Origin: Desulfobacter vibrioformis DSM 8776
GTDB lineage: Bacteria > Desulfobacterota > Desulfobacteria > Desulfobacterales > Desulfobacteraceae
Reading direction: 5' to 3'
Length of the DNA stretch: 64,000 bases
NCBI RefSeq assembly: GCF_000745975.1
Contig: NZ_JQKJ01000022.1
Coordinates: forward strand, 1-64,000
The notes under the pieces are model-generated. The model worked only from the letters and a program-made list of their open reading frames with translations. It did not search any database and had not been told where the DNA came from. Made by a program: the position numbers and the translations under genes. Shown one piece after another: positions 1 through 64,000 of this stretch (position 1 is its first letter; every line of letters begins with the position of its first letter).

Positions 1-389
1 ATAGACTCAATGATCTCTACACCCTGCTTTTCGGTTTGATTATCCTTGTCCTTTATGAACGGTACGGCTTTCAGGCATTTTATTTGACTCTGCTTCTCGC
101 TTTGGCCAACGTCGTTTCGATCTATATTTTCATAGTCTTTGCCATTTATTTTTTGCACCATCGGCCGGTCCACCTCCTGGGCGCTATGACCGCCTTTTAT
201 CTCCTGGTGTATTATTTATCCGGAGCCCCCTATGTTTTGTTCGGTCCTGCTGCTGTCTTTCTCATGTACTCCAGGACCACCATTCCTTTGCCAAGAATGA
301 TCCAAAAATACTTTTATTATGTGGCCTACCCCGGGCATTTTCTGATTATTATCCTGATCAATTCATCAGGATACCCGGCCACCACTTAA
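1..389 (+). CDS. TraX-like membrane protein, C-terminal part (cut by window edge)
   Basis: The reading frame is open to the left edge, so only about the last 128 residues are visible. They are strongly hydrophobic, with several membrane segments, and end in a positively charged stretch followed by a K-Y-F-Y-Y-x-x-Y-P-G-H-F motif. That ending is typical of the TraX family, in which an aromatic-rich 'FYxxYPxH' helix closes the protein. TraX proteins are inner-membrane acyltransferase-like proteins; the prototype acetylates F-pilin, but many chromosomal homologues have no known substrate. It lies on the element side of tRNA-Glu together with an integrase, so it may be cargo of the integrated element. 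The family call is moderately sure; the substrate is unknown. Confidence 0.6.
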   Translation, partial: RLNDLYTLLFGLIILVLYERYGFQAFYLTLLLALANVVSIYIFIVFAIYFLHHRPVHLLGAMTAFYLLVYYLSGAPYVLFGPAAVFLMYSRTTIPLPRMIQKYFYYVAYPGHFLIIILINSSGYPATT

Positions 390-395
390 GAAAGA

Positions 396-578
396 ATGAA
401 TCAAATGAACCCACGAGAATTAAAAAACCACCTTTACCGGCTGGTAAAGAAAAACGGCAAAAGCAGCATAACGGAATTTGAGCATGAATACATGGCAGGC
501 AAAATTGATTACAACACCTATCTGCATTGTTGCTATTCGGATTATGCCAAAGGCCGTTTGTCAAAAAAGAGGAAATAA
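396..578 (+). CDS. small basic hypothetical protein, 60 aa
   Basis: A 60-residue basic protein that starts 6 bases after the TraX-like stop codon. An AAGAAAG stretch just upstream of the ATG could serve as a weak ribosome binding site. It is rich in Lys, Tyr and His, with two adjacent Cys near residue 46 and a basic C-terminal tail (KKRK). I recognise no family. The tight spacing and same strand suggest co-transcription with the TraX-like gene. It could be a spurious ORF, although its composition looks protein-like and the opposite-strand frame over it does not. Confidence 0.45.
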   Translation: MNQMNPRELKNHLYRLVKKNGKSSITEFEHEYMAGKIDYNTYLHCCYSDYAKGRLSKKRK

Positions 579-737
579 TCAATAGGATCGTAACCACACT
601 TCGAGGATAAAATATGATAAAAGGATCTGCTGGCCATAATAGGAACAAGCCTTTGAACCCTTCTTATGTCTCGGAATTATAACAAATTGCATAATATTAA
701 CATTTCTGCTGAAAAAGGGATGAAGGATCATAAACTA

Positions 738-1103
738 ATGAGCCACGCCACACTTGAGCAAGATTATGGTCGAGCGATTAAACCGGAGGAGCTTGCAACA
801 TTCCTTGGGGTTGACCGGCGAACTGTGATTAAGTATTCAAACAGGTGGGGTGGTATCGAAGTTTCTCCCGGTAAATACAGATTTTTCGAAAAATTAATCA
901 GGAGAAAGATTGATGCCCAGTTTAATAACGAAAAGAGGAAAGAAGAGGTGGCGGGCCACAGTGATGGTCAACGGCCAAAGAAAGGACAAATTGTTCCCAG
1001 ACAATTCAAAGGAAGTCTTTCGGGAAGCAGTTTTATGGGAAAAGGAGGAAAAAGAGAAGTTAGAAACCGAACAGATCGTCACGGATTGCTTGACACTGCT
1101 TGA
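738..1103 (+). CDS. helix-turn-helix (excisionase-like) protein
   Basis: The segment 'EELATFLGVDRRTVIKY' followed by 'PGKYRFFEKLI' is a MerR/excisionase-type helix-turn-helix of the kind found in recombination directionality factors and small element regulators. I prefer the ATG at 738, which has GAAGGA about 10 bases upstream; the frame stays open back to 666. The last 60 or so codons overlap the integrase gene in another frame and are low-complexity basic residues, so only the N-terminal 55-60 residues look domain-like. It probably controls excision or integrase expression of the element at tRNA-Glu. The very long overlap (about 190 bp) is unusual. Confidence 0.6.
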   Translation: MSHATLEQDYGRAIKPEELATFLGVDRRTVIKYSNRWGGIEVSPGKYRFFEKLIRRKIDAQFNNEKRKEEVAGHSDGQRPKKGQIVPRQFKGSLSGSSFMGKGGKREVRNRTDRHGLLDTA

Positions 1104-2016
1104 TTGGGCTGGGGAATATTTGGATTATTCCCAAAGCAATTTTTCATTAAAAACATACAAAGAAAAGAAAGGTGCTTTTGCCGGACTTTTTAAAGGAATG
1201 GATGCTGATTTAAGCCCAGATAGTATAACGCCGGGTGTGGCGATGAAATATCTAATGGAACAGGCAAACAATCGGTCCGGGAATGCCGCAAATAAGGACA
1301 GAAAAAATCTTGCAGCCGGTTGGGAGTGGGGTCGAAAATATATCAGCGGTTTTCCCCTGGAGACCCAAAATCCGTTTAAATTGGTTGATAAATTTCCCGA
1401 AAAGCGTTCTCCCAGGTATGTACCACCAGAAAGGGATTTCTGGAAAATATATAGTGAGACAAAAGGGCAAGATCAAGTGATGTTGCTGACCTTCCTCCAT
1501 CTGGCCGCCCGGAGAAAAGAAGTGTTTAATCTGACATGGGAGGATATTGATTTTGAAAATAGTCTGATTCGGATCTGGACAAGCAAGAGGAAAGGTGGAA
1601 CCAAAGAGTTTGATTGGCTGCCTATGACCTCTGAACTAAGAATGGTCCTATCGGAATGGTGGCTGCAAAGACCTGTCAAGGAATCATCATACGTCTTTAT
1701 CTGCTTAAATACAGAAAATTTTTGTGAGGCATATTTTGGGAAGCCATATAAAAACCGGCAACATTTTATGAAAAAACTTTGTAAAAGGGCTGGTGTTAAA
1801 ATTTTTGGTTTTCATGCTATCAGACACCTGACAGCAAGCATTCTATATCATAAAGGATATGATGTGTCCGTGATTCAGTCCATTTTAAGGCATAAAAGTC
1901 CGACAACAACAAATAGATACTTGAAATCTCTTGGGCTTGAGGCAACCAGGGATGCGCTTGAAAAAGGTTTGAGTGGTCCAAGAACAGTTATTCCATTCAA
2001 AACAAAAAGAGCTTAG
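913..2016 (+). CDS. tyrosine-type site-specific integrase
   Basis: A 367-residue phage/island-type tyrosine recombinase that would integrate and excise an element by cutting and rejoining att sites. The N-terminal arm-binding segment (K-R-G-K-K-R-W-R) and a SAM-like core-binding domain are followed by the catalytic domain: Arg in 'AARRKEV' near residue 200, H-x-x-R at about 301-304, a further His in 'LRHKS', and the Tyr nucleophile in 'NRYLKS'. The ATG at 913 is used (a TTG precedes it directly); AGGAGAAA lies 8-14 bases upstream. The gene ends 88 bp from the 3' end of tRNA-Glu, the classical place for a tRNA-targeting integrase, so the element extends leftward beyond the window. Confidence 0.93.
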   Translation: MPSLITKRGKKRWRATVMVNGQRKDKLFPDNSKEVFREAVLWEKEEKEKLETEQIVTDCLTLLDWAGEYLDYSQSNFSLKTYKEKKGAFAGLFKGMDADLSPDSITPGVAMKYLMEQANNRSGNAANKDRKNLAAGWEWGRKYISGFPLETQNPFKLVDKFPEKRSPRYVPPERDFWKIYSETKGQDQVMLLTFLHLAARRKEVFNLTWEDIDFENSLIRIWTSKRKGGTKEFDWLPMTSELRMVLSEWWLQRPVKESSYVFICLNTENFCEAYFGKPYKNRQHFMKKLCKRAGVKIFGFHAIRHLTASILYHKGYDVSVIQSILRHKSPTTTNRYLKSLGLEATRDALEKGLSGPRTVIPFKTKRA

Positions 2017-2063
2017 TAAGATAGTGCGAAAGTTTTTTGTATCCGGATTTTGTATCCACCAAT

Positions 2064-2092
2064 AAAAAAAGCTCTCAGAAAATTCTGAAAGC
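2064..2092 (-). terminator. intrinsic terminator after tRNA-Glu
   Basis: On the minus strand a 10-bp stem (2071-2092, one G-T pair, two-base loop) is followed by seven T residues (2070-2064). It sits 11 bases beyond the tRNA-Glu 3' end and would end the tRNA transcript. If the element is inserted in the tRNA 3' end, this terminator is on the element side of the junction or within the att core. Confidence 0.75.
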
Positions 2093-2103
2093 CTTTGTAT
2101 TAG

Positions 2104-2140
2104 TGGTGATCCCACCGGGAATCGAACCCGGGTTTCCGGC
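2104..2140. other. probable attachment-site side of the integrated element
   Basis: The T-arm and acceptor half of tRNA-Glu adjoins the integrase gene. Integrases of this class usually recombine within the tRNA 3' part, and the element then carries a copy that keeps the tRNA intact. The other att copy should lie outside the window to the left. The core cannot be delimited from one side only. Confidence 0.45.
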
Positions 2141-2178
2141 GTGAGAGGCCAGCGTCCTAACCGCTAGACGATGGGACC
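2104..2178 (-). tRNA. tRNA-Glu (anticodon CTC)
   Basis: A full cloverleaf on the minus strand, 75 nt including an encoded CCA. The acceptor stem GGTCCCA pairs with TGGGATC (one G-T), the anticodon stem CTGGC/GCCGG encloses the loop CTCTCAC with anticodon CTC, and the T arm is standard. It reads glutamate GAG codons. The 3' end faces the integrase gene, so this tRNA is the probable integration target; the encoded CCA may have been restored by the element. Confidence 0.96.
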
Positions 2179-2199
2179 ATAAATCATCTTGAGTGGAAT

Positions 2200-2228
2200 T
2201 ATCTATAATAGTTGGGGGTAAAAGTCAA
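2200..2228 (-). promoter_or_regulatory. sigma-70-type promoter of tRNA-Glu
   Basis: On the minus strand TTGACT (2228-2223) is separated by 17 bases from TAGATA (2205-2200), about 22 bases upstream of the tRNA-Glu 5' end. Both boxes and the spacing fit a housekeeping promoter. Confidence 0.6.
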
Positions 2229-2280
2229 TAAAAATTAAAATCAAAGCATCTTAAGCCTATGGGGCACCCATGAGTCTTTA

Positions 2281-2496
2281 TTATGAATCAAAGTTTTTAC
2301 GAGTGCCCTTTTTAGATCCCAGGCCAAAATAAAAAAGCCAGCCAATGACCGGAACAATCGCCACAAGGTGCCAAATAAATTTTTCTTTTGGTGTGGGGAA
2401 ATCTTTTTTTAACAGGTCTATCAGGGCAAGCATGGTCAGGACAAAAGAGAGTCCGACAATGAGAAGGACATATAAAAGAAGTTCTTTGGGTGTCAT
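2281..2496 (-). CDS. small two-TM protein, PLDc_N (phospholipase D N-terminal)-like
   Basis: A 71-residue protein with two membrane helices (about residues 6-28 and 42-60) separated by a short charged loop. The pattern 'LxLIDLLKKDFP...K..WHLVAIVPVIGWLFYFGLG' matches the short PLDc_N family, which occurs both as the N-terminal membrane anchor of cardiolipin synthase-type proteins and as free small proteins. No phospholipase domain follows. It stands alone between tRNA-Glu and the transglycosylase gene. The function of the free form is unknown; it is probably an inner-membrane protein. Confidence 0.65.
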   Translation of the reverse strand: MTPKELLLYVLLIVGLSFVLTMLALIDLLKKDFPTPKEKFIWHLVAIVPVIGWLFYFGLGSKKGTRKNFDS

Positions 2497-2572
2497 TTAA
2501 TTTTTTTCCGATGTTTTATAAACCAACTGCTGCTGGTCTTTCTTTTTTTTGTTGCGGGGCAGACATTTGCCG

Positions 2573-3469
2573 CTATTTTAACTTATCTGAAATTTTGAGC
2601 AGTGCATCAACATAATAGTTGGAATGGTTGTACTGAAACAGAACTTCATGCTGGCGCTGACGACCGAGGCCTGATTTCCAGCCGTGGTGTTTTAAATAGT
2701 TGGCTACGGAAAAAATGGCGTCATCGTGGTCAAACACATCTACACGTCCGTCCTTATTGCCGTCTCTTGCCAGTTTCAGAGCGTTGGAAGGCGTGAACTG
2801 AGGAATACCCATCGCTCCAGCGTAAGACCCTCTAATACTAACCGGGTCGAGACCTTCGCGATTGGCATAGCGGATCAATGCCTTAAGCTCATCATATCCC
2901 CACCTGCTTTTCTGATCCACCTTTTTATCAAAATTAGCCCGGTCAGGTTTTTTACTATTTGCAATAGCCCGCCAAACCCTTTCGGCAAGAGATTTGTTGG
3001 TAAGCGCTGCCATGGTGGACAGGGTGTTTATCACCGTGCGTTTGCCAAGGTACGCGCCCAGGCGGGTTTCCACCAGAAGGATAGCTGTAATAATGGTTTT
3101 GTCCACTGAGAATTCTTCCTGGGCTTTATCAAGGCTCTCCTTATGCGTGACCATGTACTTTTGGGCATTGGCGATGGATTTCCGGGAAGAAAACTGGTCA
3201 TAGTCAAGACTGGATTCCGAATGGATGAAAAATAGAGAAACACCGCCGGGATCAAAAATAACCGTTTTATTGGCAAACAGAGATTTGGTCTTTTCCGGAT
3301 CAAAGCCATCCTGGATAAGCCGCAGGGTAAGGGAGTCAAATTCATTGGCCTGTTCAGTGTTATCCGGCCCAGCAGCCTGCTGGGCGTAGCAGAAATTAAC
3401 AAAAAAACTGATAATTACTGTCACAACAATTTTCAGGATGCATTGCGTGGATAAGTCGGAATTTTTCAT
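2573..3469 (-). CDS. lytic murein transglycosylase, MltB-like (SLT_2)
   Basis: A periplasmic or lipid-associated enzyme that cleaves peptidoglycan glycan strands with formation of 1,6-anhydro ends. The SLT_2 signature is clear: 'AILLVETRLG' with the catalytic Glu, then 'GSYAGAMGIPQFTPSNAL' and 'DGNKDGRVDVFDHDDAIFSVANYLKHHGW'. The start at 3469 gives a good signal sequence (basic N-terminus, hydrophobic 'ILKIVVTVIISFFVNFCYA', cleavage near A-Q-Q); an AGGGAG lies upstream. The longer frame from 3514 would put 15 polar residues before the signal. No cysteine is placed as a lipobox, so it is probably soluble periplasmic. No operon partner is visible. Confidence 0.88.
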   Translation of the reverse strand: MKNSDLSTQCILKIVVTVIISFFVNFCYAQQAAGPDNTEQANEFDSLTLRLIQDGFDPEKTKSLFANKTVIFDPGGVSLFFIHSESSLDYDQFSSRKSIANAQKYMVTHKESLDKAQEEFSVDKTIITAILLVETRLGAYLGKRTVINTLSTMAALTNKSLAERVWRAIANSKKPDRANFDKKVDQKSRWGYDELKALIRYANREGLDPVSIRGSYAGAMGIPQFTPSNALKLARDGNKDGRVDVFDHDDAIFSVANYLKHHGWKSGLGRQRQHEVLFQYNHSNYYVDALLKISDKLK

Positions 3470-3620
3470 ATTTGCGTATCTGCTCCCTTGCTGTAATAGT
3501 TTGAGGCAGGACATTTTGGGTTCCAGAGTCTGTTTCGCTAATGTTTATATAGCGTATTTTATTTTTGATTGCATTAAAAAAGTGCAGACACCAAGACCCG
3601 GTGCAGACAGGCAGATAAAA

Positions 3621-3667
3621 CAAAAAAAAACGAGCCTGGGAAACAGTCAAGGCTTCCCAGGCTCGTT
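3621..3667 (-). terminator. strong intrinsic terminator of glnA
   Basis: On the minus strand a 13-bp G+C-rich stem (3630-3666) with an 11-base loop is followed by a run of nine T residues. It lies about 50 bases after the glnA stop codon and closes the glnD-glnB-glnA unit. Confidence 0.9.
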
Positions 3668-3715
3668 TGTCAGATCAATCCCCAACAGGAGGCTGGTTTT
3701 CTAAATATCTTTTTT

Positions 3716-5128
3716 TTAAATATCAAAGTACAGATAGAATTCATGGGGATGCGGACGGCTGATAACCGGTTTAACTTCGTTTTCCATTTTGTAGTCAACC
3801 CAGTAGTCAATAACGTCCTTGGTGAAAACATCACCCTTGAGTAAAAATTCATTATCTGATTTAAGGGCTTCAAGGGCTTCTTCAAGGCAGCCTGGTGCGG
3901 ACGGAATGGCAGCCAGTTCTTCAGGCGGCAGATCATAGATGTTTTTATCCATGGGATCACCCGGATCCATTTTGTTCTGGATACCGTCAAGCATGGCCAT
4001 GGCAATGGCGGAGAATGCCATATAACCGTTGGCACTAGGGTCAGGGGTACGGAATTCAAGGCGTTTTGCCTTGGGGGATCCTGAGTACATGGGCAGACGG
4101 ATGGCAGCAGAACGGTTCCGGCTGGAGTAAGCCAGTTTAATGGGCGCCTCAAAACCGGGCACCAGACGTTTGTAGGAGTTGGTGGTGGGGTTGGTGATGG
4201 CGCACAGCGCTTTGCAATGTTTCATGATGCCGCCGATGGCCCACAGGGCGTTATCGGACATACCCGCATATTTGTTGCCGGCAAATGTGGGATCGCCGTC
4301 TTTCCAGAAACTCATGTGGGTGTGCATGCCGGTACCATTGTCACCATAAAGGGGCTTGGGCATAAAGGTAACGCAATGTCCGTATTTTGCAGCCACATTT
4401 CTCAATACATATTTGAACCAGGCAAGCTTGTCACCCATATTCAGCAGGGAGTCAAACCGAAGATCAATCTCAGACTGTCCGGCTGTAGCAACCTCGTGAT
4501 GCTGGCATTCCATGTCAATACCCAGATCCTGCAGGGTCAGCATCATCTCGGTTCTCATGTCCTGGTAGGTGTCTGTGGGCGGCAGGGGGAAGTAGCCGTG
4601 CTTGGGTTTGATTTTGTAGCCAAGGTTGGGTTCGGAACCGTCACCAGTGTTCCAGTATGCTTCCCGGGAATCAATTTCAAAAAAGGAAGCATGGGGATCA
4701 GAAGAGTAACGGATGTTGGAAAAGATAAAGAACTCTGGCTCGGGGCCGACAAAAATGGTGTCGCCGATGCCGGTGCTCTTGATATAGGCTTCCGTTCTTT
4801 TGGCAATGCCGCGGGGGTCCCTGGAGTAACCTTCGCCGGTGATGGGGTCATGGATGTTGCCGAGAACAACCAGGGTCGGTACTTTGAAAAACGGATCTAT
4901 TTTTGCCGTACCTGCTTCAGGAATTACATTCATATCGGAGTTATCAATGTTTTGCCATGCTCTCATGGAAGAACCGTCAAATCCGAACCCGTCTTCAAAG
5001 GAAGCTTCTGTCAGTTCCGATACAGGCACACTGAAGTGCTGCCAGGTGCCGATGAAGTCCATGTAGCGGATGTCAACGACTTTAACATCGTTTTCCTTTG
5101 CCATTGCCAATACGTCTTTTGGTGTCAT
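3716..5128 (-). CDS. glnA: glutamine synthetase type I
   Basis: Makes glutamine from glutamate, ammonia and ATP, the entry step of ammonium assimilation. At 470 residues it has the usual type I length. Landmarks are 'FGFDGSSMRAW' near residue 50, the ATP/glutamate motif 'KPLYGDNGTGMHTHMSFWKDG', 'NRSAAIRLPMYSGSPKAKRLEFRTPDPSANGY', and 'KNIYDLPPEE' with Tyr398 in the place of the adenylylated tyrosine of beta-type enzymes. That Tyr suggests regulation by GlnE, which is not in the window. An AAAGGGAT ribosome site precedes the ATG. It follows glnB by 82 bp and ends at a strong terminator. Confidence 0.98.
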   Translation of the reverse strand: MTPKDVLAMAKENDVKVVDIRYMDFIGTWQHFSVPVSELTEASFEDGFGFDGSSMRAWQNIDNSDMNVIPEAGTAKIDPFFKVPTLVVLGNIHDPITGEGYSRDPRGIAKRTEAYIKSTGIGDTIFVGPEPEFFIFSNIRYSSDPHASFFEIDSREAYWNTGDGSEPNLGYKIKPKHGYFPLPPTDTYQDMRTEMMLTLQDLGIDMECQHHEVATAGQSEIDLRFDSLLNMGDKLAWFKYVLRNVAAKYGHCVTFMPKPLYGDNGTGMHTHMSFWKDGDPTFAGNKYAGMSDNALWAIGGIMKHCKALCAITNPTTNSYKRLVPGFEAPIKLAYSSRNRSAAIRLPMYSGSPKAKRLEFRTPDPSANGYMAFSAIAMAMLDGIQNKMDPGDPMDKNIYDLPPEELAAIPSAPGCLEEALEALKSDNEFLLKGDVFTKDVIDYWVDYKMENEVKPVISRPHPHEFYLYFDI

Positions 5129-5187
5129 TTCTATCCCTTTCTATAAAAAATATTATGGGTTACCCCTGTATTTGGGTGCTTTGTCAT

Positions 5188-5204
5188 GGGGCGCAAAAGC
5201 GCCC
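5188..5204 (-). promoter_or_regulatory. hairpin between glnB and glnA
   Basis: A compact G+C-rich stem GGGCGC/GCGCCC with a four-base loop lies just after the glnB stop codon. No T-run follows, so it is more likely an RNA stability or partial-attenuation element between glnB and glnA than a full terminator. Confidence 0.4.
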
Positions 5205-5210
5205 TGTCAT

Positions 5211-8286
<3,076 letters not shown>

Positions 8287-8302
8287 TGCAATGGATGTGC
8301 CA
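8287..8302 (-). promoter_or_regulatory. sigma-54 (RpoN) promoter of glnD-glnB-glnA
   Basis: The minus-strand 16-mer TGGCACATCCATTGCA fits the RpoN consensus TGGCACRNNNNTTGCW at every defined position, with GG at -24 and GC at -12. It lies directly before the first ATG of glnD, giving an expected transcription start near 8275. Nitrogen-regulated glnA operons are classical RpoN/NtrC targets. No clear NtrC box was found by eye upstream. Confidence 0.72.
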
Positions 8303-8497
8303 GTCTTTTATTTTCAACAGGTTATAAAGCACACATGCGGCCGAAGCCTGCGAACCAAAGGAAAGAACAAAATTTATTACAATAATGTTTGCTTGAAAAC
8401 GGGGTATATTACTTTTTTGTAACCATCTCCTGGGTAGGGGCTAAAAATCGGCAGACGGATATATGATATGTCGAATCGTTGAAAAAGCATGGATAAT

Positions 8498-8524
8498 CAG
8501 CCAGGCACATGGTGTGCTTGGCTG
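8498..8524 (-). terminator. hairpin downstream of tatA
   Basis: Two 12-base arms with one G-T pair and a three-base loop form a strong hairpin about 36 bases after the tatA stop codon. The downstream T-run on the minus strand is weak and displaced, so it is a possible rather than certain terminator. Confidence 0.5.
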
Positions 8525-8559
8525 TGGAAAAACTAAAAAACAGCGGTGAACAAACACCA

Positions 8560-8748
8560 CTAATTTTTATCTATTTTTTCAGGCTCTTTTTCCTTGCCGT
8601 CATCAATGGGCTCACTTGTTGCCTTCTTGAAATTCTTAATGCCTTTTCCTAAACCGGCACCGATTTCAGGCAGCTTGCCCGCGCCGAATATAATAAGGAT
8701 AATCACCAGGATTATTATCAACTCCGGCATTCCTATACCACCAATCAT
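8560..8748 (-). CDS. tatA: Sec-independent protein translocase TatA/TatE
   Basis: A 62-residue component of the twin-arginine translocase, which exports folded, often cofactor-bearing proteins. The short N-terminus '[28 protein letters not shown]' holds the single membrane helix and the conserved F-G-x-x-K-L-P-E hinge, followed by the amphipathic helix '[15 protein letters not shown]' and a short acidic/basic tail. No tatB or tatC is adjacent. It stands alone, with hairpin 8498-8524 behind it. Confidence 0.93.
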
Positions 8749-9053
8749 GATTCAAGCTCCTCGTTTTGTTCATGGCGTTAGCACAACATTTATTAAATCA
8801 GGTCATTAGCATTTAACCTGTACGAAGTCAATCATTAAGGATTTATGTAAACTTGTCGTAATGTTTCAGTTTTGTAATAAACCATTTGCATTTTAATTAT
8901 ATGCAGACCTTGCCCCGGTGGTATTTCCTTTTTCCCTCAACCGACAAAACCTTGATGAAAGAATAGATTAACCATTGACTCTAAAAACTGAGCCTGCTAA
9001 CCAACCAGCTGAAGTTTATGCTTTTCAACAAACCCGACATAACGGAGAACCCA
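8749..9053. other. non-coding stretch between tatA and the MoxR gene
   Basis: An A+T-rich 305-bp gap between divergently transcribed genes, so it must hold both promoters. No convincing hairpin, repeat or RNA gene was seen. An ACGGAG ribosome site for the MoxR gene lies at 9042-9047. Confidence 0.5.
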
Positions 9054-9905
9054 ATGACAAAGCATCAAGACGCACGGTTCCAAGGGGCTCATAAATATGT
9101 ACTTGACCCTGAACTTTCATCCATTGTCAACATATCCATGACCCTTGAAATGCCCTTGCTCCTAAAAGGGGAGCCTGGTACGGGCAAAACCATGCTGGCC
9201 CATGCCATTGCCGACACCCTGGACATGCCGCTGATTATTCTCAATGTAAAATCCAGCATGAAACTTGTGGAGGCCCTGTACCAGTATGACACCCTGACCC
9301 GCCTCAACGATTCCCGGTTCGGGGATTCCACCCGGGATGTCAGCAATATTGACGAATATATAAAGATGGGAAAAATCGGCCAGGCATTCTGCGCAGAAAA
9401 ACGGACCGTACTCCTCATTGATGAGATTGACAAAGCAGATACGGACTTCCAGGATGATATGCTCGATGTCCTGGACCAGATGCAGTTTGATATCATTGAA
9501 ACCGACAGAACCATATCTGCCATCCACAGACCTGTGATCATCATCACATCCAACGCCAAAAAAGATCTGTCCGATCCCTTTCTCGGACGGTGTAATTTCC
9601 ACCACATTGCGTTCCCGGAACCCAAAATGATGCGCAAGATTATCCAGATTCATTTCCCGGCCATTGATTCAAAACTGGCAGAAAACGCCATTAACGCATT
9701 CTATGCGGTCAGGGACATTGACGGAATAGAGAAAAAGCCAGCTACCCGGGAACTGATCAACTGGATACGGGCCCTTCAGGCAGACCCCGACTTCAGGGCC
9801 GGGGACCTTCTCAAGGGCAGCATGCCGTTTTTAGGGGTGCTGTTCAAAAAAAGCCCGGACTATGAACGAACCCAAAACATGATTGGCCGGCGCAAACGGT
9901 TCTAA
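9054..9905 (+). CDS. MoxR-family AAA+ ATPase
   Basis: A 283-residue AAA+ protein. The start at 9054 follows ACGGAG by 7 bases and opens just ahead of the domain; the frame runs back to 9018. Walker A is 'GEPGTGKTM', Walker B 'VLLIDEIDKAD', sensor 1 'PVIIITSNAKKDL', and an Arg finger sits in 'FLGRC'. MoxR ATPases act as chaperones for maturation of enzyme complexes, usually with a partner carrying a von Willebrand A domain. That partner is the next gene, 10 bases downstream, as in CoxD/CoxE-type pairs. The client is not shown by the neighbours. Confidence 0.9.
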   Translation: MTKHQDARFQGAHKYVLDPELSSIVNISMTLEMPLLLKGEPGTGKTMLAHAIADTLDMPLIILNVKSSMKLVEALYQYDTLTRLNDSRFGDSTRDVSNIDEYIKMGKIGQAFCAEKRTVLLIDEIDKADTDFQDDMLDVLDQMQFDIIETDRTISAIHRPVIIITSNAKKDLSDPFLGRCNFHHIAFPEPKMMRKIIQIHFPAIDSKLAENAINAFYAVRDIDGIEKKPATRELINWIRALQADPDFRAGDLLKGSMPFLGVLFKKSPDYERTQNMIGRRKRF

Positions 9906-9915
9906 GGACGTATCC

Positions 9916-11109
9916 ATGTTTCTCAAGTTCTTCTATACATTGAAGGATGTCGGCGTGCCTGTTTCCCCAACATCTTTTCTGACCCTGCAGAAGGCTCTTT
10001 ACCAAGGCCTGATCACCAGTCTGGACGATTTTTACACCTGTGCCCGGGCTGTGCTCGTGAAAAGCGAACGGTACTTTGATCTTTATGACCAGGTGTTTGC
10101 CTATCACTTTGACGGGGTGCCCCTGCCCGAGGATGCGGGATTTGAAATCGACCAGATGGCACAGGCCATGCTGGATGAATGGCTGAAAAACCCCAAAAAG
10201 ATGGCCAATGCCCTGGGCGTGGATGAAGCCACCTTAAAAAAACTGACCCCGGATGAGCTCATTGACTATTTCAAAAAACGGCTCAAGGATCAGGACGGCC
10301 GCCATGACGGCGGAAATAAGTGGATCGGCACCGGCGGCACGTCACCTGTGGGCCATTCCGGATATCACCCCGGCGGCATGCGTGTGGGCGGCGAATCCAG
10401 AAACAAATCTGCGGTAAAAGTGGCCAATGAACGCAGATACAAGGATTATTCCACCCGGGGCCCGCTGACCCAGGCAAAAATCGGAGAGGCGTTGAAATGT
10501 CTTCGCAATATGATTCCGGCAGGTCCCAAGGACGTGATTAATGTGGATGAAACCATCCGGGCGACCCTTCGCAACGGTGGGGAAATAGAATTGATCTTTA
10601 ACCGGGCCATGAAGGACAGGCTCAAGGTCATCCTTGCCATTGACAACGGCGGGTGGTCCATGGATCCCTATATCCAGGTCGTCCAGACGCTTTTCAACTA
10701 TGCCCGGGCCCAGTTCAAGGAAGTGAAAACCTACTTTTTCCACAACACCATCTATGATTATGTATGGGAAGACCCGTCCCGGTATAAAAAACCCAAGAGA
10801 ATAATGGACTTTTCCCGGCTGGATCCGGAAACCAGACTCATTATTGTGGGGGATGCCAGCATGGCACCCTATGAACTCATGGCACACGACGGGTCCATCC
10901 ATATTACGGAGCGCAGCGGGCGCCCCAGCATTGAACAGCTCCGGTTTCTGGCCCAGACCTTCCGGGGTGCAGTCTGGCTTAACCCGGTATCAGAAACCAT
11001 GTGGGGCTATACCCACACCATCCTGGCCATTTCCAAGATTTTTCCCATGTATGAATTGTCCCTGGATGGGCTGGCCCAGGCAGTGACAAAGCTGATGGAA
11101 AAAAAATAA
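9916..11109 (+). CDS. VWA domain-containing CoxE-like protein
   Basis: A 397-residue partner of the upstream MoxR ATPase. An AAGGA site lies at 9904-9908 before the ATG at 9916. The N-terminal half is helical and charged, with a Gly/His-rich linker near 130-165; the C-terminal half is the VWA-like Rossmann fold ('KVILAIDNGG...', 'VKTYFFHN', 'LIIVGDASMAPYELM', 'WLNPVSETMWGYTHTILAISKIFPMYELSLDGL'). The metal-ion site that should read DxSxS is altered to D-N-G-G-W-S, so metal coordination may be weakened. The pair probably assembles or activates an enzyme complex encoded elsewhere. Confidence 0.85.
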   Translation: MFLKFFYTLKDVGVPVSPTSFLTLQKALYQGLITSLDDFYTCARAVLVKSERYFDLYDQVFAYHFDGVPLPEDAGFEIDQMAQAMLDEWLKNPKKMANALGVDEATLKKLTPDELIDYFKKRLKDQDGRHDGGNKWIGTGGTSPVGHSGYHPGGMRVGGESRNKSAVKVANERRYKDYSTRGPLTQAKIGEALKCLRNMIPAGPKDVINVDETIRATLRNGGEIELIFNRAMKDRLKVILAIDNGGWSMDPYIQVVQTLFNYARAQFKEVKTYFFHNTIYDYVWEDPSRYKKPKRIMDFSRLDPETRLIIVGDASMAPYELMAHDGSIHITERSGRPSIEQLRFLAQTFRGAVWLNPVSETMWGYTHTILAISKIFPMYELSLDGLAQAVTKLMEKK

Positions 11110-11117
11110 TCTTATTT

Positions 11118-11184
11118 AAACGAAAAGTCACCCATCTGCGGCGTTGCAAAAAAATCTGCATCTGGGCAACTTTTCGCTCAAACA
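11118..11184. repeat. dispersed palindromic repeat, copy 1
   Basis: About 66 bp with imperfect terminal inverted repeats (AAACGAAAAG... and ...CTTTTCGCTCAAAC when the ends are compared) between two convergent genes. It is the reverse complement of a related 70-bp unit at 24449-24518, with roughly 85 percent identity by eye. It looks like a REP/MITE-type element. Confidence 0.8.
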
Positions 11185-11202
11185 CCGATATCTGCTCAGA
11201 CT

Positions 11203-12009
11203 CTATTTATCCGGCCAGTCTGGGTCTGCCGGGATATTATAAAGGTCTAGGGTATTTCTAAACACGGCAGAGGCCAGCTGGTCCGGGTCTTCTCCGCGCA
11301 CCCGGGCAAGACAATCCATCACGGACCGGACAAACGCGGGTTCGTTGCGCCGGTATTTGTTTTTCTGAGGCTTGGGCGTCAAATACGGGGCGTCGGTCTC
11401 TATGAGCAGCCGGTCCCGGGGAATCAAAGGGACAATGCTGCGCAGGTACTCCCCTCGCTGGAGAATGGTAAGAATACCAGTAATGCCGATATAATATCCT
11501 AAATCAAGGTAATTAAACATCTCTTCTTTTGTGCCGGAAAAACAGTGAACCACTCCTTTTCTGGACTTGGGTCCGTCTGATTTCACGATCTCATAAAACC
11601 GCCCCCTGGAATCCCGTTCATGGAAAATCAGCGGCAGGTCCAGGTTCCCGGCCAGGGCAAGCTGGGCCGAAAAACAAGCTTCCTGGTCTTCCTGTGGTGA
11701 AAACATGCGGTTGAAATCCAGCCCGGCTTCCCCCCAGGCCTTGACGCAGTCATGGGTCAGGGCCAGGTGTCGAAGTTCATTGAGCACCTGGGCAGAACAC
11801 TGAACCGCATCATGGGGATGAACCCCCACAGACGTATAAACATGATCGAACCGGGATGCGATATCTATGGCCTTTTGGGAGGTGGTCCTGTCAATTCCGA
11901 CCACCATCACGGCCAGGCCCCCCTCCTGGCGGGATCTATCCATGACCTGGGCCAGATCATTATCATAGCATTTATCATTAATATGGCAATGGGAGTCAAA
12001 AAGAATCAT
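11203..12009 (-). CDS. tatD: TatD-family metal-dependent deoxyribonuclease
   Basis: A 268-residue TIM-barrel metallohydrolase. Ligand motifs are H-C-H at residues 7-9, 'WGEAGLDF' (Glu), 'IFHERDSRG' (His), 'VVHCFSGTKEE' (His) and 'LLIETDAPYLTP' (Asp). TatD proteins are 3'-5' DNA exonucleases linked to DNA repair and turnover and, despite the name, not required for Tat export. An AGGAAT site lies before the ATG. It is the usual stand-alone length. Divergent from the ftsE operon. Confidence 0.9.
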   Translation of the reverse strand: MILFDSHCHINDKCYDNDLAQVMDRSRQEGGLAVMVVGIDRTTSQKAIDIASRFDHVYTSVGVHPHDAVQCSAQVLNELRHLALTHDCVKAWGEAGLDFNRMFSPQEDQEACFSAQLALAGNLDLPLIFHERDSRGRFYEIVKSDGPKSRKGVVHCFSGTKEEMFNYLDLGYYIGITGILTILQRGEYLRSIVPLIPRDRLLIETDAPYLTPKPQKNKYRRNEPAFVRSVMDCLARVRGEDPDQLASAVFRNTLDLYNIPADPDWPDK

Positions 12010-12118
12010 TCATCTATTCCTATCCTAGGGGGATTTCCTCTCCTCTTTCTGAAAAGCAAACTTAAGTTTGCAGCAAAATACCCATAGACGTCAAAATATT
12101 AAGCAGGTGTAAAATTTT

Positions 12119-12169
12119 TAAGCCTTCACTGATTTGGAAGAAGCCGGTTTACGGGTTCAGTGAAGGCTT
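12119..12169. promoter_or_regulatory. long-looped inverted repeat between tatD and ftsE
   Basis: Perfect 13-base arms (AAGCCTTCACTGA and its complement) flank a 24-base spacer. It lies between divergent genes, so it is not an obvious terminator of either; a short T-rich stretch follows on the plus strand. It could be an operator or a structured leader. Confidence 0.4.
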
Positions 12170-12272
12170 TGTGTAAGAAAAACTGTTTTCAGCACTCCTT
12201 GACACAGGCGGTTTATATCAGTAAATTCAATGGCAGTCAATTATCCCTAAAAGACCACAAGGCAAATCCCAG

Positions 12273-12971
12273 ATGAGGGCCAATAGCGGAAAAGCTAATA
12301 TTATCAGGCTGTTTAATGTGACCAAGCGCTACGGCGGCAAGCTGGCCTTAAACGACATCACCCTGGATATCGAGCCCGGTGAGTTCATTTTTATTTCCGG
12401 GCCTTCCGGGGCCGGCAAATCCACCTTGCTCAAAGTTTTATACCTGGCCGAACGGGTGTCCGAAGGACAGATTCTGATTGACGGCATGAATCTGGCACGG
12501 ATTTCATCGGCAAAACTGCCTTTTCTGCGGCGCCGTTTCGGCATGGTGTTCCAGGATTTCAAGCTGATCCCCAACCGCACCGTGTTTGAAAATGTTGCCC
12601 TGGTACTCAGGGTTGCCGGAGAAAAACCGTCCTACATCAAAAAAAAGGTAATGCACGTGCTCAGGGTCACGGGCATGGAAAAAAAAGCCAATCACCTGCC
12701 GCAGCCCCTGTCGGGCGGAGAACAGCAGCGGGTGGCGGTGGCAAGGGCGGTGGTGGGCGAACCATCCATTATCCTTGCAGATGAACCCACAGGCAGCCTG
12801 GACAGAGAATCTGCCCAGCGTGTGCTTGATCTGCTTTTAGGATATCATCAAAACGGGGCCACCATTCTCATGGCCAGCCATAACATAGAGCAGATGAACC
12901 GGTTTAGTAAAGGACGAAATATCATCCTGGAAGACGGAACGCTTAAAGGGATATCAACCATTCTATGCTGA
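12273..12971 (+). CDS. ftsE: cell division ATP-binding protein FtsE
   Basis: The ATPase of the FtsEX complex, which in divisome-bearing bacteria couples ATP hydrolysis to activation of septal peptidoglycan hydrolases. Walker A is 'GPSGAGKST', the Q-loop '[10 protein letters not shown]', the signature '[14 protein letters not shown]' and Walker B '[12 protein letters not shown]', followed by the switch His in 'MASHN'. Its 232 residues are normal for FtsE. First gene of a five-gene unit with ftsX, an EnvC-like gene, ctpA and a deacetylase; ftsX starts 19 bases after its stop. Confidence 0.95.
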
Positions 12972-12990
12972 AGAAAAATTCGATTGCGAT

Positions 12991-13866
12991 ATGATGCGAT
13001 TTTTAAATAAAGTCAGGACAGATATCCGGTCCAACCGATTTTTAAACATAATCACCATCATGACCATTGCCCTTTCCATTCTTCTGGTATCGGTTTTCAT
13101 TCTTTTTTTTGAAAACGCCAGCCGGATCCTTTCTGCGTGGAATCATGGCGGACGGGCCATGGTTTACTTAAGCGATTCTTTCACCCCGGCCATGCTGCCC
13201 AATGTAAAAGAACAACTTATCTCCATGGGCAGCATTGAGAAAATGGTATTTATACCCAAAACCCAGGCCCTGGAACGGCTGAAAAAAGAGATGGGATCAA
13301 AAATCCAGTTTCTGTCGACGCTTCAGGAAAATCCCCTCCCCGACGCCATTGAGATTACCATGACCGCCCATTCAAGCTTTGAGCAGATTCAAAAGGCAGC
13401 CGCCCGGATTGAGGCCTTGGACATTGTGGATACCGTAGAGTACGGACAGGGATGGCTGGGCCGCTTCCTCAAGCTGTTCAATCTTTTCAAAATGACCGGG
13501 TATGCCATGAGTGGTCTGTTTTTAATGATTGCCTTGTTCATTACGGCCAATACTGTACGCCTGGCCTTTTATGCCAGGCAGACCGAAGTGGAAATCATGC
13601 GCCTGGTGGGTGCCACGGACGGATTTATCAAAACCCCTTTTTACGTTGAAGGGCTCCTCCAGGGATTTATAGGCGGGGTTCTGGGCATGATCATCCTTTT
13701 AGCAGGATATCTGACACTGTCTTCCGGCATTTCCAGGAACCTGGACGCCTATGTTTATCTGGATATTCATTTTCTTTCCTGGCAGGCCGTGGCAATAATT
13801 TTATTTTCCAGTACCTTTTTAGGTTGGTTCGGATGTTTCATTTCCTTGAAACAGATTTTAAAATAA
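12991..13866 (+). CDS. ftsX: cell division protein FtsX
   Basis: The membrane subunit of FtsEX. A cytoplasmic basic N-terminus precedes TM1 (about 20-42), then a periplasmic domain of about 120 residues that in E. coli binds EnvC, then three further membrane helices with the FtsX/MacB core motif 'ANTVRLAFYARQTEVEIMRLVGATDGFIKTPFYVEGLLQGFIGG'. Its 291 residues are normal. The 3' end overlaps the EnvC-like gene, which fits coupled synthesis of the two interacting proteins. Confidence 0.95.
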   Translation: MMRFLNKVRTDIRSNRFLNIITIMTIALSILLVSVFILFFENASRILSAWNHGGRAMVYLSDSFTPAMLPNVKEQLISMGSIEKMVFIPKTQALERLKKEMGSKIQFLSTLQENPLPDAIEITMTAHSSFEQIQKAAARIEALDIVDTVEYGQGWLGRFLKLFNLFKMTGYAMSGLFLMIALFITANTVRLAFYARQTEVEIMRLVGATDGFIKTPFYVEGLLQGFIGGVLGMIILLAGYLTLSSGISRNLDAYVYLDIHFLSWQAVAIILFSSTFLGWFGCFISLKQILK

Positions 13867-15329
13867 GGCCTTTCTTTTTTGCCTGTATTACGGCTGTTGC
13901 CGTCATTTTTGGCCTGGCAGATCTGTGTTGCGCACAAGTCCTGTATAAGGGCAAAATCAATGCAGCCAAGCTCAATATCCGCTCCGGGCCGGATAACAGC
14001 TCTCCAGTGGTGGTGGTTCTCAACAAAGGCGAACGGGTTGATGTCCTGGAAATGAAAGGTGGCGTCGGCGGCTGGCTGACGATAGAGTACAAGGGGTTGA
14101 CAGGATATATCAGAAACCGGAGCCGCTATATTCTTTTAAAACCGGTGTCTTCGCATCCAAAGCAAAAGCAGAACCCGCCACCAACGACTACTCCGCCAGC
14201 AAAAACGCCGGACAACATCATAAAAAACAAGCCGGAGTTCCAGAAGGAGACGACCGGAACAGATCAAGCCGGACAAGAGGCCATTGCAAGGCAAATCCGT
14301 GAAGAGAACCAGAAAGTCAAAGAATTCTCCCAGCAGGAGATGCTGATTCTTGACGGACTTAACGAAATTGATATGGCCCTGAACCGGGCACGGATAAACG
14401 CCCGGGACCTCAGGCGCGATGCCATTGCCATTTCCCAGGAAATTGAAAAAACACAGGCGCGCATTGCAAACCTGAACAAATCAATGGAAAGCACTCGGGA
14501 CTATGCCGGAAAACGCCTGAATGCCCTTTTCCGCATGCATATGATGGGCCGCCTTGAAATGGTCGGCCCCCCGTCGTCTCTGTTTAATTTTGTCATCACC
14601 CAGAATGCGCTTAAAAAAGTGGTAACATCGGATTTTGCCCTGCTGGATAAACAGGCCCGGGACATGAATGAACTCAGCAAGCTTGAACAGGATTTGAACA
14701 GTCAGCACAAGCTGAAATCAGGCCTGCAGGAAGAATTGGCCTATGAGATTGAAATCCGTAAAAAAGAGACCCTTAAAAAGGAAGAAATCCTTATGGATAT
14801 CAGGCGCCGCAAGCGCCTGTCCCTGGCAGCCATGGACTCCCTTGAAGCATCGGCCAGGGCCCTGGACCAGACCATATCCGCCATGGAGCCTCCGGCCGGT
14901 TCCTTTTGTGTGAAAACCACCTTTGCCGAACAGAAAGGCCGCCTCAAGCCTCCGGTAAAGGGTATAATTCTTTCAAAATTTGGCACCAAACGCAAAGACG
15001 ACTACAACGCCTTCACATTTCAAACCGGAATTGATATAAAGGCGGAACGGGGTACGCCCGTGAAAAACGTTTTCAGCGGTGAAGTCATGTTTGCCCAGTG
15101 GCTCAAGGGATACGGAAACCTGATGATCATCAACCATGGAAACAATTATTATACCCTTTACGCCCATGTGGAAGAGCTGTACAAAAAAAAGGGCGAGCGG
15201 GTGGACACTGGAGAAGTTATCGGCACGGCAGGAGACACCGGCTCCATCAAAGGCCCGTGCCTTCATTTTGAGGTCCGTCACCATGGCAAACCCGTCGACC
15301 CCCTCAAATGGCTGGAAAAAGGAGCATGA
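13833..15329 (+). CDS. envC: EnvC-like murein hydrolase activator (SH3b, coiled coil, degenerate LytM)
   Basis: A secreted protein with an N-terminal signal segment, an SH3b domain (about residues 35-100, 'AKLNIRSGPDNSSPVVVVLNKGE'), a Pro/Lys linker, a long coiled coil (about 140-345) and a C-terminal M23/LytM domain. The LytM zinc ligands are changed: the H-x-x-x-D motif reads Q-T-G-I-D and the H-x-H motif reads C-L-H. That loss is the hallmark of EnvC-type activators, which stimulate amidases instead of cutting peptidoglycan, and the location behind ftsEX supports it. The ATG at 13833 is used; a TTG lies 9 bases earlier. The added SH3b domain is not in E. coli EnvC. Confidence 0.88.
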   Translation: MFHFLETDFKIRPFFFACITAVAVIFGLADLCCAQVLYKGKINAAKLNIRSGPDNSSPVVVVLNKGERVDVLEMKGGVGGWLTIEYKGLTGYIRNRSRYILLKPVSSHPKQKQNPPPTTTPPAKTPDNIIKNKPEFQKETTGTDQAGQEAIARQIREENQKVKEFSQQEMLILDGLNEIDMALNRARINARDLRRDAIAISQEIEKTQARIANLNKSMESTRDYAGKRLNALFRMHMMGRLEMVGPPSSLFNFVITQNALKKVVTSDFALLDKQARDMNELSKLEQDLNSQHKLKSGLQEELAYEIEIRKKETLKKEEILMDIRRRKRLSLAAMDSLEASARALDQTISAMEPPAGSFCVKTTFAEQKGRLKPPVKGIILSKFGTKRKDDYNAFTFQTGIDIKAERGTPVKNVFSGEVMFAQWLKGYGNLMIINHGNNYYTLYAHVEELYKKKGERVDTGEVIGTAGDTGSIKGPCLHFEVRHHGKPVDPLKWLEKGA

Positions 15330-15332
15330 CAA

Positions 15333-16643
15333 ATGAAAAAAACGAATTGGGTCGAATTGATACAGTTCTGGATGACTGCTGCTGTGATTCTGATGCTGAC
15401 TGCGGGTTCAGTGTATGGAGCTGAAGAAAAAACCTATGAAGCCTTAAAACTGTTTGCCGACGTCCTGGAAGAACTTGAAAATAACTATGTGGACGAGGTC
15501 AAGCCCGAAGAGCTGGTACGCAATGCCATAATGGGTATGGTGGGCAATCTTGATCCCCATTCCAGCTTCATGCCCCCTGATGCCTTTGAGGATCTGCAGG
15601 ATGATACGAAAGGGGAGTTTTCCGGTATCGGCATTGTCATTACCATGAAAGACGGCATTCTTACTGTTGTCTCCCCCATTGAAGGCACCCCTGCCTACGA
15701 GGCCGGCATCACCGCCGGGGACATCATTGTCAAAATTGATGATGTATCCACCAAGGATATAGCCATGTGGGAATCGGTAAAAAAAATGAGAGGGCCACGG
15801 TATGAGCAGGTTACAATAACAATCATCCGGGAAGGGGCACCAGCCCCCCTGGTCTTTACGCTCAAGCGGGACATGATCCCCATGACCAGTGTGCGTTCGG
15901 CCATACCGGCACCGGGTTTCGGGTATTTAAGAATCACCAATTTCAGAATGAACACCCTGGATGATGTGGTAGAACAGTTGTCAGAACTGGAGAAGCAGGA
16001 AAACGGCCTTAAAGGCCTGATCATTGACCTTAGGGACAATCCGGGAGGGCTGCTGGATCAGGCGATCCGAATTTCCGATCTGTTTATAGACAAGGGAATT
16101 ATCGTTTCCATTAAGGGACGCATTAAAAAAAACAACCAGGAATTCAAGGCCCATCCCAATTTCCCGGAACGCAACTACCCGATTGTCACGCTTATCAACG
16201 GCGGTTCTGCGTCAGCTTCCGAAATTGTGGCAGGAGCCCTTAAAGACAATTCCCGGTCCCTGATCCTAGGCACAACATCCTTTGGTAAAGGGTCGGTCCA
16301 GACCGTGCGGCCACTTAACAAAGACGGATTCGGGCTTAAATATACCATTGCCCGGTACTACACGCCCAGCGGTCATTCCATCCAGGCCAAGGGTATCCAG
16401 CCGGACATCCGGGTGGAGCCGGGAACCGTAGAGCAAGCCCCCAAAGATGATTCTGCCTTTGACCTGATACTCAAAGAAAAAGATTTAAAAAACAGCCTTA
16501 AACCCGAAGAAGAGGCTAAAAATAAGAAAAAAACCCAAAAAGATGCTGAAATTGAAAAACTTAATAAAGATATCCAGGTAAAGCGCGCACTTGATATTCT
16601 CATCAGCTATGGTGTGTTCAGTAAAATAAATGGCACCAACTAA
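15333..16643 (+). CDS. ctpA: carboxy-terminal processing protease (S41)
   Basis: A periplasmic serine protease that trims or degrades envelope proteins. A signal sequence (residues 1-29, ending 'GSVYGA') precedes an N-terminal helical domain ('NLDPHSSFMPP'), a PDZ domain (about 95-170, 'FSGIGIVIT'), and the S41 core with 'LRDNPGGLLDQA', the nucleophile in 'NGGSASASEIVAGAL' and the general-base Lys in 'TSFGKGSVQTV'. The C-terminus carries a Lys/Glu-rich tail. It starts 3 bases after the EnvC-like gene. In other bacteria, CtpA homologues control peptidoglycan hydrolases, which fits this cluster. Confidence 0.95.
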   Translation: MKKTNWVELIQFWMTAAVILMLTAGSVYGAEEKTYEALKLFADVLEELENNYVDEVKPEELVRNAIMGMVGNLDPHSSFMPPDAFEDLQDDTKGEFSGIGIVITMKDGILTVVSPIEGTPAYEAGITAGDIIVKIDDVSTKDIAMWESVKKMRGPRYEQVTITIIREGAPAPLVFTLKRDMIPMTSVRSAIPAPGFGYLRITNFRMNTLDDVVEQLSELEKQENGLKGLIIDLRDNPGGLLDQAIRISDLFIDKGIIVSIKGRIKKNNQEFKAHPNFPERNYPIVTLINGGSASASEIVAGALKDNSRSLILGTTSFGKGSVQTVRPLNKDGFGLKYTIARYYTPSGHSIQAKGIQPDIRVEPGTVEQAPKDDSAFDLILKEKDLKNSLKPEEEAKNKKKTQKDAEIEKLNKDIQVKRALDILISYGVFSKINGTN

Positions 16644-17874
16644 ATCCACAGGCGGTACAAAAAAAAACCAGGGCAAAAAAGCTCCTGCCTCCCCAAAAGC
16701 ACCCAAAGCCGCCAAAAAGACGAGCACGAGAACAAAATCGGGAACGGCTAGAAAGACCGGAGCAAAGAGACCTGGTAAGAAAAAAAGTCCCGGGGTTCTC
16801 CATGAGTTGAAAAAAACGATTCTGGGCATTGCCATTCTTGTAGCGGTCTGTTTGACAGCGGCCATGCTGATTGATATTTTTGTTAACGCTGGTCGTTCCG
16901 TAGCCCCGGAAGTCCAGACAACGGACAGAAAAGAGCCCCCGGTGACCCAGCCGCAGGTTCCGGCCCCGGCGACGGCACCCCGCCCAAAGCCCCTGCCCCC
17001 GGCAATAAAGGACCAGTCGGCCATTGAACCGAAAAACATAACCAGAGTCGAAGGCCTTAAAGAAAAAGAGCATACTCCAGGCAAAAGCGGTATGACCGGG
17101 ACACCCGTGCTCAAAAAGGACTCTAAAATTGTCTATGAAGTGTATGATGATGTAACGCCCACACCTCCTAAAAAGATTGTGCCGCCCCCAAAAAATAACG
17201 TTATGCCCCAGATTGCCATTATCATTGATGATATCGGATATGACAAAAATCTGGCCGTGGGTCTGTTCAACATAGATAAGAATATTACCTTTTCCATTCT
17301 GCCCTTTTCTCCTGCCGGAACCCAGCTTGCCCACAGTCTGTCGGCAAAAGGGGCGGAACTGATGCTGCATCTTCCCATGGAACCGACCCAGTACCCCAAG
17401 GTCAACCCCGGGCCAGGGGCGTTATTGTCTTCCATGTCCCCGGATGAGCTTTTGGCCCAGCTTCGAAAGGACATCCATGCGGTTCCCGGCACGGTGGGAG
17501 CAAACAACCACATGGGTTCCAGACTCACGGCGGATTCAGACAAAATGAACCAGATTTTCACGGTACTCAAAAAAAACAATCTGTTTTTTATTGATTCCAG
17601 GACATCTCCTGAATCCAAAGGAGAGCAGTCCGCCCGTATATTTCAGCTTAAATTTTCCCACAGGGATGTGTTTCTGGATAATTTCCAGGATGTTGAATAC
17701 ATTTCAGGCCAGATCGAAAAACTTATCAAGCAGGCCCAGGCCCATGGCAGCGCCATCGGTATCGGCCATCCTCACCAGGCCACCCTTGATGCGCTGAAAC
17801 GCGAACTTCCTAAGCTAGAGAACAAAGTCCGGCTGGTCCCGGCCAGCAGGCTTGTGGAGATACCTTCACGTTAG
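16630..17874 (+). CDS. divergent polysaccharide deacetylase (YibQ family)
   Basis: A 414-residue protein with a Lys/Pro/Ala-rich N-terminal cytoplasmic tail (about 1-55), one membrane helix (about 58-82), a Pro-rich linker and a C-terminal DUF610/YibQ domain: 'IAIIIDDIGYDKNLA', 'LMLHLPMEPTQYPK', 'GANNHMGSRLT', 'FFIDSRTS', 'AIGIGHPHQATLDAL'. The fold resembles NodB deacetylases, and residues D-D, H and H are kept as possible metal ligands. YibQ genes commonly follow envC and ctpA. It overlaps ctpA by 14 bp and ends the unit. The substrate is unknown; peptidoglycan is likely from context. Confidence 0.85.
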   Translation: MAPTKSTGGTKKNQGKKAPASPKAPKAAKKTSTRTKSGTARKTGAKRPGKKKSPGVLHELKKTILGIAILVAVCLTAAMLIDIFVNAGRSVAPEVQTTDRKEPPVTQPQVPAPATAPRPKPLPPAIKDQSAIEPKNITRVEGLKEKEHTPGKSGMTGTPVLKKDSKIVYEVYDDVTPTPPKKIVPPPKNNVMPQIAIIIDDIGYDKNLAVGLFNIDKNITFSILPFSPAGTQLAHSLSAKGAELMLHLPMEPTQYPKVNPGPGALLSSMSPDELLAQLRKDIHAVPGTVGANNHMGSRLTADSDKMNQIFTVLKKNNLFFIDSRTSPESKGEQSARIFQLKFSHRDVFLDNFQDVEYISGQIEKLIKQAQAHGSAIGIGHPHQATLDALKRELPKLENKVRLVPASRLVEIPSR

Positions 17875-17885
17875 GACCGGTGGGG

Positions 17886-18431
17886 TCAGGATAATTCAAG
17901 GTCCTGGTATAATTCCAGGGCCTGATCCACAGGTATCCGCCCGGGAAGCCCGTCTTCAAAGCAGGTAATAAAATGGTTGTTTACAGCGGTTAAAAGGGTA
18001 TTCATCCGGTCAAGATCCAGCATATCAGACCTGTCCAGTTTTTTTATACCCTTGAAATTTTTCGGACAGAAATCCACCAGGGCCCTGCCCTCTTTTTCCA
18101 TGTACAGGGGGTATCCGTGTGTCCTGCAGATGATGGGACGGGCCTCATAAACCATGCAGATATGGTCCACAAGCAGGGGACATTGGCGATCGGCCTGTTC
18201 TGCCTGCTTCAAAATTTTTTCCCGGCAGGGGGCATCCAGGCGACTGAAGGCCCGTGACAAAGCAAATGCTTCAACCGGAAACAAAGACAGGTGTCGGCAA
18301 CACAGATCACACCCTTTTTTGCAGGCAAGCCGGTCTTTATGGACCCGGGCAAGCCTTTGGATGTGTTCATCCACCCGTATAATCAGATCCGTATAATTTT
18401 TCAATAGCGTGTCAAACACATGCTCAGTCAT
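17886..18431 (-). CDS. YkgJ-family cysteine cluster protein
   Basis: A 181-residue soluble protein with the zinc- or iron-chelating pattern C-K-K-G-C-x-x-C-C near residues 36-43, then 'CPLLVDHICMVYEARPIICRTHGYP' and 'FCPKNF'. This eight-cysteine arrangement defines the YkgJ/CxxCxxCC family (PF03692). The biochemical role is not established. It is convergent with the division operon, ending 11 bases from it. Confidence 0.85.
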   Translation of the reverse strand: MTEHVFDTLLKNYTDLIIRVDEHIQRLARVHKDRLACKKGCDLCCRHLSLFPVEAFALSRAFSRLDAPCREKILKQAEQADRQCPLLVDHICMVYEARPIICRTHGYPLYMEKEGRALVDFCPKNFKGIKKLDRSDMLDLDRMNTLLTAVNNHFITCFEDGLPGRIPVDQALELYQDLELS

Positions 18432-18540
18432 TGTGCCCCCTTGTTTTCAGCGTCACTTATATCTTATTTGCCATAAGGGATATATGGAGAGGTTGGAAGA
18501 GTCGATTTTAAGTCGGTGATGGGTTGCATTGGGTCGTAAA

Positions 18541-18576
18541 AATCAAAAAGGACTTACGAAAAACAACCGTAAGCCC
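18541..18576 (-). terminator. intrinsic terminator after tRNA-Val
   Basis: On the minus strand a 9-bp stem (18576-18550, one G-T) with a nine-base A/T loop is followed by TTTTTGATTT, 11 bases beyond the tRNA-Val end. Confidence 0.8.
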
Positions 18577-18586
18577 TTAATTTTTA

Positions 18587-18662
18587 TGGTTGGCACGAGC
18601 GGACTTGAACCGCTGACTTCTACCGTGTCGAGGTAGCACTCTACCAACTGAGTTACGCGCCA
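18587..18662 (-). tRNA. tRNA-Val (anticodon GAC)
   Basis: A 76-nt cloverleaf with encoded CCA. The acceptor stem TGGCGCG pairs with CGTGCCA (T1-A72, one G-T), the D stem is ACTC/GAGT, the anticodon stem CTACC/GGTAG encloses TCGACAC giving anticodon GAC, and the T arm AGCGG/CCGCT is perfect. Position 33, normally T, is C here. It reads valine GTC/GTT codons. Confidence 0.93.
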
Positions 18663-18676
18663 TTAAACTTAGATGG

Positions 18677-18705
18677 CTTTTAACAGATCTGTGAAATTAT
18701 GTCAA
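18677..18705 (-). promoter_or_regulatory. sigma-70-type promoter of tRNA-Val
   Basis: On the minus strand a perfect TTGACA (18705-18700) lies 17 bases from TAAAAG (18682-18677), about 15 bases before the tRNA 5' end. Confidence 0.55.
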
Positions 18706-18716
18706 GAATATTGGCG

Positions 18717-20039
18717 CTATTCTTGCGGTATTTCCTGAACAATTCCCTGGCCGGTCGTGCTGTTGGCTGATCCCTGGAAAGATGTGTCCGGCTGCGGGGT
18801 AATAACGTTTAGACCATCCTGGGGTGACTGCGGGGCAACGTTGCTGTTCGGGGATGCCACAAATCTTATTTTCACCGCATTATCAGAGACCATTGAAACT
18901 TCAATGCCGAATTCTTCAAAGGTCCTCAGCATCACGGCATTGGCAAACTCTGCAGGGGTGCCTTTGTAGCTGACCTCCATAATGGCATGGGAAGATCCAA
19001 GCTCACGGGGCGAAATATCTTCAATCTCTCTGATATCTTTGAGCTGACGTTTCAGGGCAATGAACCGGGCCAGAAAAGTGTCTCCCTCCACATAAAGATC
19101 AAAAGTTCTTTTCTCTTTCATGGCCTGGGCCCAGAACCCTTCAATTTTTTCCGTCAATGCCTGCCCAGCGGTTTCTGCGGCCTGGACAAGTGCCTGGCCT
19201 GCACCCCGGGTATCTATGCTTTTGGCCGTGGCCGTGGAGGTGGTATGGATCACCCCTTTCTGGGAAGCCATATCCAGCACTGTAAATGAAACATCAGCCT
19301 CAAAGGTTTTTTCATTTTCCATCCGGTTGGCGGACTCCTGGGCCAATGCCGTCCCAAGGACGACCATGTCGGCCTTAAGGGCCTGCCCCAGGGCCATGGC
19401 AGCTGTCTGGTCATCCATGGCAGAAAATACAACATTGTAGGCAGCAGGGTCGGGATAATGACTTCCTGTAACCACCAACGGGATACGGGCCTGCTCAAAT
19501 ACGGCTTCCAGGCTTTTTTCCGCAACAGAGGCATAGGGTTGGCCTTCCGGCTGCCACCACCAGCACCGGGGATGCGTATCTTCGGGTCCCTGTTCTGCAA
19601 TGAGTACGAGAACTTTTGGATTGTTCCGGACCGGGTTAAAGATGCCGGCATCACACAGTCGTTTCTCCATAATTTCCAGGCTGATCTTTGATTCCACGCC
19701 CACAAGATATACCCCGTTGTGGACCATGCCATTGATGACCCGGTAAGAGGAGACAAAATCCATGGTATTGGCAAGAAGCCGGTCATAAATAAAGTCAAGA
19801 TTTTCGCCCAGTTTCTGCGGGGATACCATCGTGGCAAATGCACTTTGAACAGCCTTTTCCAGGGCATCTCTCACGGCAGCCTTTTGGGCACCTGACGTAT
19901 CCTGGTCGCTTATTTTATGCTGGCCTGTGGTAATGTGGACACTATCCTGCCGGGCTGCCATTGCCCTGGCCAAGGGAAAACAAAAAATCGCAATGATAAA
20001 TGCAGTCAACAAAAATCGTATTTTGGGTATCATGGTCAT
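18717..20039 (-). CDS. secreted protein, FlgT/LPP20-like N-terminal domain
   Basis: A 440-residue protein with a signal peptide (residues 1-28, hydrophobic core 'FLLTAFIIAIFCFPLARAMA'). The following segment, 'GAQKAAVRDALEKAVQSAFATMVSP', resembles the N-terminal domain of flagellar assembly protein T/LPP20-like envelope proteins; the middle contains a nucleotide-fold-like stretch ('ADMVVLGTALAQ') and the C-terminus is Pro/Gln/Ser-rich. No flagellar gene is nearby, so the flagellar link is only by resemblance. The 4-bp overlap with the polyprenyl synthase gene makes it the last gene of the htpG-rimO unit. Likely periplasmic; function unknown. Confidence 0.6.
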   Translation of the reverse strand: MTMIPKIRFLLTAFIIAIFCFPLARAMAARQDSVHITTGQHKISDQDTSGAQKAAVRDALEKAVQSAFATMVSPQKLGENLDFIYDRLLANTMDFVSSYRVINGMVHNGVYLVGVESKISLEIMEKRLCDAGIFNPVRNNPKVLVLIAEQGPEDTHPRCWWWQPEGQPYASVAEKSLEAVFEQARIPLVVTGSHYPDPAAYNVVFSAMDDQTAAMALGQALKADMVVLGTALAQESANRMENEKTFEADVSFTVLDMASQKGVIHTTSTATAKSIDTRGAGQALVQAAETAGQALTEKIEGFWAQAMKEKRTFDLYVEGDTFLARFIALKRQLKDIREIEDISPRELGSSHAIMEVSYKGTPAEFANAVMLRTFEEFGIEVSMVSDNAVKIRFVASPNSNVAPQSPQDGLNVITPQPDTSFQGSANSTTGQGIVQEIPQE

Positions 20040-21019
20040 ACCTTTCTGAGGATAGAATAATCAGCAATCAGTTCCAGCAGATGTTTTGAGGCGGATTCTG
20101 GAAAAATATCCAGAGCGGTCCGGGCTGACTGAACATGGGAAAAAGCCCGATTGTTTGTATATTCAATACCGCCCAGACGGGTCAGGCGCTCTTTAAGGCC
20201 TTGAAATTCTTCCGGATTAAACTGCGTCCGGGCCATGGCAGCCAGCATCCATTCGCGGTCCGGGGCATCAGCGGTTTCAAGGCTGTAAATCAGGGGCAAT
20301 GTCAGCTTTCCTTCACGCATATCAGCTCCGGGGTTTTTACCCAGTTGGTCGGCTGTGGCAGTATAGTCCAGAAGGTCGTCCGCCATCTGAAAGGCCATGC
20401 CCAGGTGCCAGCCGTAACTTTTAAGGGCTGATTCTTGGGCTTGGCCGGCCTTGGCCACAATGGCCCCGGTGCGGCAGGCCCCCTGGATCAGAACAGCTGT
20501 CTTGCGTTCTATAATTTCATTATACTGCGCTTCTGTGAGGTCCGGATTTCCCTTTTTTTCCATCTGGAGAATTTCGCCCTGGGACATGTCTGCTGTGATT
20601 TGAGCGATCACTTCAATGACCCGGGGGGATTTTGTTCTTGCGGCAATAACAAGCGCTGTGGCCAGAAGAAAATCCCCTGTGAGCACCACAGTCGGCGCAT
20701 CCCACAGGGTGTGGGCGCAGGGTTTGCCCCGGCGTGTGTCAGAGCCGTCCACCACATCATCATGGAGCAGGGTAGCTGCATGAAGATACTCAAAAATAGT
20801 GGAAAATTCGATTTCCTGTCCGGTCTGAAACCCGCATATGCGGGCCGCATGGATCATGAGCAGCGGCCGCAGCCGTTTGCCGCCGGCAAACAGCAGATGG
20901 CCCGCCACCTGCCTGACCAGATCCAGATTAGGGGTCAAATTGGCTTCAAGGGCCTGTTCCACCAGCAAAAGGTCAGGGCCTGCCAGTGAAATAATCTCTT
21001 TTTTTATATTTTTTGTCAC
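20036..21019 (-). CDS. polyprenyl diphosphate synthase (long-chain type)
   Basis: A 327-residue trans-prenyl elongase that adds isopentenyl units to make the side chain of menaquinone or another quinone. It has the basic 'GGKRLRPLL' motif, the first Asp-rich motif 'LLHDDVVDGSDTRRG', and the second, 'QMADDLLDY'. Small residues (Ala, Thr) sit 4-5 positions before the first Asp motif, the arrangement of long-chain rather than farnesyl synthases. It is similar to IspB/HepT-type enzymes. It overlaps rimO upstream and the secreted-protein gene downstream by 4 bp each. Confidence 0.9.
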   Translation of the reverse strand: MTKNIKKEIISLAGPDLLLVEQALEANLTPNLDLVRQVAGHLLFAGGKRLRPLLMIHAARICGFQTGQEIEFSTIFEYLHAATLLHDDVVDGSDTRRGKPCAHTLWDAPTVVLTGDFLLATALVIAARTKSPRVIEVIAQITADMSQGEILQMEKKGNPDLTEAQYNEIIERKTAVLIQGACRTGAIVAKAGQAQESALKSYGWHLGMAFQMADDLLDYTATADQLGKNPGADMREGKLTLPLIYSLETADAPDREWMLAAMARTQFNPEEFQGLKERLTRLGGIEYTNNRAFSHVQSARTALDIFPESASKHLLELIADYSILRKV

Positions 21020-22347
21020 ACCATCTCCCCGGCAATATCATATTCAAATGCGTCGGTTATTTTTACCTGAACCAGACTGCCTGTGTCCAGTCCATCTGAA
21101 TAAATAAATGTCATTCCGTCAACTTCCGGGGCCTGGAACGGGGTTCTGCCGATGTATACGCCCTTTTCAGGATTTTCTTCCACAAGGACCGGATAGACAC
21201 GGCCCACATGCCGGGCATTACGTTTTTCGGAAATTTTTGCCTGGGCTGCCATAATGGTGTCATGCCGCAGTTCCGCTAGGTCTTCGGGGATATGATTGCT
21301 TAACTTGTGGGAGGGCAGGTCCTGGGAGTCGGAATAGGTGAATACGCCGAGGTGGTCAAATTCAATTTCCTGTATAAATGCCAAAAGTTCTTTGAACTGC
21401 GGGTCTGTTTCTCCGGGAAACCCCACGATTACGGTAGTCCTTAACGCGGCGTCCGGGTCCAGGCATCGGATGTCGGAAAAAAGCCGGGTAAGATCCTGCC
21501 GGGTGTAAGGACGGCCCATGCGTTTCAGGACCTCATCATGGGCATGCTGGATGGGCACATCATAATATGAACAGATGTTGGCATGGCGTTGCACCGCTTT
21601 AATGACCCGTTTATCAAGGGTACACGGGTGGGTATACAGGAATCGAAGCCAGGCAGACGAATCTTTTTGAGCCATTTTTTCCGCAGTTTTTTCAAGAACC
21701 GTATGAAAGGCTGGCCCGTCCAGATCCAGGCCGTAATCCGTCGTGTTTTCCGCGGTGATAATAATCTCTTTAACCCCCTTGTCCAGAAGGGCACAGGCTT
21801 CCTCGCAGATCAGCGCAACGGGCCGGGAACGCTGGCGTCCCCGCAGATTGGGAATAATGCAATAGGTGCAGTGGCGGCTGCACCCTTCGGACGCCTTGAT
21901 GTAGGCGGTTTTTTCATAAAAAAGTTCCCGGGTCTGCACAGGGATGTCCACCTGCCGGGAGTCAGGCTCGGGAAACAGGGTAAACGGTACTTTTCCATCA
22001 TTTTCCACGGCGTTAACAATGTGGTCACAGGCTGCGGTGCCTAAAAAAGCATCCACTTCCGGCAGGCTGTCCAGAAGATCCGGGTCGTCCTTATACCGCT
22101 GGACAAGACAGCCGGTGACAACCAGCCGCCGGCATGCACCGGCTGTTTTGAATTCCGCCATCTCCAGAATAACATCAACCGCCTCCTGGGAGGCGATTGA
22201 AATAAACCCGCAGGTATTGATGATGATGGCTTCAGCCTGGGCCGGGTCTGTTATGACCTGGTGGCCGGCTGCGGTCAGCCGGCCAAGCATGATCTCGCTG
22301 TCCACCTGGTTTCTGGAGCAACCCAGGCTTTCAAGGTAGATTTTCAT
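21016..22347 (-). CDS. rimO: ribosomal protein S12 methylthiotransferase
   Basis: A radical-SAM enzyme that methylthiolates the conserved aspartate of ribosomal protein S12. The N-terminal UPF0004 domain has '[12 protein letters not shown]', 'INTCGF' and 'VTGCLVQRY' (second cluster Cys residues). The radical-SAM motif is '[13 protein letters not shown]' near residue 155, and a C-terminal TRAM domain ends in '[16 protein letters not shown]'. The start '[13 protein letters not shown]' distinguishes RimO from MiaB. 443 residues is typical. Coupled to htpG by a 4-bp overlap. Confidence 0.94.
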
Positions 22348-24266
22348 ATGGACTTTGCCATGAGATCCCCCACAAGCGCGGAAAACCGTGCCGGATTATC
22401 AAGCTTGCCTCCTTCGGAAATTACGGCAATATCATAAAGCAGGTCGCAATAGTCCGTAAGTACGGGATTTGTAGTATCGGCTTCAAACACGGACTTGATT
22501 TTTTCCATGACCGGATGGCTGACATTGACTTCCAGGGCACGTTTCTGATCCGGGGCTTTCTGGCCCGAAGCTTTCAGAATTTTCTGCATGTAAGCGCTCA
22601 TGGCCCACTCGTCGCCTGTCAGGCAGGAAACAGAGTCCTTGAGCCGGTTGGAGACCACCACATCCTTGACCTTGCTTTCCAGCTTGCCTTTAAGAAAAGA
22701 GAGCAGGGCAGAATACGCGTTTTTCTTCTCGTCATCCACCTTTTCCAGATCAAGATCGCCTTTTTCAGCGCTTTTCAGTTTCTTTTCCTTGTACTCGGGC
22801 AGGGACTGGGTCACCCATTCATCAATGGGATCCACCATGAGAAGGACTTCGTAATCCTTTGCCTTGAGCGCCTCAAGCAAAGGAGAGTTGAGAAGAGAGG
22901 CCAGATTTTCACCCGTGATGTAGTAAATCTCTTTCTGGTCCTCTTTCATATTTTCAATGTACTGGTCAAGGGTCACATATTTATCACCGGACTTGGTAGT
23001 TTTGTACCGCAGAAGTGATGCCAGCCGTTCCTTGTTATCGTAATCGCTGGGGATACCGGCCTTGAGGGCCTGGCCGAACTCTTCGTAGAATTTAATATAT
23101 TTCTCATCTTCCATCTCTTCGAGTACGGAAAAAATCTGTTTGACCAGGTTCTTGCGGATGTTTCTGACCAGACGGTCTTCCTGGAGAATCTCGCGGCTGA
23201 CATTAAGATTCAGGTCCGGTGCATCCACAATACCCTGGACAAAGCCCAGGTACTCGGGCAAAAGCTCCTTGCAGTCATCCATGATGAAAACGCGTTTGCA
23301 GTAAAGCTGCATACCGTGTTTACGTTCCGGCCGGAACATGTCAAAGGGAGCCTTGGAAGGAAGATACATCAGTACATCATACTCGGTCACCCCTTCGAAC
23401 TTTTTGTGAATAATTTCACAGGGGTCATCCCAGTTATGGGAAATGTGTTTATAAAACTCCTTGTGTTCCTCTTCGGTAACATCATCCTTGGCTTTGGCCC
23501 AGATGGCCTTCATGGAGTTCAGGGTCTCGTCTTTTCTGACTTTCCGATAGGTGTCCCCGATGGGCTTGCCGTCCTTGTCTTTGATAATCTCATTTTCAGG
23601 AATGGGCTCGGAGGCCTCCACGTTCATGATGATGGGGTAGGTTACAAAGTCGGAATGCTTTTTAACGATGTGGCGGATGGTGTACTCTTCGGTGAAATCC
23701 TGGCCCCCCTCTTCCGGGTCTTTAAGAAACAGGGTGATTTGTGTCCCCCGTTTTTCCTTGTCTATCTCTTCAAGGGTATATTCGCCCTTGCCGTCGGATT
23801 CCCACCGTACCCCCTTTTCCTGACCCGGGGCTTTGGTGTCCAGACGCACCCTGTCTGCCACGATAAAGGCAGAATAAAAACCCACGCCAAACTGGCCAAT
23901 CAGTTCCGGGGACAGGCTTGTTTCATTTTTTGATTTTTCCAGGGCTTCCATAAACGCGGCAGTACCGGACTGGGCAATGGTGCCGATATTATCATTGACC
24001 TCGTCAAAGGTCATGCCGATGCCGTTATCCGTGATGGTGAAGGTCTTGGCTTCCTTGTCCGCGGCCAGGCGGATATGGTAATCATTGTCATCGGCAAACA
24101 GATCCGGTTCTGTCTGCTCCGTGAACCTGGCCTTGTCAATGGCATCCGAGGCATTTGAAATCAACTCCCGGATAAAAATCTCTTGGTTGGAATAAAGAGA
24201 GTGGATAATCAGATGTAAAAGCTGCTGGACTTCGGTTTTAAATTGTCTGGTTTCTTTTTCTGCCAT
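22344..24266 (-). CDS. htpG: molecular chaperone HtpG (Hsp90)
   Basis: A dimeric ATP-dependent chaperone of 640 residues. The GHKL ATP site is intact: '[15 protein letters not shown]', '[11 protein letters not shown]', 'IAQSGTAAF' and '[11 protein letters not shown]'. The middle-domain catalytic Arg region reads '[21 protein letters not shown]', and the C-terminal dimerisation domain is full length. An AGGAG site precedes the ATG. First gene of a coupled set with rimO, a polyprenyl synthase and a secreted protein. A sigma-70-type promoter lies upstream at 24318-24345. Confidence 0.97.
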
Positions 24267-24317
24267 TGTAACTCCTAATAACTTAACAGGTTAGGTTAAA
24301 ATCAAATTTTTTAACTA

Positions 24318-24345
24318 ATAATTGTCGCAAAAATCGGATTGTCAA
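24318..24345 (-). promoter_or_regulatory. sigma-70-type promoter of the htpG unit
   Basis: On the minus strand TTGACA (24345-24340) and AATTAT (24323-24318) are 16 bases apart, 52 bases before the htpG ATG. No heat-shock sigma-32 motif was recognised. Confidence 0.55.
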
Positions 24346-24448
24346 GACAACGGATTAAAATTCAAAAAGACCCGGTTTGACAAGGGCCGATTAAGATTGT
24401 AGGTTTAATTCATGCGCATTTTTACTAGTGCCTGAATGAAACGCCAGG

Positions 24449-24518
24449 GTTTGAACGAAAAATTGTCCGGATGCAAATTTTTCTGCAACGCCGCATTTGG
24501 GTGACTTTTCGTTCAAAC
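24449..24518. repeat. dispersed palindromic repeat, copy 2
   Basis: A 70-bp unit with perfect 13-base terminal inverted repeats (GTTTGAACGAAAA and its complement) and an imperfectly self-complementary interior. It is inverted relative to the copy at 11118-11184. It lies between htpG and the Nudix gene; the Nudix frame could be read back into it, but the proper ATG lies after it. Confidence 0.85.
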
Positions 24519-24536
24519 ACTCAATTAGGACGGTTC

Positions 24537-25112
24537 ATGAACACCCCTTCATATATTGAAAAAATTAATTGTGCTATTGTTTCGGCCTCCCATCCGCCGG
24601 CCCCGGACCCGGACCTGTTTAAGCCCACATCCGTGATGGCGCTTTTTCTTTTCAACCGGGAACCTGCCCTGCTTTTTATCCAGAAAGCGGACCGGGAAGG
24701 ATATGCCTGGCGCAACCAGATGGCTTTTCCCGGCGGGCATGTGGAAAAAACAGATGCTTCGGCCAGACATGCGGCCTTTCGTGAGCTTTACGAAGAAACA
24801 GGCATTGTTTCTGACAATGTGCAGTATATCGGATCGCTGGGCCATTTTCAGACCTTGAAAAATCGGGACATCCAGGCGTTTACAGGTATCTGGAACCGGA
24901 AAGACGACATTGTTTTTGATACCCAGGAAATTTCAAGGACCCTTGAAATTCCGTTTGATACGCTCTGGCAGACCCATCGGAAAAGAGGTTATACCGGCCA
25001 CAGACCCAGTGTCATGGAACTGATCTATCCATATAAAGATGTGGTGATATGGGGGGTTACGGCACAGATTGTTCATCATCTTTTAGAGGTGGTGGGAAAC
25101 ATCTTAGAATAA
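24537..25112 (+). CDS. Nudix hydrolase, CoA pyrophosphatase-like
   Basis: A 191-residue Nudix protein. The box reads 'GGHVEKTDASARHAAFREL' then Y-E-E-T-G, preceded by the family-typical 'EGYAWRNQMAFPGG', which is the NuDL-type signature that removes excess CoA derivatives by pyrophosphate cleavage. The ATG at 24537 is chosen because the longer frame would read through the intergenic repeat. No clear Shine-Dalgarno is seen. It ends 1 base before the convergent small membrane-protein gene. Confidence 0.82.
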   Translation: MNTPSYIEKINCAIVSASHPPAPDPDLFKPTSVMALFLFNREPALLFIQKADREGYAWRNQMAFPGGHVEKTDASARHAAFRELYEETGIVSDNVQYIGSLGHFQTLKNRDIQAFTGIWNRKDDIVFDTQEISRTLEIPFDTLWQTHRKRGYTGHRPSVMELIYPYKDVVIWGVTAQIVHHLLEVVGNILE

Positions 25113-25113
25113 C

Positions 25114-25362
25114 TCACTCGTTGTTGATTCTGTTGTTTAACCGCCCATACACTTTAACAACCAGAAAACCTGAAAGTCCTGCCAGCAGCAACGGAAACCA
25201 TATATGGGGGCCAAGAGCCGGATCATTATTCGCCACAATCACCCCGCCCACGCCAAAACAGAAAACCAGCACCATGGACCAGATCAGACCCCAGCAGGCA
25301 AGATTGGAATCATACCAAGGGGTTATGGTTTTTCTAAAAAACGGATTCTGGTCAAGCTGCAT
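25114..25362 (-). CDS. small membrane protein, unknown
   Basis: An 82-residue protein with two hydrophobic helices (about 22-46 and 54-72), a polar N-terminus and a basic/Asn-rich C-terminus. I recognise no family. It ends one base from the Nudix stop codon on the other strand and is divergent from nrdD, so its 5' end faces the NrdR boxes. The hydrophobic pattern and conserved-looking Trp residues make a real gene likely. Confidence 0.6.
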   Translation of the reverse strand: MQLDQNPFFRKTITPWYDSNLACWGLIWSMVLVFCFGVGGVIVANNDPALGPHIWFPLLLAGLSGFLVVKVYGRLNNRINNE

Positions 25363-25388
25363 GGCGCTCTTGTGTGATTCGGGTTAAA

Positions 25389-25435
25389 GCACAATATATA
25401 GTCTTTTTTTCTTGACACGCAACTACATATTGTGT
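25389..25435 (+). promoter_or_regulatory. tandem NrdR boxes upstream of nrdD
   Basis: Two 16-base matches to the NrdR consensus acaCwAtATaTwGtgt: GCACAATATATAGTCT at 25389-25404 and CAACTACATATTGTGT at 25420-25435. Their starts are 31 bp apart, the three-helical-turn spacing known for NrdR operators. A TTGACA at 25412-25417 lies between them and a weak -10 (TAGGTT) follows at 25436, so NrdR binding would block the promoter. Confidence 0.75.
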
Positions 25436-25519
25436 TAGGTTTGCTTCGTAGTTTGGAACCTTCCGGCTACATTCCCATCAGAGTATGCGAATATCAATCA
25501 GATTTCAAGAGGTAGTCAG

Positions 25520-27640
25520 ATGTTTGAACAGATCAAAAAAAGAGACGGACGGATAGCTGCGTTTGATTCTTCTAAAATAACAAATGCTTTGATCAAAGCA
25601 GGTGAAGCAACAGGAGAATTCAACGGCAGGGACGCCAAAAAAATGACCATGCGGGCATTGACCCTTGCCCGGGACCTTCAACTGGGGCCCATTCCCGAGG
25701 TAGAGGAGATTCAGGATATTGTGGAACGGGTACTTCTGGATTCCCCGTTTTACAAAACCGCCAAGGCGTATATTATTTACCGGGAGCAGCACAACCAGAT
25801 CCGGAAAATTGCCATCAATGAAAACGTCGGCCTCATGGAATCTTATATCAGCCGCATGGACTGGAAGGTCAGGGAGAACTCAAACATGAGCTACTCCCTC
25901 CAGGGACTGAACAACTACATATCCTCGGATATCACTGCCGAGTACTGGCTCAATAAAATCTATCCCCCGACCATACGGGATGCCCATTATAGCGGTGATA
26001 TCCATATCCATGATTTAAGCCTTCTGTCCGTTTACTGTGTGGGATGGGATCTGCAGGACCTTCTCGTTGAAGGGTTTAAAGGCGTGGCCGGCAAGGTGGA
26101 ATCCTGTCCGCCCAAACATTTCAGAAGCGCCCTGGGCCAGGTCGTCAACTTTTTTTATACCTTGCAGGGAGAAGCGGCAGGGGCCCAGGCCATGTCCAAT
26201 TTTGATACGTTGCTGGCCCCTTTTGTCCGGTATGACAACCTTGAGTACAAGGAGGTCAAACAGGCGTTGCAGGAATTTGTTTTCAACATCAATATCCCCA
26301 CCCGGGTGGGCTTCCAGACGCCTTTCACGAATATCACCATGGACCTGAACGTGCCCGCCATACTCAAGGACACCCCTGTCATCATTGGCGGAAAACACCA
26401 GAAAGAGACCTATGCCGCATTCCAGGATGAAATGGACATAATCAATGCAGCCTTTGCAGAAGTGATGATGGAAGGAGATGCCAAGGGCAGGGTGTTCACT
26501 TTCCCCATTCCCACCTACAACATTACTGCAGATTTTAACTGGTCCAATCCCAAACTGGAAAATATCTGGAAAATGACGGGCAAATACGGCATCCCCTATT
26601 TTTCCAACTTTGTTAATTCCGACATGGACCCTGAGGATGCACGCTCCATGTGCTGCCGGCTCAGACTGGACAACCGGGAACTGCGCAAGCGTGGGGGCGG
26701 GCTTTTCGGCGCAAATCCCCTGACCGGTTCCATCGGGGTTGTCACCCTGAACCTGCCAAGGATCGGGCGCCTTGCCCAGGATGAGGCTGATTTCTTCAGC
26801 CGCATGGATAAGCTGATTGACCTGAGTGCAGAATCCTTGGGCATCAAGCGCAAAATTCTTGAAAAATTCACCGAAGGAGATTTGTATCCCTATTCAAAAT
26901 TCTATCTAAGAAAAATCAAGGAAAATACCGGCGTTTACTGGCGCAACCACTTTTCCACCATCGGCGTCCTTGGCATGAATGAGGCATGCCTTAATTTCCT
27001 GGGCACGGACTGCGGCATTGCCACCCCCCGGGGCCAGGCGTTTGCCGTCAGGGCCATGGATCATATCCGAAACAAAATCGAACGCCTGCAGGAAAGTACC
27101 GGTGAAATATTCAACCTGGAAGCAACCCCTGCCGAAGGCACCACCTACCGGTTTGCCAAGCTGGATAAAAAGAAATTCAAGCACATTGTCTGCGCCAATG
27201 AAGAAGAATTCAAAAACGGTTCCGATCCCTTTTACACCAACTCCACCCACCTGCCGGTAAACTATACCGAAGACTTGTTTGAGGCGTTGGAGCTGCAGGA
27301 TGAACTGCAGACCAAATACACAGGCGGCACGGTTCAGCACCTGTTCCTGGGCGAAGAGGTTTCAGATATTGAGGCGGTCAAGCACATGGTGTCCAAGGTG
27401 TCCAACACCTTCCGCCTGCCCTATTTCACCCTGACGCCCACCTTTAGTGTCTGTCCGTCCCACGGGTATATTGCAGGGGAACATGCCAAATGCAAAACCT
27501 GCAATGCCGATACGGAAATCTACTCCAGGGTGGTGGGGTATCTGCGGCCGGTGAGCCAGTGGAACAACGGCAAGCAGACGGAATTTAAAATGCGTAAGAC
27601 CTATACGGCCCAGAATGTGGCGACAAAAATTGCATCATAG
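25520..27640 (+). CDS. nrdD: anaerobic ribonucleoside-triphosphate reductase
   Basis: The class III ribonucleotide reductase, an oxygen-sensitive glycyl-radical enzyme that makes deoxynucleotides in anaerobes. The N-terminal ATP-cone (about 1-95, 'IKKRDGRIAAFDSSKITNAL') provides allosteric control; the barrel follows. The C-terminal zinc site is C-x13-C-x2-C ('CPSHGYIAGEHAKCKTC'), with a nearby 'SVC', and the glycyl-radical site is G673 in 'RVVGYLRPVSQWN'. 706 residues. NrdR boxes precede it and nrdG follows after 21 bases, a functional pair. Confidence 0.96.
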   Translation: MFEQIKKRDGRIAAFDSSKITNALIKAGEATGEFNGRDAKKMTMRALTLARDLQLGPIPEVEEIQDIVERVLLDSPFYKTAKAYIIYREQHNQIRKIAINENVGLMESYISRMDWKVRENSNMSYSLQGLNNYISSDITAEYWLNKIYPPTIRDAHYSGDIHIHDLSLLSVYCVGWDLQDLLVEGFKGVAGKVESCPPKHFRSALGQVVNFFYTLQGEAAGAQAMSNFDTLLAPFVRYDNLEYKEVKQALQEFVFNINIPTRVGFQTPFTNITMDLNVPAILKDTPVIIGGKHQKETYAAFQDEMDIINAAFAEVMMEGDAKGRVFTFPIPTYNITADFNWSNPKLENIWKMTGKYGIPYFSNFVNSDMDPEDARSMCCRLRLDNRELRKRGGGLFGANPLTGSIGVVTLNLPRIGRLAQDEADFFSRMDKLIDLSAESLGIKRKILEKFTEGDLYPYSKFYLRKIKENTGVYWRNHFSTIGVLGMNEACLNFLGTDCGIATPRGQAFAVRAMDHIRNKIERLQESTGEIFNLEATPAEGTTYRFAKLDKKKFKHIVCANEEEFKNGSDPFYTNSTHLPVNYTEDLFEALELQDELQTKYTGGTVQHLFLGEEVSDIEAVKHMVSKVSNTFRLPYFTLTPTFSVCPSHGYIAGEHAKCKTCNADTEIYSRVVGYLRPVSQWNNGKQTEFKMRKTYTAQNVATKIAS

Positions 27641-27661
27641 TTTTTTGAAAATCATTATCCC

Positions 27662-28417
27662 ATGTATCTTGGCGGATTTCAAAAAAACTCCCTGATCGAT
27701 TTTCCGGGAACCATCGCATGTGTGGTGTTCACCCGGGGGTGTAACTTCACCTGTCCCTACTGCCATAATCCGGATCTTGCTGCCGGGTCTGCTGTCCCTG
27801 CCGGGGGCCGCAGTTCCGGTGGTTCGGGGTTGAATCAATTAGACCTAAGCCCGTGCGACGGTCCGGATCAGGAAGAGATTTTTGCCTTTCTGGAAAAACG
27901 CAAAGGCATGATTGAGGGGGTTGCCGTTACGGGCGGAGAACCCACCCTTCAACCGGATCTGACTGATTTTCTCCAAACGGTCCGGCAGATGGGCTATAAA
28001 ATCAAACTGGATACCAACGGCACAGCTCCCAGGGTACTGGATGCGCTTTTTGACCAGGGCCTTGTGGATTATCTGGCCATGGATATTAAAACAGATACAG
28101 ACCACTATCCCATGGTGATGAAAAACCCCGGACATCTGGACCGGGTCATGGAAAGTATTTCGCTGATCATGAAAAAAGCACCGGCCTATGAATTCAGGAC
28201 CACCTGTGCAAAGCCATTCCTCACGCCCGCTATCATGAAAAATATAGGCAAAATGATACAGGGGGCAGCATCCTATGTACTCCAGCCCTGTTCCCGGAAC
28301 ATGGATATGCTGGATCCGGATTTTGCTGCCGTGGATGATCATTTTCTAAACGTCGGTGACATGGAGGCATTAAAGGCAGCTATTTTGCCCTTTGTCAGGA
28401 ATACCAGAATACGATAA
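27662..28417 (+). CDS. nrdG: anaerobic ribonucleotide reductase activating protein
   Basis: A radical-SAM activase that installs the glycyl radical in NrdD. The cluster motif C-N-F-T-C-P-Y-C is near residues 30-37, with 'GGEPTLQPDLTDFL' and 'DTNGT' for SAM binding. The start 'MYLGGFQKNSLIDFPGTIACVVF' is that of the NrdG/PflA-like type found in anaerobes. 251 residues; a Gly/Ser-rich insertion sits after the cluster motif (about 40-62). Directly downstream of nrdD. Confidence 0.93.
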   Translation: MYLGGFQKNSLIDFPGTIACVVFTRGCNFTCPYCHNPDLAAGSAVPAGGRSSGGSGLNQLDLSPCDGPDQEEIFAFLEKRKGMIEGVAVTGGEPTLQPDLTDFLQTVRQMGYKIKLDTNGTAPRVLDALFDQGLVDYLAMDIKTDTDHYPMVMKNPGHLDRVMESISLIMKKAPAYEFRTTCAKPFLTPAIMKNIGKMIQGAASYVLQPCSRNMDMLDPDFAAVDDHFLNVGDMEALKAAILPFVRNTRIR

Positions 28418-28491
28418 AAGCCGATACCCGATACCACAGACCGGTGTATTACCCACCGGCAATTGATTGGAAATAAATGGAGATTTCAGGT

Positions 28492-29319
28492 ATGAAAAAA
28501 ATTACCCTTGTCTATTTCAGCCCCACCAAAACAACCGAAACAGTGCTTAAAGCCATAACCCAGGGCCTTGCTCAAAGCTTAGGAATCAGTGGCTCCGAAA
28601 TAACCGCCGTCAACGTCACCCGTCCGGAGATCCGGGAAAACGGGCTCGCGCCTTTTGACGACAATGATATCGTGCTGCTGGGGGCGCCGGTATATGCCGG
28701 CCGCCTGCCCGCAGACGCGGCTGATTTCTTTAAAAAACTGACAGGGTCCGACACCCCGGCCATACTCACCGTAGTATACGGTAACAGGGAATATGACGAT
28801 GCCCTGCTGGAACTTAAGGATATTGCGTCAGCATGCGGATTTATCCCGATTTCAGGGGCTGCCTTTATCGGTGAACACTCCTTTGCAAGTGCTGATATTC
28901 CTGTTGCCATGAACAGACCGGATGAAAACGATCTGAAAATGGCCGCAGAGTTTGGCGGCAATACCGGATATCTGATCAAAGAGACCCATGATTTGAAGAA
29001 TCTTTCCGCCTTAACGGTGCCGGGAAATTATCCATATAAGGATGGCATGGGCAAGGGTGCCCCGGACTTCATTGAGGTGACGGAGGCATGCACAAACTGT
29101 GGAACCTGTGCCACAGCCTGCCCGTCAAAGGCCATTGATGCGGAAAACGGATTTGTCACCATCACTGCCCGGTGCATCCTGTGCTGCGCCTGTATCAAGG
29201 CGTGTCCTGAAAAGGCAAGGCTGATGAAAGACGGCCCCATCAAAGATAAGGCCAGGTGGCTGAACGAAACCTGTTCCCTCCCAAAATCTGCCCAGATATT
29301 TTTTGCCACGCCCTCCTGA
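28492..29319 (+). CDS. EFR1-type flavodoxin-ferredoxin fusion protein
   Basis: A 275-residue cytoplasmic redox protein. The N-terminus is a flavodoxin-like FMN domain ('VYFSPTKTTETVLKAI', 'DIVLLGAPVYAGRLP', 'VVYGNREYDDALLEL'). The C-terminus has two [4Fe-4S] motifs, C-x2-C-x2-C-x3-CP ('CTNCGTCATACP') and 'CILCCACIKACP'. The ATG at 28492 has GGAG 9 bases upstream; an earlier in-frame ATG is at 28477. Such EFR1 proteins shuttle electrons between unidentified partners. It could donate electrons to NrdG, but that is only suggested by position. A strong hairpin follows. Confidence 0.87.
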   Translation: MKKITLVYFSPTKTTETVLKAITQGLAQSLGISGSEITAVNVTRPEIRENGLAPFDDNDIVLLGAPVYAGRLPADAADFFKKLTGSDTPAILTVVYGNREYDDALLELKDIASACGFIPISGAAFIGEHSFASADIPVAMNRPDENDLKMAAEFGGNTGYLIKETHDLKNLSALTVPGNYPYKDGMGKGAPDFIEVTEACTNCGTCATACPSKAIDAENGFVTITARCILCCACIKACPEKARLMKDGPIKDKARWLNETCSLPKSAQIFFATPS

Positions 29320-29334
29320 GTTTTTTTAAAACGA

Positions 29335-29362
29335 TGAAACCCGGCCTTCGGGCCGGGTTTCA
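29335..29362. terminator. bidirectional terminator between convergent genes
   Basis: A perfect 12-bp G+C-rich stem closed by a TTCG tetraloop lies between the EFR1 gene and coaX. On the minus strand it is followed by CGTTTTAAAAAAA, so it probably stops the coaX unit; on the plus strand it can end nrdDG-EFR1 transcripts. Confidence 0.8.
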
Positions 29363-29382
29363 TTACGCATGGGGTATCTTAT

Positions 29383-30150
29383 TTACAGTACCCGGCTGAT
29401 GATTTTAAGACCATCCAGGGTCAGGGCCAAATCCACGGATTCAATGGCATTGGATACTTCGGCAATGAGTGGGGCAAGTCCGCCCGTGGCAACGATCATG
29501 GGTGTGGTTTTCATTTCCAGTTTCATCCGGTCCACCATACCGTCCACCATGGCTGCGTTGCCGTAAATGATACCGGACTTGATGCTTTCAATGGTGTCAT
29601 TGCCGATCACCCGTTCCGGGGCCTTGAAAATTTCCACCCGGGGCAGGCGGGAAGCTCTCTGGAACAAGGCTTCGGATGAAATCATCACGCCGGGGCAGAT
29701 GGCCCCGCCAAGGTATTCGCCTTTTTCCGAGATGGCGTCAAAGGTGGTGGCTGTGCCAAAATCAATGATGATCAGGGCCCTTTTATATTTTTCATACGCT
29801 GCCACGGCATTGACAATGCGGTCCGCCCCAACCTCGTTGGGGTTGGAATAGAGAATGGGCATCAGTTTTTTTACGGATGCCGAATTGATCCACACGGGCG
29901 TAAGACCCAGATAGCGTTCACAGAAAGCATTTAAGATCCTCACGGAGGAAGGTACGACTGAGGATATAACGATGTTTGTGATGTCCGTGAGCCGGATGCC
30001 CCTGTCGGCAAACAGGGCCCGGGCCAGGATATTAAATTCATCGGCCGTGGTTTCCCTGATGGTTCTGATACGCCAGTCCTGCGTCAACGCTTCGTTTTCA
30101 TAAACACCGATCACCGTATTGGTATTGCCCACATCAATTACCAGCAGCAT
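29383..30150 (-). CDS. coaX: type III pantothenate kinase
   Basis: Phosphorylates pantothenate, the first step of CoA synthesis. The actin-like ASKHA fold is shown by 'MLLVIDVGNTNTVIGVY', 'GADRIVNAVAAYEKY', 'IIDFGTATTFDAI' and 'YLGGAICPGVMIS', the type III signatures. The start at 30150 has an AGGAG site 5 bases upstream and places the phosphate motif at the N-terminus; the frame extends to 30204. 255 residues, standard. Last gene of tilS-ftsH-folP-ybbR-coaX. Confidence 0.94.
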   Translation of the reverse strand: MLLVIDVGNTNTVIGVYENEALTQDWRIRTIRETTADEFNILARALFADRGIRLTDITNIVISSVVPSSVRILNAFCERYLGLTPVWINSASVKKLMPILYSNPNEVGADRIVNAVAAYEKYKRALIIIDFGTATTFDAISEKGEYLGGAICPGVMISSEALFQRASRLPRVEIFKAPERVIGNDTIESIKSGIIYGNAAMVDGMVDRMKLEMKTTPMIVATGGLAPLIAEVSNAIESVDLALTLDGLKIISRVL

Positions 30151-30166
30151 GTTTTCTCCTTGTCCT

Positions 30167-31117
30167 TTATTCAATTTTAACGGTAAATACCCGGGGCGAG
30201 GCATTGGTCATGACCAGTTCCACGGGGATGTCAATATAGGCATGCCGGGCATATACCCCGGGTTTAAGCCCTTCAAGATCCATGAACGCATAAATTTTGT
30301 CTGTCAGGGACGTGTTGTTCAAATCTTCCTGGGGGCCTTTAAGATCAATGGTAATACTTGAAGGTTCAATACTGACTTTGTTTCCGGGCCGGTTTTGAAG
30401 TTCTATTGGAATCTGTTCAATGGTCCGGGTTCCTGGGAGCGGCTGAACCGGCACGGACACCACAAAAATGGACTGGGCCACGGTGAAAAGTTCAGACTGC
30501 TTAAGGTCCAGGGGGACTTCCTTTTTAAAATCTTCATTGGCATTGGTCAGGTCCACGGGTTTGGTGGTGAGCTGTTCAATCCGGTTGATCAGGGATTGTG
30601 CTCCGGTCAGGGCCACGGTGGCAGGTTCACACACCGGAGAAAGCGCCATATAGCCCTTGGCCGTTTCTCCGATAAACGGAACCGTCACCTTGAATACCCG
30701 GGTCTCTTTTCTTTCCAGACGGATGCTTAAATAGGAAGGTGTGATGTTAATAATGGAAACAGAACTGCCCAAAGGAAGCCGGTTTTTATCCACAGGCAGC
30801 AGGTAACGGCCTGGTTCAATGGCATCTGAGCCGCCTGCCGGGTCAAAGGCCAGGTCCGTATAAATGTCTGCGGGATAGACCAGGCTTTCACTGGAGAGTT
30901 TTTCAATGTGTTTGGGCCTGCATTTGATCCTGACTTCGATTTTGTCCGTGTGAAAATTGGTCAAAATCATATCATCCGGAACATTGGCATAATCCACAGG
31001 CAGAAGCAGGTCTGTTTCCCTGGGTTCCTGGGTGCAGGCGGTGAAAATAAAAACCGCCATCACCGCGGCCGACACAGCCAGGCGGGAAAGTAAAGATATC
31101 TGCCGGGGCCTAAGCAT
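30167..31117 (-). CDS. YbbR-domain protein (CdaR-like)
   Basis: An envelope-anchored protein with a hydrophobic N-terminus (about residues 8-30) ending F-T-A-C, a possible lipobox, and at least three YbbR repeats of about 80 residues (for example 'VFKVTVPFIGETAKGYMALSPVCEPATVALTGAQSLINRI'). CdaR-type YbbR proteins normally regulate the diadenylate cyclase CdaA, whose gene usually lies directly upstream. Here folP precedes it instead and no cdaA is present. The start at 31117 overlaps folP by 8 bp; the frame extends to 31168, but those codons fall deeper inside folP. Confidence 0.82.
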   Translation of the reverse strand: MLRPRQISLLSRLAVSAAVMAVFIFTACTQEPRETDLLLPVDYANVPDDMILTNFHTDKIEVRIKCRPKHIEKLSSESLVYPADIYTDLAFDPAGGSDAIEPGRYLLPVDKNRLPLGSSVSIINITPSYLSIRLERKETRVFKVTVPFIGETAKGYMALSPVCEPATVALTGAQSLINRIEQLTTKPVDLTNANEDFKKEVPLDLKQSELFTVAQSIFVVSVPVQPLPGTRTIEQIPIELQNRPGNKVSIEPSSITIDLKGPQEDLNNTSLTDKIYAFMDLEGLKPGVYARHAYIDIPVELVMTNASPRVFTVKIE

Positions 31118-31982
31118 TCCTGATGGCGTCAATGATGTGTGAAAATGCGCACACCGCTTCAACATCATGAACCCGGATAATGTGTGCGCCGTTCATCAGG
31201 GCTGCTGCGCAGGCAGCCAGGGTCCCGTATTCGGTGCCTGCATCCCTGGGTCCGGCCTTTTTGCCAGAGACATTGCCCAGCACATGCTGGATAAAGGACT
31301 TTCTGGACGGTCCCATGAGCACTGGATACCCAAGGGCTGTAAGCTGGTGAAGTTCCTTGATCAGCACAAGGTTGTGCGCAACGGTTTTTCCAAACCCCAG
31401 CCCCGGATCTAAAATAATATTTTGGGGGGCCATGCCTTTTTCAAGCAGAACGTCTATCCTTTTTTGCAGATAGGTGATGATTTCACCCATGAAATCATCA
31501 TAGCTCGGGTTCACCTGCATGGTTTGGGGTGTGCCTTGCATATGCATGAGAACGGCCAAGGCGCCGGTCTCCACGGCCACATCCACCATGGCAGGGTCTT
31601 TTTCAAAGGCGGAGATATCATTGATGATGGCCCCACCGGCAGCAAGGGCTTCTTTTGCCACCTTTGCTTTCACCGTATCAATGGAGATGGGAATATCAAT
31701 CCGGCTTGCAATGGCCTCAATAACAGGAATGGTCCGGTCAAGCTCTTCCTGCTCACTCACCGGTTCGGAAAACGGCCTGGAGGATTCTCCGCCGATATCC
31801 AGGATATGGGCACCTGCTGCCACCATCTCCCGGGCCCGGGTCAGGGCTTTGTCCAGGCTGGTGTATTCTCCCCCGTCTGAAAAAGAATCCGGCGTGGTGT
31901 TTAAAATCCCCATGATACAGGCCCTTGGACCCAAATCCAGTTTAAAGCGGCCAAATTCAAGTGTAAAGGCTGTGGTGGTCAA
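31110..31982 (-). CDS. folP: dihydropteroate synthase
   Basis: Condenses p-aminobenzoate with the pterin pyrophosphate in folate synthesis, the target of sulfonamides. A 290-residue TIM barrel with 'MGILNTTPDSFSDGG', 'HILDIGGESSRPFSEPVS', 'ISIDTVKAKVA', 'IINDISAF' and 'ILDPGLGFGKTVAHNLVLI', ending near 'MGPSRKSFI' and 'IRVHDV'. Translation appears to begin at a TTG (31982) with GGGGA a few bases before it, because the first ATG falls inside the conserved barrel. It follows ftsH by 33 bases and overlaps ybbR. Confidence 0.94.
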   Translation of the reverse strand: MTTTAFTLEFGRFKLDLGPRACIMGILNTTPDSFSDGGEYTSLDKALTRAREMVAAGAHILDIGGESSRPFSEPVSEQEELDRTIPVIEAIASRIDIPISIDTVKAKVAKEALAAGGAIINDISAFEKDPAMVDVAVETGALAVLMHMQGTPQTMQVNPSYDDFMGEIITYLQKRIDVLLEKGMAPQNIILDPGLGFGKTVAHNLVLIKELHQLTALGYPVLMGPSRKSFIQHVLGNVSGKKAGPRDAGTEYGTLAACAAALMNGAHIIRVHDVEAVCAFSHIIDAIRNA

Positions 31983-32015
31983 AAGATTCCCCGGGTAACG
32001 GTTACCTGTTGAAAA

Positions 32016-34043
32016 TTAATTATCTTCTTTGTTGTCCTTGGACGCGTCAGACTTCTCCGGCGGGTTCAGATTTGTCATCTCAACAATCCGGGCATCAGAA
32101 TCTGGCGTGTCCGGATCAGGGCCTTTTGCCACTGTATTGTCGGAGCCGTCATCCTTAACATTTTTTTGCTTATCGTGTACCTGGCCCTCCTCCTCTTTGG
32201 GCGGCTCCTGTTCAGTCCGGATATTCCGGCGTCCAAAGAAATCAAACTCCGGACGCAGGCTTACAATAAGATCATCCAGTTCAGGCCCCATAACGGTTTC
32301 TTTTTCCAGAAGAAGGTCGGTCAGGGCATGGAGGATGTCGATGTTCTCCTCTAAAATGGTTTTGGCCGTCTTGTATGCGCGGCTGATCAGGCCTGCCACC
32401 TCGGCGTCTATTTTCTGGGCCGTGGCTTCGGAATAGCCTTTGGCCTGGGTCATTTCCCTGCCGATGAAGATATTGTCATCATGGTCTTCATAGGAGACCG
32501 GTGCCAGAGCATCACCCATGCCAAAACTTCTGATCATGCGGTTGGCAAGCTTGGTGGCCTGCTTTATATCATTGGAGGCCCCGGTGGAGATTCGTTTGAA
32601 TATGATCTCTTCGGCCACACGGCCCCCAAAGGCAATGGCCAGTTCGTTTTCCAACTGGTCCTTGTATTTGAAATCCCCTTCCTCGGGCAGAAACCAGGTC
32701 ACCCCGGCAGCCCTTCCCCTGGGGATAATGGTAATTTTATTCACGGTATCCGTACCGGGCAGGAACCGGGCCACCAGGGCATGGCCCCCCTCGTGGTAGG
32801 CTGTGGTCTTTTTTTCTTCTTCCTTGATTACCTTGGATTTTCTTTCAAGCCCCATGTAAACCTTGTCCTTGGAATCTTCAAAGTCACGCATGGACAGTTT
32901 TTCATGGTTGCGTTTGGCAGCCAGAAGAGCCGCCTCATTGCACAGGTTTTCCAGATCTGCGCCGGAAAAACCGGGCGTCCCTTTGGCCAGAATGGACGGA
33001 TTGACATCATCGGCCAGGGGACTTTTTTTCATATGTACCCGCAATATGCCTTCACGCCCTTTGATATCGGGCATGTCCACCACCACCTGCCGGTCAAACC
33101 GGCCGGGACGCAGCAGCGCCGGATCCAGAACATCGGCCCGGTTGGTGGCTGCCATGAGAATAACCCCTTCATTGGCTTCAAATCCGTCCATCTCAACCAA
33201 AAGCTGGTTCAACGTCTGTTCCCGTTCATCGTGCCCGCCGCCAAGCCCTGCGCCCCGCTGGCGGCCCACGGCATCAATCTCGTCAATGAATATAATACAC
33301 GGGGCGTTTTTCTTGCCCTGGGCAAACAGATCCCGGACCCGGGATGCACCGACACCCACGAACATTTCAACAAAATCAGATCCGGAGATGGTGAAAAACG
33401 GAACCCCGGCTTCCCCTGCCACGGCCCGGGAAAGCAGGGTTTTTCCGGTACCGGGATTGCCCACCAGAAGCACACCCTTGGGGATACGGCCGCCCAGCCG
33501 GGTATATTTATTGGGGTTTTTCAAAAAGTCCACCACTTCGGTGAGTTCTTCCTTGGCCTCATCAATGCCCTGGACATTGGCAAAGGTTACTTTTTCCCCC
33601 TTGTCATCCATGAGCCTGGCCCGGCTTTTTCCAAAAGACATGGCTTTACCCCCGCCGCCGCCGCCCTGCATCTGACGCATGAAAAAGATCCATACCCCGA
33701 TGAGTACAATCATGGGAAGCCAGGAAACGATAATGGACATAAACCAGGACGATTCAGCCGGCGGCTTGGCCTTGATGGCTACTCCGCTTTTGCGCAGGGT
33801 ATCAATGAGCTGGGTATCGTTCGGGGCATAGCTGCTGAACTTCGCACCACTGGTGTCTGTAATGATCAGATCCCGGCCCTGGATAACCACACTCTGAACC
33901 CGGCCACTTTCCACAAGGGATAAAAACTCTGAATAGCCGATCTCTGACTGGCCGCCCTGCTGCTGGTTGAAAATATTGTAAAGCATGACCATCATCAGGA
34001 CAATCACCAGCCAAAGGGAAATATTTTTATAGAATTGATTCAA
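32016..34043 (-). CDS. ftsH: ATP-dependent zinc metalloprotease FtsH
   Basis: A hexameric inner-membrane AAA+ protease for quality control of membrane proteins. Two N-terminal membrane helices (about 8-26 and 103-123) bracket a periplasmic domain; the AAA module has 'GNPGTGKT' and '[17 protein letters not shown]', and the zinc site is H-E-G-G-H near residue 418. The C-terminal extension is highly charged and Asp/Lys-rich. 675 residues. Within tilS-ftsH-folP, a common bacterial gene order. Confidence 0.97.
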
Positions 34044-34120
34044 TGTCTTTCCTCTCTTAGATTATTCCGGCTAAAAACATTAATGAATATATATAAACAT
34101 AAATTTATTTTATACAAGGG

Positions 34121-35218
34121 TTATGTCCCGGGGTTTTCGCCCGGTGGCCCATTTTCATACCGGCGGGTCTTAAGATGCCTGCCAAGTGTCCTCAGTGCTG
34201 TTTCTTCCTTTTTTATACGCAGAAGATCCCTTTGTCTGTATACCCGGATTTGCCCGGGAAGGTCCAGGCTCTTTCCTGATTCGCCTTTTTTGCCTGCAAA
34301 ATAAAGGAGATCCCGGATATGGGTGTTGGAAATTCGCCTTAAATTTTGTTTTACCGACAACAATGCTGCGCGGATGACCCGGGCACCCAGGGCCCGGTCA
34401 AGTTTATTCAGCGCGGGTATGGACAAATCAATCTGATTTTTTCCCCGCTTGGTTACTGCCTTGTCCAGGGCGGTTCGGGCCATCTGGTCCAGAAAATCAT
34501 CTTCCTGTCCGATGATGCCGGACATGCGCTCTATCCCTGCTTTAATGTCGGGATTGAACTCCTTTTCAAGAAACGGGATCAGACAATGCCGGATTCGGTT
34601 GCGAAGGTAGGATGTGTCCTCATTGGACCCATCAATCCGATAATCCTGGTTTATCTCATCAAGAAACGCCAGGATATCGGCTCTGGGCATCCGGATCAAG
34701 GGGCGTATAAATTTTTTCTGCCTGACCGGCGGAATCCCCCGAAGGCCACGGGGACCTGCCCCCCGGATAAGATTCATTAAAACCTGCTCTATATTGTCAT
34801 CCCGGTTATGGCCCAGGGCAATACGGTGAAATCCTTTTTCCCAGGCCACCCGGGTAAAAAAATCATACCTGGCATTTCTGCCGGCCTCTTCAACACAAAG
34901 CCGTTGGTTTTTCGCAAGTTCTGCTACATTCTTTGTTTCAACAACCAGGTCAAGGTTGTGTTCCCGGGCAAATTCACGGACAAAGGTCTCATCGGCCAGG
35001 GCCTGGCTGCCCCGAAGCATGTGGTTCAGATGTGCCAGGCCGATACGGATGTCCAGATTTTTTTTTAAATCTGTCAAAACCTGTGCCAGAGTTATGGAGT
35101 CCGGCCCCCCGGAAACGCCGATCAATACCCTGTGGCCGGGGGTAACCATGTCGTGTTCCCGGATGGTGCCAAGCACCTGATCTGTAAATTTTTGGGCAAA
35201 GGATGATTGGGCTGTCAT
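34121..35218 (-). CDS. tilS: tRNA(Ile)-lysidine synthase
   Basis: Adds lysine to C34 of tRNA-Ile(CAU) so that it reads AUA codons; essential for decoding. The N-type ATP-pyrophosphatase motif S-G-G-P-D-S ('VLIGVSGGPDSITL') is near residues 32-45, with 'LAHLNHMLRG' and 'GHNRDDNIEQVLMNLIRGAGPRGL' following. About 365 residues, slightly short of the E. coli enzyme, matching types with a reduced C-terminal domain. First gene of the unit, 77 bases before ftsH. Confidence 0.93.
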   Translation of the reverse strand: MTAQSSFAQKFTDQVLGTIREHDMVTPGHRVLIGVSGGPDSITLAQVLTDLKKNLDIRIGLAHLNHMLRGSQALADETFVREFAREHNLDLVVETKNVAELAKNQRLCVEEAGRNARYDFFTRVAWEKGFHRIALGHNRDDNIEQVLMNLIRGAGPRGLRGIPPVRQKKFIRPLIRMPRADILAFLDEINQDYRIDGSNEDTSYLRNRIRHCLIPFLEKEFNPDIKAGIERMSGIIGQEDDFLDQMARTALDKAVTKRGKNQIDLSIPALNKLDRALGARVIRAALLSVKQNLRRISNTHIRDLLYFAGKKGESGKSLDLPGQIRVYRQRDLLRIKKEETALRTLGRHLKTRRYENGPPGENPGT

Positions 35219-35378
35219 GTGTTATTGATGCTGCTTGTGCGATACAGGTGAATTCGTTTGTGTCATAGATACCTAAATAACAGAAAACAGGCCTAATATG
35301 CAATGCCCGCGGCCTTGGGTTTGCGCATTTGTTTTGAAAACAGCAGCCTTGGTTGAATCCGTGATTGGAAAGGTGTTA

Positions 35379-35398
35379 CTGTATTGCTCTCAATACAG
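35379..35398. promoter_or_regulatory. perfect 8+8 inverted repeat, candidate operator
   Basis: CTGTATTG-CTCT-CAATACAG lies in the 280-bp gap between the divergent tilS and TAXI genes, 101 bases before the TAXI start. The symmetry suits a dimeric repressor. No other distinct element was seen in the gap apart from the AAAGGAGGAAA ribosome site of the TAXI gene. Confidence 0.45.
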
Positions 35399-35498
35399 AT
35401 ACCATTCCCCATCGTGTACCGGATGTTAGGTTTTCCGGGTTAAAAACAGATTTTCTCCCGGGAAATGTTTTTATATGAAGTAAAAGGAGGAAAGTTTT

Positions 35499-36473
35499 AT
35501 GAAAAAAATAGCATGGTTTGTTTCAACACTGTTTATGGCGGCCTGCCTGTTTTCATCCCAGGCTGCAGCGGGGGACAGGATCTTTTTCGGCATTGCCACC
35601 GGCGGTACCGGCGGCACGTACTATCCTCTGGGCGGCATGCTGGCCCAGATGATCTCCAACAAGGTTGTCATTGACGGCAAAAAACTGTCTGCCACGGTAG
35701 AAACCGGGAATGCCTCGGTGGCCAATGCCACACTTTTAAGCCGCAACGGCATTGAATCTGCATTTGTGGCGGCTGATATCCTGGACGCTGCGTATAAAGG
35801 CACCAAACAGTTTGAAGGCAAAAAATTGAAAAACCTGCGTGCCCTGGGGGCCCTTTATCCGGAAACGGTTCAGCTGGTTGTCAGGGCCAGTGCCGGGATT
35901 AAAACGTTTACAGGCTTTAAAGGTAAATCCATCTCCTCGGGTTCCCCGGGGTCCGGCCAGTGGCAGCTGCTGGGAGACCTTTTAAGTGTTTACGGCATGG
36001 ACCGCAAAACCGACATCAAAGAAGACTACTCTTCTTTTTCCCAGTCTGTTGAAAAGATCAAGGACGGTAACCTGGATGCCGCCCTGATCACCGCCGGCAC
36101 CCCCACCGCATCTGTTCTTGAACTGGCCAATCACCATGACATTATGATTTTTCCCCTGGCCGGGAACCCCATCAAGACACTGCAGAAGGTTCAGCCTTAT
36201 TATGTCCGCGTTATTCTGCCGGCCAACACCTACAAAGGCCAAGCCGAAGACGTGGAAACCATTGCTGTCAGGGCCATCTGGTCCACCCATGACCAGTTGG
36301 ACGACACCATTGCATACAATGTTGTCAAGGCCCTGTATGAAAATACAGACACGCTTGCCAAGGTTCATGTAAAAGGCAAGGAGATCTCCCTTGAAAAGGC
36401 CCTTGAGTCTGTTTCCATTCCCCTTCATCCGGGCGCAGAAAAATACTACCGGGAAAAAGGGCTTATTCAGTAA
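35499..36473 (+). CDS. TAXI-family TRAP transporter solute-binding protein
   Basis: A periplasmic receptor with a clear signal peptide (residues 1-24, 'AAAG'). It has the TAXI signature 'FGIATGGTGGTYYPLGGMLAQMIS', 'ATVETGNASVANATLLSRNGIESAFVAADI', 'GKSISSGSPGSGQWQL' and 'AALITAGTPTASVLELA'. These bind small acids such as glutamate or 2-oxoglutarate for sodium-driven TRAP import. An ideal AAAGGAGGAAA site precedes the ATG. 324 residues is normal. Followed by a DUF1850 gene but, unusually, no permease gene. Confidence 0.93.
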   Translation: MKKIAWFVSTLFMAACLFSSQAAAGDRIFFGIATGGTGGTYYPLGGMLAQMISNKVVIDGKKLSATVETGNASVANATLLSRNGIESAFVAADILDAAYKGTKQFEGKKLKNLRALGALYPETVQLVVRASAGIKTFTGFKGKSISSGSPGSGQWQLLGDLLSVYGMDRKTDIKEDYSSFSQSVEKIKDGNLDAALITAGTPTASVLELANHHDIMIFPLAGNPIKTLQKVQPYYVRVILPANTYKGQAEDVETIAVRAIWSTHDQLDDTIAYNVVKALYENTDTLAKVHVKGKEISLEKALESVSIPLHPGAEKYYREKGLIQ

Positions 36474-36525
36474 GTAATATTTGTCCCAACAGGAGCGTTG
36501 TGCCAAACCTGGGCGCTGATTTAAA

Positions 36526-37011
36526 ATGAGATATTTTGCTTTAGGGAGACTTGTATGTTTGTGTCTGGTGGGCTCCTGTTTTTGCGGGCCGGTTGCGGCA
36601 GCCGGTCAGATTGTTGTTGCCACCTTTCCGGGGAATGAGGTGCTGATGCAGGTTCCGTTGGGAACTGGAACGCAGTTTTCCCTCTCCTTTATTCACTCCG
36701 TATCCAAAACCCGGGTGATTGACGAGTATGAGATCCGGGGAAAAGAGATTATCCAGACCTGTGAATATTTTTCAGCCCATGGTGCAGGACTGCCCTCAAG
36801 CCCGGATGAACCGGGCGGGATCAGATGGGAAAAACAGGGGTCCCGGTTTGTTCTTTACATGGCGCGTCCCATCCCGAAACTGGTGGTCAGAACAGACAAA
36901 AATTATGAAAACCGGCTCAAAGTACCGGGCCGGACCATTAACCTGAATCAGTGGGAGGACCAGGCCCTGTTGTTATATATACCCCACATGGGCCGCAAGC
37001 CCACAAGATAA
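36526..37011 (+). CDS. DUF1850 domain-containing protein
   Basis: A 161-residue exported protein with an N-terminal signal (about 1-26, ending 'GPVAAAG'). It has the DUF1850 core: 'FSLSFIHSVSKTRVIDEYEI', 'IIQTCEYFSAHGAGLPSS', with a C-terminal 'ALLLYI'. DUF1850 genes are usually found between a TAXI solute receptor and the fused TRAP permease, and probably aid the same transporter. Here it follows the TAXI gene by 52 bases, but the next genes are a toxin-antitoxin pair on the other strand. Confidence 0.85.
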   Translation: MRYFALGRLVCLCLVGSCFCGPVAAAGQIVVATFPGNEVLMQVPLGTGTQFSLSFIHSVSKTRVIDEYEIRGKEIIQTCEYFSAHGAGLPSSPDEPGGIRWEKQGSRFVLYMARPIPKLVVRTDKNYENRLKVPGRTINLNQWEDQALLLYIPHMGRKPTR

Positions 37012-37094
37012 ACGATATGTTCGGAAGAAACCCAGCTCAGGTAGAGGTCTTCGGGGTTGATCATAAGATGGGCCGCTATATGGAAGATAGAATC

Positions 37095-37433
37095 CTATCC
37101 ATCACAACGCTTCATTGTATAAAACATTTTCCCGACACGGATAATATGGTCGATCAGGTCCGGGTTATTGATCTGATGATAAATTGAGAGATCAAAGGTA
37201 TAAGGCAGCAGCAGGTCGTCAAGGGCAAGACTGATCTTGTTCAGCAGGTGCAGGTCTATCCGTTCTCCCTTCAACACCAGATCAATGTCCGAACCGGGCC
37301 TAAAATTTCCTTTGGCACGGGAACCATAAAGAACGGCTGCATCTATTTCGTCAAATGTCTGAAAAACAAAATTGATTTTTTCTATGGTTTCCCGGCTGAG
37401 CCCGAATCTGATTTTTTTCTGGTTACAGGTCAT
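37095..37433 (-). CDS. mntA: MNT-type nucleotidyltransferase antitoxin
   Basis: A 112-residue minimal nucleotidyltransferase with G-S-R-A-K-G and S-D-I-D-L ('LYGSRAKGNFRPGSDIDLVL') and a third acidic strand 'FDLSIYHQI'. In HEPN-MNT (type VII) systems this protein inactivates the HEPN ribonuclease by adding AMP to it. The ATG at 37433 overlaps the HEPN gene end by 11 bp; the longer frame begins at a TTG (37451). The tight overlap fits a two-gene module. Confidence 0.85.
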   Translation of the reverse strand: MTCNQKKIRFGLSRETIEKINFVFQTFDEIDAAVLYGSRAKGNFRPGSDIDLVLKGERIDLHLLNKISLALDDLLLPYTFDLSIYHQINNPDLIDHIIRVGKMFYTMKRCDG

Positions 37434-37833
37434 TGTCGCGGAGCTGTTCAAATTTGGTTCTTAACCGGATAAATAGATCGTAATAGCGGGTGACAACGGC
37501 GTTATTGATCTGCCTTGCCGTATCCTCATTGTATGTATGGGAGGTTTGATTCCTGCTTTTCAGCATATCCATCCAGCCGTCACCGTCTGTAATAAGACCC
37601 AGTTGAAACCCTTTTCGAATGGCATCCCTTGATCCGTAAATATCAGACTGGCCGCTGAATTCAAGGAAATCTTTTATGGTGTTCCAGGCCAGCTCATATG
37701 TATATTCAAACGCTTTGACCAGCCCCTGTGCTTCGAGTTCGGACAATTCACCTTTATCAATGAACTTCTGCAATTGGGTCAATGCTTTGTTAAAATTGGA
37801 AAACCGTTGTTTCCATCGTATATCTTCACTCAT
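37423..37833 (-). CDS. hepT: HEPN-domain toxin (nucleotidyltransferase substrate-binding, HI0074-like)
   Basis: A 136-residue all-helical protein with 'FEYTYELAWNTIKDFLEF' and 'DAIRKGFQLGLI' and the RNase-type motif R-N-x3-H ('SRNQTSHTY'). HEPN toxins cleave RNA, often tRNA, and are silenced by the neighbouring MNT enzyme. The gene precedes its antitoxin in the typical order. The pair sits at the core/accessory boundary. Confidence 0.85.
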   Translation of the reverse strand: MSEDIRWKQRFSNFNKALTQLQKFIDKGELSELEAQGLVKAFEYTYELAWNTIKDFLEFSGQSDIYGSRDAIRKGFQLGLITDGDGWMDMLKSRNQTSHTYNEDTARQINNAVVTRYYDLFIRLRTKFEQLRDNDL

Positions 37834-37932
37834 TTTTCTTCCTTTTTTGATGAACCTGATTCGAACAAAGGTGAATATTTTGACCGTTATCCAAAACTCA
37901 ATGTCATAAAGTTAAGATGCTTCCGAATTAAA

Positions 37933-38007
37933 ACCATGAAGAGCATGAAGGACATGAAGATTGATTTCCCGGCATATATTCTTCATGCTCTTCATGTCCT
38001 TCATGGT
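37933..38007. repeat. large palindrome built from CATGAAG-type 9-mers
   Basis: Two 28-base arms (37933-37960 and 37980-38007) face each other across a 19-base spacer. Each arm is made of three 9-base units of the form CATGAAGRR, in a permuted order, so pairing is strong but not perfect. It fills most of the gap between the HEPN/MNT unit and the oxidoreductase gene and could form a long hairpin in either transcript. Confidence 0.8.
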
Positions 38008-38032
38008 GAAATAAAATACTCAATGCTTAAAT

Positions 38033-39172
38033 TTATGACATTGATCCAAAACTATATTCCGACATCTCCTGGGATGAGAAATCCTTTGCAAGGGGGATCG
38101 TTATCTGCTTTTTTTCCTTTGCCGACAGGTATAACGCCAGAACAGATTCAACAGACATCATGCCTGATTTTGCATCGGCAATGGGATATTTTCCGTTAAG
38201 GATGGCACCTCTTAAGTCGGCGTATATTCCGGCATGGGGATTGGTCAGGGATAACAGGCTGGAAAGACCCCTTGACCGGATCTCTTTCATAAAGTATTCG
38301 AGATTTTTCTTTTTACCGTTAATTCTTATATCAAAATATGGCCTGCCCCTTCGAATCCCCATGCGAAAACCGCCCTTTTCTCCAAGCAGGTAAAACGCCG
38401 CCTCGTGGTCGCCGGGAGGTGAGTTGGTTGTCCCTTCGATCTGGCACAGCGCGCCGTTGTCAAGTTTAAGCGTACCCAGGGCGATATCTTCCGCCTCCAT
38501 GTCATGAAAGCGTTTGCTGATCATGGCATTTGCAGCAATGGCATTGCCATTCATAAGCCAGCAGATAAGATCAATGGCATGAACGCACTGGTTCATCAGC
38601 ACGCCGCCGTCGTGTTTCCATGTGCCGCGCCAGGATGCCTGGCCGTAATATGCCTGATCGTGTCCCCAGCGCACAATTACCGAGCCGTGACTGATTTTAC
38701 CGAACCGTCCGGCAGCAACATCTTTTTGCAGATTCCCGACAACGGGAAAATACCGGAAGATATGCCCCATGGCAATGCGCCTGTTTGTTTGTTCGGAAAT
38801 ATCACGCAGCTCTCTGGCCTGGCTGGCTTTCATACTCATGGGCTTTTCAAGGAGAATATGAGAGCCGCTGAGCATTGCCGCTTTTGCGATGGAATAATGC
38901 AGTCCTGACGGAGCCGTTATTGAGGTGATATCAGGTTTTTCCCTGTCAAGCATCTCGTGATAACCCGCATATGTTTTTACGGTCTTCTTTATTTGATGCT
39001 TTCTTTTGAGCGACAGCTTACAGGAATCAAACACCTTGTCGAAAGCCCCGGGGGCTGTGTCTGCCACCGCACAGAGCAAAAGGCCGCTGTTTTTTTTTGT
39101 TATGGCCATGATGTGTTTGGCGGCAATCCGACCGCATCCGATAAGTGCTACCCGAAGAATTTTTCCAGCCAT
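38033..39172 (-). CDS. Gfo/Idh/MocA-family oxidoreductase
   Basis: A 379-residue NAD(P)-dependent dehydrogenase for sugars or cyclitols. The N-terminal Rossmann fold shows 'LIGCGRIAAKHIMAI', then 'ITAPSGLHYSIAKAAMLSGSHILLEKPMS' with the catalytic E-K-P, and 'GGVLMNQCVHAIDLICWLM' in the C-terminal domain. The ATG at 39172 follows AAGGAAAAAA; the frame runs back to 39202. Downstream of the amidohydrolase on the same strand (89 bases apart), so the two may act on one substrate. Substrate unknown. Confidence 0.88.
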   Translation of the reverse strand: MAGKILRVALIGCGRIAAKHIMAITKKNSGLLLCAVADTAPGAFDKVFDSCKLSLKRKHQIKKTVKTYAGYHEMLDREKPDITSITAPSGLHYSIAKAAMLSGSHILLEKPMSMKASQARELRDISEQTNRRIAMGHIFRYFPVVGNLQKDVAAGRFGKISHGSVIVRWGHDQAYYGQASWRGTWKHDGGVLMNQCVHAIDLICWLMNGNAIAANAMISKRFHDMEAEDIALGTLKLDNGALCQIEGTTNSPPGDHEAAFYLLGEKGGFRMGIRRGRPYFDIRINGKKKNLEYFMKEIRSRGLSSLLSLTNPHAGIYADLRGAILNGKYPIADAKSGMMSVESVLALYLSAKEKKQITIPLAKDFSSQEMSEYSFGSMS

Positions 39173-39261
39173 TTTTTTCCTTAACGATTCCAGTGCGTGC
39201 AATGCTGTGCTTCACGTACTACTTTCTTTTTTTTCTTTATCCCATAATTATATAGGGTTTT

Positions 39262-40692
39262 TCACGATATGAAAGCAACGTCTGATAATTTCGCTGAATT
39301 ATCGGTCATCCACGCCTCTGGAGTACGGGCGTCACCGCCTTTAATTGTCCACATCAATGATTCCAGGGCGGTGGGGTTTTTTAAAGGATCTTCCCGGACA
39401 ACGATCATATCTCCGTATTTTCCCTTTTCAATGGTGCCGATCCTGTCCGATAGTCCCATCATTCTGGCAGGAATTTTTGTGGCCGATGAAATCACGTCCA
39501 TGGGCCGGATGCCGATTTTGTAGAGCAGTTCCATTTCCCGGATCATACTGGTGCCGTGGAAAAAATTGGGAAATGCGGGCCAGCTGGAGGCATCTGTGCC
39601 GGCTACAATGGGAATTCCTGCCTCATAAAGGGTGAGGATTGCCCGGGATGCGTTGTTCAAACAAGATCTGATTGATTTTTCGATGTTCACAACCTTTGGC
39701 AGGGACCGGATGACAAAGCCGGGCAGCCATTTTGGAGATGACAGCTTAAAAAACCGGTCATAGTAATCGTCCCAGGCCCGGTCATCCCTTGCCGTTTCCA
39801 GCAGTTCTCCGGGAACCCGCAATTTTAGATACGGGTTGTCCAGCCGTTCCCGCTCAAACTGCACCAGCATCTGGTCAAAGGTGCAGGACAAGGTGGTGGT
39901 CATGTATGTACCCAGTTCCTTCATCCGGCTGATAAAGCGGTTCGTGGGCTGTTTGAATATAAACCCGGAATGGACAAAACAGTGAACGCCCATATCAAGC
40001 CCGATTTCCTGTTCTCTGTTTTTATACGCATGGACATACAGAGGCAGGTTCCTTTTCCGGGCCTCATCAACAATGAGATTTCGTATTTCACCGGAGAGCA
40101 GCGGCCAGATATTTGCTTTGCCAAATCCGCTTTCAATCATGGCTTTTACGCCGATGACATTGTCCATCCCCTCATATTCCCGGAACAGAACTGCCACATC
40201 TGTCAGGGTCTTTGCCGGCTGCCAGTGGGGCCCCCAGAAAGCGGTGAGCATGTCATTGTCCAGATATCCGTTGGGCGGATAAAACGCAGGTGCCAGTGCA
40301 AATATCCTGGGGCCCGCACCGCCTGACTTAAGGTATTGGCTGAATTCACCCAGCATCTGGGGGGAGATGGCATTGTCCAAAACAGTGGTGACCCCGCAGG
40401 CCAGGTATGACTTCAGCTGATGGTATCGGTAGGTTTTAAGCTGTGATTCATCGTCTTTGCGGAACACTGATCCGGGAACACTTTGCAGGTGTACGTGGGC
40501 ATCAATCAGGCCGGGCATAACGGTTGCGCCCTTTACATCCAGCACCGGCACATGGTCCGGATACGTGCAGTGCCCAATCTCCACGATCTGCCCTTCATGG
40601 ATGTATATGGATTGAAGATCCTCGTACACATTGCCCAGGCCGTCGATCAACCGGGCATTCTTGACCAGAAGTGTGTGTGTCTGTTTATTCAA
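39262..40692 (-). CDS. amidohydrolase-family protein
   Basis: A 476-residue metal-dependent hydrolase of the imidazolonepropionase/dihydroorotase superfamily. The N-terminal beta domain 'LLVKNARLIDGLGNVYEDLQSIYIHEGQIVEIG' leads to the metal site H-x-H in 'PGLIDAHVHLQ'; later ligands include 'VHAYKN' His, 'CFVHSGF' His and 'AGTDASSWPAF' Asp. The C-terminus has 'GTIEKGKYGDMIVVREDP'. The substrate is not evident. It lies upstream of the Gfo/Idh oxidoreductase and downstream of the broken regulator. Confidence 0.88.
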   Translation of the reverse strand: MNKQTHTLLVKNARLIDGLGNVYEDLQSIYIHEGQIVEIGHCTYPDHVPVLDVKGATVMPGLIDAHVHLQSVPGSVFRKDDESQLKTYRYHQLKSYLACGVTTVLDNAISPQMLGEFSQYLKSGGAGPRIFALAPAFYPPNGYLDNDMLTAFWGPHWQPAKTLTDVAVLFREYEGMDNVIGVKAMIESGFGKANIWPLLSGEIRNLIVDEARKRNLPLYVHAYKNREQEIGLDMGVHCFVHSGFIFKQPTNRFISRMKELGTYMTTTLSCTFDQMLVQFERERLDNPYLKLRVPGELLETARDDRAWDDYYDRFFKLSSPKWLPGFVIRSLPKVVNIEKSIRSCLNNASRAILTLYEAGIPIVAGTDASSWPAFPNFFHGTSMIREMELLYKIGIRPMDVISSATKIPARMMGLSDRIGTIEKGKYGDMIVVREDPLKNPTALESLMWTIKGGDARTPEAWMTDNSAKLSDVAFIS

Positions 40693-40772
40693 TTCCCTGC
40701 CTCCTTGTAAAAATAGCGGTTAAAACTTGCACATACCGCGATTATAGCGTTACCGGATAAACCGGGAATAAA

Positions 40773-42883
40773 TCAGGGACCCAGACGGGTGACTTTCTGT
40801 GACCTGTCAAGAAAATAGCAGATCAATTTCCACAGAACCGACAAATAAATATCTTGTAATCTTTGCCGTTTCTCAATACACCACTGGGTATAGGCATCTT
40901 CAGCCAGGAACGGTCCCTTATAGACGGCCAGAGCGGCTTCATAATGGGGCACGGCAGCCTCCATTTCAAGAGCCGTGTTTCCTTTTTGGACCGCGTCCCG
41001 GAATGTCAGCACATCAACAGTACCTGTGTGGCCCAGGGAGAGCCGGAATGATCTCCCCTGTTTTTTCAGATACCGGGATGGCGCCCCGCGCCGGATGTGG
41101 GGCTCAAAAAATTTTCGGACAGCGGTGACCACCACGTTGAACCGCTTGCGCGTTTTATTAAAATCCTGTTCCGGCCAGAGCAGCTCAATGAGTTCATCCC
41201 GGTGTTTAAATCCGTTGCGCTGGTTGAGCGCCAGATATTTAATCATCATCAACGCATTGGTATTGTGAAATGTTTCAGGCATCATATCCTGTTCGCCCAA
41301 AATCATGTGGAACCTGCCTAAAAGTGATATCCGTAAGGGCGGAACCGGTTCTTTTATGCCTTGTTCCGGCAGGAGATGTACCCGGTTGATCTTCTGAAAA
41401 ACTTCCCGGATAAACCCTTGTTTGGTACCATTTGAATACAAAGCCGATAAAAGCGGTTCTATGCATGGTCCGGCATCTGCCACCTGGTGCACATAGCCGA
41501 ACTTTGCTGCAATATCAATTGCCTGGTTCAGTTCCGCCAGTGCCGTGGTCCGGTCATTTAAATGCACCCGGCACCGGGCGGATATCATCAGGATTTTAAA
41601 GGTATAAAAAGCGGACGCCCTGACCTTTTCCAGGACCTGGGCTGTTTTTTCCAGCACAGCGCCAAACCGGCCGGTTTCAAGCCAGACACCCAGCATGCCT
41701 GTTTCAAGAATGCCTTGGGTCATACCAAGACCTGTCCGGCGCAGCAACATCAGCCCCTGTTCCAGGGCTTTTTCCGCACCCCGGAAATCGCCCTGCTTTA
41801 ACCGGATAAAATGAATGAGATCATGAACATGGGCCTGGCCCCAGTAATTGGCCTGGTGTGTAAACCGGGCCAGGGCTTTTCGGATCCCTTCAAGGGCCTG
41901 ATCAAGGCGTTTCAGACCGCACAGGTGAAGTGCCTCCGCATAATTGAGCCATCCCTCCTGGTTATCACGAATACCCATGTCACGGATAAGATCCAGCCCT
42001 TTTTCAGCCAAGCGGTAACCGATATTGAATTCGTTCAGAAAATAGGCAGGCAATGCAGCATGCAGGTATGAAAGGGGCATGATGATGTCCGCATCCATTT
42101 TTGAATACCAGTCCAGACTCCGGCAGGCACCGGCATAAGCCGCCTTAAAATCCCCGGCAACAAAGTCCCGGTAGCAAAGTATAAACCCGATCCAGTTTTT
42201 CATCTTCAGGTGCTGGGAATCAGGTACCCGGCAAATATCTTTTTGGGTGGCCTGGGCCAAAGGTGCTTGGTCAAAAATTGGCGGGTCTCATCCAATGTAA
42301 ACAGAAGATCAGATTCGGTTATTTCCACGGCCTGGCCGGTGAGATGAAGCCTGGACAACCCCATTTCAGGGGTGGATCTGGTCAGCAGGATGATATGAAA
42401 CCATGGGGGCAGGTTTTCAACCAGAAATTTAACCGATTCCAAGATGGCCGTTTCTTCCTGCACAGTATGGAAATCATCCAGAACCAGGCAGACCCTGGGG
42501 CCGGGAGCCGCTTCCAGGGCATGGACAATCTCTGCCAGGGCCCGCTCCCTGTGAATAGCTGAAAAAGGGGCAATGCGCCGTTCCATCATGGGGCACGGAT
42601 TTTTGGTGCAGGATGTTAAACCCGCTGCCGCATACCGGATAAACCGGGAAAAATCCCGGTCTTGTTCATCAAGATGGTACCATACCGGCGTGATATCCTT
42701 GTGCCGTACGGCCCAGGCCGTCAATGCGGTCTTTCCATGCCCGGCACCAGCGGTTACCACGGTCAGGCGTTTTTCAGTCAAATGTTTCAGGATACCCGAC
42801 AATCGGGAGGAAATAAACAAATCCGGATGCATGGGAATGGACAGTTTGGAAGCCAGTATGTGTGCGTTGGTCATCACAGTCAT
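40773..42883 (-). pseudogene. broken MalT/BTAD-type transcriptional regulator
   Basis: Two overlapping frames carry parts of one STAND-type regulator. 42883-42206 (225 residues) has the NTPase start 'SKLSIPM...SSRLSGILKHLTEKRLTVVTAGAGHGKTALTAWAV' and Walker B 'VCLVLDDFH'. 42260-40773 has TPR-like helices, then an OmpR-type winged helix and BTAD domain ('LRISLLGRFHMILGEQ', 'LIELLWPEQDFNKTRKRFNVVVTAVRKFFEP', 'ALAVYKGPFLAED'). The frames join near 42210-42250, and the rest of the NTPase and the winged-helix hinge are absent, so an internal deletion with a frame change is likely. It may have controlled the downstream amidohydrolase genes. Confidence 0.7.
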
Positions 42884-42989
42884 TCATCCGGATTCAAGTC
42901 ATTTGAGGGGATGTTTTCAGTTTATTTTTTGCCTGCAGATAGATATCATAAACCTGTTTTTATCGAAATTGGAAATAAGGGGAAAATGA

Positions 42990-43871
42990 ATGACCAGGAT
43001 ACTTCATCTCACAAGCGGGGACATTGCAGGCGAACTTCTTTCAAAGGCAGGCCTTCCGGGGGAGGTCTTTGTCTGGCATGATATTCTTTATGACGGTCCC
43101 AGACAACCGGGATGGCCGGATGAAAATGTTCTCAACGCCCGGGCATTGTTCCTGGAAGAATACACGGCAGGCGGACTGGCCAAAGACCTTGTTCTGGAAA
43201 CCTTTCATCATCAGTACCAAAAACTTGCACAAGCCGCGTCTTATGAACGCATTGTTCTGTGGTTTGATGCGTGCCTGTTTGATCAGTCCATGCTTGTCCA
43301 TATTCTTGCATGCCTGTCCCATAAGGAGATCCGGAAAGTTGAACTTCTTTGTGTGGATGCTTTCCCCGGGATAGAGCCATTCCACGGGCTCGGACAGTTG
43401 CAGCCCGGGCAGCTTGCGTCGCTCTATGAGAGCCGGCGCCCTGTTTCAGACGACCAATTTGAGCTTGCAGCCCTTGCGGACAAGGCCTTTGCAACCCAGG
43501 ACACGGTTTTGTTCACGGAACTGTCCAAGATGGATGCGCCGTCTTTACCCTGGATTCCGGCTGCAGTAAGGCGGTGGCTGGCAGAACAGCCCGACCCAGT
43601 AACCGGTTTAGGCTGGCTGGAAAGCCTGGCTCTTGAAGCGATCCGGGCGGGTTGCAAGACACCGGACGACATTTTCAGGTCTGTAACCGTGGCTGAAACG
43701 CCCCCGCAATTCTGGGGAGATACGACATTGTGGACTAAGATCAATGGGCTTGCCAACCGTGTGCCGCCGTTGGTCATCATTGAAGGGCCTATGAACCGGC
43801 TGCCCCAGTGGGAAAGCCAGGTGCCTTTAACGGCGTTCAGCATCAAAACATCCCAGGCGTTTGATACCTGA
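42990..43871 (+). CDS. DUF1835 domain-containing protein
   Basis: A 293-residue cytoplasmic protein with the DUF1835 N-terminal pattern 'LHLTSGDIAGELLSKAGLPGEVFVWHDILYDGPRQPGWPDENVLNARALFL' and the DUF3658-like 'ERIVLWFDACLFDQSMLVHIL' segment. The C-terminal part has a helix-rich winged-helix-like region. No catalytic motif is known for the family. AAGGGGAAA lies 5-13 bases upstream. Divergent from the broken regulator; followed by two methyltransferase genes. Confidence 0.85.
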   Translation: MTRILHLTSGDIAGELLSKAGLPGEVFVWHDILYDGPRQPGWPDENVLNARALFLEEYTAGGLAKDLVLETFHHQYQKLAQAASYERIVLWFDACLFDQSMLVHILACLSHKEIRKVELLCVDAFPGIEPFHGLGQLQPGQLASLYESRRPVSDDQFELAALADKAFATQDTVLFTELSKMDAPSLPWIPAAVRRWLAEQPDPVTGLGWLESLALEAIRAGCKTPDDIFRSVTVAETPPQFWGDTTLWTKINGLANRVPPLVIIEGPMNRLPQWESQVPLTAFSIKTSQAFDT

Positions 43872-43938
43872 TTCAGATCCGTTGGCCTGTATCAAACTGA
43901 TCTGCGCCTAAACAGCCATGAAAAAGAGGAACTATGGT

Positions 43939-44703
43939 ATGAAACAAAATATTTATGATGACCCGGAATTTTATGAACATTACATGGCGCTTCGGGCAAG
44001 TGAAAGCGGCCTCAATGCCGCAGTTGAAGAACCGGCAATTTACAGCCTTCTGCCGCCCCTTGACGGGCTTGACATCCTGGATATCGGCTGCGGTTTTGGA
44101 AAATTTGCCTCTTATTGTCTTGGAGAAAAAGCCGCATATGTTCTGGGCACGGACATATCCGCGAATATGGTTTCCGAAGCCAAAAAACGCATAAAAGACC
44201 CCAGGGCTGATTTTATACAGATTGCGGCCGAAGATCTTGATGCGGACCAGGGATCATTTGATTTGGCGGTCTCTTCAATGTGTTTTCATTACATAAAGGA
44301 TATCCGGCCGGTATGTGAAAAAGTGGCGTTGTCTCTCAAAGACGGCGGGCATTTTATTTTTTCTGTTGAACATCCGATCTGCACTTCGTTGCTCAGGGGG
44401 TGGTGCAGCCTGGATGACGGGACCAAGAGACACTGGCCCGTTGATGACTATAAAAAGGAAACCCTGCGGGTATCCCGCTGGTTTGTTGACGATGTTATAA
44501 AATACCACCGAACCGTTGAAACCTACATAAACACACTCATCGACGCCGGTTTTTCGATTCAACGGCTCCTTGAACCCGGGCCGTCCCCGGATGCCGTCGC
44601 TGAAAGGCCCGGGCTTTTAGATCATTTGAGACGCCCACCGGTTCTTGTATTGGCTGCGGTAAAAACCCAGCAGCACCCAAGGAAAAATTATGGCAAGTGT
44701 TAA
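43939..44703 (+). CDS. class I SAM-dependent methyltransferase
   Basis: A 254-residue Rossmann methyltransferase: motif I 'LDILDIGCGFGKFASY', motif II 'VLGTDIS', post-I 'IQIAAEDLDADQGSFDLAVSSMCFHYI', and 'LKDGGHFIFSVEHPI' for motif III. The ATG at 43939 has AGAGGAA upstream; an earlier ATG at 43918 has none. The substrate is probably a small molecule; nothing nearby identifies it. Overlaps the next methyltransferase gene by 14 bp. Confidence 0.87.
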   Translation: MKQNIYDDPEFYEHYMALRASESGLNAAVEEPAIYSLLPPLDGLDILDIGCGFGKFASYCLGEKAAYVLGTDISANMVSEAKKRIKDPRADFIQIAAEDLDADQGSFDLAVSSMCFHYIKDIRPVCEKVALSLKDGGHFIFSVEHPICTSLLRGWCSLDDGTKRHWPVDDYKKETLRVSRWFVDDVIKYHRTVETYINTLIDAGFSIQRLLEPGPSPDAVAERPGLLDHLRRPPVLVLAAVKTQQHPRKNYGKC

Positions 44704-45415
44704 AGAACATTACGGGCAATTGCTTTCAGATATTTATTCATGGATGTCCGGCGGATTTGACACAGGTATCCGGCGCAACACCGAATTTTTCAATAAACAC
44801 GGGTTGGCCCCGACAGGTTCCGGTGTGGCTGTTGACCTTGGCGCCGGATGCGGATTCCAGTCCATTCCCCTGGCAAAGGCAGGTTATTTTGTTACGGCAA
44901 TTGACCTGGACCCAAAGCTGATACATGAACTGGAAGGACAGTCAAAAGGCCTTGGCATCACCACGGTGCAGGCTGATTTACTTGATTTTGACAAAACAAT
45001 TAACAGCGGCGCTGAATTAATTGTCTGTATGACAGATACAATACTTCATCTGGAATCAAAGGAAAAAGTGACCTCGCTGTTCAGCAAAATATTTTCCGCA
45101 TTGGAGCCCGGCGGCAAATTTATACTGACATTCCGGGACCTGACTTATGAATTAACCGATACAGACAGGTTTTTGCCTGTGAAAAGTGATGAGAACACCA
45201 TTTTTACATGCTTCCTTGAATACGAGCCTGACACTGTAAAGGTGCATGACCTTGTCTATCAAAAAATAGACGGCGCTTGGACGCTTCATAAAAGCTTTTA
45301 CCGAAAACTACGGTTGCCCCCAAAATGGATCACTGAACAATTATCCCAAAGCGGCTTTAAAAAAACAGAGGAATCTGTTGAAAACGGGTGCATCACCATT
45401 ATTTGCGCAAAGTGA
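44690..45415 (+). CDS. class I SAM-dependent methyltransferase
   Basis: A 241-residue methyltransferase with motif I 'VAVDLGAGCGFQSIPLAKAG', 'VTAIDLDPKLI', 'VQADLLDF' and 'LEPGGKFILTFRDL'. It differs clearly from its upstream neighbour, so the pair is not a recent duplication. The overlap suggests translational coupling. Substrate unknown. Confidence 0.87.
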   Translation: MASVKEHYGQLLSDIYSWMSGGFDTGIRRNTEFFNKHGLAPTGSGVAVDLGAGCGFQSIPLAKAGYFVTAIDLDPKLIHELEGQSKGLGITTVQADLLDFDKTINSGAELIVCMTDTILHLESKEKVTSLFSKIFSALEPGGKFILTFRDLTYELTDTDRFLPVKSDENTIFTCFLEYEPDTVKVHDLVYQKIDGAWTLHKSFYRKLRLPPKWITEQLSQSGFKKTEESVENGCITIICAK

Positions 45416-45662
45416 TTTGGTTTTTTCCATGGTCTATTTGACAAATGGGTGTTTAAACGCACATTCCGGCCTTGATCGTCGTTGCGGCCAATTTTGATTA
45501 TCAAATTATGATCAGCCAAAGACAGAAGGAGGGCGATGATAATATTGAGTGCCGGTTTTTTATTTTTCGGTGGATTGATGGTCAGAACTATTAATAATAG
45601 TCCGGGCGTTGAATTCGGTATTCAGAAAATTTCGATTTTGACATAGTCCTCGCTGCAAAATT

Positions 45663-46217
45663 TCAAATACATCGGTATAAATAGGAAAGGTCTCCGCTCC
45701 ATAATGCAAGGCGAATTTCCCGGATGCGCTCCAGCTGTTCTTCAAAGTACTTTTTTCCAAGGACAGTGCCGTCATTCTTCAGACGTTCATCATCCATGGT
45801 ATACCCCTCGATGGTGAACTCCCGAATAACCTGAGTTGCCCATTTACGGAATTGCACGGCTCGTTCCGAATTGACCTTATAACCTACGGCGATGATGGCC
45901 GAGAGATTGTAGTGATTGGTGTTATAATTTTTGCCATCAGAGGCAGTTATCCGAAAATTTCGGATAACTGAAATCTCCTCTAACTCGCTGTCACTAAATA
46001 TCTTTTTCAAATGATAGTTTACCGTCCTGACATCAACGTCATAGAGCGTGGCTATCATTTTTTGGGTCAGCCAGATGTTCTCGTCTGCGTATACCGCCTC
46101 AACACCGCTCTTGCCTGTGGCTGCAACAAATGTTAAATACTCGGCCGCCGAGGAACGAACAATAGAAGTCTCTTTTTTTCCAACTTTTTGAAGTTGCTTG
46201 TTTTTATCCGTCTTCAT
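45663..46217 (-). pseudogene. RhuM-family protein, truncated
   Basis: A 184-residue frame with the RhuM N-terminus: 'ENIWLTQKMIATLYDVDVRTVNYHLKKIFSDSELEE', 'VIRNFRITASDGKNYNTNHYNLSAIIAVGYKVNSERAVQFRKWATQVIREFTIEGYTMDDERLKN'. It keeps to the family until 'LERIREIRL', then ends after about a dozen unrelated residues, while RhuM proteins normally continue for over 100 more. A neighbouring frame after 45775 resumes a vaguely similar sequence, so a frameshift and decay are likely. Overlaps the pRiA4b-like gene by 4 bp. A complete relative is at 59669. Confidence 0.72.
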
Positions 46218-46804
46218 TCAACGCCGCCCCAGTTTTGATACCTGTCCCGGGACCAACGGAGGTATTTCATCAACTCCCAGTTGATAGAATCGGAATCAAA
46301 TCGATCACTGTCGTAATCGCCACCGGACCATTCCATGTAACCTTCGTGCTCTTCATGGCTCGGGTCCTTCAGGGCGTTGCAGAATTCAAAGTAGCCGGGT
46401 ACGCCGCCCACATCTTCAGGAGGGCAGGCCCGTTCGCCTTCAAGACAGACCAGCTCCGTTCTCAGTTCCGGATTGAAATAGCGGCTTTCCTCCAGAACAA
46501 GTTCATGCTCCCAGCTATCCCCGAAATCATACAGATAACGAAAGGTGCGGCCTTTCTGCTTGATCAGATCTCCAAGACGGTATCTGCCGCAGACCAACCC
46601 GTCTTCTTTCGATTCCGGGTATTCCGTGTATCGTTTATTACCGATGGTGAATTCGTGCAGATGGCTGTCGGTCCAACCCATGACAATCTGAATGACATCC
46701 TGCAGCCGGTCCAGCGTAATGCTGGCGGGTACCACAAAACGACGCCAGATTGCCGGTTCGATATCAATCAGTTGTATTTTTAGCAGATAAAATCGTTCGT
46801 TCAT
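46214..46804 (-). CDS. plasmid pRiA4b ORF-3-like protein
   Basis: A 196-residue protein of the PRiA4_ORF3 family (PF07929): 'YLLKIQLIDIEPAIWRRFVVPASITLDRLQDVIQIVMGWTDSHLHEF', 'FRYLYDFGDSWEHELVLEE' and 'CLEGERACPPEDVGGVPGYFEF'. The conserved W-R-R, F-G-D-S-W and C-P-P-E-D-x-G-G are all present. The family occurs on plasmids and in defence-rich regions; its activity is unknown. It overlaps DUF6880 upstream and RhuM downstream by 4 bp each, so it belongs to the defence unit. Confidence 0.9.
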   Translation of the reverse strand: MNERFYLLKIQLIDIEPAIWRRFVVPASITLDRLQDVIQIVMGWTDSHLHEFTIGNKRYTEYPESKEDGLVCGRYRLGDLIKQKGRTFRYLYDFGDSWEHELVLEESRYFNPELRTELVCLEGERACPPEDVGGVPGYFEFCNALKDPSHEEHEGYMEWSGGDYDSDRFDSDSINWELMKYLRWSRDRYQNWGGVE

Positions 46805-47737
46805 TTCTTCACCTCATATTTTGACCAGAAGCTTCGTTTTCGGCCATGGGCCTGAATGATCTTCTCTTTGAAAGCTTCGTGATGATTAAATTCTTTCCAA
46901 TCGGCGACGCTTGCCGCCAGCTTATCTAACTTTTTTAGATACCGAATACCATGGGGATAGGCCTTGGTGTACCCACGTTCCAGAATTGAGGAAAGCAGAT
47001 TGCGGTACATCAGGCTGGTGACAAGACGGCGATCTTCTGACTCCATCGCTTCTGCCAGAGAAAGCAGACTGCCGTAATGATTACCATCAAGCTGGTCGGC
47101 ACGCCCCAGAAGATATTCTTCGGCTTCATCTATCTTCCCGACTGCAATCAGGAATTTGGCATCGGATTCCCGGAGTTTGTCGGTTTTCAGGATTTGCTCA
47201 ACTTCATCATTGATAATATCATTCCGTTTGTCATGACCGATGACATCGAGAAGCGCCTGCAAGGTGTCAGTGGAATGATGGGATCTGTATTTCTGGTACA
47301 GAAGCTCCGTCAGCTTTTCAGAATCACCCTGCTTATGGTAGATCTCCTCAAGGAGCTTATCCCGCTCGTATGCTTGAAAGGTTTCACCTTCCGAAATTTT
47401 CTTCAGCCAGGAATGGGCGGTTTCAACATCTCCGCTTTCAAGGTATACCCGGGCAATATCAATCAGCGCCGCTGTGGACAAATTTCCCCATGAAGCGATG
47501 CGCGTCTTTTCAAACAGCTTTGCATCCTTGATCTGGCGGGCCAGTGATTCGATCAACATCAGGTGATGACGTTTGCCGTATTCATCTTTTTCTTTGTCCG
47601 CCCTTTGCTGAAGCGTTGTAATCATCGTTCGGATAACATCCTCAGGCAGACACACTCCTGCACAATCAATCAAAGTGTCCCGGATGCCGTAATTGTCCTT
47701 TTTATTTACCTTGAGAATGATGTCCGCAATTTTTTCT

Positions 47738-49164
47738 GGCTCATCGCGGATTAGTGTGACAAACACCTAACCCTGCGAGTACCCGTAGTCTAAAATTTTC
47801 AAAATTTCGGTATCCAAAAGCTATGCGTGTTATTACTCTCAGTGCATTATTAGTACCTTCGACAAATCCGTTGGTAACTCGTTCGATAAAATAATTAAGG
47901 ATTTGATCTCGCCAGTTTTTAAAAGTATTTACAAATTTTGCAATAAACTTGTTACCTGTTCGCATAGCCTTTCGACACCATGCATCAAGAAACCGGGCAG
48001 CTTTCTCCCGGCATGTTATTTTTTCGAAAATCGTCCGGAATTCTTCTTTTAGCAAGTACAAAGTACGAAGCTCCGGGCATTCTTGAAATATCTGTTTTAA
48101 CTGATCTTCCTCTTTGTTTGACAATTCAGATCGGTTGCGTACTAAAATCCAGCGGCTGCCTTTAAGTACTTTTTTTAATTCGGGACCACATTGATTTTGA
48201 TATGTTGTTCTGAGCTTCGTCAAGCGCATATTGAGTTGTTTCATTACATGGAAACGATCAACCACAATTTTGGCACGGGGAAGTTTACTACGGGCAGCTT
48301 GATAATAAGGTTTCCACATATCAATGGAAACAAAGCGGATTGACTTTCGACATTCAGGGCTCAACGATTCAATCCAGGCTTCTAATGTTTCTTTTTCTCT
48401 GTTAGGCAGTACTGCAAGAACACATTTTCTTGAAATGTCTGAAATAATAAGAACAAATTGCTTGTAACGTTTTTTAAGGGAAATCTCATCTACTCCCAGA
48501 ACCCTGATTGTATCGCAACTATCTAAATTGTGCTTCAATGCAGCAAAACGATTGAATATTTCTTTAACCGTAGAGTGGCTCAGCCCATTACGTACAGCAA
48601 CAGCCTTACGGGTCGATTCAAGACAGGACTGGTAAACATGTAGTTCAAAGGCAATTGATTGTCTGCGATGGGAATCTACAAAAGGCAATTGCTCAGAAAA
48701 GATCTTATCACAATCTTCGCATTTGAAACGGCGGGCTAAAAAATGCAAAATAGTCTTTTTCCCCCACACATCTAAATGTCGGATTGATCGTTCTTCTTCT
48801 TGATGGACATCCTGTGAAAGGCAACCACAATGAGGGCACAAAGCAACATCATCTCGATGGGCACACCAAAGATGCAGTATTTCGTGATTCCCTTCTCGAC
48901 GAAGGGCATACATTGTTACAAATAAGGTCGCAATGCCCAATAATTCAGTGAGTGTGTTATCCGCCGTTTTTTTGAATTCTGACTTGCTAATTCGTTTCAC
49001 GGCTTTTGATGCGTCCTTTATAAAAGTTGGTATGTACGGTAGTAATTTCATGGGAAAACCTCATTAGTTATTATTGGCCTTTCCCATTATTATATGATTT
49101 GATTACAAATATCTCGCATAAAATTAGCCAACTTACATTTTTTCACACTAATCCGCGATGAGCC
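47738..49164 (-). mobile_element. complete ISL3-family insertion sequence
   Basis: A 1427-bp element with perfect 22-bp terminal inverted repeats at 47738-47759 and 49143-49164, beginning GGCTCATCGCGG, and an 8-bp target duplication TTTTTTCT at 47730-47737 and 49165-49172. ISL3 elements typically make 8-bp duplications and carry ends starting GGCTC. Identical repeats and an intact transposase point to a recent insertion. Confidence 0.97.
47741..49051 (-). CDS. ISL3-family transposase
   Basis: A 436-residue DDE transposase. The N-terminal zinc-binding region has 'CPHCG' and 'FKCEDC'; the catalytic domain has Asp in 'LGVDEISLKK', Asp in 'VSIDMWKPYYQAA' and Glu in 'NGFVEGTNNALRVITRIAFGYRNFENFRLR', the ISL3 C-terminal signature. 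AGG lies before the ATG. The stop codon lies inside the terminal repeat of the element. No disruption is seen. Confidence 0.95.
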   Translation of the reverse strand: MKLLPYIPTFIKDASKAVKRISKSEFKKTADNTLTELLGIATLFVTMYALRREGNHEILHLWCAHRDDVALCPHCGCLSQDVHQEEERSIRHLDVWGKKTILHFLARRFKCEDCDKIFSEQLPFVDSHRRQSIAFELHVYQSCLESTRKAVAVRNGLSHSTVKEIFNRFAALKHNLDSCDTIRVLGVDEISLKKRYKQFVLIISDISRKCVLAVLPNREKETLEAWIESLSPECRKSIRFVSIDMWKPYYQAARSKLPRAKIVVDRFHVMKQLNMRLTKLRTTYQNQCGPELKKVLKGSRWILVRNRSELSNKEEDQLKQIFQECPELRTLYLLKEEFRTIFEKITCREKAARFLDAWCRKAMRTGNKFIAKFVNTFKNWRDQILNYFIERVTNGFVEGTNNALRVITRIAFGYRNFENFRLRVLAGLGVCHTNPR

Positions 49165-49604
49165 TTTTTTCTTTGTCTTTACAGCGTGAGGCATAGTCCA
49201 CAAATAGTTCTTTAGCATCATAGCGGAAAACATCGCCGATATTTCCGCTGGAGTCATCGCACATCTCAAAAATGGTGTTGTCAGCCTCGTAAAATGCTGC
49301 GACAAGTTCAATGCCGGTGAGCGGATCATCCACACCGGATTTTAAATCCTGCAGCAGCATTTCCAATTCTCGGGCAAAACTGGAGGCTCCCCGCCAATCA
49401 ATAAAGCGGTTTGAATGCTTCAGGCCGGAAAGCTTCTTATTAAATCGTTGAACATTTTCCTTTGGGGTGGCAATCAGCTGTTCAATCAGGTCATCCGCCT
49501 CCTCGGAATGGACTGCAAGATTCAATAAGGCATCTGCAAGGGCGTGCGGCCCCAGATCAATCAGTTTTTGTTGGCGGGAATCAGTCATTTGCTTGTCCTC
49601 TAAT

Positions 49605-52600
49605 TCATATTCCAACCCTTGTACAGCCCGGGCCGGACATTGAACTCCGGCCGCCGGATACAGGTGTGATGTTTATCTGGATGCTGATTCTTTCTTTCAG
49701 TGCAGATACATGGGAGATGATTCCGATCAGCTTGGCGTCCTGCTGAAGCCCGGATAGTGTTTCCAGTGCGGTCTCCAGAGCCTCTTCATCCAAGGTGCCG
49801 AAGCCTTCATCCAGAAACAGGGAATCCACTCGGACTTTTCGGCTGGCCATTTGAGATAGCCCCAGCGCCAGCGTCAGGCTGACAATAAAGCTTTCGCCGC
49901 CGGACAGGTTCTTGGCCGAGCGGATTTCACCGGCCTGATAGTTATCGATGACGTTCAGCTCCAACGGCTGCTGTCCATCGCGGATCAGCAGATAGCGATC
50001 GGTCATTTTTTCCAGCTGCCGGTTGGCATGGGATACCATCAGTTCGAAGGTCAGCCCCTGGGCAAAGTTTCGGTACTTTTTCCCGTCGGCTGAACCGATG
50101 AGTCCATGCAGCTTGTCCCAGCGTGCACACTCTTTCTTTTGGGCGTCGATGGCGAACTGCTTTTGCTTTATCCGCTCTTTGGCTGTCGTATTCTCACTTA
50201 AGCGGTGTTTGAGACCGGCAATGGCATCGCGGAGTGTTTTCAGGGATTCGTCATACGCCTTAAACTGCGGCGCAAGCTCCCCAAGCGTCTTGTCAGTGAG
50301 CTTTTTGGCGGTCTCCATGGCCAGACGAGTTTCCCTGTCTTTCTGTTTCGCGTTGAGCTCTGTCCCCGCATTATCCAACTCCTTTGCCCGGGAGGCTAAG
50401 GATTCCCGTTTTTCATGAGGCAGTCTGGCTTCGCGGAAGGATTTCTCATCTGAAAAACCTGCCGGAATCAGAGCCGCTGAAAAGTCGGTTTCCGCTTTTT
50501 TCAGTTCGGGTGCTCTCTGCTCAATGCGCGTCTTAAGAGATTCAACATGAATTTTTGCCGTTGCCAGCTTCTGCTGCAACGCGGTGTTCAGGTCTCTGGC
50601 TTTTTTCTCCGCCTTCTCGGCGACGGCGATAACGTTGTTCAGACGACTTTCTTCCTCATCAGGCTTTTTGTCGCCATACAATTGCTTTCGCTCTTCTGTT
50701 CCGTCGGCCAGTTCTTTTTTCAGCCGTTTCAGATTTTCCTGCTTTTCAGTCAGAGCCTTGACCTGGGTATCAATCACGGCATCAAGACGCTTCAGCTCGC
50801 TGTTGATGTCAGCAATCTGTTTTTCGATGTCAGTCTTTTGTTTTGCCTGCTCCTGCCATGCCTTCAGTCTTGATTTGAGAGATTTGAGCAGTGACTCGAC
50901 CTCTGACTCCGGTATTTTAATAATACCAAGTGGGTGGAGTTTCCCGGTAACTGTCTGTTTGAATTGCTCAAAGCCGGTCTGAAGCTTCGTAAAGAGATCT
51001 TTCAATTCAACGAGCGTTCTTTCCGCGGTCTTCTTGTCATTGGCGGCTTGGGTTTCCAGCTTCTCACTATTATTCAAATTGTTACGAGCAGTGGTTTCTG
51101 CCTGTTCCAGTTTTTTGATGGCGGCTTCCTGTTCGTCTGCCGTGTCGATCAGCTTGGTCAACGATTCTATCTTTTGCTCGATTTCATCGGGAACCGGAAC
51201 ATTGCCCTTTGCAAATGGATGATCGGTTGAGCCGCAGAGAGGGCACGGGTTGCCGTCTTGAAGCTTGGCCCGGTGATCTTCAAGTTCCTCGATTTTCTTG
51301 ATAAAAGCCATCTCACGAAGAAGGGTCTCCTTCTCGGTGCGATATTCCCGGAGCAGTTTGTCACCCAGCAATTCGATCAAGGCATCCTTGACTTGCTTAA
51401 GATTTCTTCCGGTGGTCGCAAGCGCCTGTTTTTTGAGAGAACACTGCTTGGCGGCTTTCTCCAGTTTCTTTGTGGCATCTGCTACGGCCGTATCGGCTTT
51501 TTTGAGGTCAGTTTCTTTCTGGGTGATCTCTTGTTGTTTGGTGAGCAGGTTGCCGAACTGTTCTTCAATACCGGCAAGTCCACTGATCAACCATTCATCC
51601 TGCGCATTCTCTTTGAGGTACAGCTCTGCAGCCCCCATTTTTTTCTCTGCGGCAGTCCGTTTTTCCTGTTCCTTGACCCGGGCCTGCTTGTCTGTCTCAA
51701 TCTTGGCCGCTTCCCTGGTGCAGGCATCAGATCCTTCTGATACAGTTTTTGTCTGTTCCGCAATCTTTTGATCAAGGGACCTTATTTTCTGGATTAACGG
51801 GGCAGCCGTTTTGAGATCCTCTTTGGATTTGAGGGTGAGCTTCTCAGCGGCCTTGTGAACGTCAGCTTGTGTGTTTGCGGCAGTTTCTAACTTAGGAAGT
51901 GCGGCTTCATCTATTTTCAAGGCGGTCTCATCGTCAGACTGCTGCTTGCGCAAGGATGCGAGCGTTGCGTATGTTCCGTCCAGAGATGCGGCCTTGGTGG
52001 CCTTTTCAAGTTTAGCCCTCTCCGGCTTAAACGCTTCGGTATCGGCCTTCAGTTTGGTGGCTTCATCCGTAAGGCTGAGGATCTCCTTTTTCAGCTCTTC
52101 AATGGTGGTCAGCCATGTGATGGCTTTGCCGGTTTCGGTCGCTTTTCCAGCGAGTTCAGTCTCCTGTTTCTGCTTGGCCGTAAGGTCATCCTGAATTTCT
52201 TTTTCCTGTTCCGGCTCCAGAATTACAATGCCGGATGTTTCGGCGTTCAGGATATTCAGCTTTTCCCGCTCATCACGCTGGCGTTCATGAACCCGTCGTG
52301 AGATTTCTGAATAAATTTCGGTGCCGGTGATCTGCTCGAGTGTCTTGGACTTCTGCTCAACGTCAGCCTTGAGGAAGGTATCAAAGCCTCCCTGTGCCAG
52401 TAGAATGGAGCGGGTGAAACGGTCGAAATCCATCCCGGTTTTTTCCTCAATAACCGCACCTACAAGGCTTTTCTTGGTTTCGATAGGCTTGCCCGTAGCA
52501 TCGTCTGCAATCTGGTGTTCCTGATCCTGCAGGTTGCCTTCGGCCTTTTTCCGTGCGCGGCGCTGTTCCCAGTGGCAACGGAACCGGCCAGCCTGGGATT

Positions 52601-52856
52601 CAAAGAGTACCTCGGCGTAGCATTCACCGGTCTGGCGGGACATTATCTCATTCCCGCTCTTGGTGATTTTTCCAAGGCGGGGTGTGGCGCCATAGAGGGC
52701 CAGACAGATGGCATCAAGAATTGTCGACTTGCCCGCACCGGTCGGACCGGTCAGAGCAAAGATCCCGTTGGATACATATTCGGGATCGGTGAAGTCTATG
52801 ACCCATTCGCCATAGAGGGAGTTGAGGTTCTTAAATCGCAGTTCAAGGATTTTCAT
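49605..52856 (-). CDS. sbcC: exonuclease subunit SbcC
   Basis: A 1083-residue Rad50-like ATPase that works with SbcD to open DNA hairpins and process blocked or protein-bound ends. Walker A is 'LTGPTGAGKSTILDAI', coiled coils cover about 180-880, the zinc hook is C-P-L-C-G near residue 535, the ABC signature 'NLSGGESFIVSLTLALGLS' and Walker B 'DSLFLDEGFGTLDEEALE'. An AGAGG site precedes the ATG. It starts 11 bases after sbcD. It sits inside a defence cluster and may be a phage- or island-associated rather than housekeeping copy. Confidence 0.95.
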   Translation of the reverse strand: MKILELRFKNLNSLYGEWVIDFTDPEYVSNGIFALTGPTGAGKSTILDAICLALYGATPRLGKITKSGNEIMSRQTGECYAEVLFESQAGRFRCHWEQRRARKKAEGNLQDQEHQIADDATGKPIETKKSLVGAVIEEKTGMDFDRFTRSILLAQGGFDTFLKADVEQKSKTLEQITGTEIYSEISRRVHERQRDEREKLNILNAETSGIVILEPEQEKEIQDDLTAKQKQETELAGKATETGKAITWLTTIEELKKEILSLTDEATKLKADTEAFKPERAKLEKATKAASLDGTYATLASLRKQQSDDETALKIDEAALPKLETAANTQADVHKAAEKLTLKSKEDLKTAAPLIQKIRSLDQKIAEQTKTVSEGSDACTREAAKIETDKQARVKEQEKRTAAEKKMGAAELYLKENAQDEWLISGLAGIEEQFGNLLTKQQEITQKETDLKKADTAVADATKKLEKAAKQCSLKKQALATTGRNLKQVKDALIELLGDKLLREYRTEKETLLREMAFIKKIEELEDHRAKLQDGNPCPLCGSTDHPFAKGNVPVPDEIEQKIESLTKLIDTADEQEAAIKKLEQAETTARNNLNNSEKLETQAANDKKTAERTLVELKDLFTKLQTGFEQFKQTVTGKLHPLGIIKIPESEVESLLKSLKSRLKAWQEQAKQKTDIEKQIADINSELKRLDAVIDTQVKALTEKQENLKRLKKELADGTEERKQLYGDKKPDEEESRLNNVIAVAEKAEKKARDLNTALQQKLATAKIHVESLKTRIEQRAPELKKAETDFSAALIPAGFSDEKSFREARLPHEKRESLASRAKELDNAGTELNAKQKDRETRLAMETAKKLTDKTLGELAPQFKAYDESLKTLRDAIAGLKHRLSENTTAKERIKQKQFAIDAQKKECARWDKLHGLIGSADGKKYRNFAQGLTFELMVSHANRQLEKMTDRYLLIRDGQQPLELNVIDNYQAGEIRSAKNLSGGESFIVSLTLALGLSQMASRKVRVDSLFLDEGFGTLDEEALETALETLSGLQQDAKLIGIISHVSALKERISIQINITPVSGGRSSMSGPGCTRVGI

Positions 52857-52867
52857 AATCAGCCTCT

Positions 52868-54106
52868 CTATTCTGCGTTTATGTCGTCTTCATGGAGAGA
52901 CTTGATTATTTCGTTATAGGAGACCGTCAGTTCCTCTCGGTCCTCATCCAGTACCCCAAAGGCATCCAGGCAGCGGGTAAAAACATCCCCGGCATCCAGA
53001 TCATCGAGGGTTTCATCTTCCGCGAGCGTACTGATCACTATGTCCATGACACGCCGGTTTTTAATCCGCCTGATTTCCATGGCAGAGTCGACCATGGCCT
53101 CATTGAGCATCTCGCGCAGGTTGCCGATGATGTCGCTGCCGGTGTATTCAATCTCAAGCCAAGCAGAGCTTTCTTCCTTTTTGAGCTCCTCCAGCCTGGC
53201 ATGGATATCATCCAGCGATCCGACAATGCGGACCAGCTCCTGAAAACACGGCACAGGGAGTTCTTGGATATTTGGCGTGGTGCTGTTGAAGTCTATGAGC
53301 ACAACCTTCTTTTTCTGAGTCGCTTCGCCGTAGCCCATGGGAATGGGTGAACCACAGTAGCGGATGTGCTCCGTGCTGCCGACCGCCTGAGGCACATGCA
53401 GATGCCCGAGGGCGAGGTAATCAATTGACGAGGGGAAAACGTCCTCACCGACATGCGCCAGCGATCCCACATACAGCTCTCGAACACCATCACCGTCAAC
53501 CGTCTTGCCGCCTGCAGTAAACAGGTGTCCCATGGCAACGATGGGAATACCATCATGCCCGGAACTTTTGAATTCGGCCCGTTTCTGTTCAGCAGTGGTA
53601 CAGACATCCGCGTAATGGTTTTTCAACCCTTCAACGAGCTTGGCGTTTTTATCGTCGATAGTTTCTCCCGGCTCGACCGTGCGGATATCCTTATCGCGTA
53701 AATAAGGCACAGCGCAGACAATGACCTCCGGCTTATCGTCTGCGTGAAGGACAAAGACCTCATCCTTCAAGGCTTCGGTCATGGAGCCGACCACATACAC
53801 ATTAAGCGCACGCAGCAGTTCTTTGGGAGCATTCAGAAATGACGGCGAATCATGGTTCCCGGCAATCACAACAACATGATGGCAGCAGGATGCCGCAACC
53901 CGGCAGAGGAAACGATAGTAGAGCTCCTGCGCCCGGTTGCTGGGTGTGCTGGTATCGAACACATCACCGGCGACAAGCAGGGCATCGATCTTTTCACTTT
54001 CAATGGTCTGGACCAGCCAATCCAGAAACGCTGAAAACTCCTCATAACGCTTCCTGCCGTAAAGGGAGCGGCCTAAATGCCAGTCTGATGTGTGAAGGAT
54101 TTTCAT
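52868..54106 (-). CDS. sbcD: exonuclease subunit SbcD
   Basis: A 412-residue Mre11-like nuclease subunit. The metallophosphatase motifs are complete: 'HTSDWHLGR', 'LLVAGDVFDT', 'VVIAGNHDSP', 'VAMGHLF' and 'LALGHLHVPQ'. The C-terminal SbcD domain is present. A GGAGG site overlaps the end of the AAA_13 gene, and the ATGA overlap makes the two genes translationally coupled. Works with SbcC. Confidence 0.95.
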   Translation of the reverse strand: MKILHTSDWHLGRSLYGRKRYEEFSAFLDWLVQTIESEKIDALLVAGDVFDTSTPSNRAQELYYRFLCRVAASCCHHVVVIAGNHDSPSFLNAPKELLRALNVYVVGSMTEALKDEVFVLHADDKPEVIVCAVPYLRDKDIRTVEPGETIDDKNAKLVEGLKNHYADVCTTAEQKRAEFKSSGHDGIPIVAMGHLFTAGGKTVDGDGVRELYVGSLAHVGEDVFPSSIDYLALGHLHVPQAVGSTEHIRYCGSPIPMGYGEATQKKKVVLIDFNSTTPNIQELPVPCFQELVRIVGSLDDIHARLEELKKEESSAWLEIEYTGSDIIGNLREMLNEAMVDSAMEIRRIKNRRVMDIVISTLAEDETLDDLDAGDVFTRCLDAFGVLDEDREELTVSYNEIIKSLHEDDINAE

Positions 54107-56553
54107 TGAGCCTCCGCTGCTGTTTGAAGATCTTCAGAAGGTTCCTCGGTCACGCCGATACTTTGTAGTAAGGCCGAATACTGATCGGGGTCCTTTTCCT
54201 TGATTTTCCGCAAGATGAAATTTGCTGTAGTCTTCATCTCTGGAACATCAATAGGTAAAACACTTCTCTCAAATACACCCGCTAAATGAGAGAACTCATT
54301 GTTGATACGATCCGTTAGTGACGCGGCCAATGCATCATCTCCGAAAAAACGCGCCAACTTGTCATCTTTTTCTACGGCATTGGGGTATTTGTAGTACAAG
54401 AATGCTTCAAGGAACTTACGGGCATTGTTCCCAAAGTTGTAGTAGCAATCATGATTCTCATCACACGCGATCTGGGCGTGGGCGCATTTATAAATTTGAT
54501 GAAACAGGAAATTGAACTCTGTGACGTAGTCCTTCAGGTACCGAGGCATCAATGTAATGTCACTGACTTGATTCGTTCGAGTAATGATGAAGTATTGAGA
54601 GTTATTTTTATTCAAAGCGCCTGGAAGTCGCTTCAGATACTTCAAAAAGTCCAGGTTGTGAGTCGAAATGAATAGCTGCTTAAAACGATCACGTTTTTTT
54701 ATCTCACCCCCATCTTCAGATTTCTCAGGCGTTACAATCTCAGTATTGATAAGGCTGTAGACAAAAAAGATATGATTTGCATCCAAGCTGGAGATAGGGT
54801 CGTCGATCCAGATGATCGGCTGGTTGCCTTTAGTTTCTATATCCTCAAGCTTTGCCATGAAGTAACAAAAGGCTATCAGGCTGCATTCTCCCTCACTGAG
54901 GTAGAATGCTTTTTTGTCGTTCCGAGTTACCTCAAACCGATATCCAGATGACGCATCCCCGGGCTTCTCTTCAATGGCTTTGAGGGAAAGGGACTGATGG
55001 CCAAAGAAGTTATTCAGATAGTCGTTTACCCGGTCAGCACCCTTGTTTTCATCTTTTAGCATCGCCTTCAGTTCATTGATCTTTGCTCGCTTTGCATCGA
55101 CCTTTTCCTTTGCAGAGTTCTTAGATGCTTCCGCCTTGCCCATTGCCTCATTCAGCGCAGCAATGGCCGTACATTCATCACCATATTTAATATCATTTAT
55201 GAATGTATAGACTTCATGGAGACGGAGGGCCGCACGAGCTCTTGATTGGTCGGCACTAAGCGAGGCTGTAAACTGGTTTGATTCGTTTCTGCGTTGCTCA
55301 AAAGAACACCTAATTGCATTCAGAGCATCTTCAACCGATTCAGGCACAATAAATTCGAGAGGTGTAAATATATCTTCTTTTCGCTTCTCGATCTGTTCTT
55401 TTATGGAGTCCAATCTCTCACAGTAAGACGTTGATATGATCGATAGCTGTTCTGCCAGCGCATCTAAGTCAGCGGTAAAGTTGAAGTAGAAATCCGAGTT
55501 CTTGATTTTCAGTAAATTGGGAACTCGAGAGCTCTCACGTTCAATTGATCCAAGCAGATTCTCCAATGCTTGACGAAGCGCCTCAGATTCCTGATTAAAA
55601 TGTTTGTCCAGCTTCTCCCATAAATCTTTAGGAAGGTCGCTGCCACAAAATGCGCACTTATCTCTTTTCTCTTGATGGTGGCCCCGACCAGTCCTCACCC
55701 ACGTGGCCAGAGCCGCATCGTTTAGCAATTCTTGAATTGGATCAGATGCCTGAATCTTTTTTTCGATTAACTCTTTAGCCGTTGAAGCGATTGCAGAGTA
55801 TTGAAGATTGAAAGTTGATGACTCAGGGATTTCCGATTTGGGTTCTTCTCTTAGAAGGTCATGAAACTTGCCTACCTGCTCATCAGAAAGCGGAGAGTAA
55901 GTGTCTTTGGTAACAGTCGAGATGTCTGTCTTTATTTTAGGAACATTGTAGTTGGCATCACCAAACGTTTTATTGTGCTTGATACCAGTGCCTGCCTTAT
56001 TGGCTTTATCACGTAACTTTCCCTCCAATTCTGACGACTTGTTGCCATGGTCTTTTCGGGCTTTTTTGAAATTCTCCTCAGCACCAAGGAACTCCCCCAG
56101 CAGTCCAGACTTGTCCTCTTCGCTGCCAAGTTCGGCTTCATGCTTCTCAATTTCTTCCTCAAGCTTTGTGTTGTCTTCACCCAAGATAGCGAATGAATTG
56201 ATGGTCTGTTCGTCATCAACAATGAAACGCAGGTTGTCCCGGACAAAGTCCTCATTGAAAACCCGAACGACCTGACCATGATTGCTTAATGAATTTTGCG
56301 AGGCAGTGCTGCCGCCATTAAAAGCCAATTGAAACTCAGGTGAACTATATTTGTCTGAGATAGAACCGGTTTCAAGAGCTCTGAAAACCCGCGAAAGCGT
56401 TGTTTTACCGGAGTAGTTCCGACCATAAAGAATGTTGATCTTTTTAAATTCTGCGATGTTGTTGCCGCCATCCCTTACAGATGACGCCCAACGGAAGTCC
56501 TTAAAAACCGCCATGTTTTTTATCGATTCAATTTTATTTATCTCACCACTCAT
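54103..56553 (-). CDS. AAA_13 ATPase with zinc-hook-like CxxC, RloC/PrrC-like candidate anticodon nuclease
   Basis: An 816-residue ABC/SMC-type ATPase. Walker A G-R-N-Y-S-G-K-T-T is at 44-52, coiled coil 125-185, C-A-F-C-G at 300-304 between helical arms, coiled coil 460-505, signature 'YLSEGECSLIAF' at 551-562, Walker B 'IIWIDDPISSLDANH' at 580-594 and 'FISTHN' (H-loop) at 628-633. The C-terminal 150 residues hold Arg712-x3-Glu716 and His756. That resembles the Arg-x3-Glu...His triad of PrrC/RloC anticodon nucleases, which cut tRNA when DNA restriction is blocked; RloC also has a CxxC hook. The start at 56553 has GGAGG 9 bases upstream. Sequence resemblance only; nuclease activity is inferred. 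Confidence 0.8.
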   Translation of the reverse strand: MSGEINKIESIKNMAVFKDFRWASSVRDGGNNIAEFKKINILYGRNYSGKTTLSRVFRALETGSISDKYSSPEFQLAFNGGSTASQNSLSNHGQVVRVFNEDFVRDNLRFIVDDEQTINSFAILGEDNTKLEEEIEKHEAELGSEEDKSGLLGEFLGAEENFKKARKDHGNKSSELEGKLRDKANKAGTGIKHNKTFGDANYNVPKIKTDISTVTKDTYSPLSDEQVGKFHDLLREEPKSEIPESSTFNLQYSAIASTAKELIEKKIQASDPIQELLNDAALATWVRTGRGHHQEKRDKCAFCGSDLPKDLWEKLDKHFNQESEALRQALENLLGSIERESSRVPNLLKIKNSDFYFNFTADLDALAEQLSIISTSYCERLDSIKEQIEKRKEDIFTPLEFIVPESVEDALNAIRCSFEQRRNESNQFTASLSADQSRARAALRLHEVYTFINDIKYGDECTAIAALNEAMGKAEASKNSAKEKVDAKRAKINELKAMLKDENKGADRVNDYLNNFFGHQSLSLKAIEEKPGDASSGYRFEVTRNDKKAFYLSEGECSLIAFCYFMAKLEDIETKGNQPIIWIDDPISSLDANHIFFVYSLINTEIVTPEKSEDGGEIKKRDRFKQLFISTHNLDFLKYLKRLPGALNKNNSQYFIITRTNQVSDITLMPRYLKDYVTEFNFLFHQIYKCAHAQIACDENHDCYYNFGNNARKFLEAFLYYKYPNAVEKDDKLARFFGDDALAASLTDRINNEFSHLAGVFERSVLPIDVPEMKTTANFILRKIKEKDPDQYSALLQSIGVTEEPSEDLQTAAEAQ

Positions 56554-56575
56554 CGCTATTTGGCCTCCCTTTTGA

Positions 56576-59500
56576 TTAAACGTACTTCCCTGAAAATTCC
56601 TCAAATGCATTGGTCACGGCGAACTCAACCTCTTTGCCCAGAGCCTTGAAGTGTTCCCTGCCGCATGCAATTTTGGCTTTTTCAGTTGGGCGTAATGCAT
56701 CGGTGAACAACGTACTTTTTGTCTCAACAACAAAGTAGAGTTTATCTTTGCCATCTATCTCAATCAGCACGGCCCAGTCCGGGTTATAGGTCCCAAGTGG
56801 GGTGTCGATTTTGAACCAACCCGGGAGCTTGGCGTACAGTTTAATGTCGTCGCTTCCTTCAAAGGCAGTGGCAAATTCCAACTCTATATCGGAATCGTAG
56901 ACCACATGGTCAAAGACTGATTTCCGGCTTTCAACCATGTTCTTCTGCAGATAGCCAAACAACTCGTTGTCGCTGAACAGTTCCTGAGCGTAAAAATGAT
57001 CATCACCGATCTTATGATATTTAATACCGTCGACCACAAAGAGGCGCATCTGGTGCTGGATAATGGTCGATACCTGCTCGATGAATTTTTGCGGATTGTT
57101 CTTAAATGACTCAAGGCGGCCGCTGTTGTTGATAATTTTAACGATTGTCCGGCGTGTCAGATTGGTCTCGTTCTGGAGATAGGTGATTAGATCCGGCAGA
57201 TCAAAAGATCGTGATTCATAAACGCTGGCAGTTTCCTGAACCTGCTCTGCGTGAACGCCGCCACGGTCAATCTCGGCCCTGGCCTTTCGATAAATAAACC
57301 TGGCTTTTCCCACCTGCAGATTCGCGTTGATCTCTTCAGCGCATTTTGTGGCAAGAGCCTCCGCATCAAAATCCACCCTGAAGGTGGTCTTGTACTTGAT
57401 TCGGTCCCATAGTTCTTTAAACTCCAGACTTAAAAATACAGCTTTATTCAGCTTTACCTTTTTCTTGTCGTCACGGTTCTTGATGTTGAGATTTCCGGAA
57501 ACTTTTTTCAGCACCGCAGCAATTTGCGAGGCGTACGCTTTGAATTCTTCAGGCAATTCCAGCTCGCCGCTTTTCAAGGCTGTTTTCAAGGCGTCTTGAA
57601 CTTTGCCTTTGCTATCAATGTAACCGGCGGTTTTCAGGTGACCCCACAGTTTTTTGGAGGCCTCGACACCGAGGTATTCGTTGTTGTAGTCGTCAACCGG
57701 GACAACGATGTTGGCAAACAGATGCGCTTCAACCACACCGAATTTAATGCCCTCTTCCTGCTCAATCTCTTTTTGTAGTTGCTCGGCAAATTTCTCATAG
57801 GATTCGTTGGCCATAACTGTGAGGGTATTGACCTCAAAACCATGGACCCGCTCACCATCCTGATTGACACATATACGCAGACCACGACCGATTTCCTGCC
57901 GTTTCTTGATAACGGAATTGGTTTCGTTGAGCGTACAGATCTGGAATACGTTGGGATTATCCCACCCTTCTTTTAGTGCGGAGTGTGAGAAAATGAACTT
58001 AAGCTTTGAGTCAAAGCTGAGCAGTTTCTCTTTCTCTTTCATGATCAGGTTGTAGGCACTCTCATCCGCTGCAGTCTTACCGGAGGCATCCTTCAACATT
58101 TCCTTGCCGGTAGCGTCTTTCTTTTTATCGACAGCAAAATACCCGTTATGCACACCGGCAGCCACTGTATCCAAGTCGGCCCCTTCAAAGAGGGTGCTAT
58201 ATTTAGGTTTGCGGATTGCCCGAGCATACTCCTCTTCAAACATCAAAGCGAATTTGCCCTTTTGCGGATTGCCATCCTCGTCGTACCAGCGGTAGTTGGC
58301 AACTTTATCGATGAAAAATAGGCTGAGGACCTTAATATTCAGAGGCTGCAGACGCATCTCTTTATCCAGATGCTCTTCAATGGTCTTGCGGATCTGCAGG
58401 CGCTTGTATTCATCCGGATCGACTTCACCAATGGCCTGACCCAGTTTCAGGATCTCAGGTTTGCTGGTGAAGCTGATGTATTCATTGCCTTTTTCGCAAT
58501 AGATATCCTCGATGATGTATCCATCATAAATATCACGGCCATTGCTGTACTTTGCTTCCAGCAGATCCGCACCGCTTGAGACCACCACGGCCTTGCGTTT
58601 GATGCTTCCGTTCTTCATGCGGCAATCAATCTCTATTTTAGCGGTGATCGGACTTTTCTTGTTGTTTACACTCAAGAGCTTTATATAGGCCTTGTTATGG
58701 CCGTCTTTGACTTCAACCCCGGCAACTTCAATCTGCTTGACCAACTTCTGCTCATATGCATCAACCGAATCCAACTTGTAAAGCATGTGGTGCTTGTCGA
58801 CATGAGTGGCAGAATAACGCAGCGTGCAGAGCGGATTGAGTGAACGGATAGCCTCTTTACTTTTTGAAGTGGTATCCACACTCTGAGGTTCATCCACGAT
58901 AACAATCGGGTTTGTTTCCTGTATGTATTCAATCGGCTTGGCCCCGGTCATCCGGTCATGGGAACGGTGGATAATGTTCGCCTTGTTCTCCTTTGCCGGA
59001 TCAGTGAAGCTCTTTCGGAAAGCATCGATGTTGATTACCATGATTTGAATGTCTGGGCTGGTGGCAAAGTTTCTTACGTCTGAAAGTTTGCTGGAATCGT
59101 AGACAAAATAATCGACACTGACATTATTATACAGCTCTTTGAAATGCTCTGCGGTAATCTCCAATGACTTGGCAACACCCTCTTTGATGGCGATGGACGG
59201 CACGACAATGATGAATTTAGTGAAGCCGTAGAGCCTGTTCATTTCAAAGATGGAGCGCAGATAGACATAGGTCTTTCCCGTCCCGGTCTCCATCTCCACA
59301 GTCAGATGAATGCCGTCCTTGGAGCTGAAAGCATCGGACGGGGCCAGTCCGTTCTGTAGCTGTATCTTGCGGATGTTTTTGTGGATATCCTCATCCAGTA
59401 GCTTCAAGCGGTTACCAATACCCAGATTGTTTTCCATGCCGGGAATGGCTTGTTGGTCCGTGTACTGCAAAGGCGCCACGGTAAAGTTGGTCTGACACAT

Positions 59501-59581
59501 TTCCTGACCTTCAAACACACCGGCGACAGATTCTATAGCCTGCTTCTGGAAGTCCAGATTCGCGTCAAATTGAATTTTCAT
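56576..59581 (-). CDS. res: type III restriction enzyme Res subunit
   Basis: The 1001-residue helicase-nuclease partner of Mod. SF2 motifs: Walker A in 'VEMETGTGKTYVYL' (97-105), DEPQ box in 'IVIVDEPQSVD', then 'TLRYSATH', and late motifs 'ALKEGWDNPNVFQICTLNETNSVIKKRQEIGRGLRI'. The C-terminal nuclease has P-D-W...V-E-T-K ('YNPDWAVLIE', 'FVVETKSTLF'). The start at 59581 has GGAGGT 8 bases upstream; the longer frame enters the upstream repeat. Usually adjacent to mod, but here separated from it by a rhuM gene. Confidence 0.95.
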   Translation of the reverse strand: MKIQFDANLDFQKQAIESVAGVFEGQEMCQTNFTVAPLQYTDQQAIPGMENNLGIGNRLKLLDEDIHKNIRKIQLQNGLAPSDAFSSKDGIHLTVEMETGTGKTYVYLRSIFEMNRLYGFTKFIIVVPSIAIKEGVAKSLEITAEHFKELYNNVSVDYFVYDSSKLSDVRNFATSPDIQIMVINIDAFRKSFTDPAKENKANIIHRSHDRMTGAKPIEYIQETNPIVIVDEPQSVDTTSKSKEAIRSLNPLCTLRYSATHVDKHHMLYKLDSVDAYEQKLVKQIEVAGVEVKDGHNKAYIKLLSVNNKKSPITAKIEIDCRMKNGSIKRKAVVVSSGADLLEAKYSNGRDIYDGYIIEDIYCEKGNEYISFTSKPEILKLGQAIGEVDPDEYKRLQIRKTIEEHLDKEMRLQPLNIKVLSLFFIDKVANYRWYDEDGNPQKGKFALMFEEEYARAIRKPKYSTLFEGADLDTVAAGVHNGYFAVDKKKDATGKEMLKDASGKTAADESAYNLIMKEKEKLLSFDSKLKFIFSHSALKEGWDNPNVFQICTLNETNSVIKKRQEIGRGLRICVNQDGERVHGFEVNTLTVMANESYEKFAEQLQKEIEQEEGIKFGVVEAHLFANIVVPVDDYNNEYLGVEASKKLWGHLKTAGYIDSKGKVQDALKTALKSGELELPEEFKAYASQIAAVLKKVSGNLNIKNRDDKKKVKLNKAVFLSLEFKELWDRIKYKTTFRVDFDAEALATKCAEEINANLQVGKARFIYRKARAEIDRGGVHAEQVQETASVYESRSFDLPDLITYLQNETNLTRRTIVKIINNSGRLESFKNNPQKFIEQVSTIIQHQMRLFVVDGIKYHKIGDDHFYAQELFSDNELFGYLQKNMVESRKSVFDHVVYDSDIELEFATAFEGSDDIKLYAKLPGWFKIDTPLGTYNPDWAVLIEIDGKDKLYFVVETKSTLFTDALRPTEKAKIACGREHFKALGKEVEFAVTNAFEEFSGKYV

Positions 59582-59599
59582 ACTGTACCTCCATGATTT

Positions 59600-59627
59600 A
59601 CCACAGAATACACGGGAGACACGGAGA
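59600..59627. repeat. inverted repeat flanking rhuM, left copy
   Basis: A low-complexity 28-base stretch (ACCACAGAATACACGGGAGA...) that matches the reverse complement of 60715-60742 at about 22 of 28 positions. It lies in the rhuM-res gap. This ACAC-rich type of repeat is common in intergenic DNA. Confidence 0.65.
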
Positions 59628-59668
59628 GCTTTGGCATCACGAATAAACACAAATTTAAACGAATATCT

Positions 59669-60688
59669 TTATTCATGGTCACCACCCTTACCTTTTGAGA
59701 CTGATAACTGTTTGATCATTTTGTCGAAGTCGGATTCAATGCGCTGGATCTTGTTGAATCTCTCGTATTCCGCGAAGGCTTTCTCTTCAGCCTTTTTACG
59801 AGAAATGGAGCCGTAGCCTTCAAGGATCTGATATTCGTTAAACTCCAGGAAGCGGTTCACGCTTTCGGCAAAGCTTTCCATGGTAAAGGTCGTGCGGTTC
59901 TCAATAATCCGTTCAATGTAATCAAAAAAGGCAGTGACAGCCCGTTCCAGCTTTCTGATTTCATCTTCTTGTAGATAATTCTTCCCGATGGTCGTGTCTG
60001 ATTTAAGCACTCGGCCGTCCGGTGCATTCTTGTAAGTCATCATTCCCATCAGCGGTTTATCGGCATCCGCATTCTGATAGATGATTTCCGCTGATGTATG
60101 TCCGGTGATAGCGAAGTGGAATTTATCCTGCACATGGGCATAAAAATTACGGGTGATTTTCGACGTGGGATCATAGTCGATACTGCATTCGGAAAAAATG
60201 TCGGTGATCTGCTGATATATACGGCGTTCAGATGCCCGGATGGAGCGGACACGCTCCAACAACTCACGGAAATAGTCCTTGCCGAAATATCGACCATTCT
60301 TCAGCCGCTCATCATCCATGGCAAAGCCCTTGGTGATGTATTCTTTTAGTAACTGAGTGGCCCAGATACGGAACTGAGTGGCCTTGGAGGAGTTTACCCG
60401 GTAACCGACAGAAATGATGGCGTCGAGATTGTAAAATTTAACATTACGCGTCTGAGTTTTCCCCTCAATGGCACCGTGCTGAGTGGTATGTTCCAAAATG
60501 GAACTAACCACTTTTTCCTCCAGCTCACCGGACTCAAAGATGTTCTTCAGGTGCTTGGTGATGGCTGGGCGTTGTACACCAAAAAGCTCGGCAATTCGAT
60601 CTTGCGTCAGCCAAATGGTCTCGTCGTGCAGGATACACTCCACCTTTACCTGTCCATCTGGAGCAGTGTACAGCAGAAATTCCGTCAT
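59669..60688 (-). CDS. rhuM: RhuM-family (virulence-associated) protein
   Basis: A 339-residue protein with the RhuM pattern: winged-helix-like 'DETIWLTQDRIAELFGVQRPAITKHLKNIFESGELEE', 'FYNLDAIISVGYRVNSSKATQFRIWATQLLKEYITKGFAMDDERLKNGRYFGKDYFRELLERVRSIRASERRIYQQITDIFSECSIDYD'. The ATG at 60688 starts at the conserved domain; the frame to 60778 runs through a repeat. RhuM proteins have a Fic/DOC-like region and often lie in restriction loci; the function is unknown. It lies between mod and res, flanked by inverted repeats. Confidence 0.88.
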   Translation of the reverse strand: MTEFLLYTAPDGQVKVECILHDETIWLTQDRIAELFGVQRPAITKHLKNIFESGELEEKVVSSILEHTTQHGAIEGKTQTRNVKFYNLDAIISVGYRVNSSKATQFRIWATQLLKEYITKGFAMDDERLKNGRYFGKDYFRELLERVRSIRASERRIYQQITDIFSECSIDYDPTSKITRNFYAHVQDKFHFAITGHTSAEIIYQNADADKPLMGMMTYKNAPDGRVLKSDTTIGKNYLQEDEIRKLERAVTAFFDYIERIIENRTTFTMESFAESVNRFLEFNEYQILEGYGSISRKKAEEKAFAEYERFNKIQRIESDFDKMIKQLSVSKGKGGDHE

Positions 60689-60714
60689 TTCATCTCGTGT
60701 GGTCAACCTACGTT

Positions 60715-60742
60715 CTTCTGTGTTTCCTGTGTGTTCCGTGGT
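60715..60742. repeat. inverted repeat flanking rhuM, right copy
   Basis: The reverse complement reads ACCACGGAACACACAGGAAA..., matching 59600-59627. It sits in the mod-rhuM gap. Together the copies bracket the rhuM gene. Confidence 0.65.
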
Positions 60743-60774
60743 TACCGTCTTTTTTTGTGTCTTTTTGTGGTTCA

Positions 60775-62646
60775 TCACAGGCTCCTTACATCGACAATGC
60801 CGGCTTGTTTTAGAATCTGAACCGCATTGGTTTTAACCACGTCATCTTTGAAACCGGAGTCCTTGAATACCACGCGCATGATTTCCGGATTAAGCTCATC
60901 TTTCAGCATGGCAATGCCTTCGACTACCTCAAGGGAAATGGCATCTGATAGGCAGATGATCAGAGCTCCCATACCGATATCGAATACCTTTTGACCGGCA
61001 ATGACGTGTTCCGTGATAGGCAGTGTGAGGTCCAGGCCGTACTTAAGCAGGATCTCATAAAGAACATCTTCCTCACGGCGGTCGGATTTGATATTGGAGA
61101 TAAAATCTTCGAGGGTGTGCTCCGTCATATCAAAGTCAACTTCCCACGGTTTGATATTGGTGGAGTCGAGTTTGAATACCTTGAAGCCAAGGTCGACATC
61201 GTATTCAGGATTTTCTTCTTTGATTTTTGTGGCAGACCGACGGATGCGTTCTTTGCTTATTTCGGCGATGTTTTTGTAGCCGGATTTATATGCATAAGAA
61301 CTTTCATTACAGACCTCTGGCAGCTGCACCAATATGAATTTATTTGAACAAGTTAAAGCCAAATTGTAGTCTATCAATGCTTGCGCTGAAGCACCCGAAC
61401 CAGCAAAAAAGTCTAAGAAAATATTATTGTCAGACGAATTGAATCCAATTTCTAATAGCTTATATATAAGACGTGATGGTTTTGGAAAATCAAATATCTT
61501 TGCATTGCCGAATAGCTCTACAAATTGATTTGTTCCATGTTGGGTATATATATCGTCTATTATCGTAAATGGTTTTGTCTTACGGATTTCACCACTTTCA
61601 TCCTTGAGGTACTGCTTAGATGACAAAATCCAATTTCCATCCTTATCCTGAGAAAATTCAATCTCATTCCTTTCAAGGGCGACGTCAACTCTTTCTTTGC
61701 TCCATCTCCATTGCCTTTTTGGCCAAACTGTATCACCATTTGGTGTCCTTATTGGAAAATTCAAGTTATCCCTATCATCAAAACTCTTCATTGCTTCTAG
61801 TGGATGAGTTCTGTATCCACCTTTCTCAGAATAGAACTCATCTTTGTTTTTGTAATAGCGATCAATAGACTCTGCTGGCAACGGTATGTATAGATTATCA
61901 AGAGATTCTTTTGATTTCACATACATCAATGCGTATTCATGCAAGGCTACTAAAAACTTTTCTTTTGCCCCACCGCCATAGCGTTTTTTCCATATAATAG
62001 GATCTACGAAGTTTTCCTCGCCATAAATCTCGTCACACATTTTCCGAAGATTGGAAACTTCATTATCATCGATACTGATAAAAATTACCCCATCATCCTT
62101 CAGCAAATTTCGGGCAAGCTTTAGACGCGGATACATCATATTCAACCAGTCTGTGTGATAACGTCCGCTGGTCTCGGGGTTGTTGGAGAGATTACGCCCC
62201 TCACCATCAACTTGACCAGTGATCTCCTTATAGTTTTTGATGTTGTCCTTGAAGTTATCTTTATAAACAAAGTCCTTGCCAGTGTTGTAAGGCGGATCGA
62301 TATAGATCATCTTTACTTTTTTGTGATAACTCTTCTGCAGGAGTTTGAGCACTTCAAGGTTATCGCCCTCAATGAAAATATTCTGCGTGCTATCCCAATC
62401 TACCGACTCTTCCTTGCAGGGACGCAGGGTGCCGGTGCTGGGGGTCTGGGCAATCATCCGGGCTTTGCTTTTACCGTTCCATGTAAAGCTGTAGCGTTCA
62501 TCGCGATCGTCCACAAACGCACCAAGTACTTCTTTCAGTGCATCAAAGTCGACCTTGCCTTCGGTGAAGGCTTCCGGAAACAGCTCTTTCAGCTTGCCCA
62601 AGTTTTCGGCTACGATGTCCATTGTTTTACCATCCATTTTTTCCAT
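60775..62646 (-). CDS. mod: type III DNA modification methyltransferase Mod (adenine-specific)
   Basis: A 623-residue N6-adenine methyltransferase. Motif IV D-P-P-Y is at 117-120 ('MIYIDPPYNTGKDFVYKDNF') and precedes motif I 'FLDFFAGSGASAQALI' near 415, the beta-class order of type III Mod. The part between them, which holds the target-recognition domain, is visibly more A+T-rich (about 61320-62130) than both flanks, a sign of domain exchange. A GAGG site precedes the ATG. It modifies one strand of an asymmetric site and is needed by Res for target choice. Confidence 0.95.
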   Translation of the reverse strand: MEKMDGKTMDIVAENLGKLKELFPEAFTEGKVDFDALKEVLGAFVDDRDERYSFTWNGKSKARMIAQTPSTGTLRPCKEESVDWDSTQNIFIEGDNLEVLKLLQKSYHKKVKMIYIDPPYNTGKDFVYKDNFKDNIKNYKEITGQVDGEGRNLSNNPETSGRYHTDWLNMMYPRLKLARNLLKDDGVIFISIDDNEVSNLRKMCDEIYGEENFVDPIIWKKRYGGGAKEKFLVALHEYALMYVKSKESLDNLYIPLPAESIDRYYKNKDEFYSEKGGYRTHPLEAMKSFDDRDNLNFPIRTPNGDTVWPKRQWRWSKERVDVALERNEIEFSQDKDGNWILSSKQYLKDESGEIRKTKPFTIIDDIYTQHGTNQFVELFGNAKIFDFPKPSRLIYKLLEIGFNSSDNNIFLDFFAGSGASAQALIDYNLALTCSNKFILVQLPEVCNESSYAYKSGYKNIAEISKERIRRSATKIKEENPEYDVDLGFKVFKLDSTNIKPWEVDFDMTEHTLEDFISNIKSDRREEDVLYEILLKYGLDLTLPITEHVIAGQKVFDIGMGALIICLSDAISLEVVEGIAMLKDELNPEIMRVVFKDSGFKDDVVKTNAVQILKQAGIVDVRSL

Positions 62647-62676
62647 GATTAAACCTCTTTTGTTACAGGCACCGAT

Positions 62677-63456
62677 TTATAGCATTTGGGCCAGTTGCTT
62701 GAGCTCTTGTTCAAATTTCTTGATTTGTGTATTCAACTCCACCTGCCGGTTAAAGGCCGCTTTTTTCAGCTGCCCGCGTAGCTCCGACATTTTTGATTCA
62801 ATTTCCCGGCACCGTGTCAACCGTTCGAGCCGATCCATAGCTTTGCCGATGGTAAAGATCCCGGATAACACCGAGCATTCGTATCCGGTAAAACGATCCG
62901 TCCAGGCATTGTATAAAGTGCCATAGGTTTGAAGCGGCATATTACTCCATGCAAGTGATGCGAGAAAATCATTTTCATTATCGTTTAATGCCTCACTATT
63001 CATCCAGCCGGTGGTATAGAAACGCTCGGCAACAAAAGCGCCATGCTCGGCCTGACTGAAACGCTTAGGTGCGATGCTCAGGGCTATATCTCCGCTTTCG
63101 GTATAGAAGCCCAGCATCAATGGATACGGAATGACCCGGTGGATAATTTCTGCGATTCGTTTGTGGCTACTTTTCTTATTTTTCTGGGGGGAATTCATTT
63201 CAACCTGTAGAACCGCCACCTCAAGGTATTCCCGTTCATTGTCTCTGTAAGGAAGAATCGGACAGGTTGATGTCTTTAGGGTATATTCCCAATACACGTT
63301 TTGCACGTTTTCCCGAAACAGCTTTTTATCACTGGCGACAAGTTCACCACTTTCAAGAAACTGCTTTTTAGGAACGCGTTTGCCCAGCAGGGCCGCCTCT
63401 GGAAAGGAGATGGCATTCCAGATATTTTTAATGGCGGCCTTTTTATTATCCGGCAT
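62677..63456 (-). CDS. DUF4391 domain-containing protein
   Basis: A 259-residue protein of the DUF4391 family, which typically lies between a helicase gene and mod in type III-like loci. It has 'FPEAALLGKRVPKKQFLE', 'VQNVYWEYTLKTSTCPI' and 'VAVLQVEMNSPQ', a C-terminal coiled coil (about 215-255, Glu/Gln/Lys-rich) and no recognised catalytic motif. A GGAGG site lies 7 bases before the ATG, and the gene overlaps the helicase gene by 11 bp. Probably an accessory or adaptor subunit. Confidence 0.87.
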   Translation of the reverse strand: MPDNKKAAIKNIWNAISFPEAALLGKRVPKKQFLESGELVASDKKLFRENVQNVYWEYTLKTSTCPILPYRDNEREYLEVAVLQVEMNSPQKNKKSSHKRIAEIIHRVIPYPLMLGFYTESGDIALSIAPKRFSQAEHGAFVAERFYTTGWMNSEALNDNENDFLASLAWSNMPLQTYGTLYNAWTDRFTGYECSVLSGIFTIGKAMDRLERLTRCREIESKMSELRGQLKKAAFNRQVELNTQIKKFEQELKQLAQML

Positions 63457-64000
63457 CGTCGGCCTCCTCCCCCAGAAGGATCAGGTAGTTGACCACTTCA
63501 AAGTCATCCATGCCCTTAAAGCTGTTTTTATTGATTACAGTCCCGCCGGGAGAGAAAAGACTCTCTACGCCACGCTCTTCAGCCGCACCGGTCAGGGCCT
63601 GCACTGCTTTGGAAAGCAGATTACGGTAGTGAGACATATCGGAACCATTGCGTGTCAGGCCGGAAAGCCGGGTTGTGGCTACGCTATCAACGGACTTTCC
63701 ATGGATGCTCATCTTTTTCAGCCGATCCAGAATTTTCTTGGTCTGGGTGAACTGTAAAAGAACTGAACCGTCGTTCTTCACATAGACCAGATAGAAAGGC
63801 GATAATGCATAGGTGGAGTCTGAAACGGTTTGAGCGCCTTCATTTTTGAGGCAAAAAATCACTCCGGGTGAGAACTCATCTTGTAAAGAGTCGTCGATTA
63901 TGGCCACGGCATATCCGCCATAGGGTATACGCTCAAGCAGGTTCTCATGCTCTTTTATGTAATCGCTGAGATCCATACGAAAATCGTTCAAAGTAAGGTC
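63446..64000 (-). CDS. C-terminal part of a helicase-related protein of type III R-M loci (cut by window edge)
   Basis: The frame is open to the right edge; 184 C-terminal residues are visible. 'ENLLERIPYGGYAVAIIDD', 'SPGVIFCLKNE', 'LSPFYLVYVKNDGSVLLQFTQTKKILDRLKKM' and 'DMSHYRNLLSKAVQAL' match the tail of the SNF2-like helicases that precede DUF4391 in these operons. The helicase motifs themselves lie beyond the window, so the call rests on the tail and gene order. Confidence 0.75.
   Translation of the reverse strand, partial: DLTLNDFRMDLSDYIKEHENLLERIPYGGYAVAIIDDSLQDEFSPGVIFCLKNEGAQTVSDSTYALSPFYLVYVKNDGSVLLQFTQTKKILDRLKKMSIHGKSVDSVATTRLSGLTRNGSDMSHYRNLLSKAVQALTGAAEERGVESLFSPGGTVINKNSFKGMDDFEVVNYLILLGEEADDAG

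Follow-up and report, generated by a model that had tools for sequence, protein, structure and literature searches.

An RloC-family gene between a type III restriction-modification system and sbcDC in Desulfobacter vibrioformis

In Desulfobacter vibrioformis DSM 8776, a large ATPase gene lies next to a type III restriction subunit, and the question is whether its product is an RloC-type tRNA anticodon nuclease, as an original prediction proposed from the DNA, and how it might work with its neighbours. RloC proteins are defined by a CxxC hook, a C-terminal R-x3-E-x36-52-H triad, often with Ser before the His, and a length of 658-897 aa, and their triad mutants are inactive (PMC2610378). The RloCs that have been studied, from Geobacillus kaustophilus and Acinetobacter baylyi, cleave tRNA and are activated by linear DNA (PMC2610378, PMC3874168). 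Excision of the wobble nucleotide during anticodon cleavage and a response to zinc are further marks of RloC. RloC beside type III restriction-modification (R-M) has been known since 2008, when a link to R-M of type I or III was reported for 8 of 72 RloCs (PMC2610378). The window referred to below is the whole 64,000-nucleotide stretch that was analysed.

Family assignment of the predicted nuclease

The open reading frame is intact; starting at 56553 it encodes 816 aa, and the frame is open to 56610. Its features are as follows.

54103-56553, minus strand: rloC-like gene, 816 aa, with an ABC-ATPase head, a helical insert with a CxxC hook, and a C-terminal domain that appears HEPN-like
56401-56424, minus strand: Walker A, G44-RNYS-GKT
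55645-55656, minus strand: CAFC zinc-hook motif, C300-C303
54886-54900, minus strand: ABC signature LSEGE, residues 552-556
54781-54807, minus strand: Walker B/D-loop IDDPISSLD, residues 583-591
54145-54549, minus strand: C-terminal domain, residues 669-803, HEPN-like in the model
54406-54420, minus strand: R712-x3-E716, placed by the alignment of relatives and by PrrC-family profile alignment
54286-54309, minus strand: R749-x6-H756, a HEPN-type R-x4-6-H motif (as defined in PMC3710099) in which S755 precedes the His

The predicted AAA_13 head was recovered by Pfam at 511 bits (cut-off 36). PADLOC PDC-S06 (PDLC04887), a phage defence candidate whose library entry describes neither mechanism nor partner, matched the full length at 1091 bits, and PADLOC PrrC matched residues 493-717 at 47 bits. 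Walker A, the ABC signature, Walker B and the switch His are all present in the head, the model of which resembles Rad50 (5da9_B, Z 18.8, rmsd 3.7 over 289). By sequence, no solved-structure relative was found at E up to 1, and phage proteins matched just partially, at 23-26% identity in 4 records.

Conservation was counted over 89 rows, the window among them, of which 88 were different. Five loci (L001, L002, L003, L008 and L017) were excluded beforehand and ORFs below 600 aa were dropped (two from L034, one from L030 and two from L006); the row of L050, an unexplained ORF of 4121 aa, was trimmed to the window columns for the tree. The Walker A had been described as variant, which does not hold: GRNYSGKT is an exact G-x4-G-K-T and thus canonical, and N46, Y47, G49, K50 and T51 were identical in 87/87 rows with letters. 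Both hook cysteines, C300 and C303, were invariant (89/89), and the AlphaFold2 model places helices on either side of the CAFC hook, as had been anticipated, with the hook stretch itself at low confidence.

In the C-terminal domain, the putative triad has the spacing R712-x3-E716-x39-SH756. R712 and E716 were each invariant in 89/89 rows and H756 in 88/88 with letters, so the conservation on which the original prediction depended was found, and R749-x6-H756 was likewise identical in 88/88 (window included throughout). Rather than aligning with a different AAA_13 subfamily, the C-terminal part aligned with the PrrC family (hhalign probability 95.8, E 7e-9; the PrrC side comprised two rows only), with R712, E716, R749 and H756 in register with the PrrC triad. 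Structure comparison of the C-terminal model gave 14 rows at Z 5.6-8.2, the next being at 4.1, although a Z near 8 is suggestive only for a helical bundle. Eight of the 14 are titled HEPN, and the remainder are presumably HepT, Las1 or HEPN-like. Foldseek with this domain alone gave no match at E <=0.001, HEPN being at the top of the VIA-align list only. The C-terminal model is thus suggestive of a HEPN-like domain.

By every defining sequence feature, then, the product of 54103-56553 is a member of the RloC family, an assignment made against the published definition. It shares with RloC a head split by a coiled-coil/CxxC insert, the triad, the size class and, with some RloCs, a link to R-M (PMC2610378, PMC3874168). 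The proposed anticodon nuclease role is supported as a prediction from sequence. PrrC of the EcoprrI system resembles it in the aligned triad and the co-encoded R-M system, whereas the window protein is about twice the size (816 aa, against 341-416 aa for PrrC; PMC2610378), has a hook insert, and accompanies a type III instead of a type Ic system.

The operon and its sbcDC pair

The gene lies in an operon with the order DUF4391, mod, rhuM, res, rloC, sbcD, sbcC.

63446-64000, minus strand: C-terminal end of a 1079-aa helicase (Helicase_C and SNF2/ResIII matches) that extends past the window as far as roughly contig position 66685
62677-63456, minus strand: DUF4391 protein
60775-62646, minus strand: mod, type III methyltransferase, 623 aa
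59669-60778, minus strand: RhuM-family protein
56576-59584, minus strand: res, type III restriction subunit, 1002 aa from the likely ATG, with the frame open to 59650
54103-54106, minus strand: ATGA overlap of the rloC stop and the sbcD start
52868-54106, minus strand: sbcD, Mre11-type nuclease, 412 aa, motifs present
49605-52856, minus strand: sbcC, Rad50-type ATPase, 1083 aa, with a CPLC hook, Walker A and LSGGE

The adjacency to res was borne out: res ends at 56576, 22 bp before the rloC start on the same strand, and the mod/res pair is full length, mod with DPPY and F-x-G-x-G, res with a ResIII helicase and an endonuclease domain. RhuM and R-M genes also share operons with PrrC-like or RloC genes in loci described in PMC3710099, the main text of which contains no occurrence of SbcD or Mre11.

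The original prediction did not mention the overlap of rloC with sbcD, nor sbcC as the next gene. SbcCD acts on DNA ends and is usually regarded as housekeeping repair. The window pair fits the Pfam models for SbcCD as well as TIGR00619, the latter above cut-off (TIGR00618 gave 347 bits, below its cut-off of 478.5), with the phosphoesterase motifs in SbcD and the hook and Walker motifs in SbcC, but sits in a defence operon. This also sets it apart from reported RloCs: the portions of PMC2610378 and PMC3874168 seen mention SbcC, SbcD, Rad50 and Mre11 as comparisons, not as partner genes. Contig C1 of the same genome holds a second sbcDC copy; besides sbcDC itself, that locus has only a PRiA4_ORF3 gene and a single stretch of 96 bp in common with the window. 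Among 18 other genomes of the genus, 7 had sbcDC matches, some incomplete and just three at >=74% identity.

Recurrence of the linkage and exchange upstream of sbcD

SbcD lay immediately 3' of RloC in 4 of the 65 genome loci with at least 1.5 kb beyond RloC, and in L018 at a contig end; in the other 61, a tblastn search that took SbcD of the window as query (E 1e-6, at which a remote SbcD could escape) detected none directly downstream. The fetched flanks of seven close relatives (L019, L021-L025 and L029) held no labelled R-M or SbcDC cluster. The RloC-then-SbcD arrangement was also seen in type I, BREX and DUF1156/SNF2 contexts, and the reverse arrangement, sbcD-sbcC-rloC, elsewhere among bacteria, in L039 of the Bacteroidota and L017 of the Betaproteobacteria. 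Where rloC and sbcD overlap by four bases, the overlap is ATGA in the window, L018, L020, L047 and L129 and GTGA in L026; other upstream genes overlap sbcD by ATGA in L168, L169 and L199. Two linked copies are decayed, with rloC split in G004 and fragmented in a Chitinibacter plasmid.

A scan upstream of SbcD covered 42 loci (L170-L197, L099-L111 and L127, excluding the more distant L112-L126); once 5 with less than 300 bp of upstream sequence were set aside, 37 remained, and in 26 of these an ORF of at least 100 aa lay upstream on the same strand. An RloC-family gene was directly upstream in 4 of these 26 (L187 being the L076 locus again). As a control, 30 recN loci were scanned, one with too little flank; 18 of the 29 others had a same-strand upstream ORF of at least 100 aa, and 0/18 of these matched PADLOC. 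An initial count of labelled neighbours (10/29 SbcD loci versus 0/30 for recN) was set aside as partly circular because some labels derived from SbcD loci, and we therefore relied on the PADLOC scans. The neighbour clusters HsdM and HsdS were named by size and order, and the name HsdR is backed by a PADLOC match for L172, from the same BLAST group.

Co-evolution of RloC and SbcD is not strict. L018 has an RloC 86% and an SbcD 72% (first half) identical to those of the window, and in L168 SbcD is 93% identical but the RloC-like protein is of marginal similarity. SbcD-linked rows (L039 counted) were unclustered in the RloC tree, with 7 changes for 7 rows and 500/500 shuffles as low. For 8 rows, the SbcD tree required 6 changes, of which starred branches forced at least 3, and 84/500 shuffles were as low. 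Alignment A2 comprised 60 rows, with L094 omitted (one stop) and several loci not entered.

A gene-sized exchange was found within the genus.

54116-56565, no strand assigned: exchange block; the flanks are collinear in the same-genus genome G004, where an OLD-TOPRIM gene replaces the stretch

The G004 operon, at 87-91% DNA identity, carries this gene in the rloC position to within 13 bp. Its product is of the OLD-TOPRIM nuclease kind (Old, GajA, AriA), proteins which differ from the window RloC in having another ATPase family and a TOPRIM domain in place of the HEPN-like one. On two viral contigs, an SbcD 92-93% identical is preceded by a distant RloC-like protein or by SIR2-HerA. Because OLD-TOPRIM and SIR2-HerA occupy the same slot, we rejected an SbcCD partnership strictly specific to RloC. 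Genes upstream of sbcD encode RloC, RloC-like, OLD-TOPRIM, SIR2-HerA, HsdR, AbiE, SoFic, PHP-ATPase and, by eye, a PIN-like ORF. DISARM DrmA/DrmB, several kb above sbcD in L202, were not counted as one operon with it because a transposase-like ORF (by eye) intervenes.

Possible roles of RloC and SbcCD in defence

Proteins of the RloC family are predicted to cut tRNA when phages attack and so to shut translation down. For the window operon, we give about equal weight to belief and doubt that the RloC-family ABC-ATPase/HEPN nuclease forms a second line of defence. The type III enzyme would cleave incoming unmodified DNA; the Rad50-like head and hook of RloC would sense the linear ends and, at the expense of ATP, unlock the C-terminal domain; this domain would then cut the tRNA anticodon loop and stop translation. 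SbcCD, translationally coupled to rloC, might act on the same ends by trimming or unblocking them, so that phage DNA is destroyed or the duration of the end signal is set. Here we infer tRNA as the target of this RloC, its coupling to R-M, and the role of SbcCD.

The target could instead be mRNA, rRNA or other tRNA sites, which we consider quite improbable. HEPN domains do include mRNA- and rRNA-processing nucleases (PMC3710099), HEPN toxins and Las1-type entries head the list of fold matches, and the comparison was made with the RloC definition; but the window protein agrees with the defined RloC group in its length class, its hook, the spacing of its triad and the Ser that precedes the His, and the triad is in register with PrrC-family proteins.

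For SbcCD, a serious possibility, though of clearly less than even probability, is that sbcDC is a hitchhiker or insertion hotspot upstream of which varied defence genes land (or which rides on island tails) without cooperation, RloC acting alone like known RloCs. The very mixed genes upstream of sbcDC fit this, as do seven same-order sbcDC loci (L154, L157, L159-L163) without labelled R-M, BREX, RloC or RhuM genes and the 61/65 RloC loci with no SbcD detected directly downstream. Against it, sbcDC is itself mobile, as the viral contigs and the second copy in the genome indicate, and is patchy in the genus; moreover, the four-base overlap involves four kinds of upstream gene (RloC, RloC-like, HerA and PHP-ATPase), and the sbcD-sbcC-rloC order occurs elsewhere. 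SbcCD might also be an off-switch or clean-up arm that removes ends or repairs self-inflicted breaks, with RloC firing only if ends outlast it. The known action of SbcCD on DNA ends favours this, and translational coupling would match RloC and SbcD levels. G. kaustophilus RloC, in addition, requires its activating linear DNA throughout, and is inhibited by DNase I added once it is active (PMC3874168). These points would fit equally well if SbcCD created or presented ends, and we regard the off-switch as unlikely.

In our reading, the window operon serves defence, its Mre11-Rad50-type complex is dedicated to it and its effector can be exchanged, an arrangement of which our literature searches found no description. 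Somewhat unlikely, and offered tentatively, is the wider proposal that SbcCD is the shared DNA-end module of a class of modular defence operons in Desulfobacterota and some Gammaproteobacteria. Upstream would stand a DNA-modification system (type I, type III, BREX or DUF1156/SNF2), followed by an exchangeable effector (RloC, distant RloC-like, OLD-TOPRIM, SIR2-HerA or PHP-ATPase), mostly overlap-coupled to sbcD, and SbcCD would serve all of them by sensing or presenting broken DNA and so licensing the effector.

Linear DNA is a reported requirement of RloC, and this operon pairs RloC with a DNA cutter, the restriction enzyme, and a dedicated DNA-end machine. Such a pairing makes the source and handling of RloC-activating ends in the cell directly testable, and the gene-sized replacement of rloC by OLD-TOPRIM between the same res and sbcD would suggest that SbcCD is a recurring component of defence.

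The RloC-like protein and its nuclease domain

The rloC-like gene is an unbroken open reading frame encoding 816 aa, and residues 21-781 match Pfam AAA_13 with 511 bits, which bears out the AAA_13 ATPase head of the original prediction. This protein was the only AAA_13 match at E ≤0.001 in the window genome assembly. It also matched, at full length, model PDLC04887 of the PADLOC candidate family PDC-S06 (1091 bits); against the PADLOC PrrC model, residues 493-717 scored 47 bits. The hook was found at residue 300 and the C-terminal triad at the residues claimed for it; Walker A, which had been called variant, instead fits the canonical pattern.

54103-56553, minus strand, rloC-like gene, whose protein carries:
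Walker A GRNYSGKT, residue 44, canonical G-x4-G-K-T
CAFC hook, residue 300
LSEGE motif, residue 552
IDDPISSLD motif, residue 583
R712-x3-E716-x39-H756 pattern
R749-x6-H756 pattern

The 2008 RloC paper (PMC2610378) defines the group by R-x3-E-x36-52-H, in which Ser often precedes His, by an insert with a CxxC hook and by a length of 658-897 aa; the window protein has 816 aa, the CAFC hook, x39 spacing and S755 before H756. Loss of R712, E716 or H756 among homologues, which had been named as a point against the prediction, was not observed in an alignment of 89 rows including the window (88 of them different, after removal of broken and short copies). C300, C303, R712 and E716 were present in 89/89 rows, and R749, S755 and H756 in all 88 rows with letters, the remaining row being a cut copy; the E-to-H spacing was 37-45. 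This invariance was not built in, because NYSGKTTL and NHIFF, not the hook or the triad, were the peptide patterns by which the genomes were mainly searched.

The proposed profile comparison with PrrC, made by hhalign between a 60-row window-family profile and two aligned PrrC-family proteins of the same phylum, likewise favored the assignment (probability 95.8, E 7e-9), with R712, E716, R749, S755 and H756 in register with PrrC-protein R291, E295, R324, S330 and H331. By eye, a RhuM-type ORF precedes one of these two proteins. The full-length AlphaFold2 model had a mean pLDDT of 81.8 and a pTM of 0.49, and its head resembled Rad50 (5da9_B, Z 18.8, rmsd 3.7, 289 residues). Modelled alone (pLDDT 78.7, pTM 0.76), the C-terminal domain gave no Foldseek match at E ≤0.001. 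In VIA-align, its first 14 rows ranged from Z 8.2 to 5.6, with HEPN named in 8/14 titles, and unrelated rows began at Z 4.1; the other rows of the first 14 we take to be HepT, Las1 or HEPN-like. According to PMC3710099, the nuclease domains of PrrC and RloC belong to the HEPN superfamily. The modelled domain agrees with this placement, but in a helical bundle a Z near 8 is no proof.

RloC adjoining type III R-M and RhuM is ordinary, since R-M and RhuM loci with PrrC-like proteins have been described (PMC3710099), type I hsd genes, by our reading of the clusters, occur in 16 RloC loci, and a type III-like res directly precedes RloC in L096.

sbcDC behind rloC

The unexpected part of the locus was sbcDC. 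The rloC stop codon is shared with the sbcD start in an ATGA at 54103-54106 (minus strand), sbcC follows, and the family motifs are present in both products. The window genome has a second sbcDC, which follows a DUF1016/YhcG gene on contig C1. The distribution of sbcD in the genus is uneven, with matches at E ≤0.001 in 7/18 other genomes, some of which are incomplete.

Several neighboring genes were observed. In three loci of the genus, sbcDC occurs together with a plasmid pRiA4b ORF-3-like gene (window 46214-46804, L130 2952-3645, L131 12303-13028), which suggests that they move as a unit. Another RhuM-family ORF, a short one covering model positions 1-89/252 (45663-46217, 184 aa), lies downstream of sbcC at a distance of a few genes. 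A DUF6880 gene lies in two parts (49148-49615, model positions 8-149; 46801-47766, positions 145-472), with an ISL3-family transposase gene between them (47741-49051). An extra small gene stands between sbcD and sbcC in several loci: RhuM-like in L020 (13679-14593) and L026 (13682-14758), a 23S rRNA-intervening-sequence protein in L130 (7001-7375) and PDDEXK_3 in L132 (6674-7105). Genes annotated as or matching DUF2779 occur near sbcDC on two Campylobacterota plasmids (L166, L167), and one directly follows sbcC on the viral-collection contig L168.

Exchange of the gene upstream of sbcD

L130, from the same-genus genome G004, aligns collinearly with the window through res, sbcC and most of sbcD (87-91% DNA identity). 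Between them, a gene encoding AAA_15 and OLD-like TOPRIM domains takes the place of window 54116-56565, a stretch whose limits lie within 13 bp of those of rloC; a gap of 133 bp, not an overlap, separates this gene from sbcD. At a second locus of G004, a split rloC overlaps another sbcD. Two viral-collection contigs keep the ATGA overlap. In L168, a 93% identical SbcD comes after a PDC-S06 protein that matches a different model (PDLC04893); in L169, a 92% identical SbcD comes directly after SIR2-HerA, which itself stands behind an hsdR-like gene. By BLAST, the PDC-S06 protein of L168 is only marginally similar to the window protein (E 1e-4); it has CVLC at 378 and, by pattern, the triad R763-x3-E-x50-H818. 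Another candidate effector of this slot is a 1020-aa protein at L199 (4860-7922), which by eye has a PHP-like N-terminus, partly matches PADLOC Ppl and overlaps sbcD by ATGA.

Among 80 RloC genome loci, 65 extended at least 1.5 kb beyond RloC, and SbcD was directly downstream in 4/65 (L020, L026, L047, L076), as also at a contig end in L018. Four of these five stand behind another system or its remains: what we take for a type I hsdM/hsdS/hsdR set together with a DUF2326 gene (L020), BREX-type PglX, PglZ and BrxL (L018), a DUF499/DUF1156/SNF2 set (L047) and a res-like fragment with 28% identity over ~190 residues (L026); the upstream sequence of L076 is short. For L020, L018 and L026, collinearity with the window reaches 56554-56568, which is 1-15 bp above the start codon of rloC, with no continuing match beyond. 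Two loci have the order sbcD-sbcC-rloC: L039 of Epilithonimonas, where a Wadjet-type gene lies downstream, and the decayed L017 of a Chitinibacter plasmid. No labelled R-M or SbcDC neighbors were present within the fetched flanks of seven close relatives (L019, L021-L025, L029). Just before PglX in L018 lies a reverse-transcriptase/nitrilase protein (350-3388; PADLOC RT_UG5-nitrilase, 1042 bits). On a Pseudomonas plasmid (L013, 11998-24219), a RloC relative lies beside annotated anti-phage genes (PLD-like, DUF1156, DUF3780, DUF499), with no SbcD in view.

In the RloC tree the SbcD-linked rows are scattered (7 changes for 7 rows), and RloC-linked SbcDs require 6 changes for 8 rows in the SbcD tree, where the window and L020 SbcDs pair (99/96) inside a same-genus group (91/85, not starred). 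Identities to the window are also unequal: L018 has 86% for RloC and 72% for SbcD, and L168 joins its close SbcD to a far RloC-like protein. Because of these scattered trees and unequal identities, the sequences point to an exchange of modules and not to a single pair inherited together.

A possible two-line defence

Among 26 ORFs directly upstream of sbcD, drawn from 42 close loci, at least nine matched PADLOC defence families (E ≤1e-12): four PDC-S06 (L177, L193, L127 and L187, the last being identical with L076), two AbiEii, one AbiEi, one type I REase and one SoFic. L100 additionally has an OLD-TOPRIM gene there, and seven same-order relatives (L154, L157, L159-L163) had no match to labelled defence genes. 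In the recN control from the same phylum sample, 0/18 directly upstream ORFs had a PADLOC match; 9/26 versus 0/18 has a one-sided hypergeometric probability of ~0.004, ignoring relatedness, the samples being the closest SbcD relatives and no census.

Among the papers listed on RloC/SbcC, SbcCD in BREX, R-M and defence islands, anti-phage SbcCD and anticodon nuclease/Mre11/HEPN, the titles, abstract openings and main-text passages covered (for RloC/SbcC those of PMC2610378, PMC3710099 and PMC7824862) do not describe SbcCD within an RloC or R-M operon. SbcC, SbcD, Mre11, RloC and PrrC are absent from the text of a BREX diversity paper (PMC12839542), and in the passages covered, a review of SMC-based immunity (PMC10586767) deals with Rad50 complexes against viruses of human cells and not with defence operons containing SbcCD.

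The gene order, the overlap, the motifs and the exchange are direct observations. The main competing explanation is that sbcDC only offers defence islands a site to land or travels along with them. We propose instead that the window operon encodes a two-line defence, in which the type III enzyme would make ends on unmodified DNA. By analogy with RloC biochemistry transferred from the literature, the window protein would read DNA ends through its Rad50-like part and cut tRNA, and SbcCD may act on the same ends.
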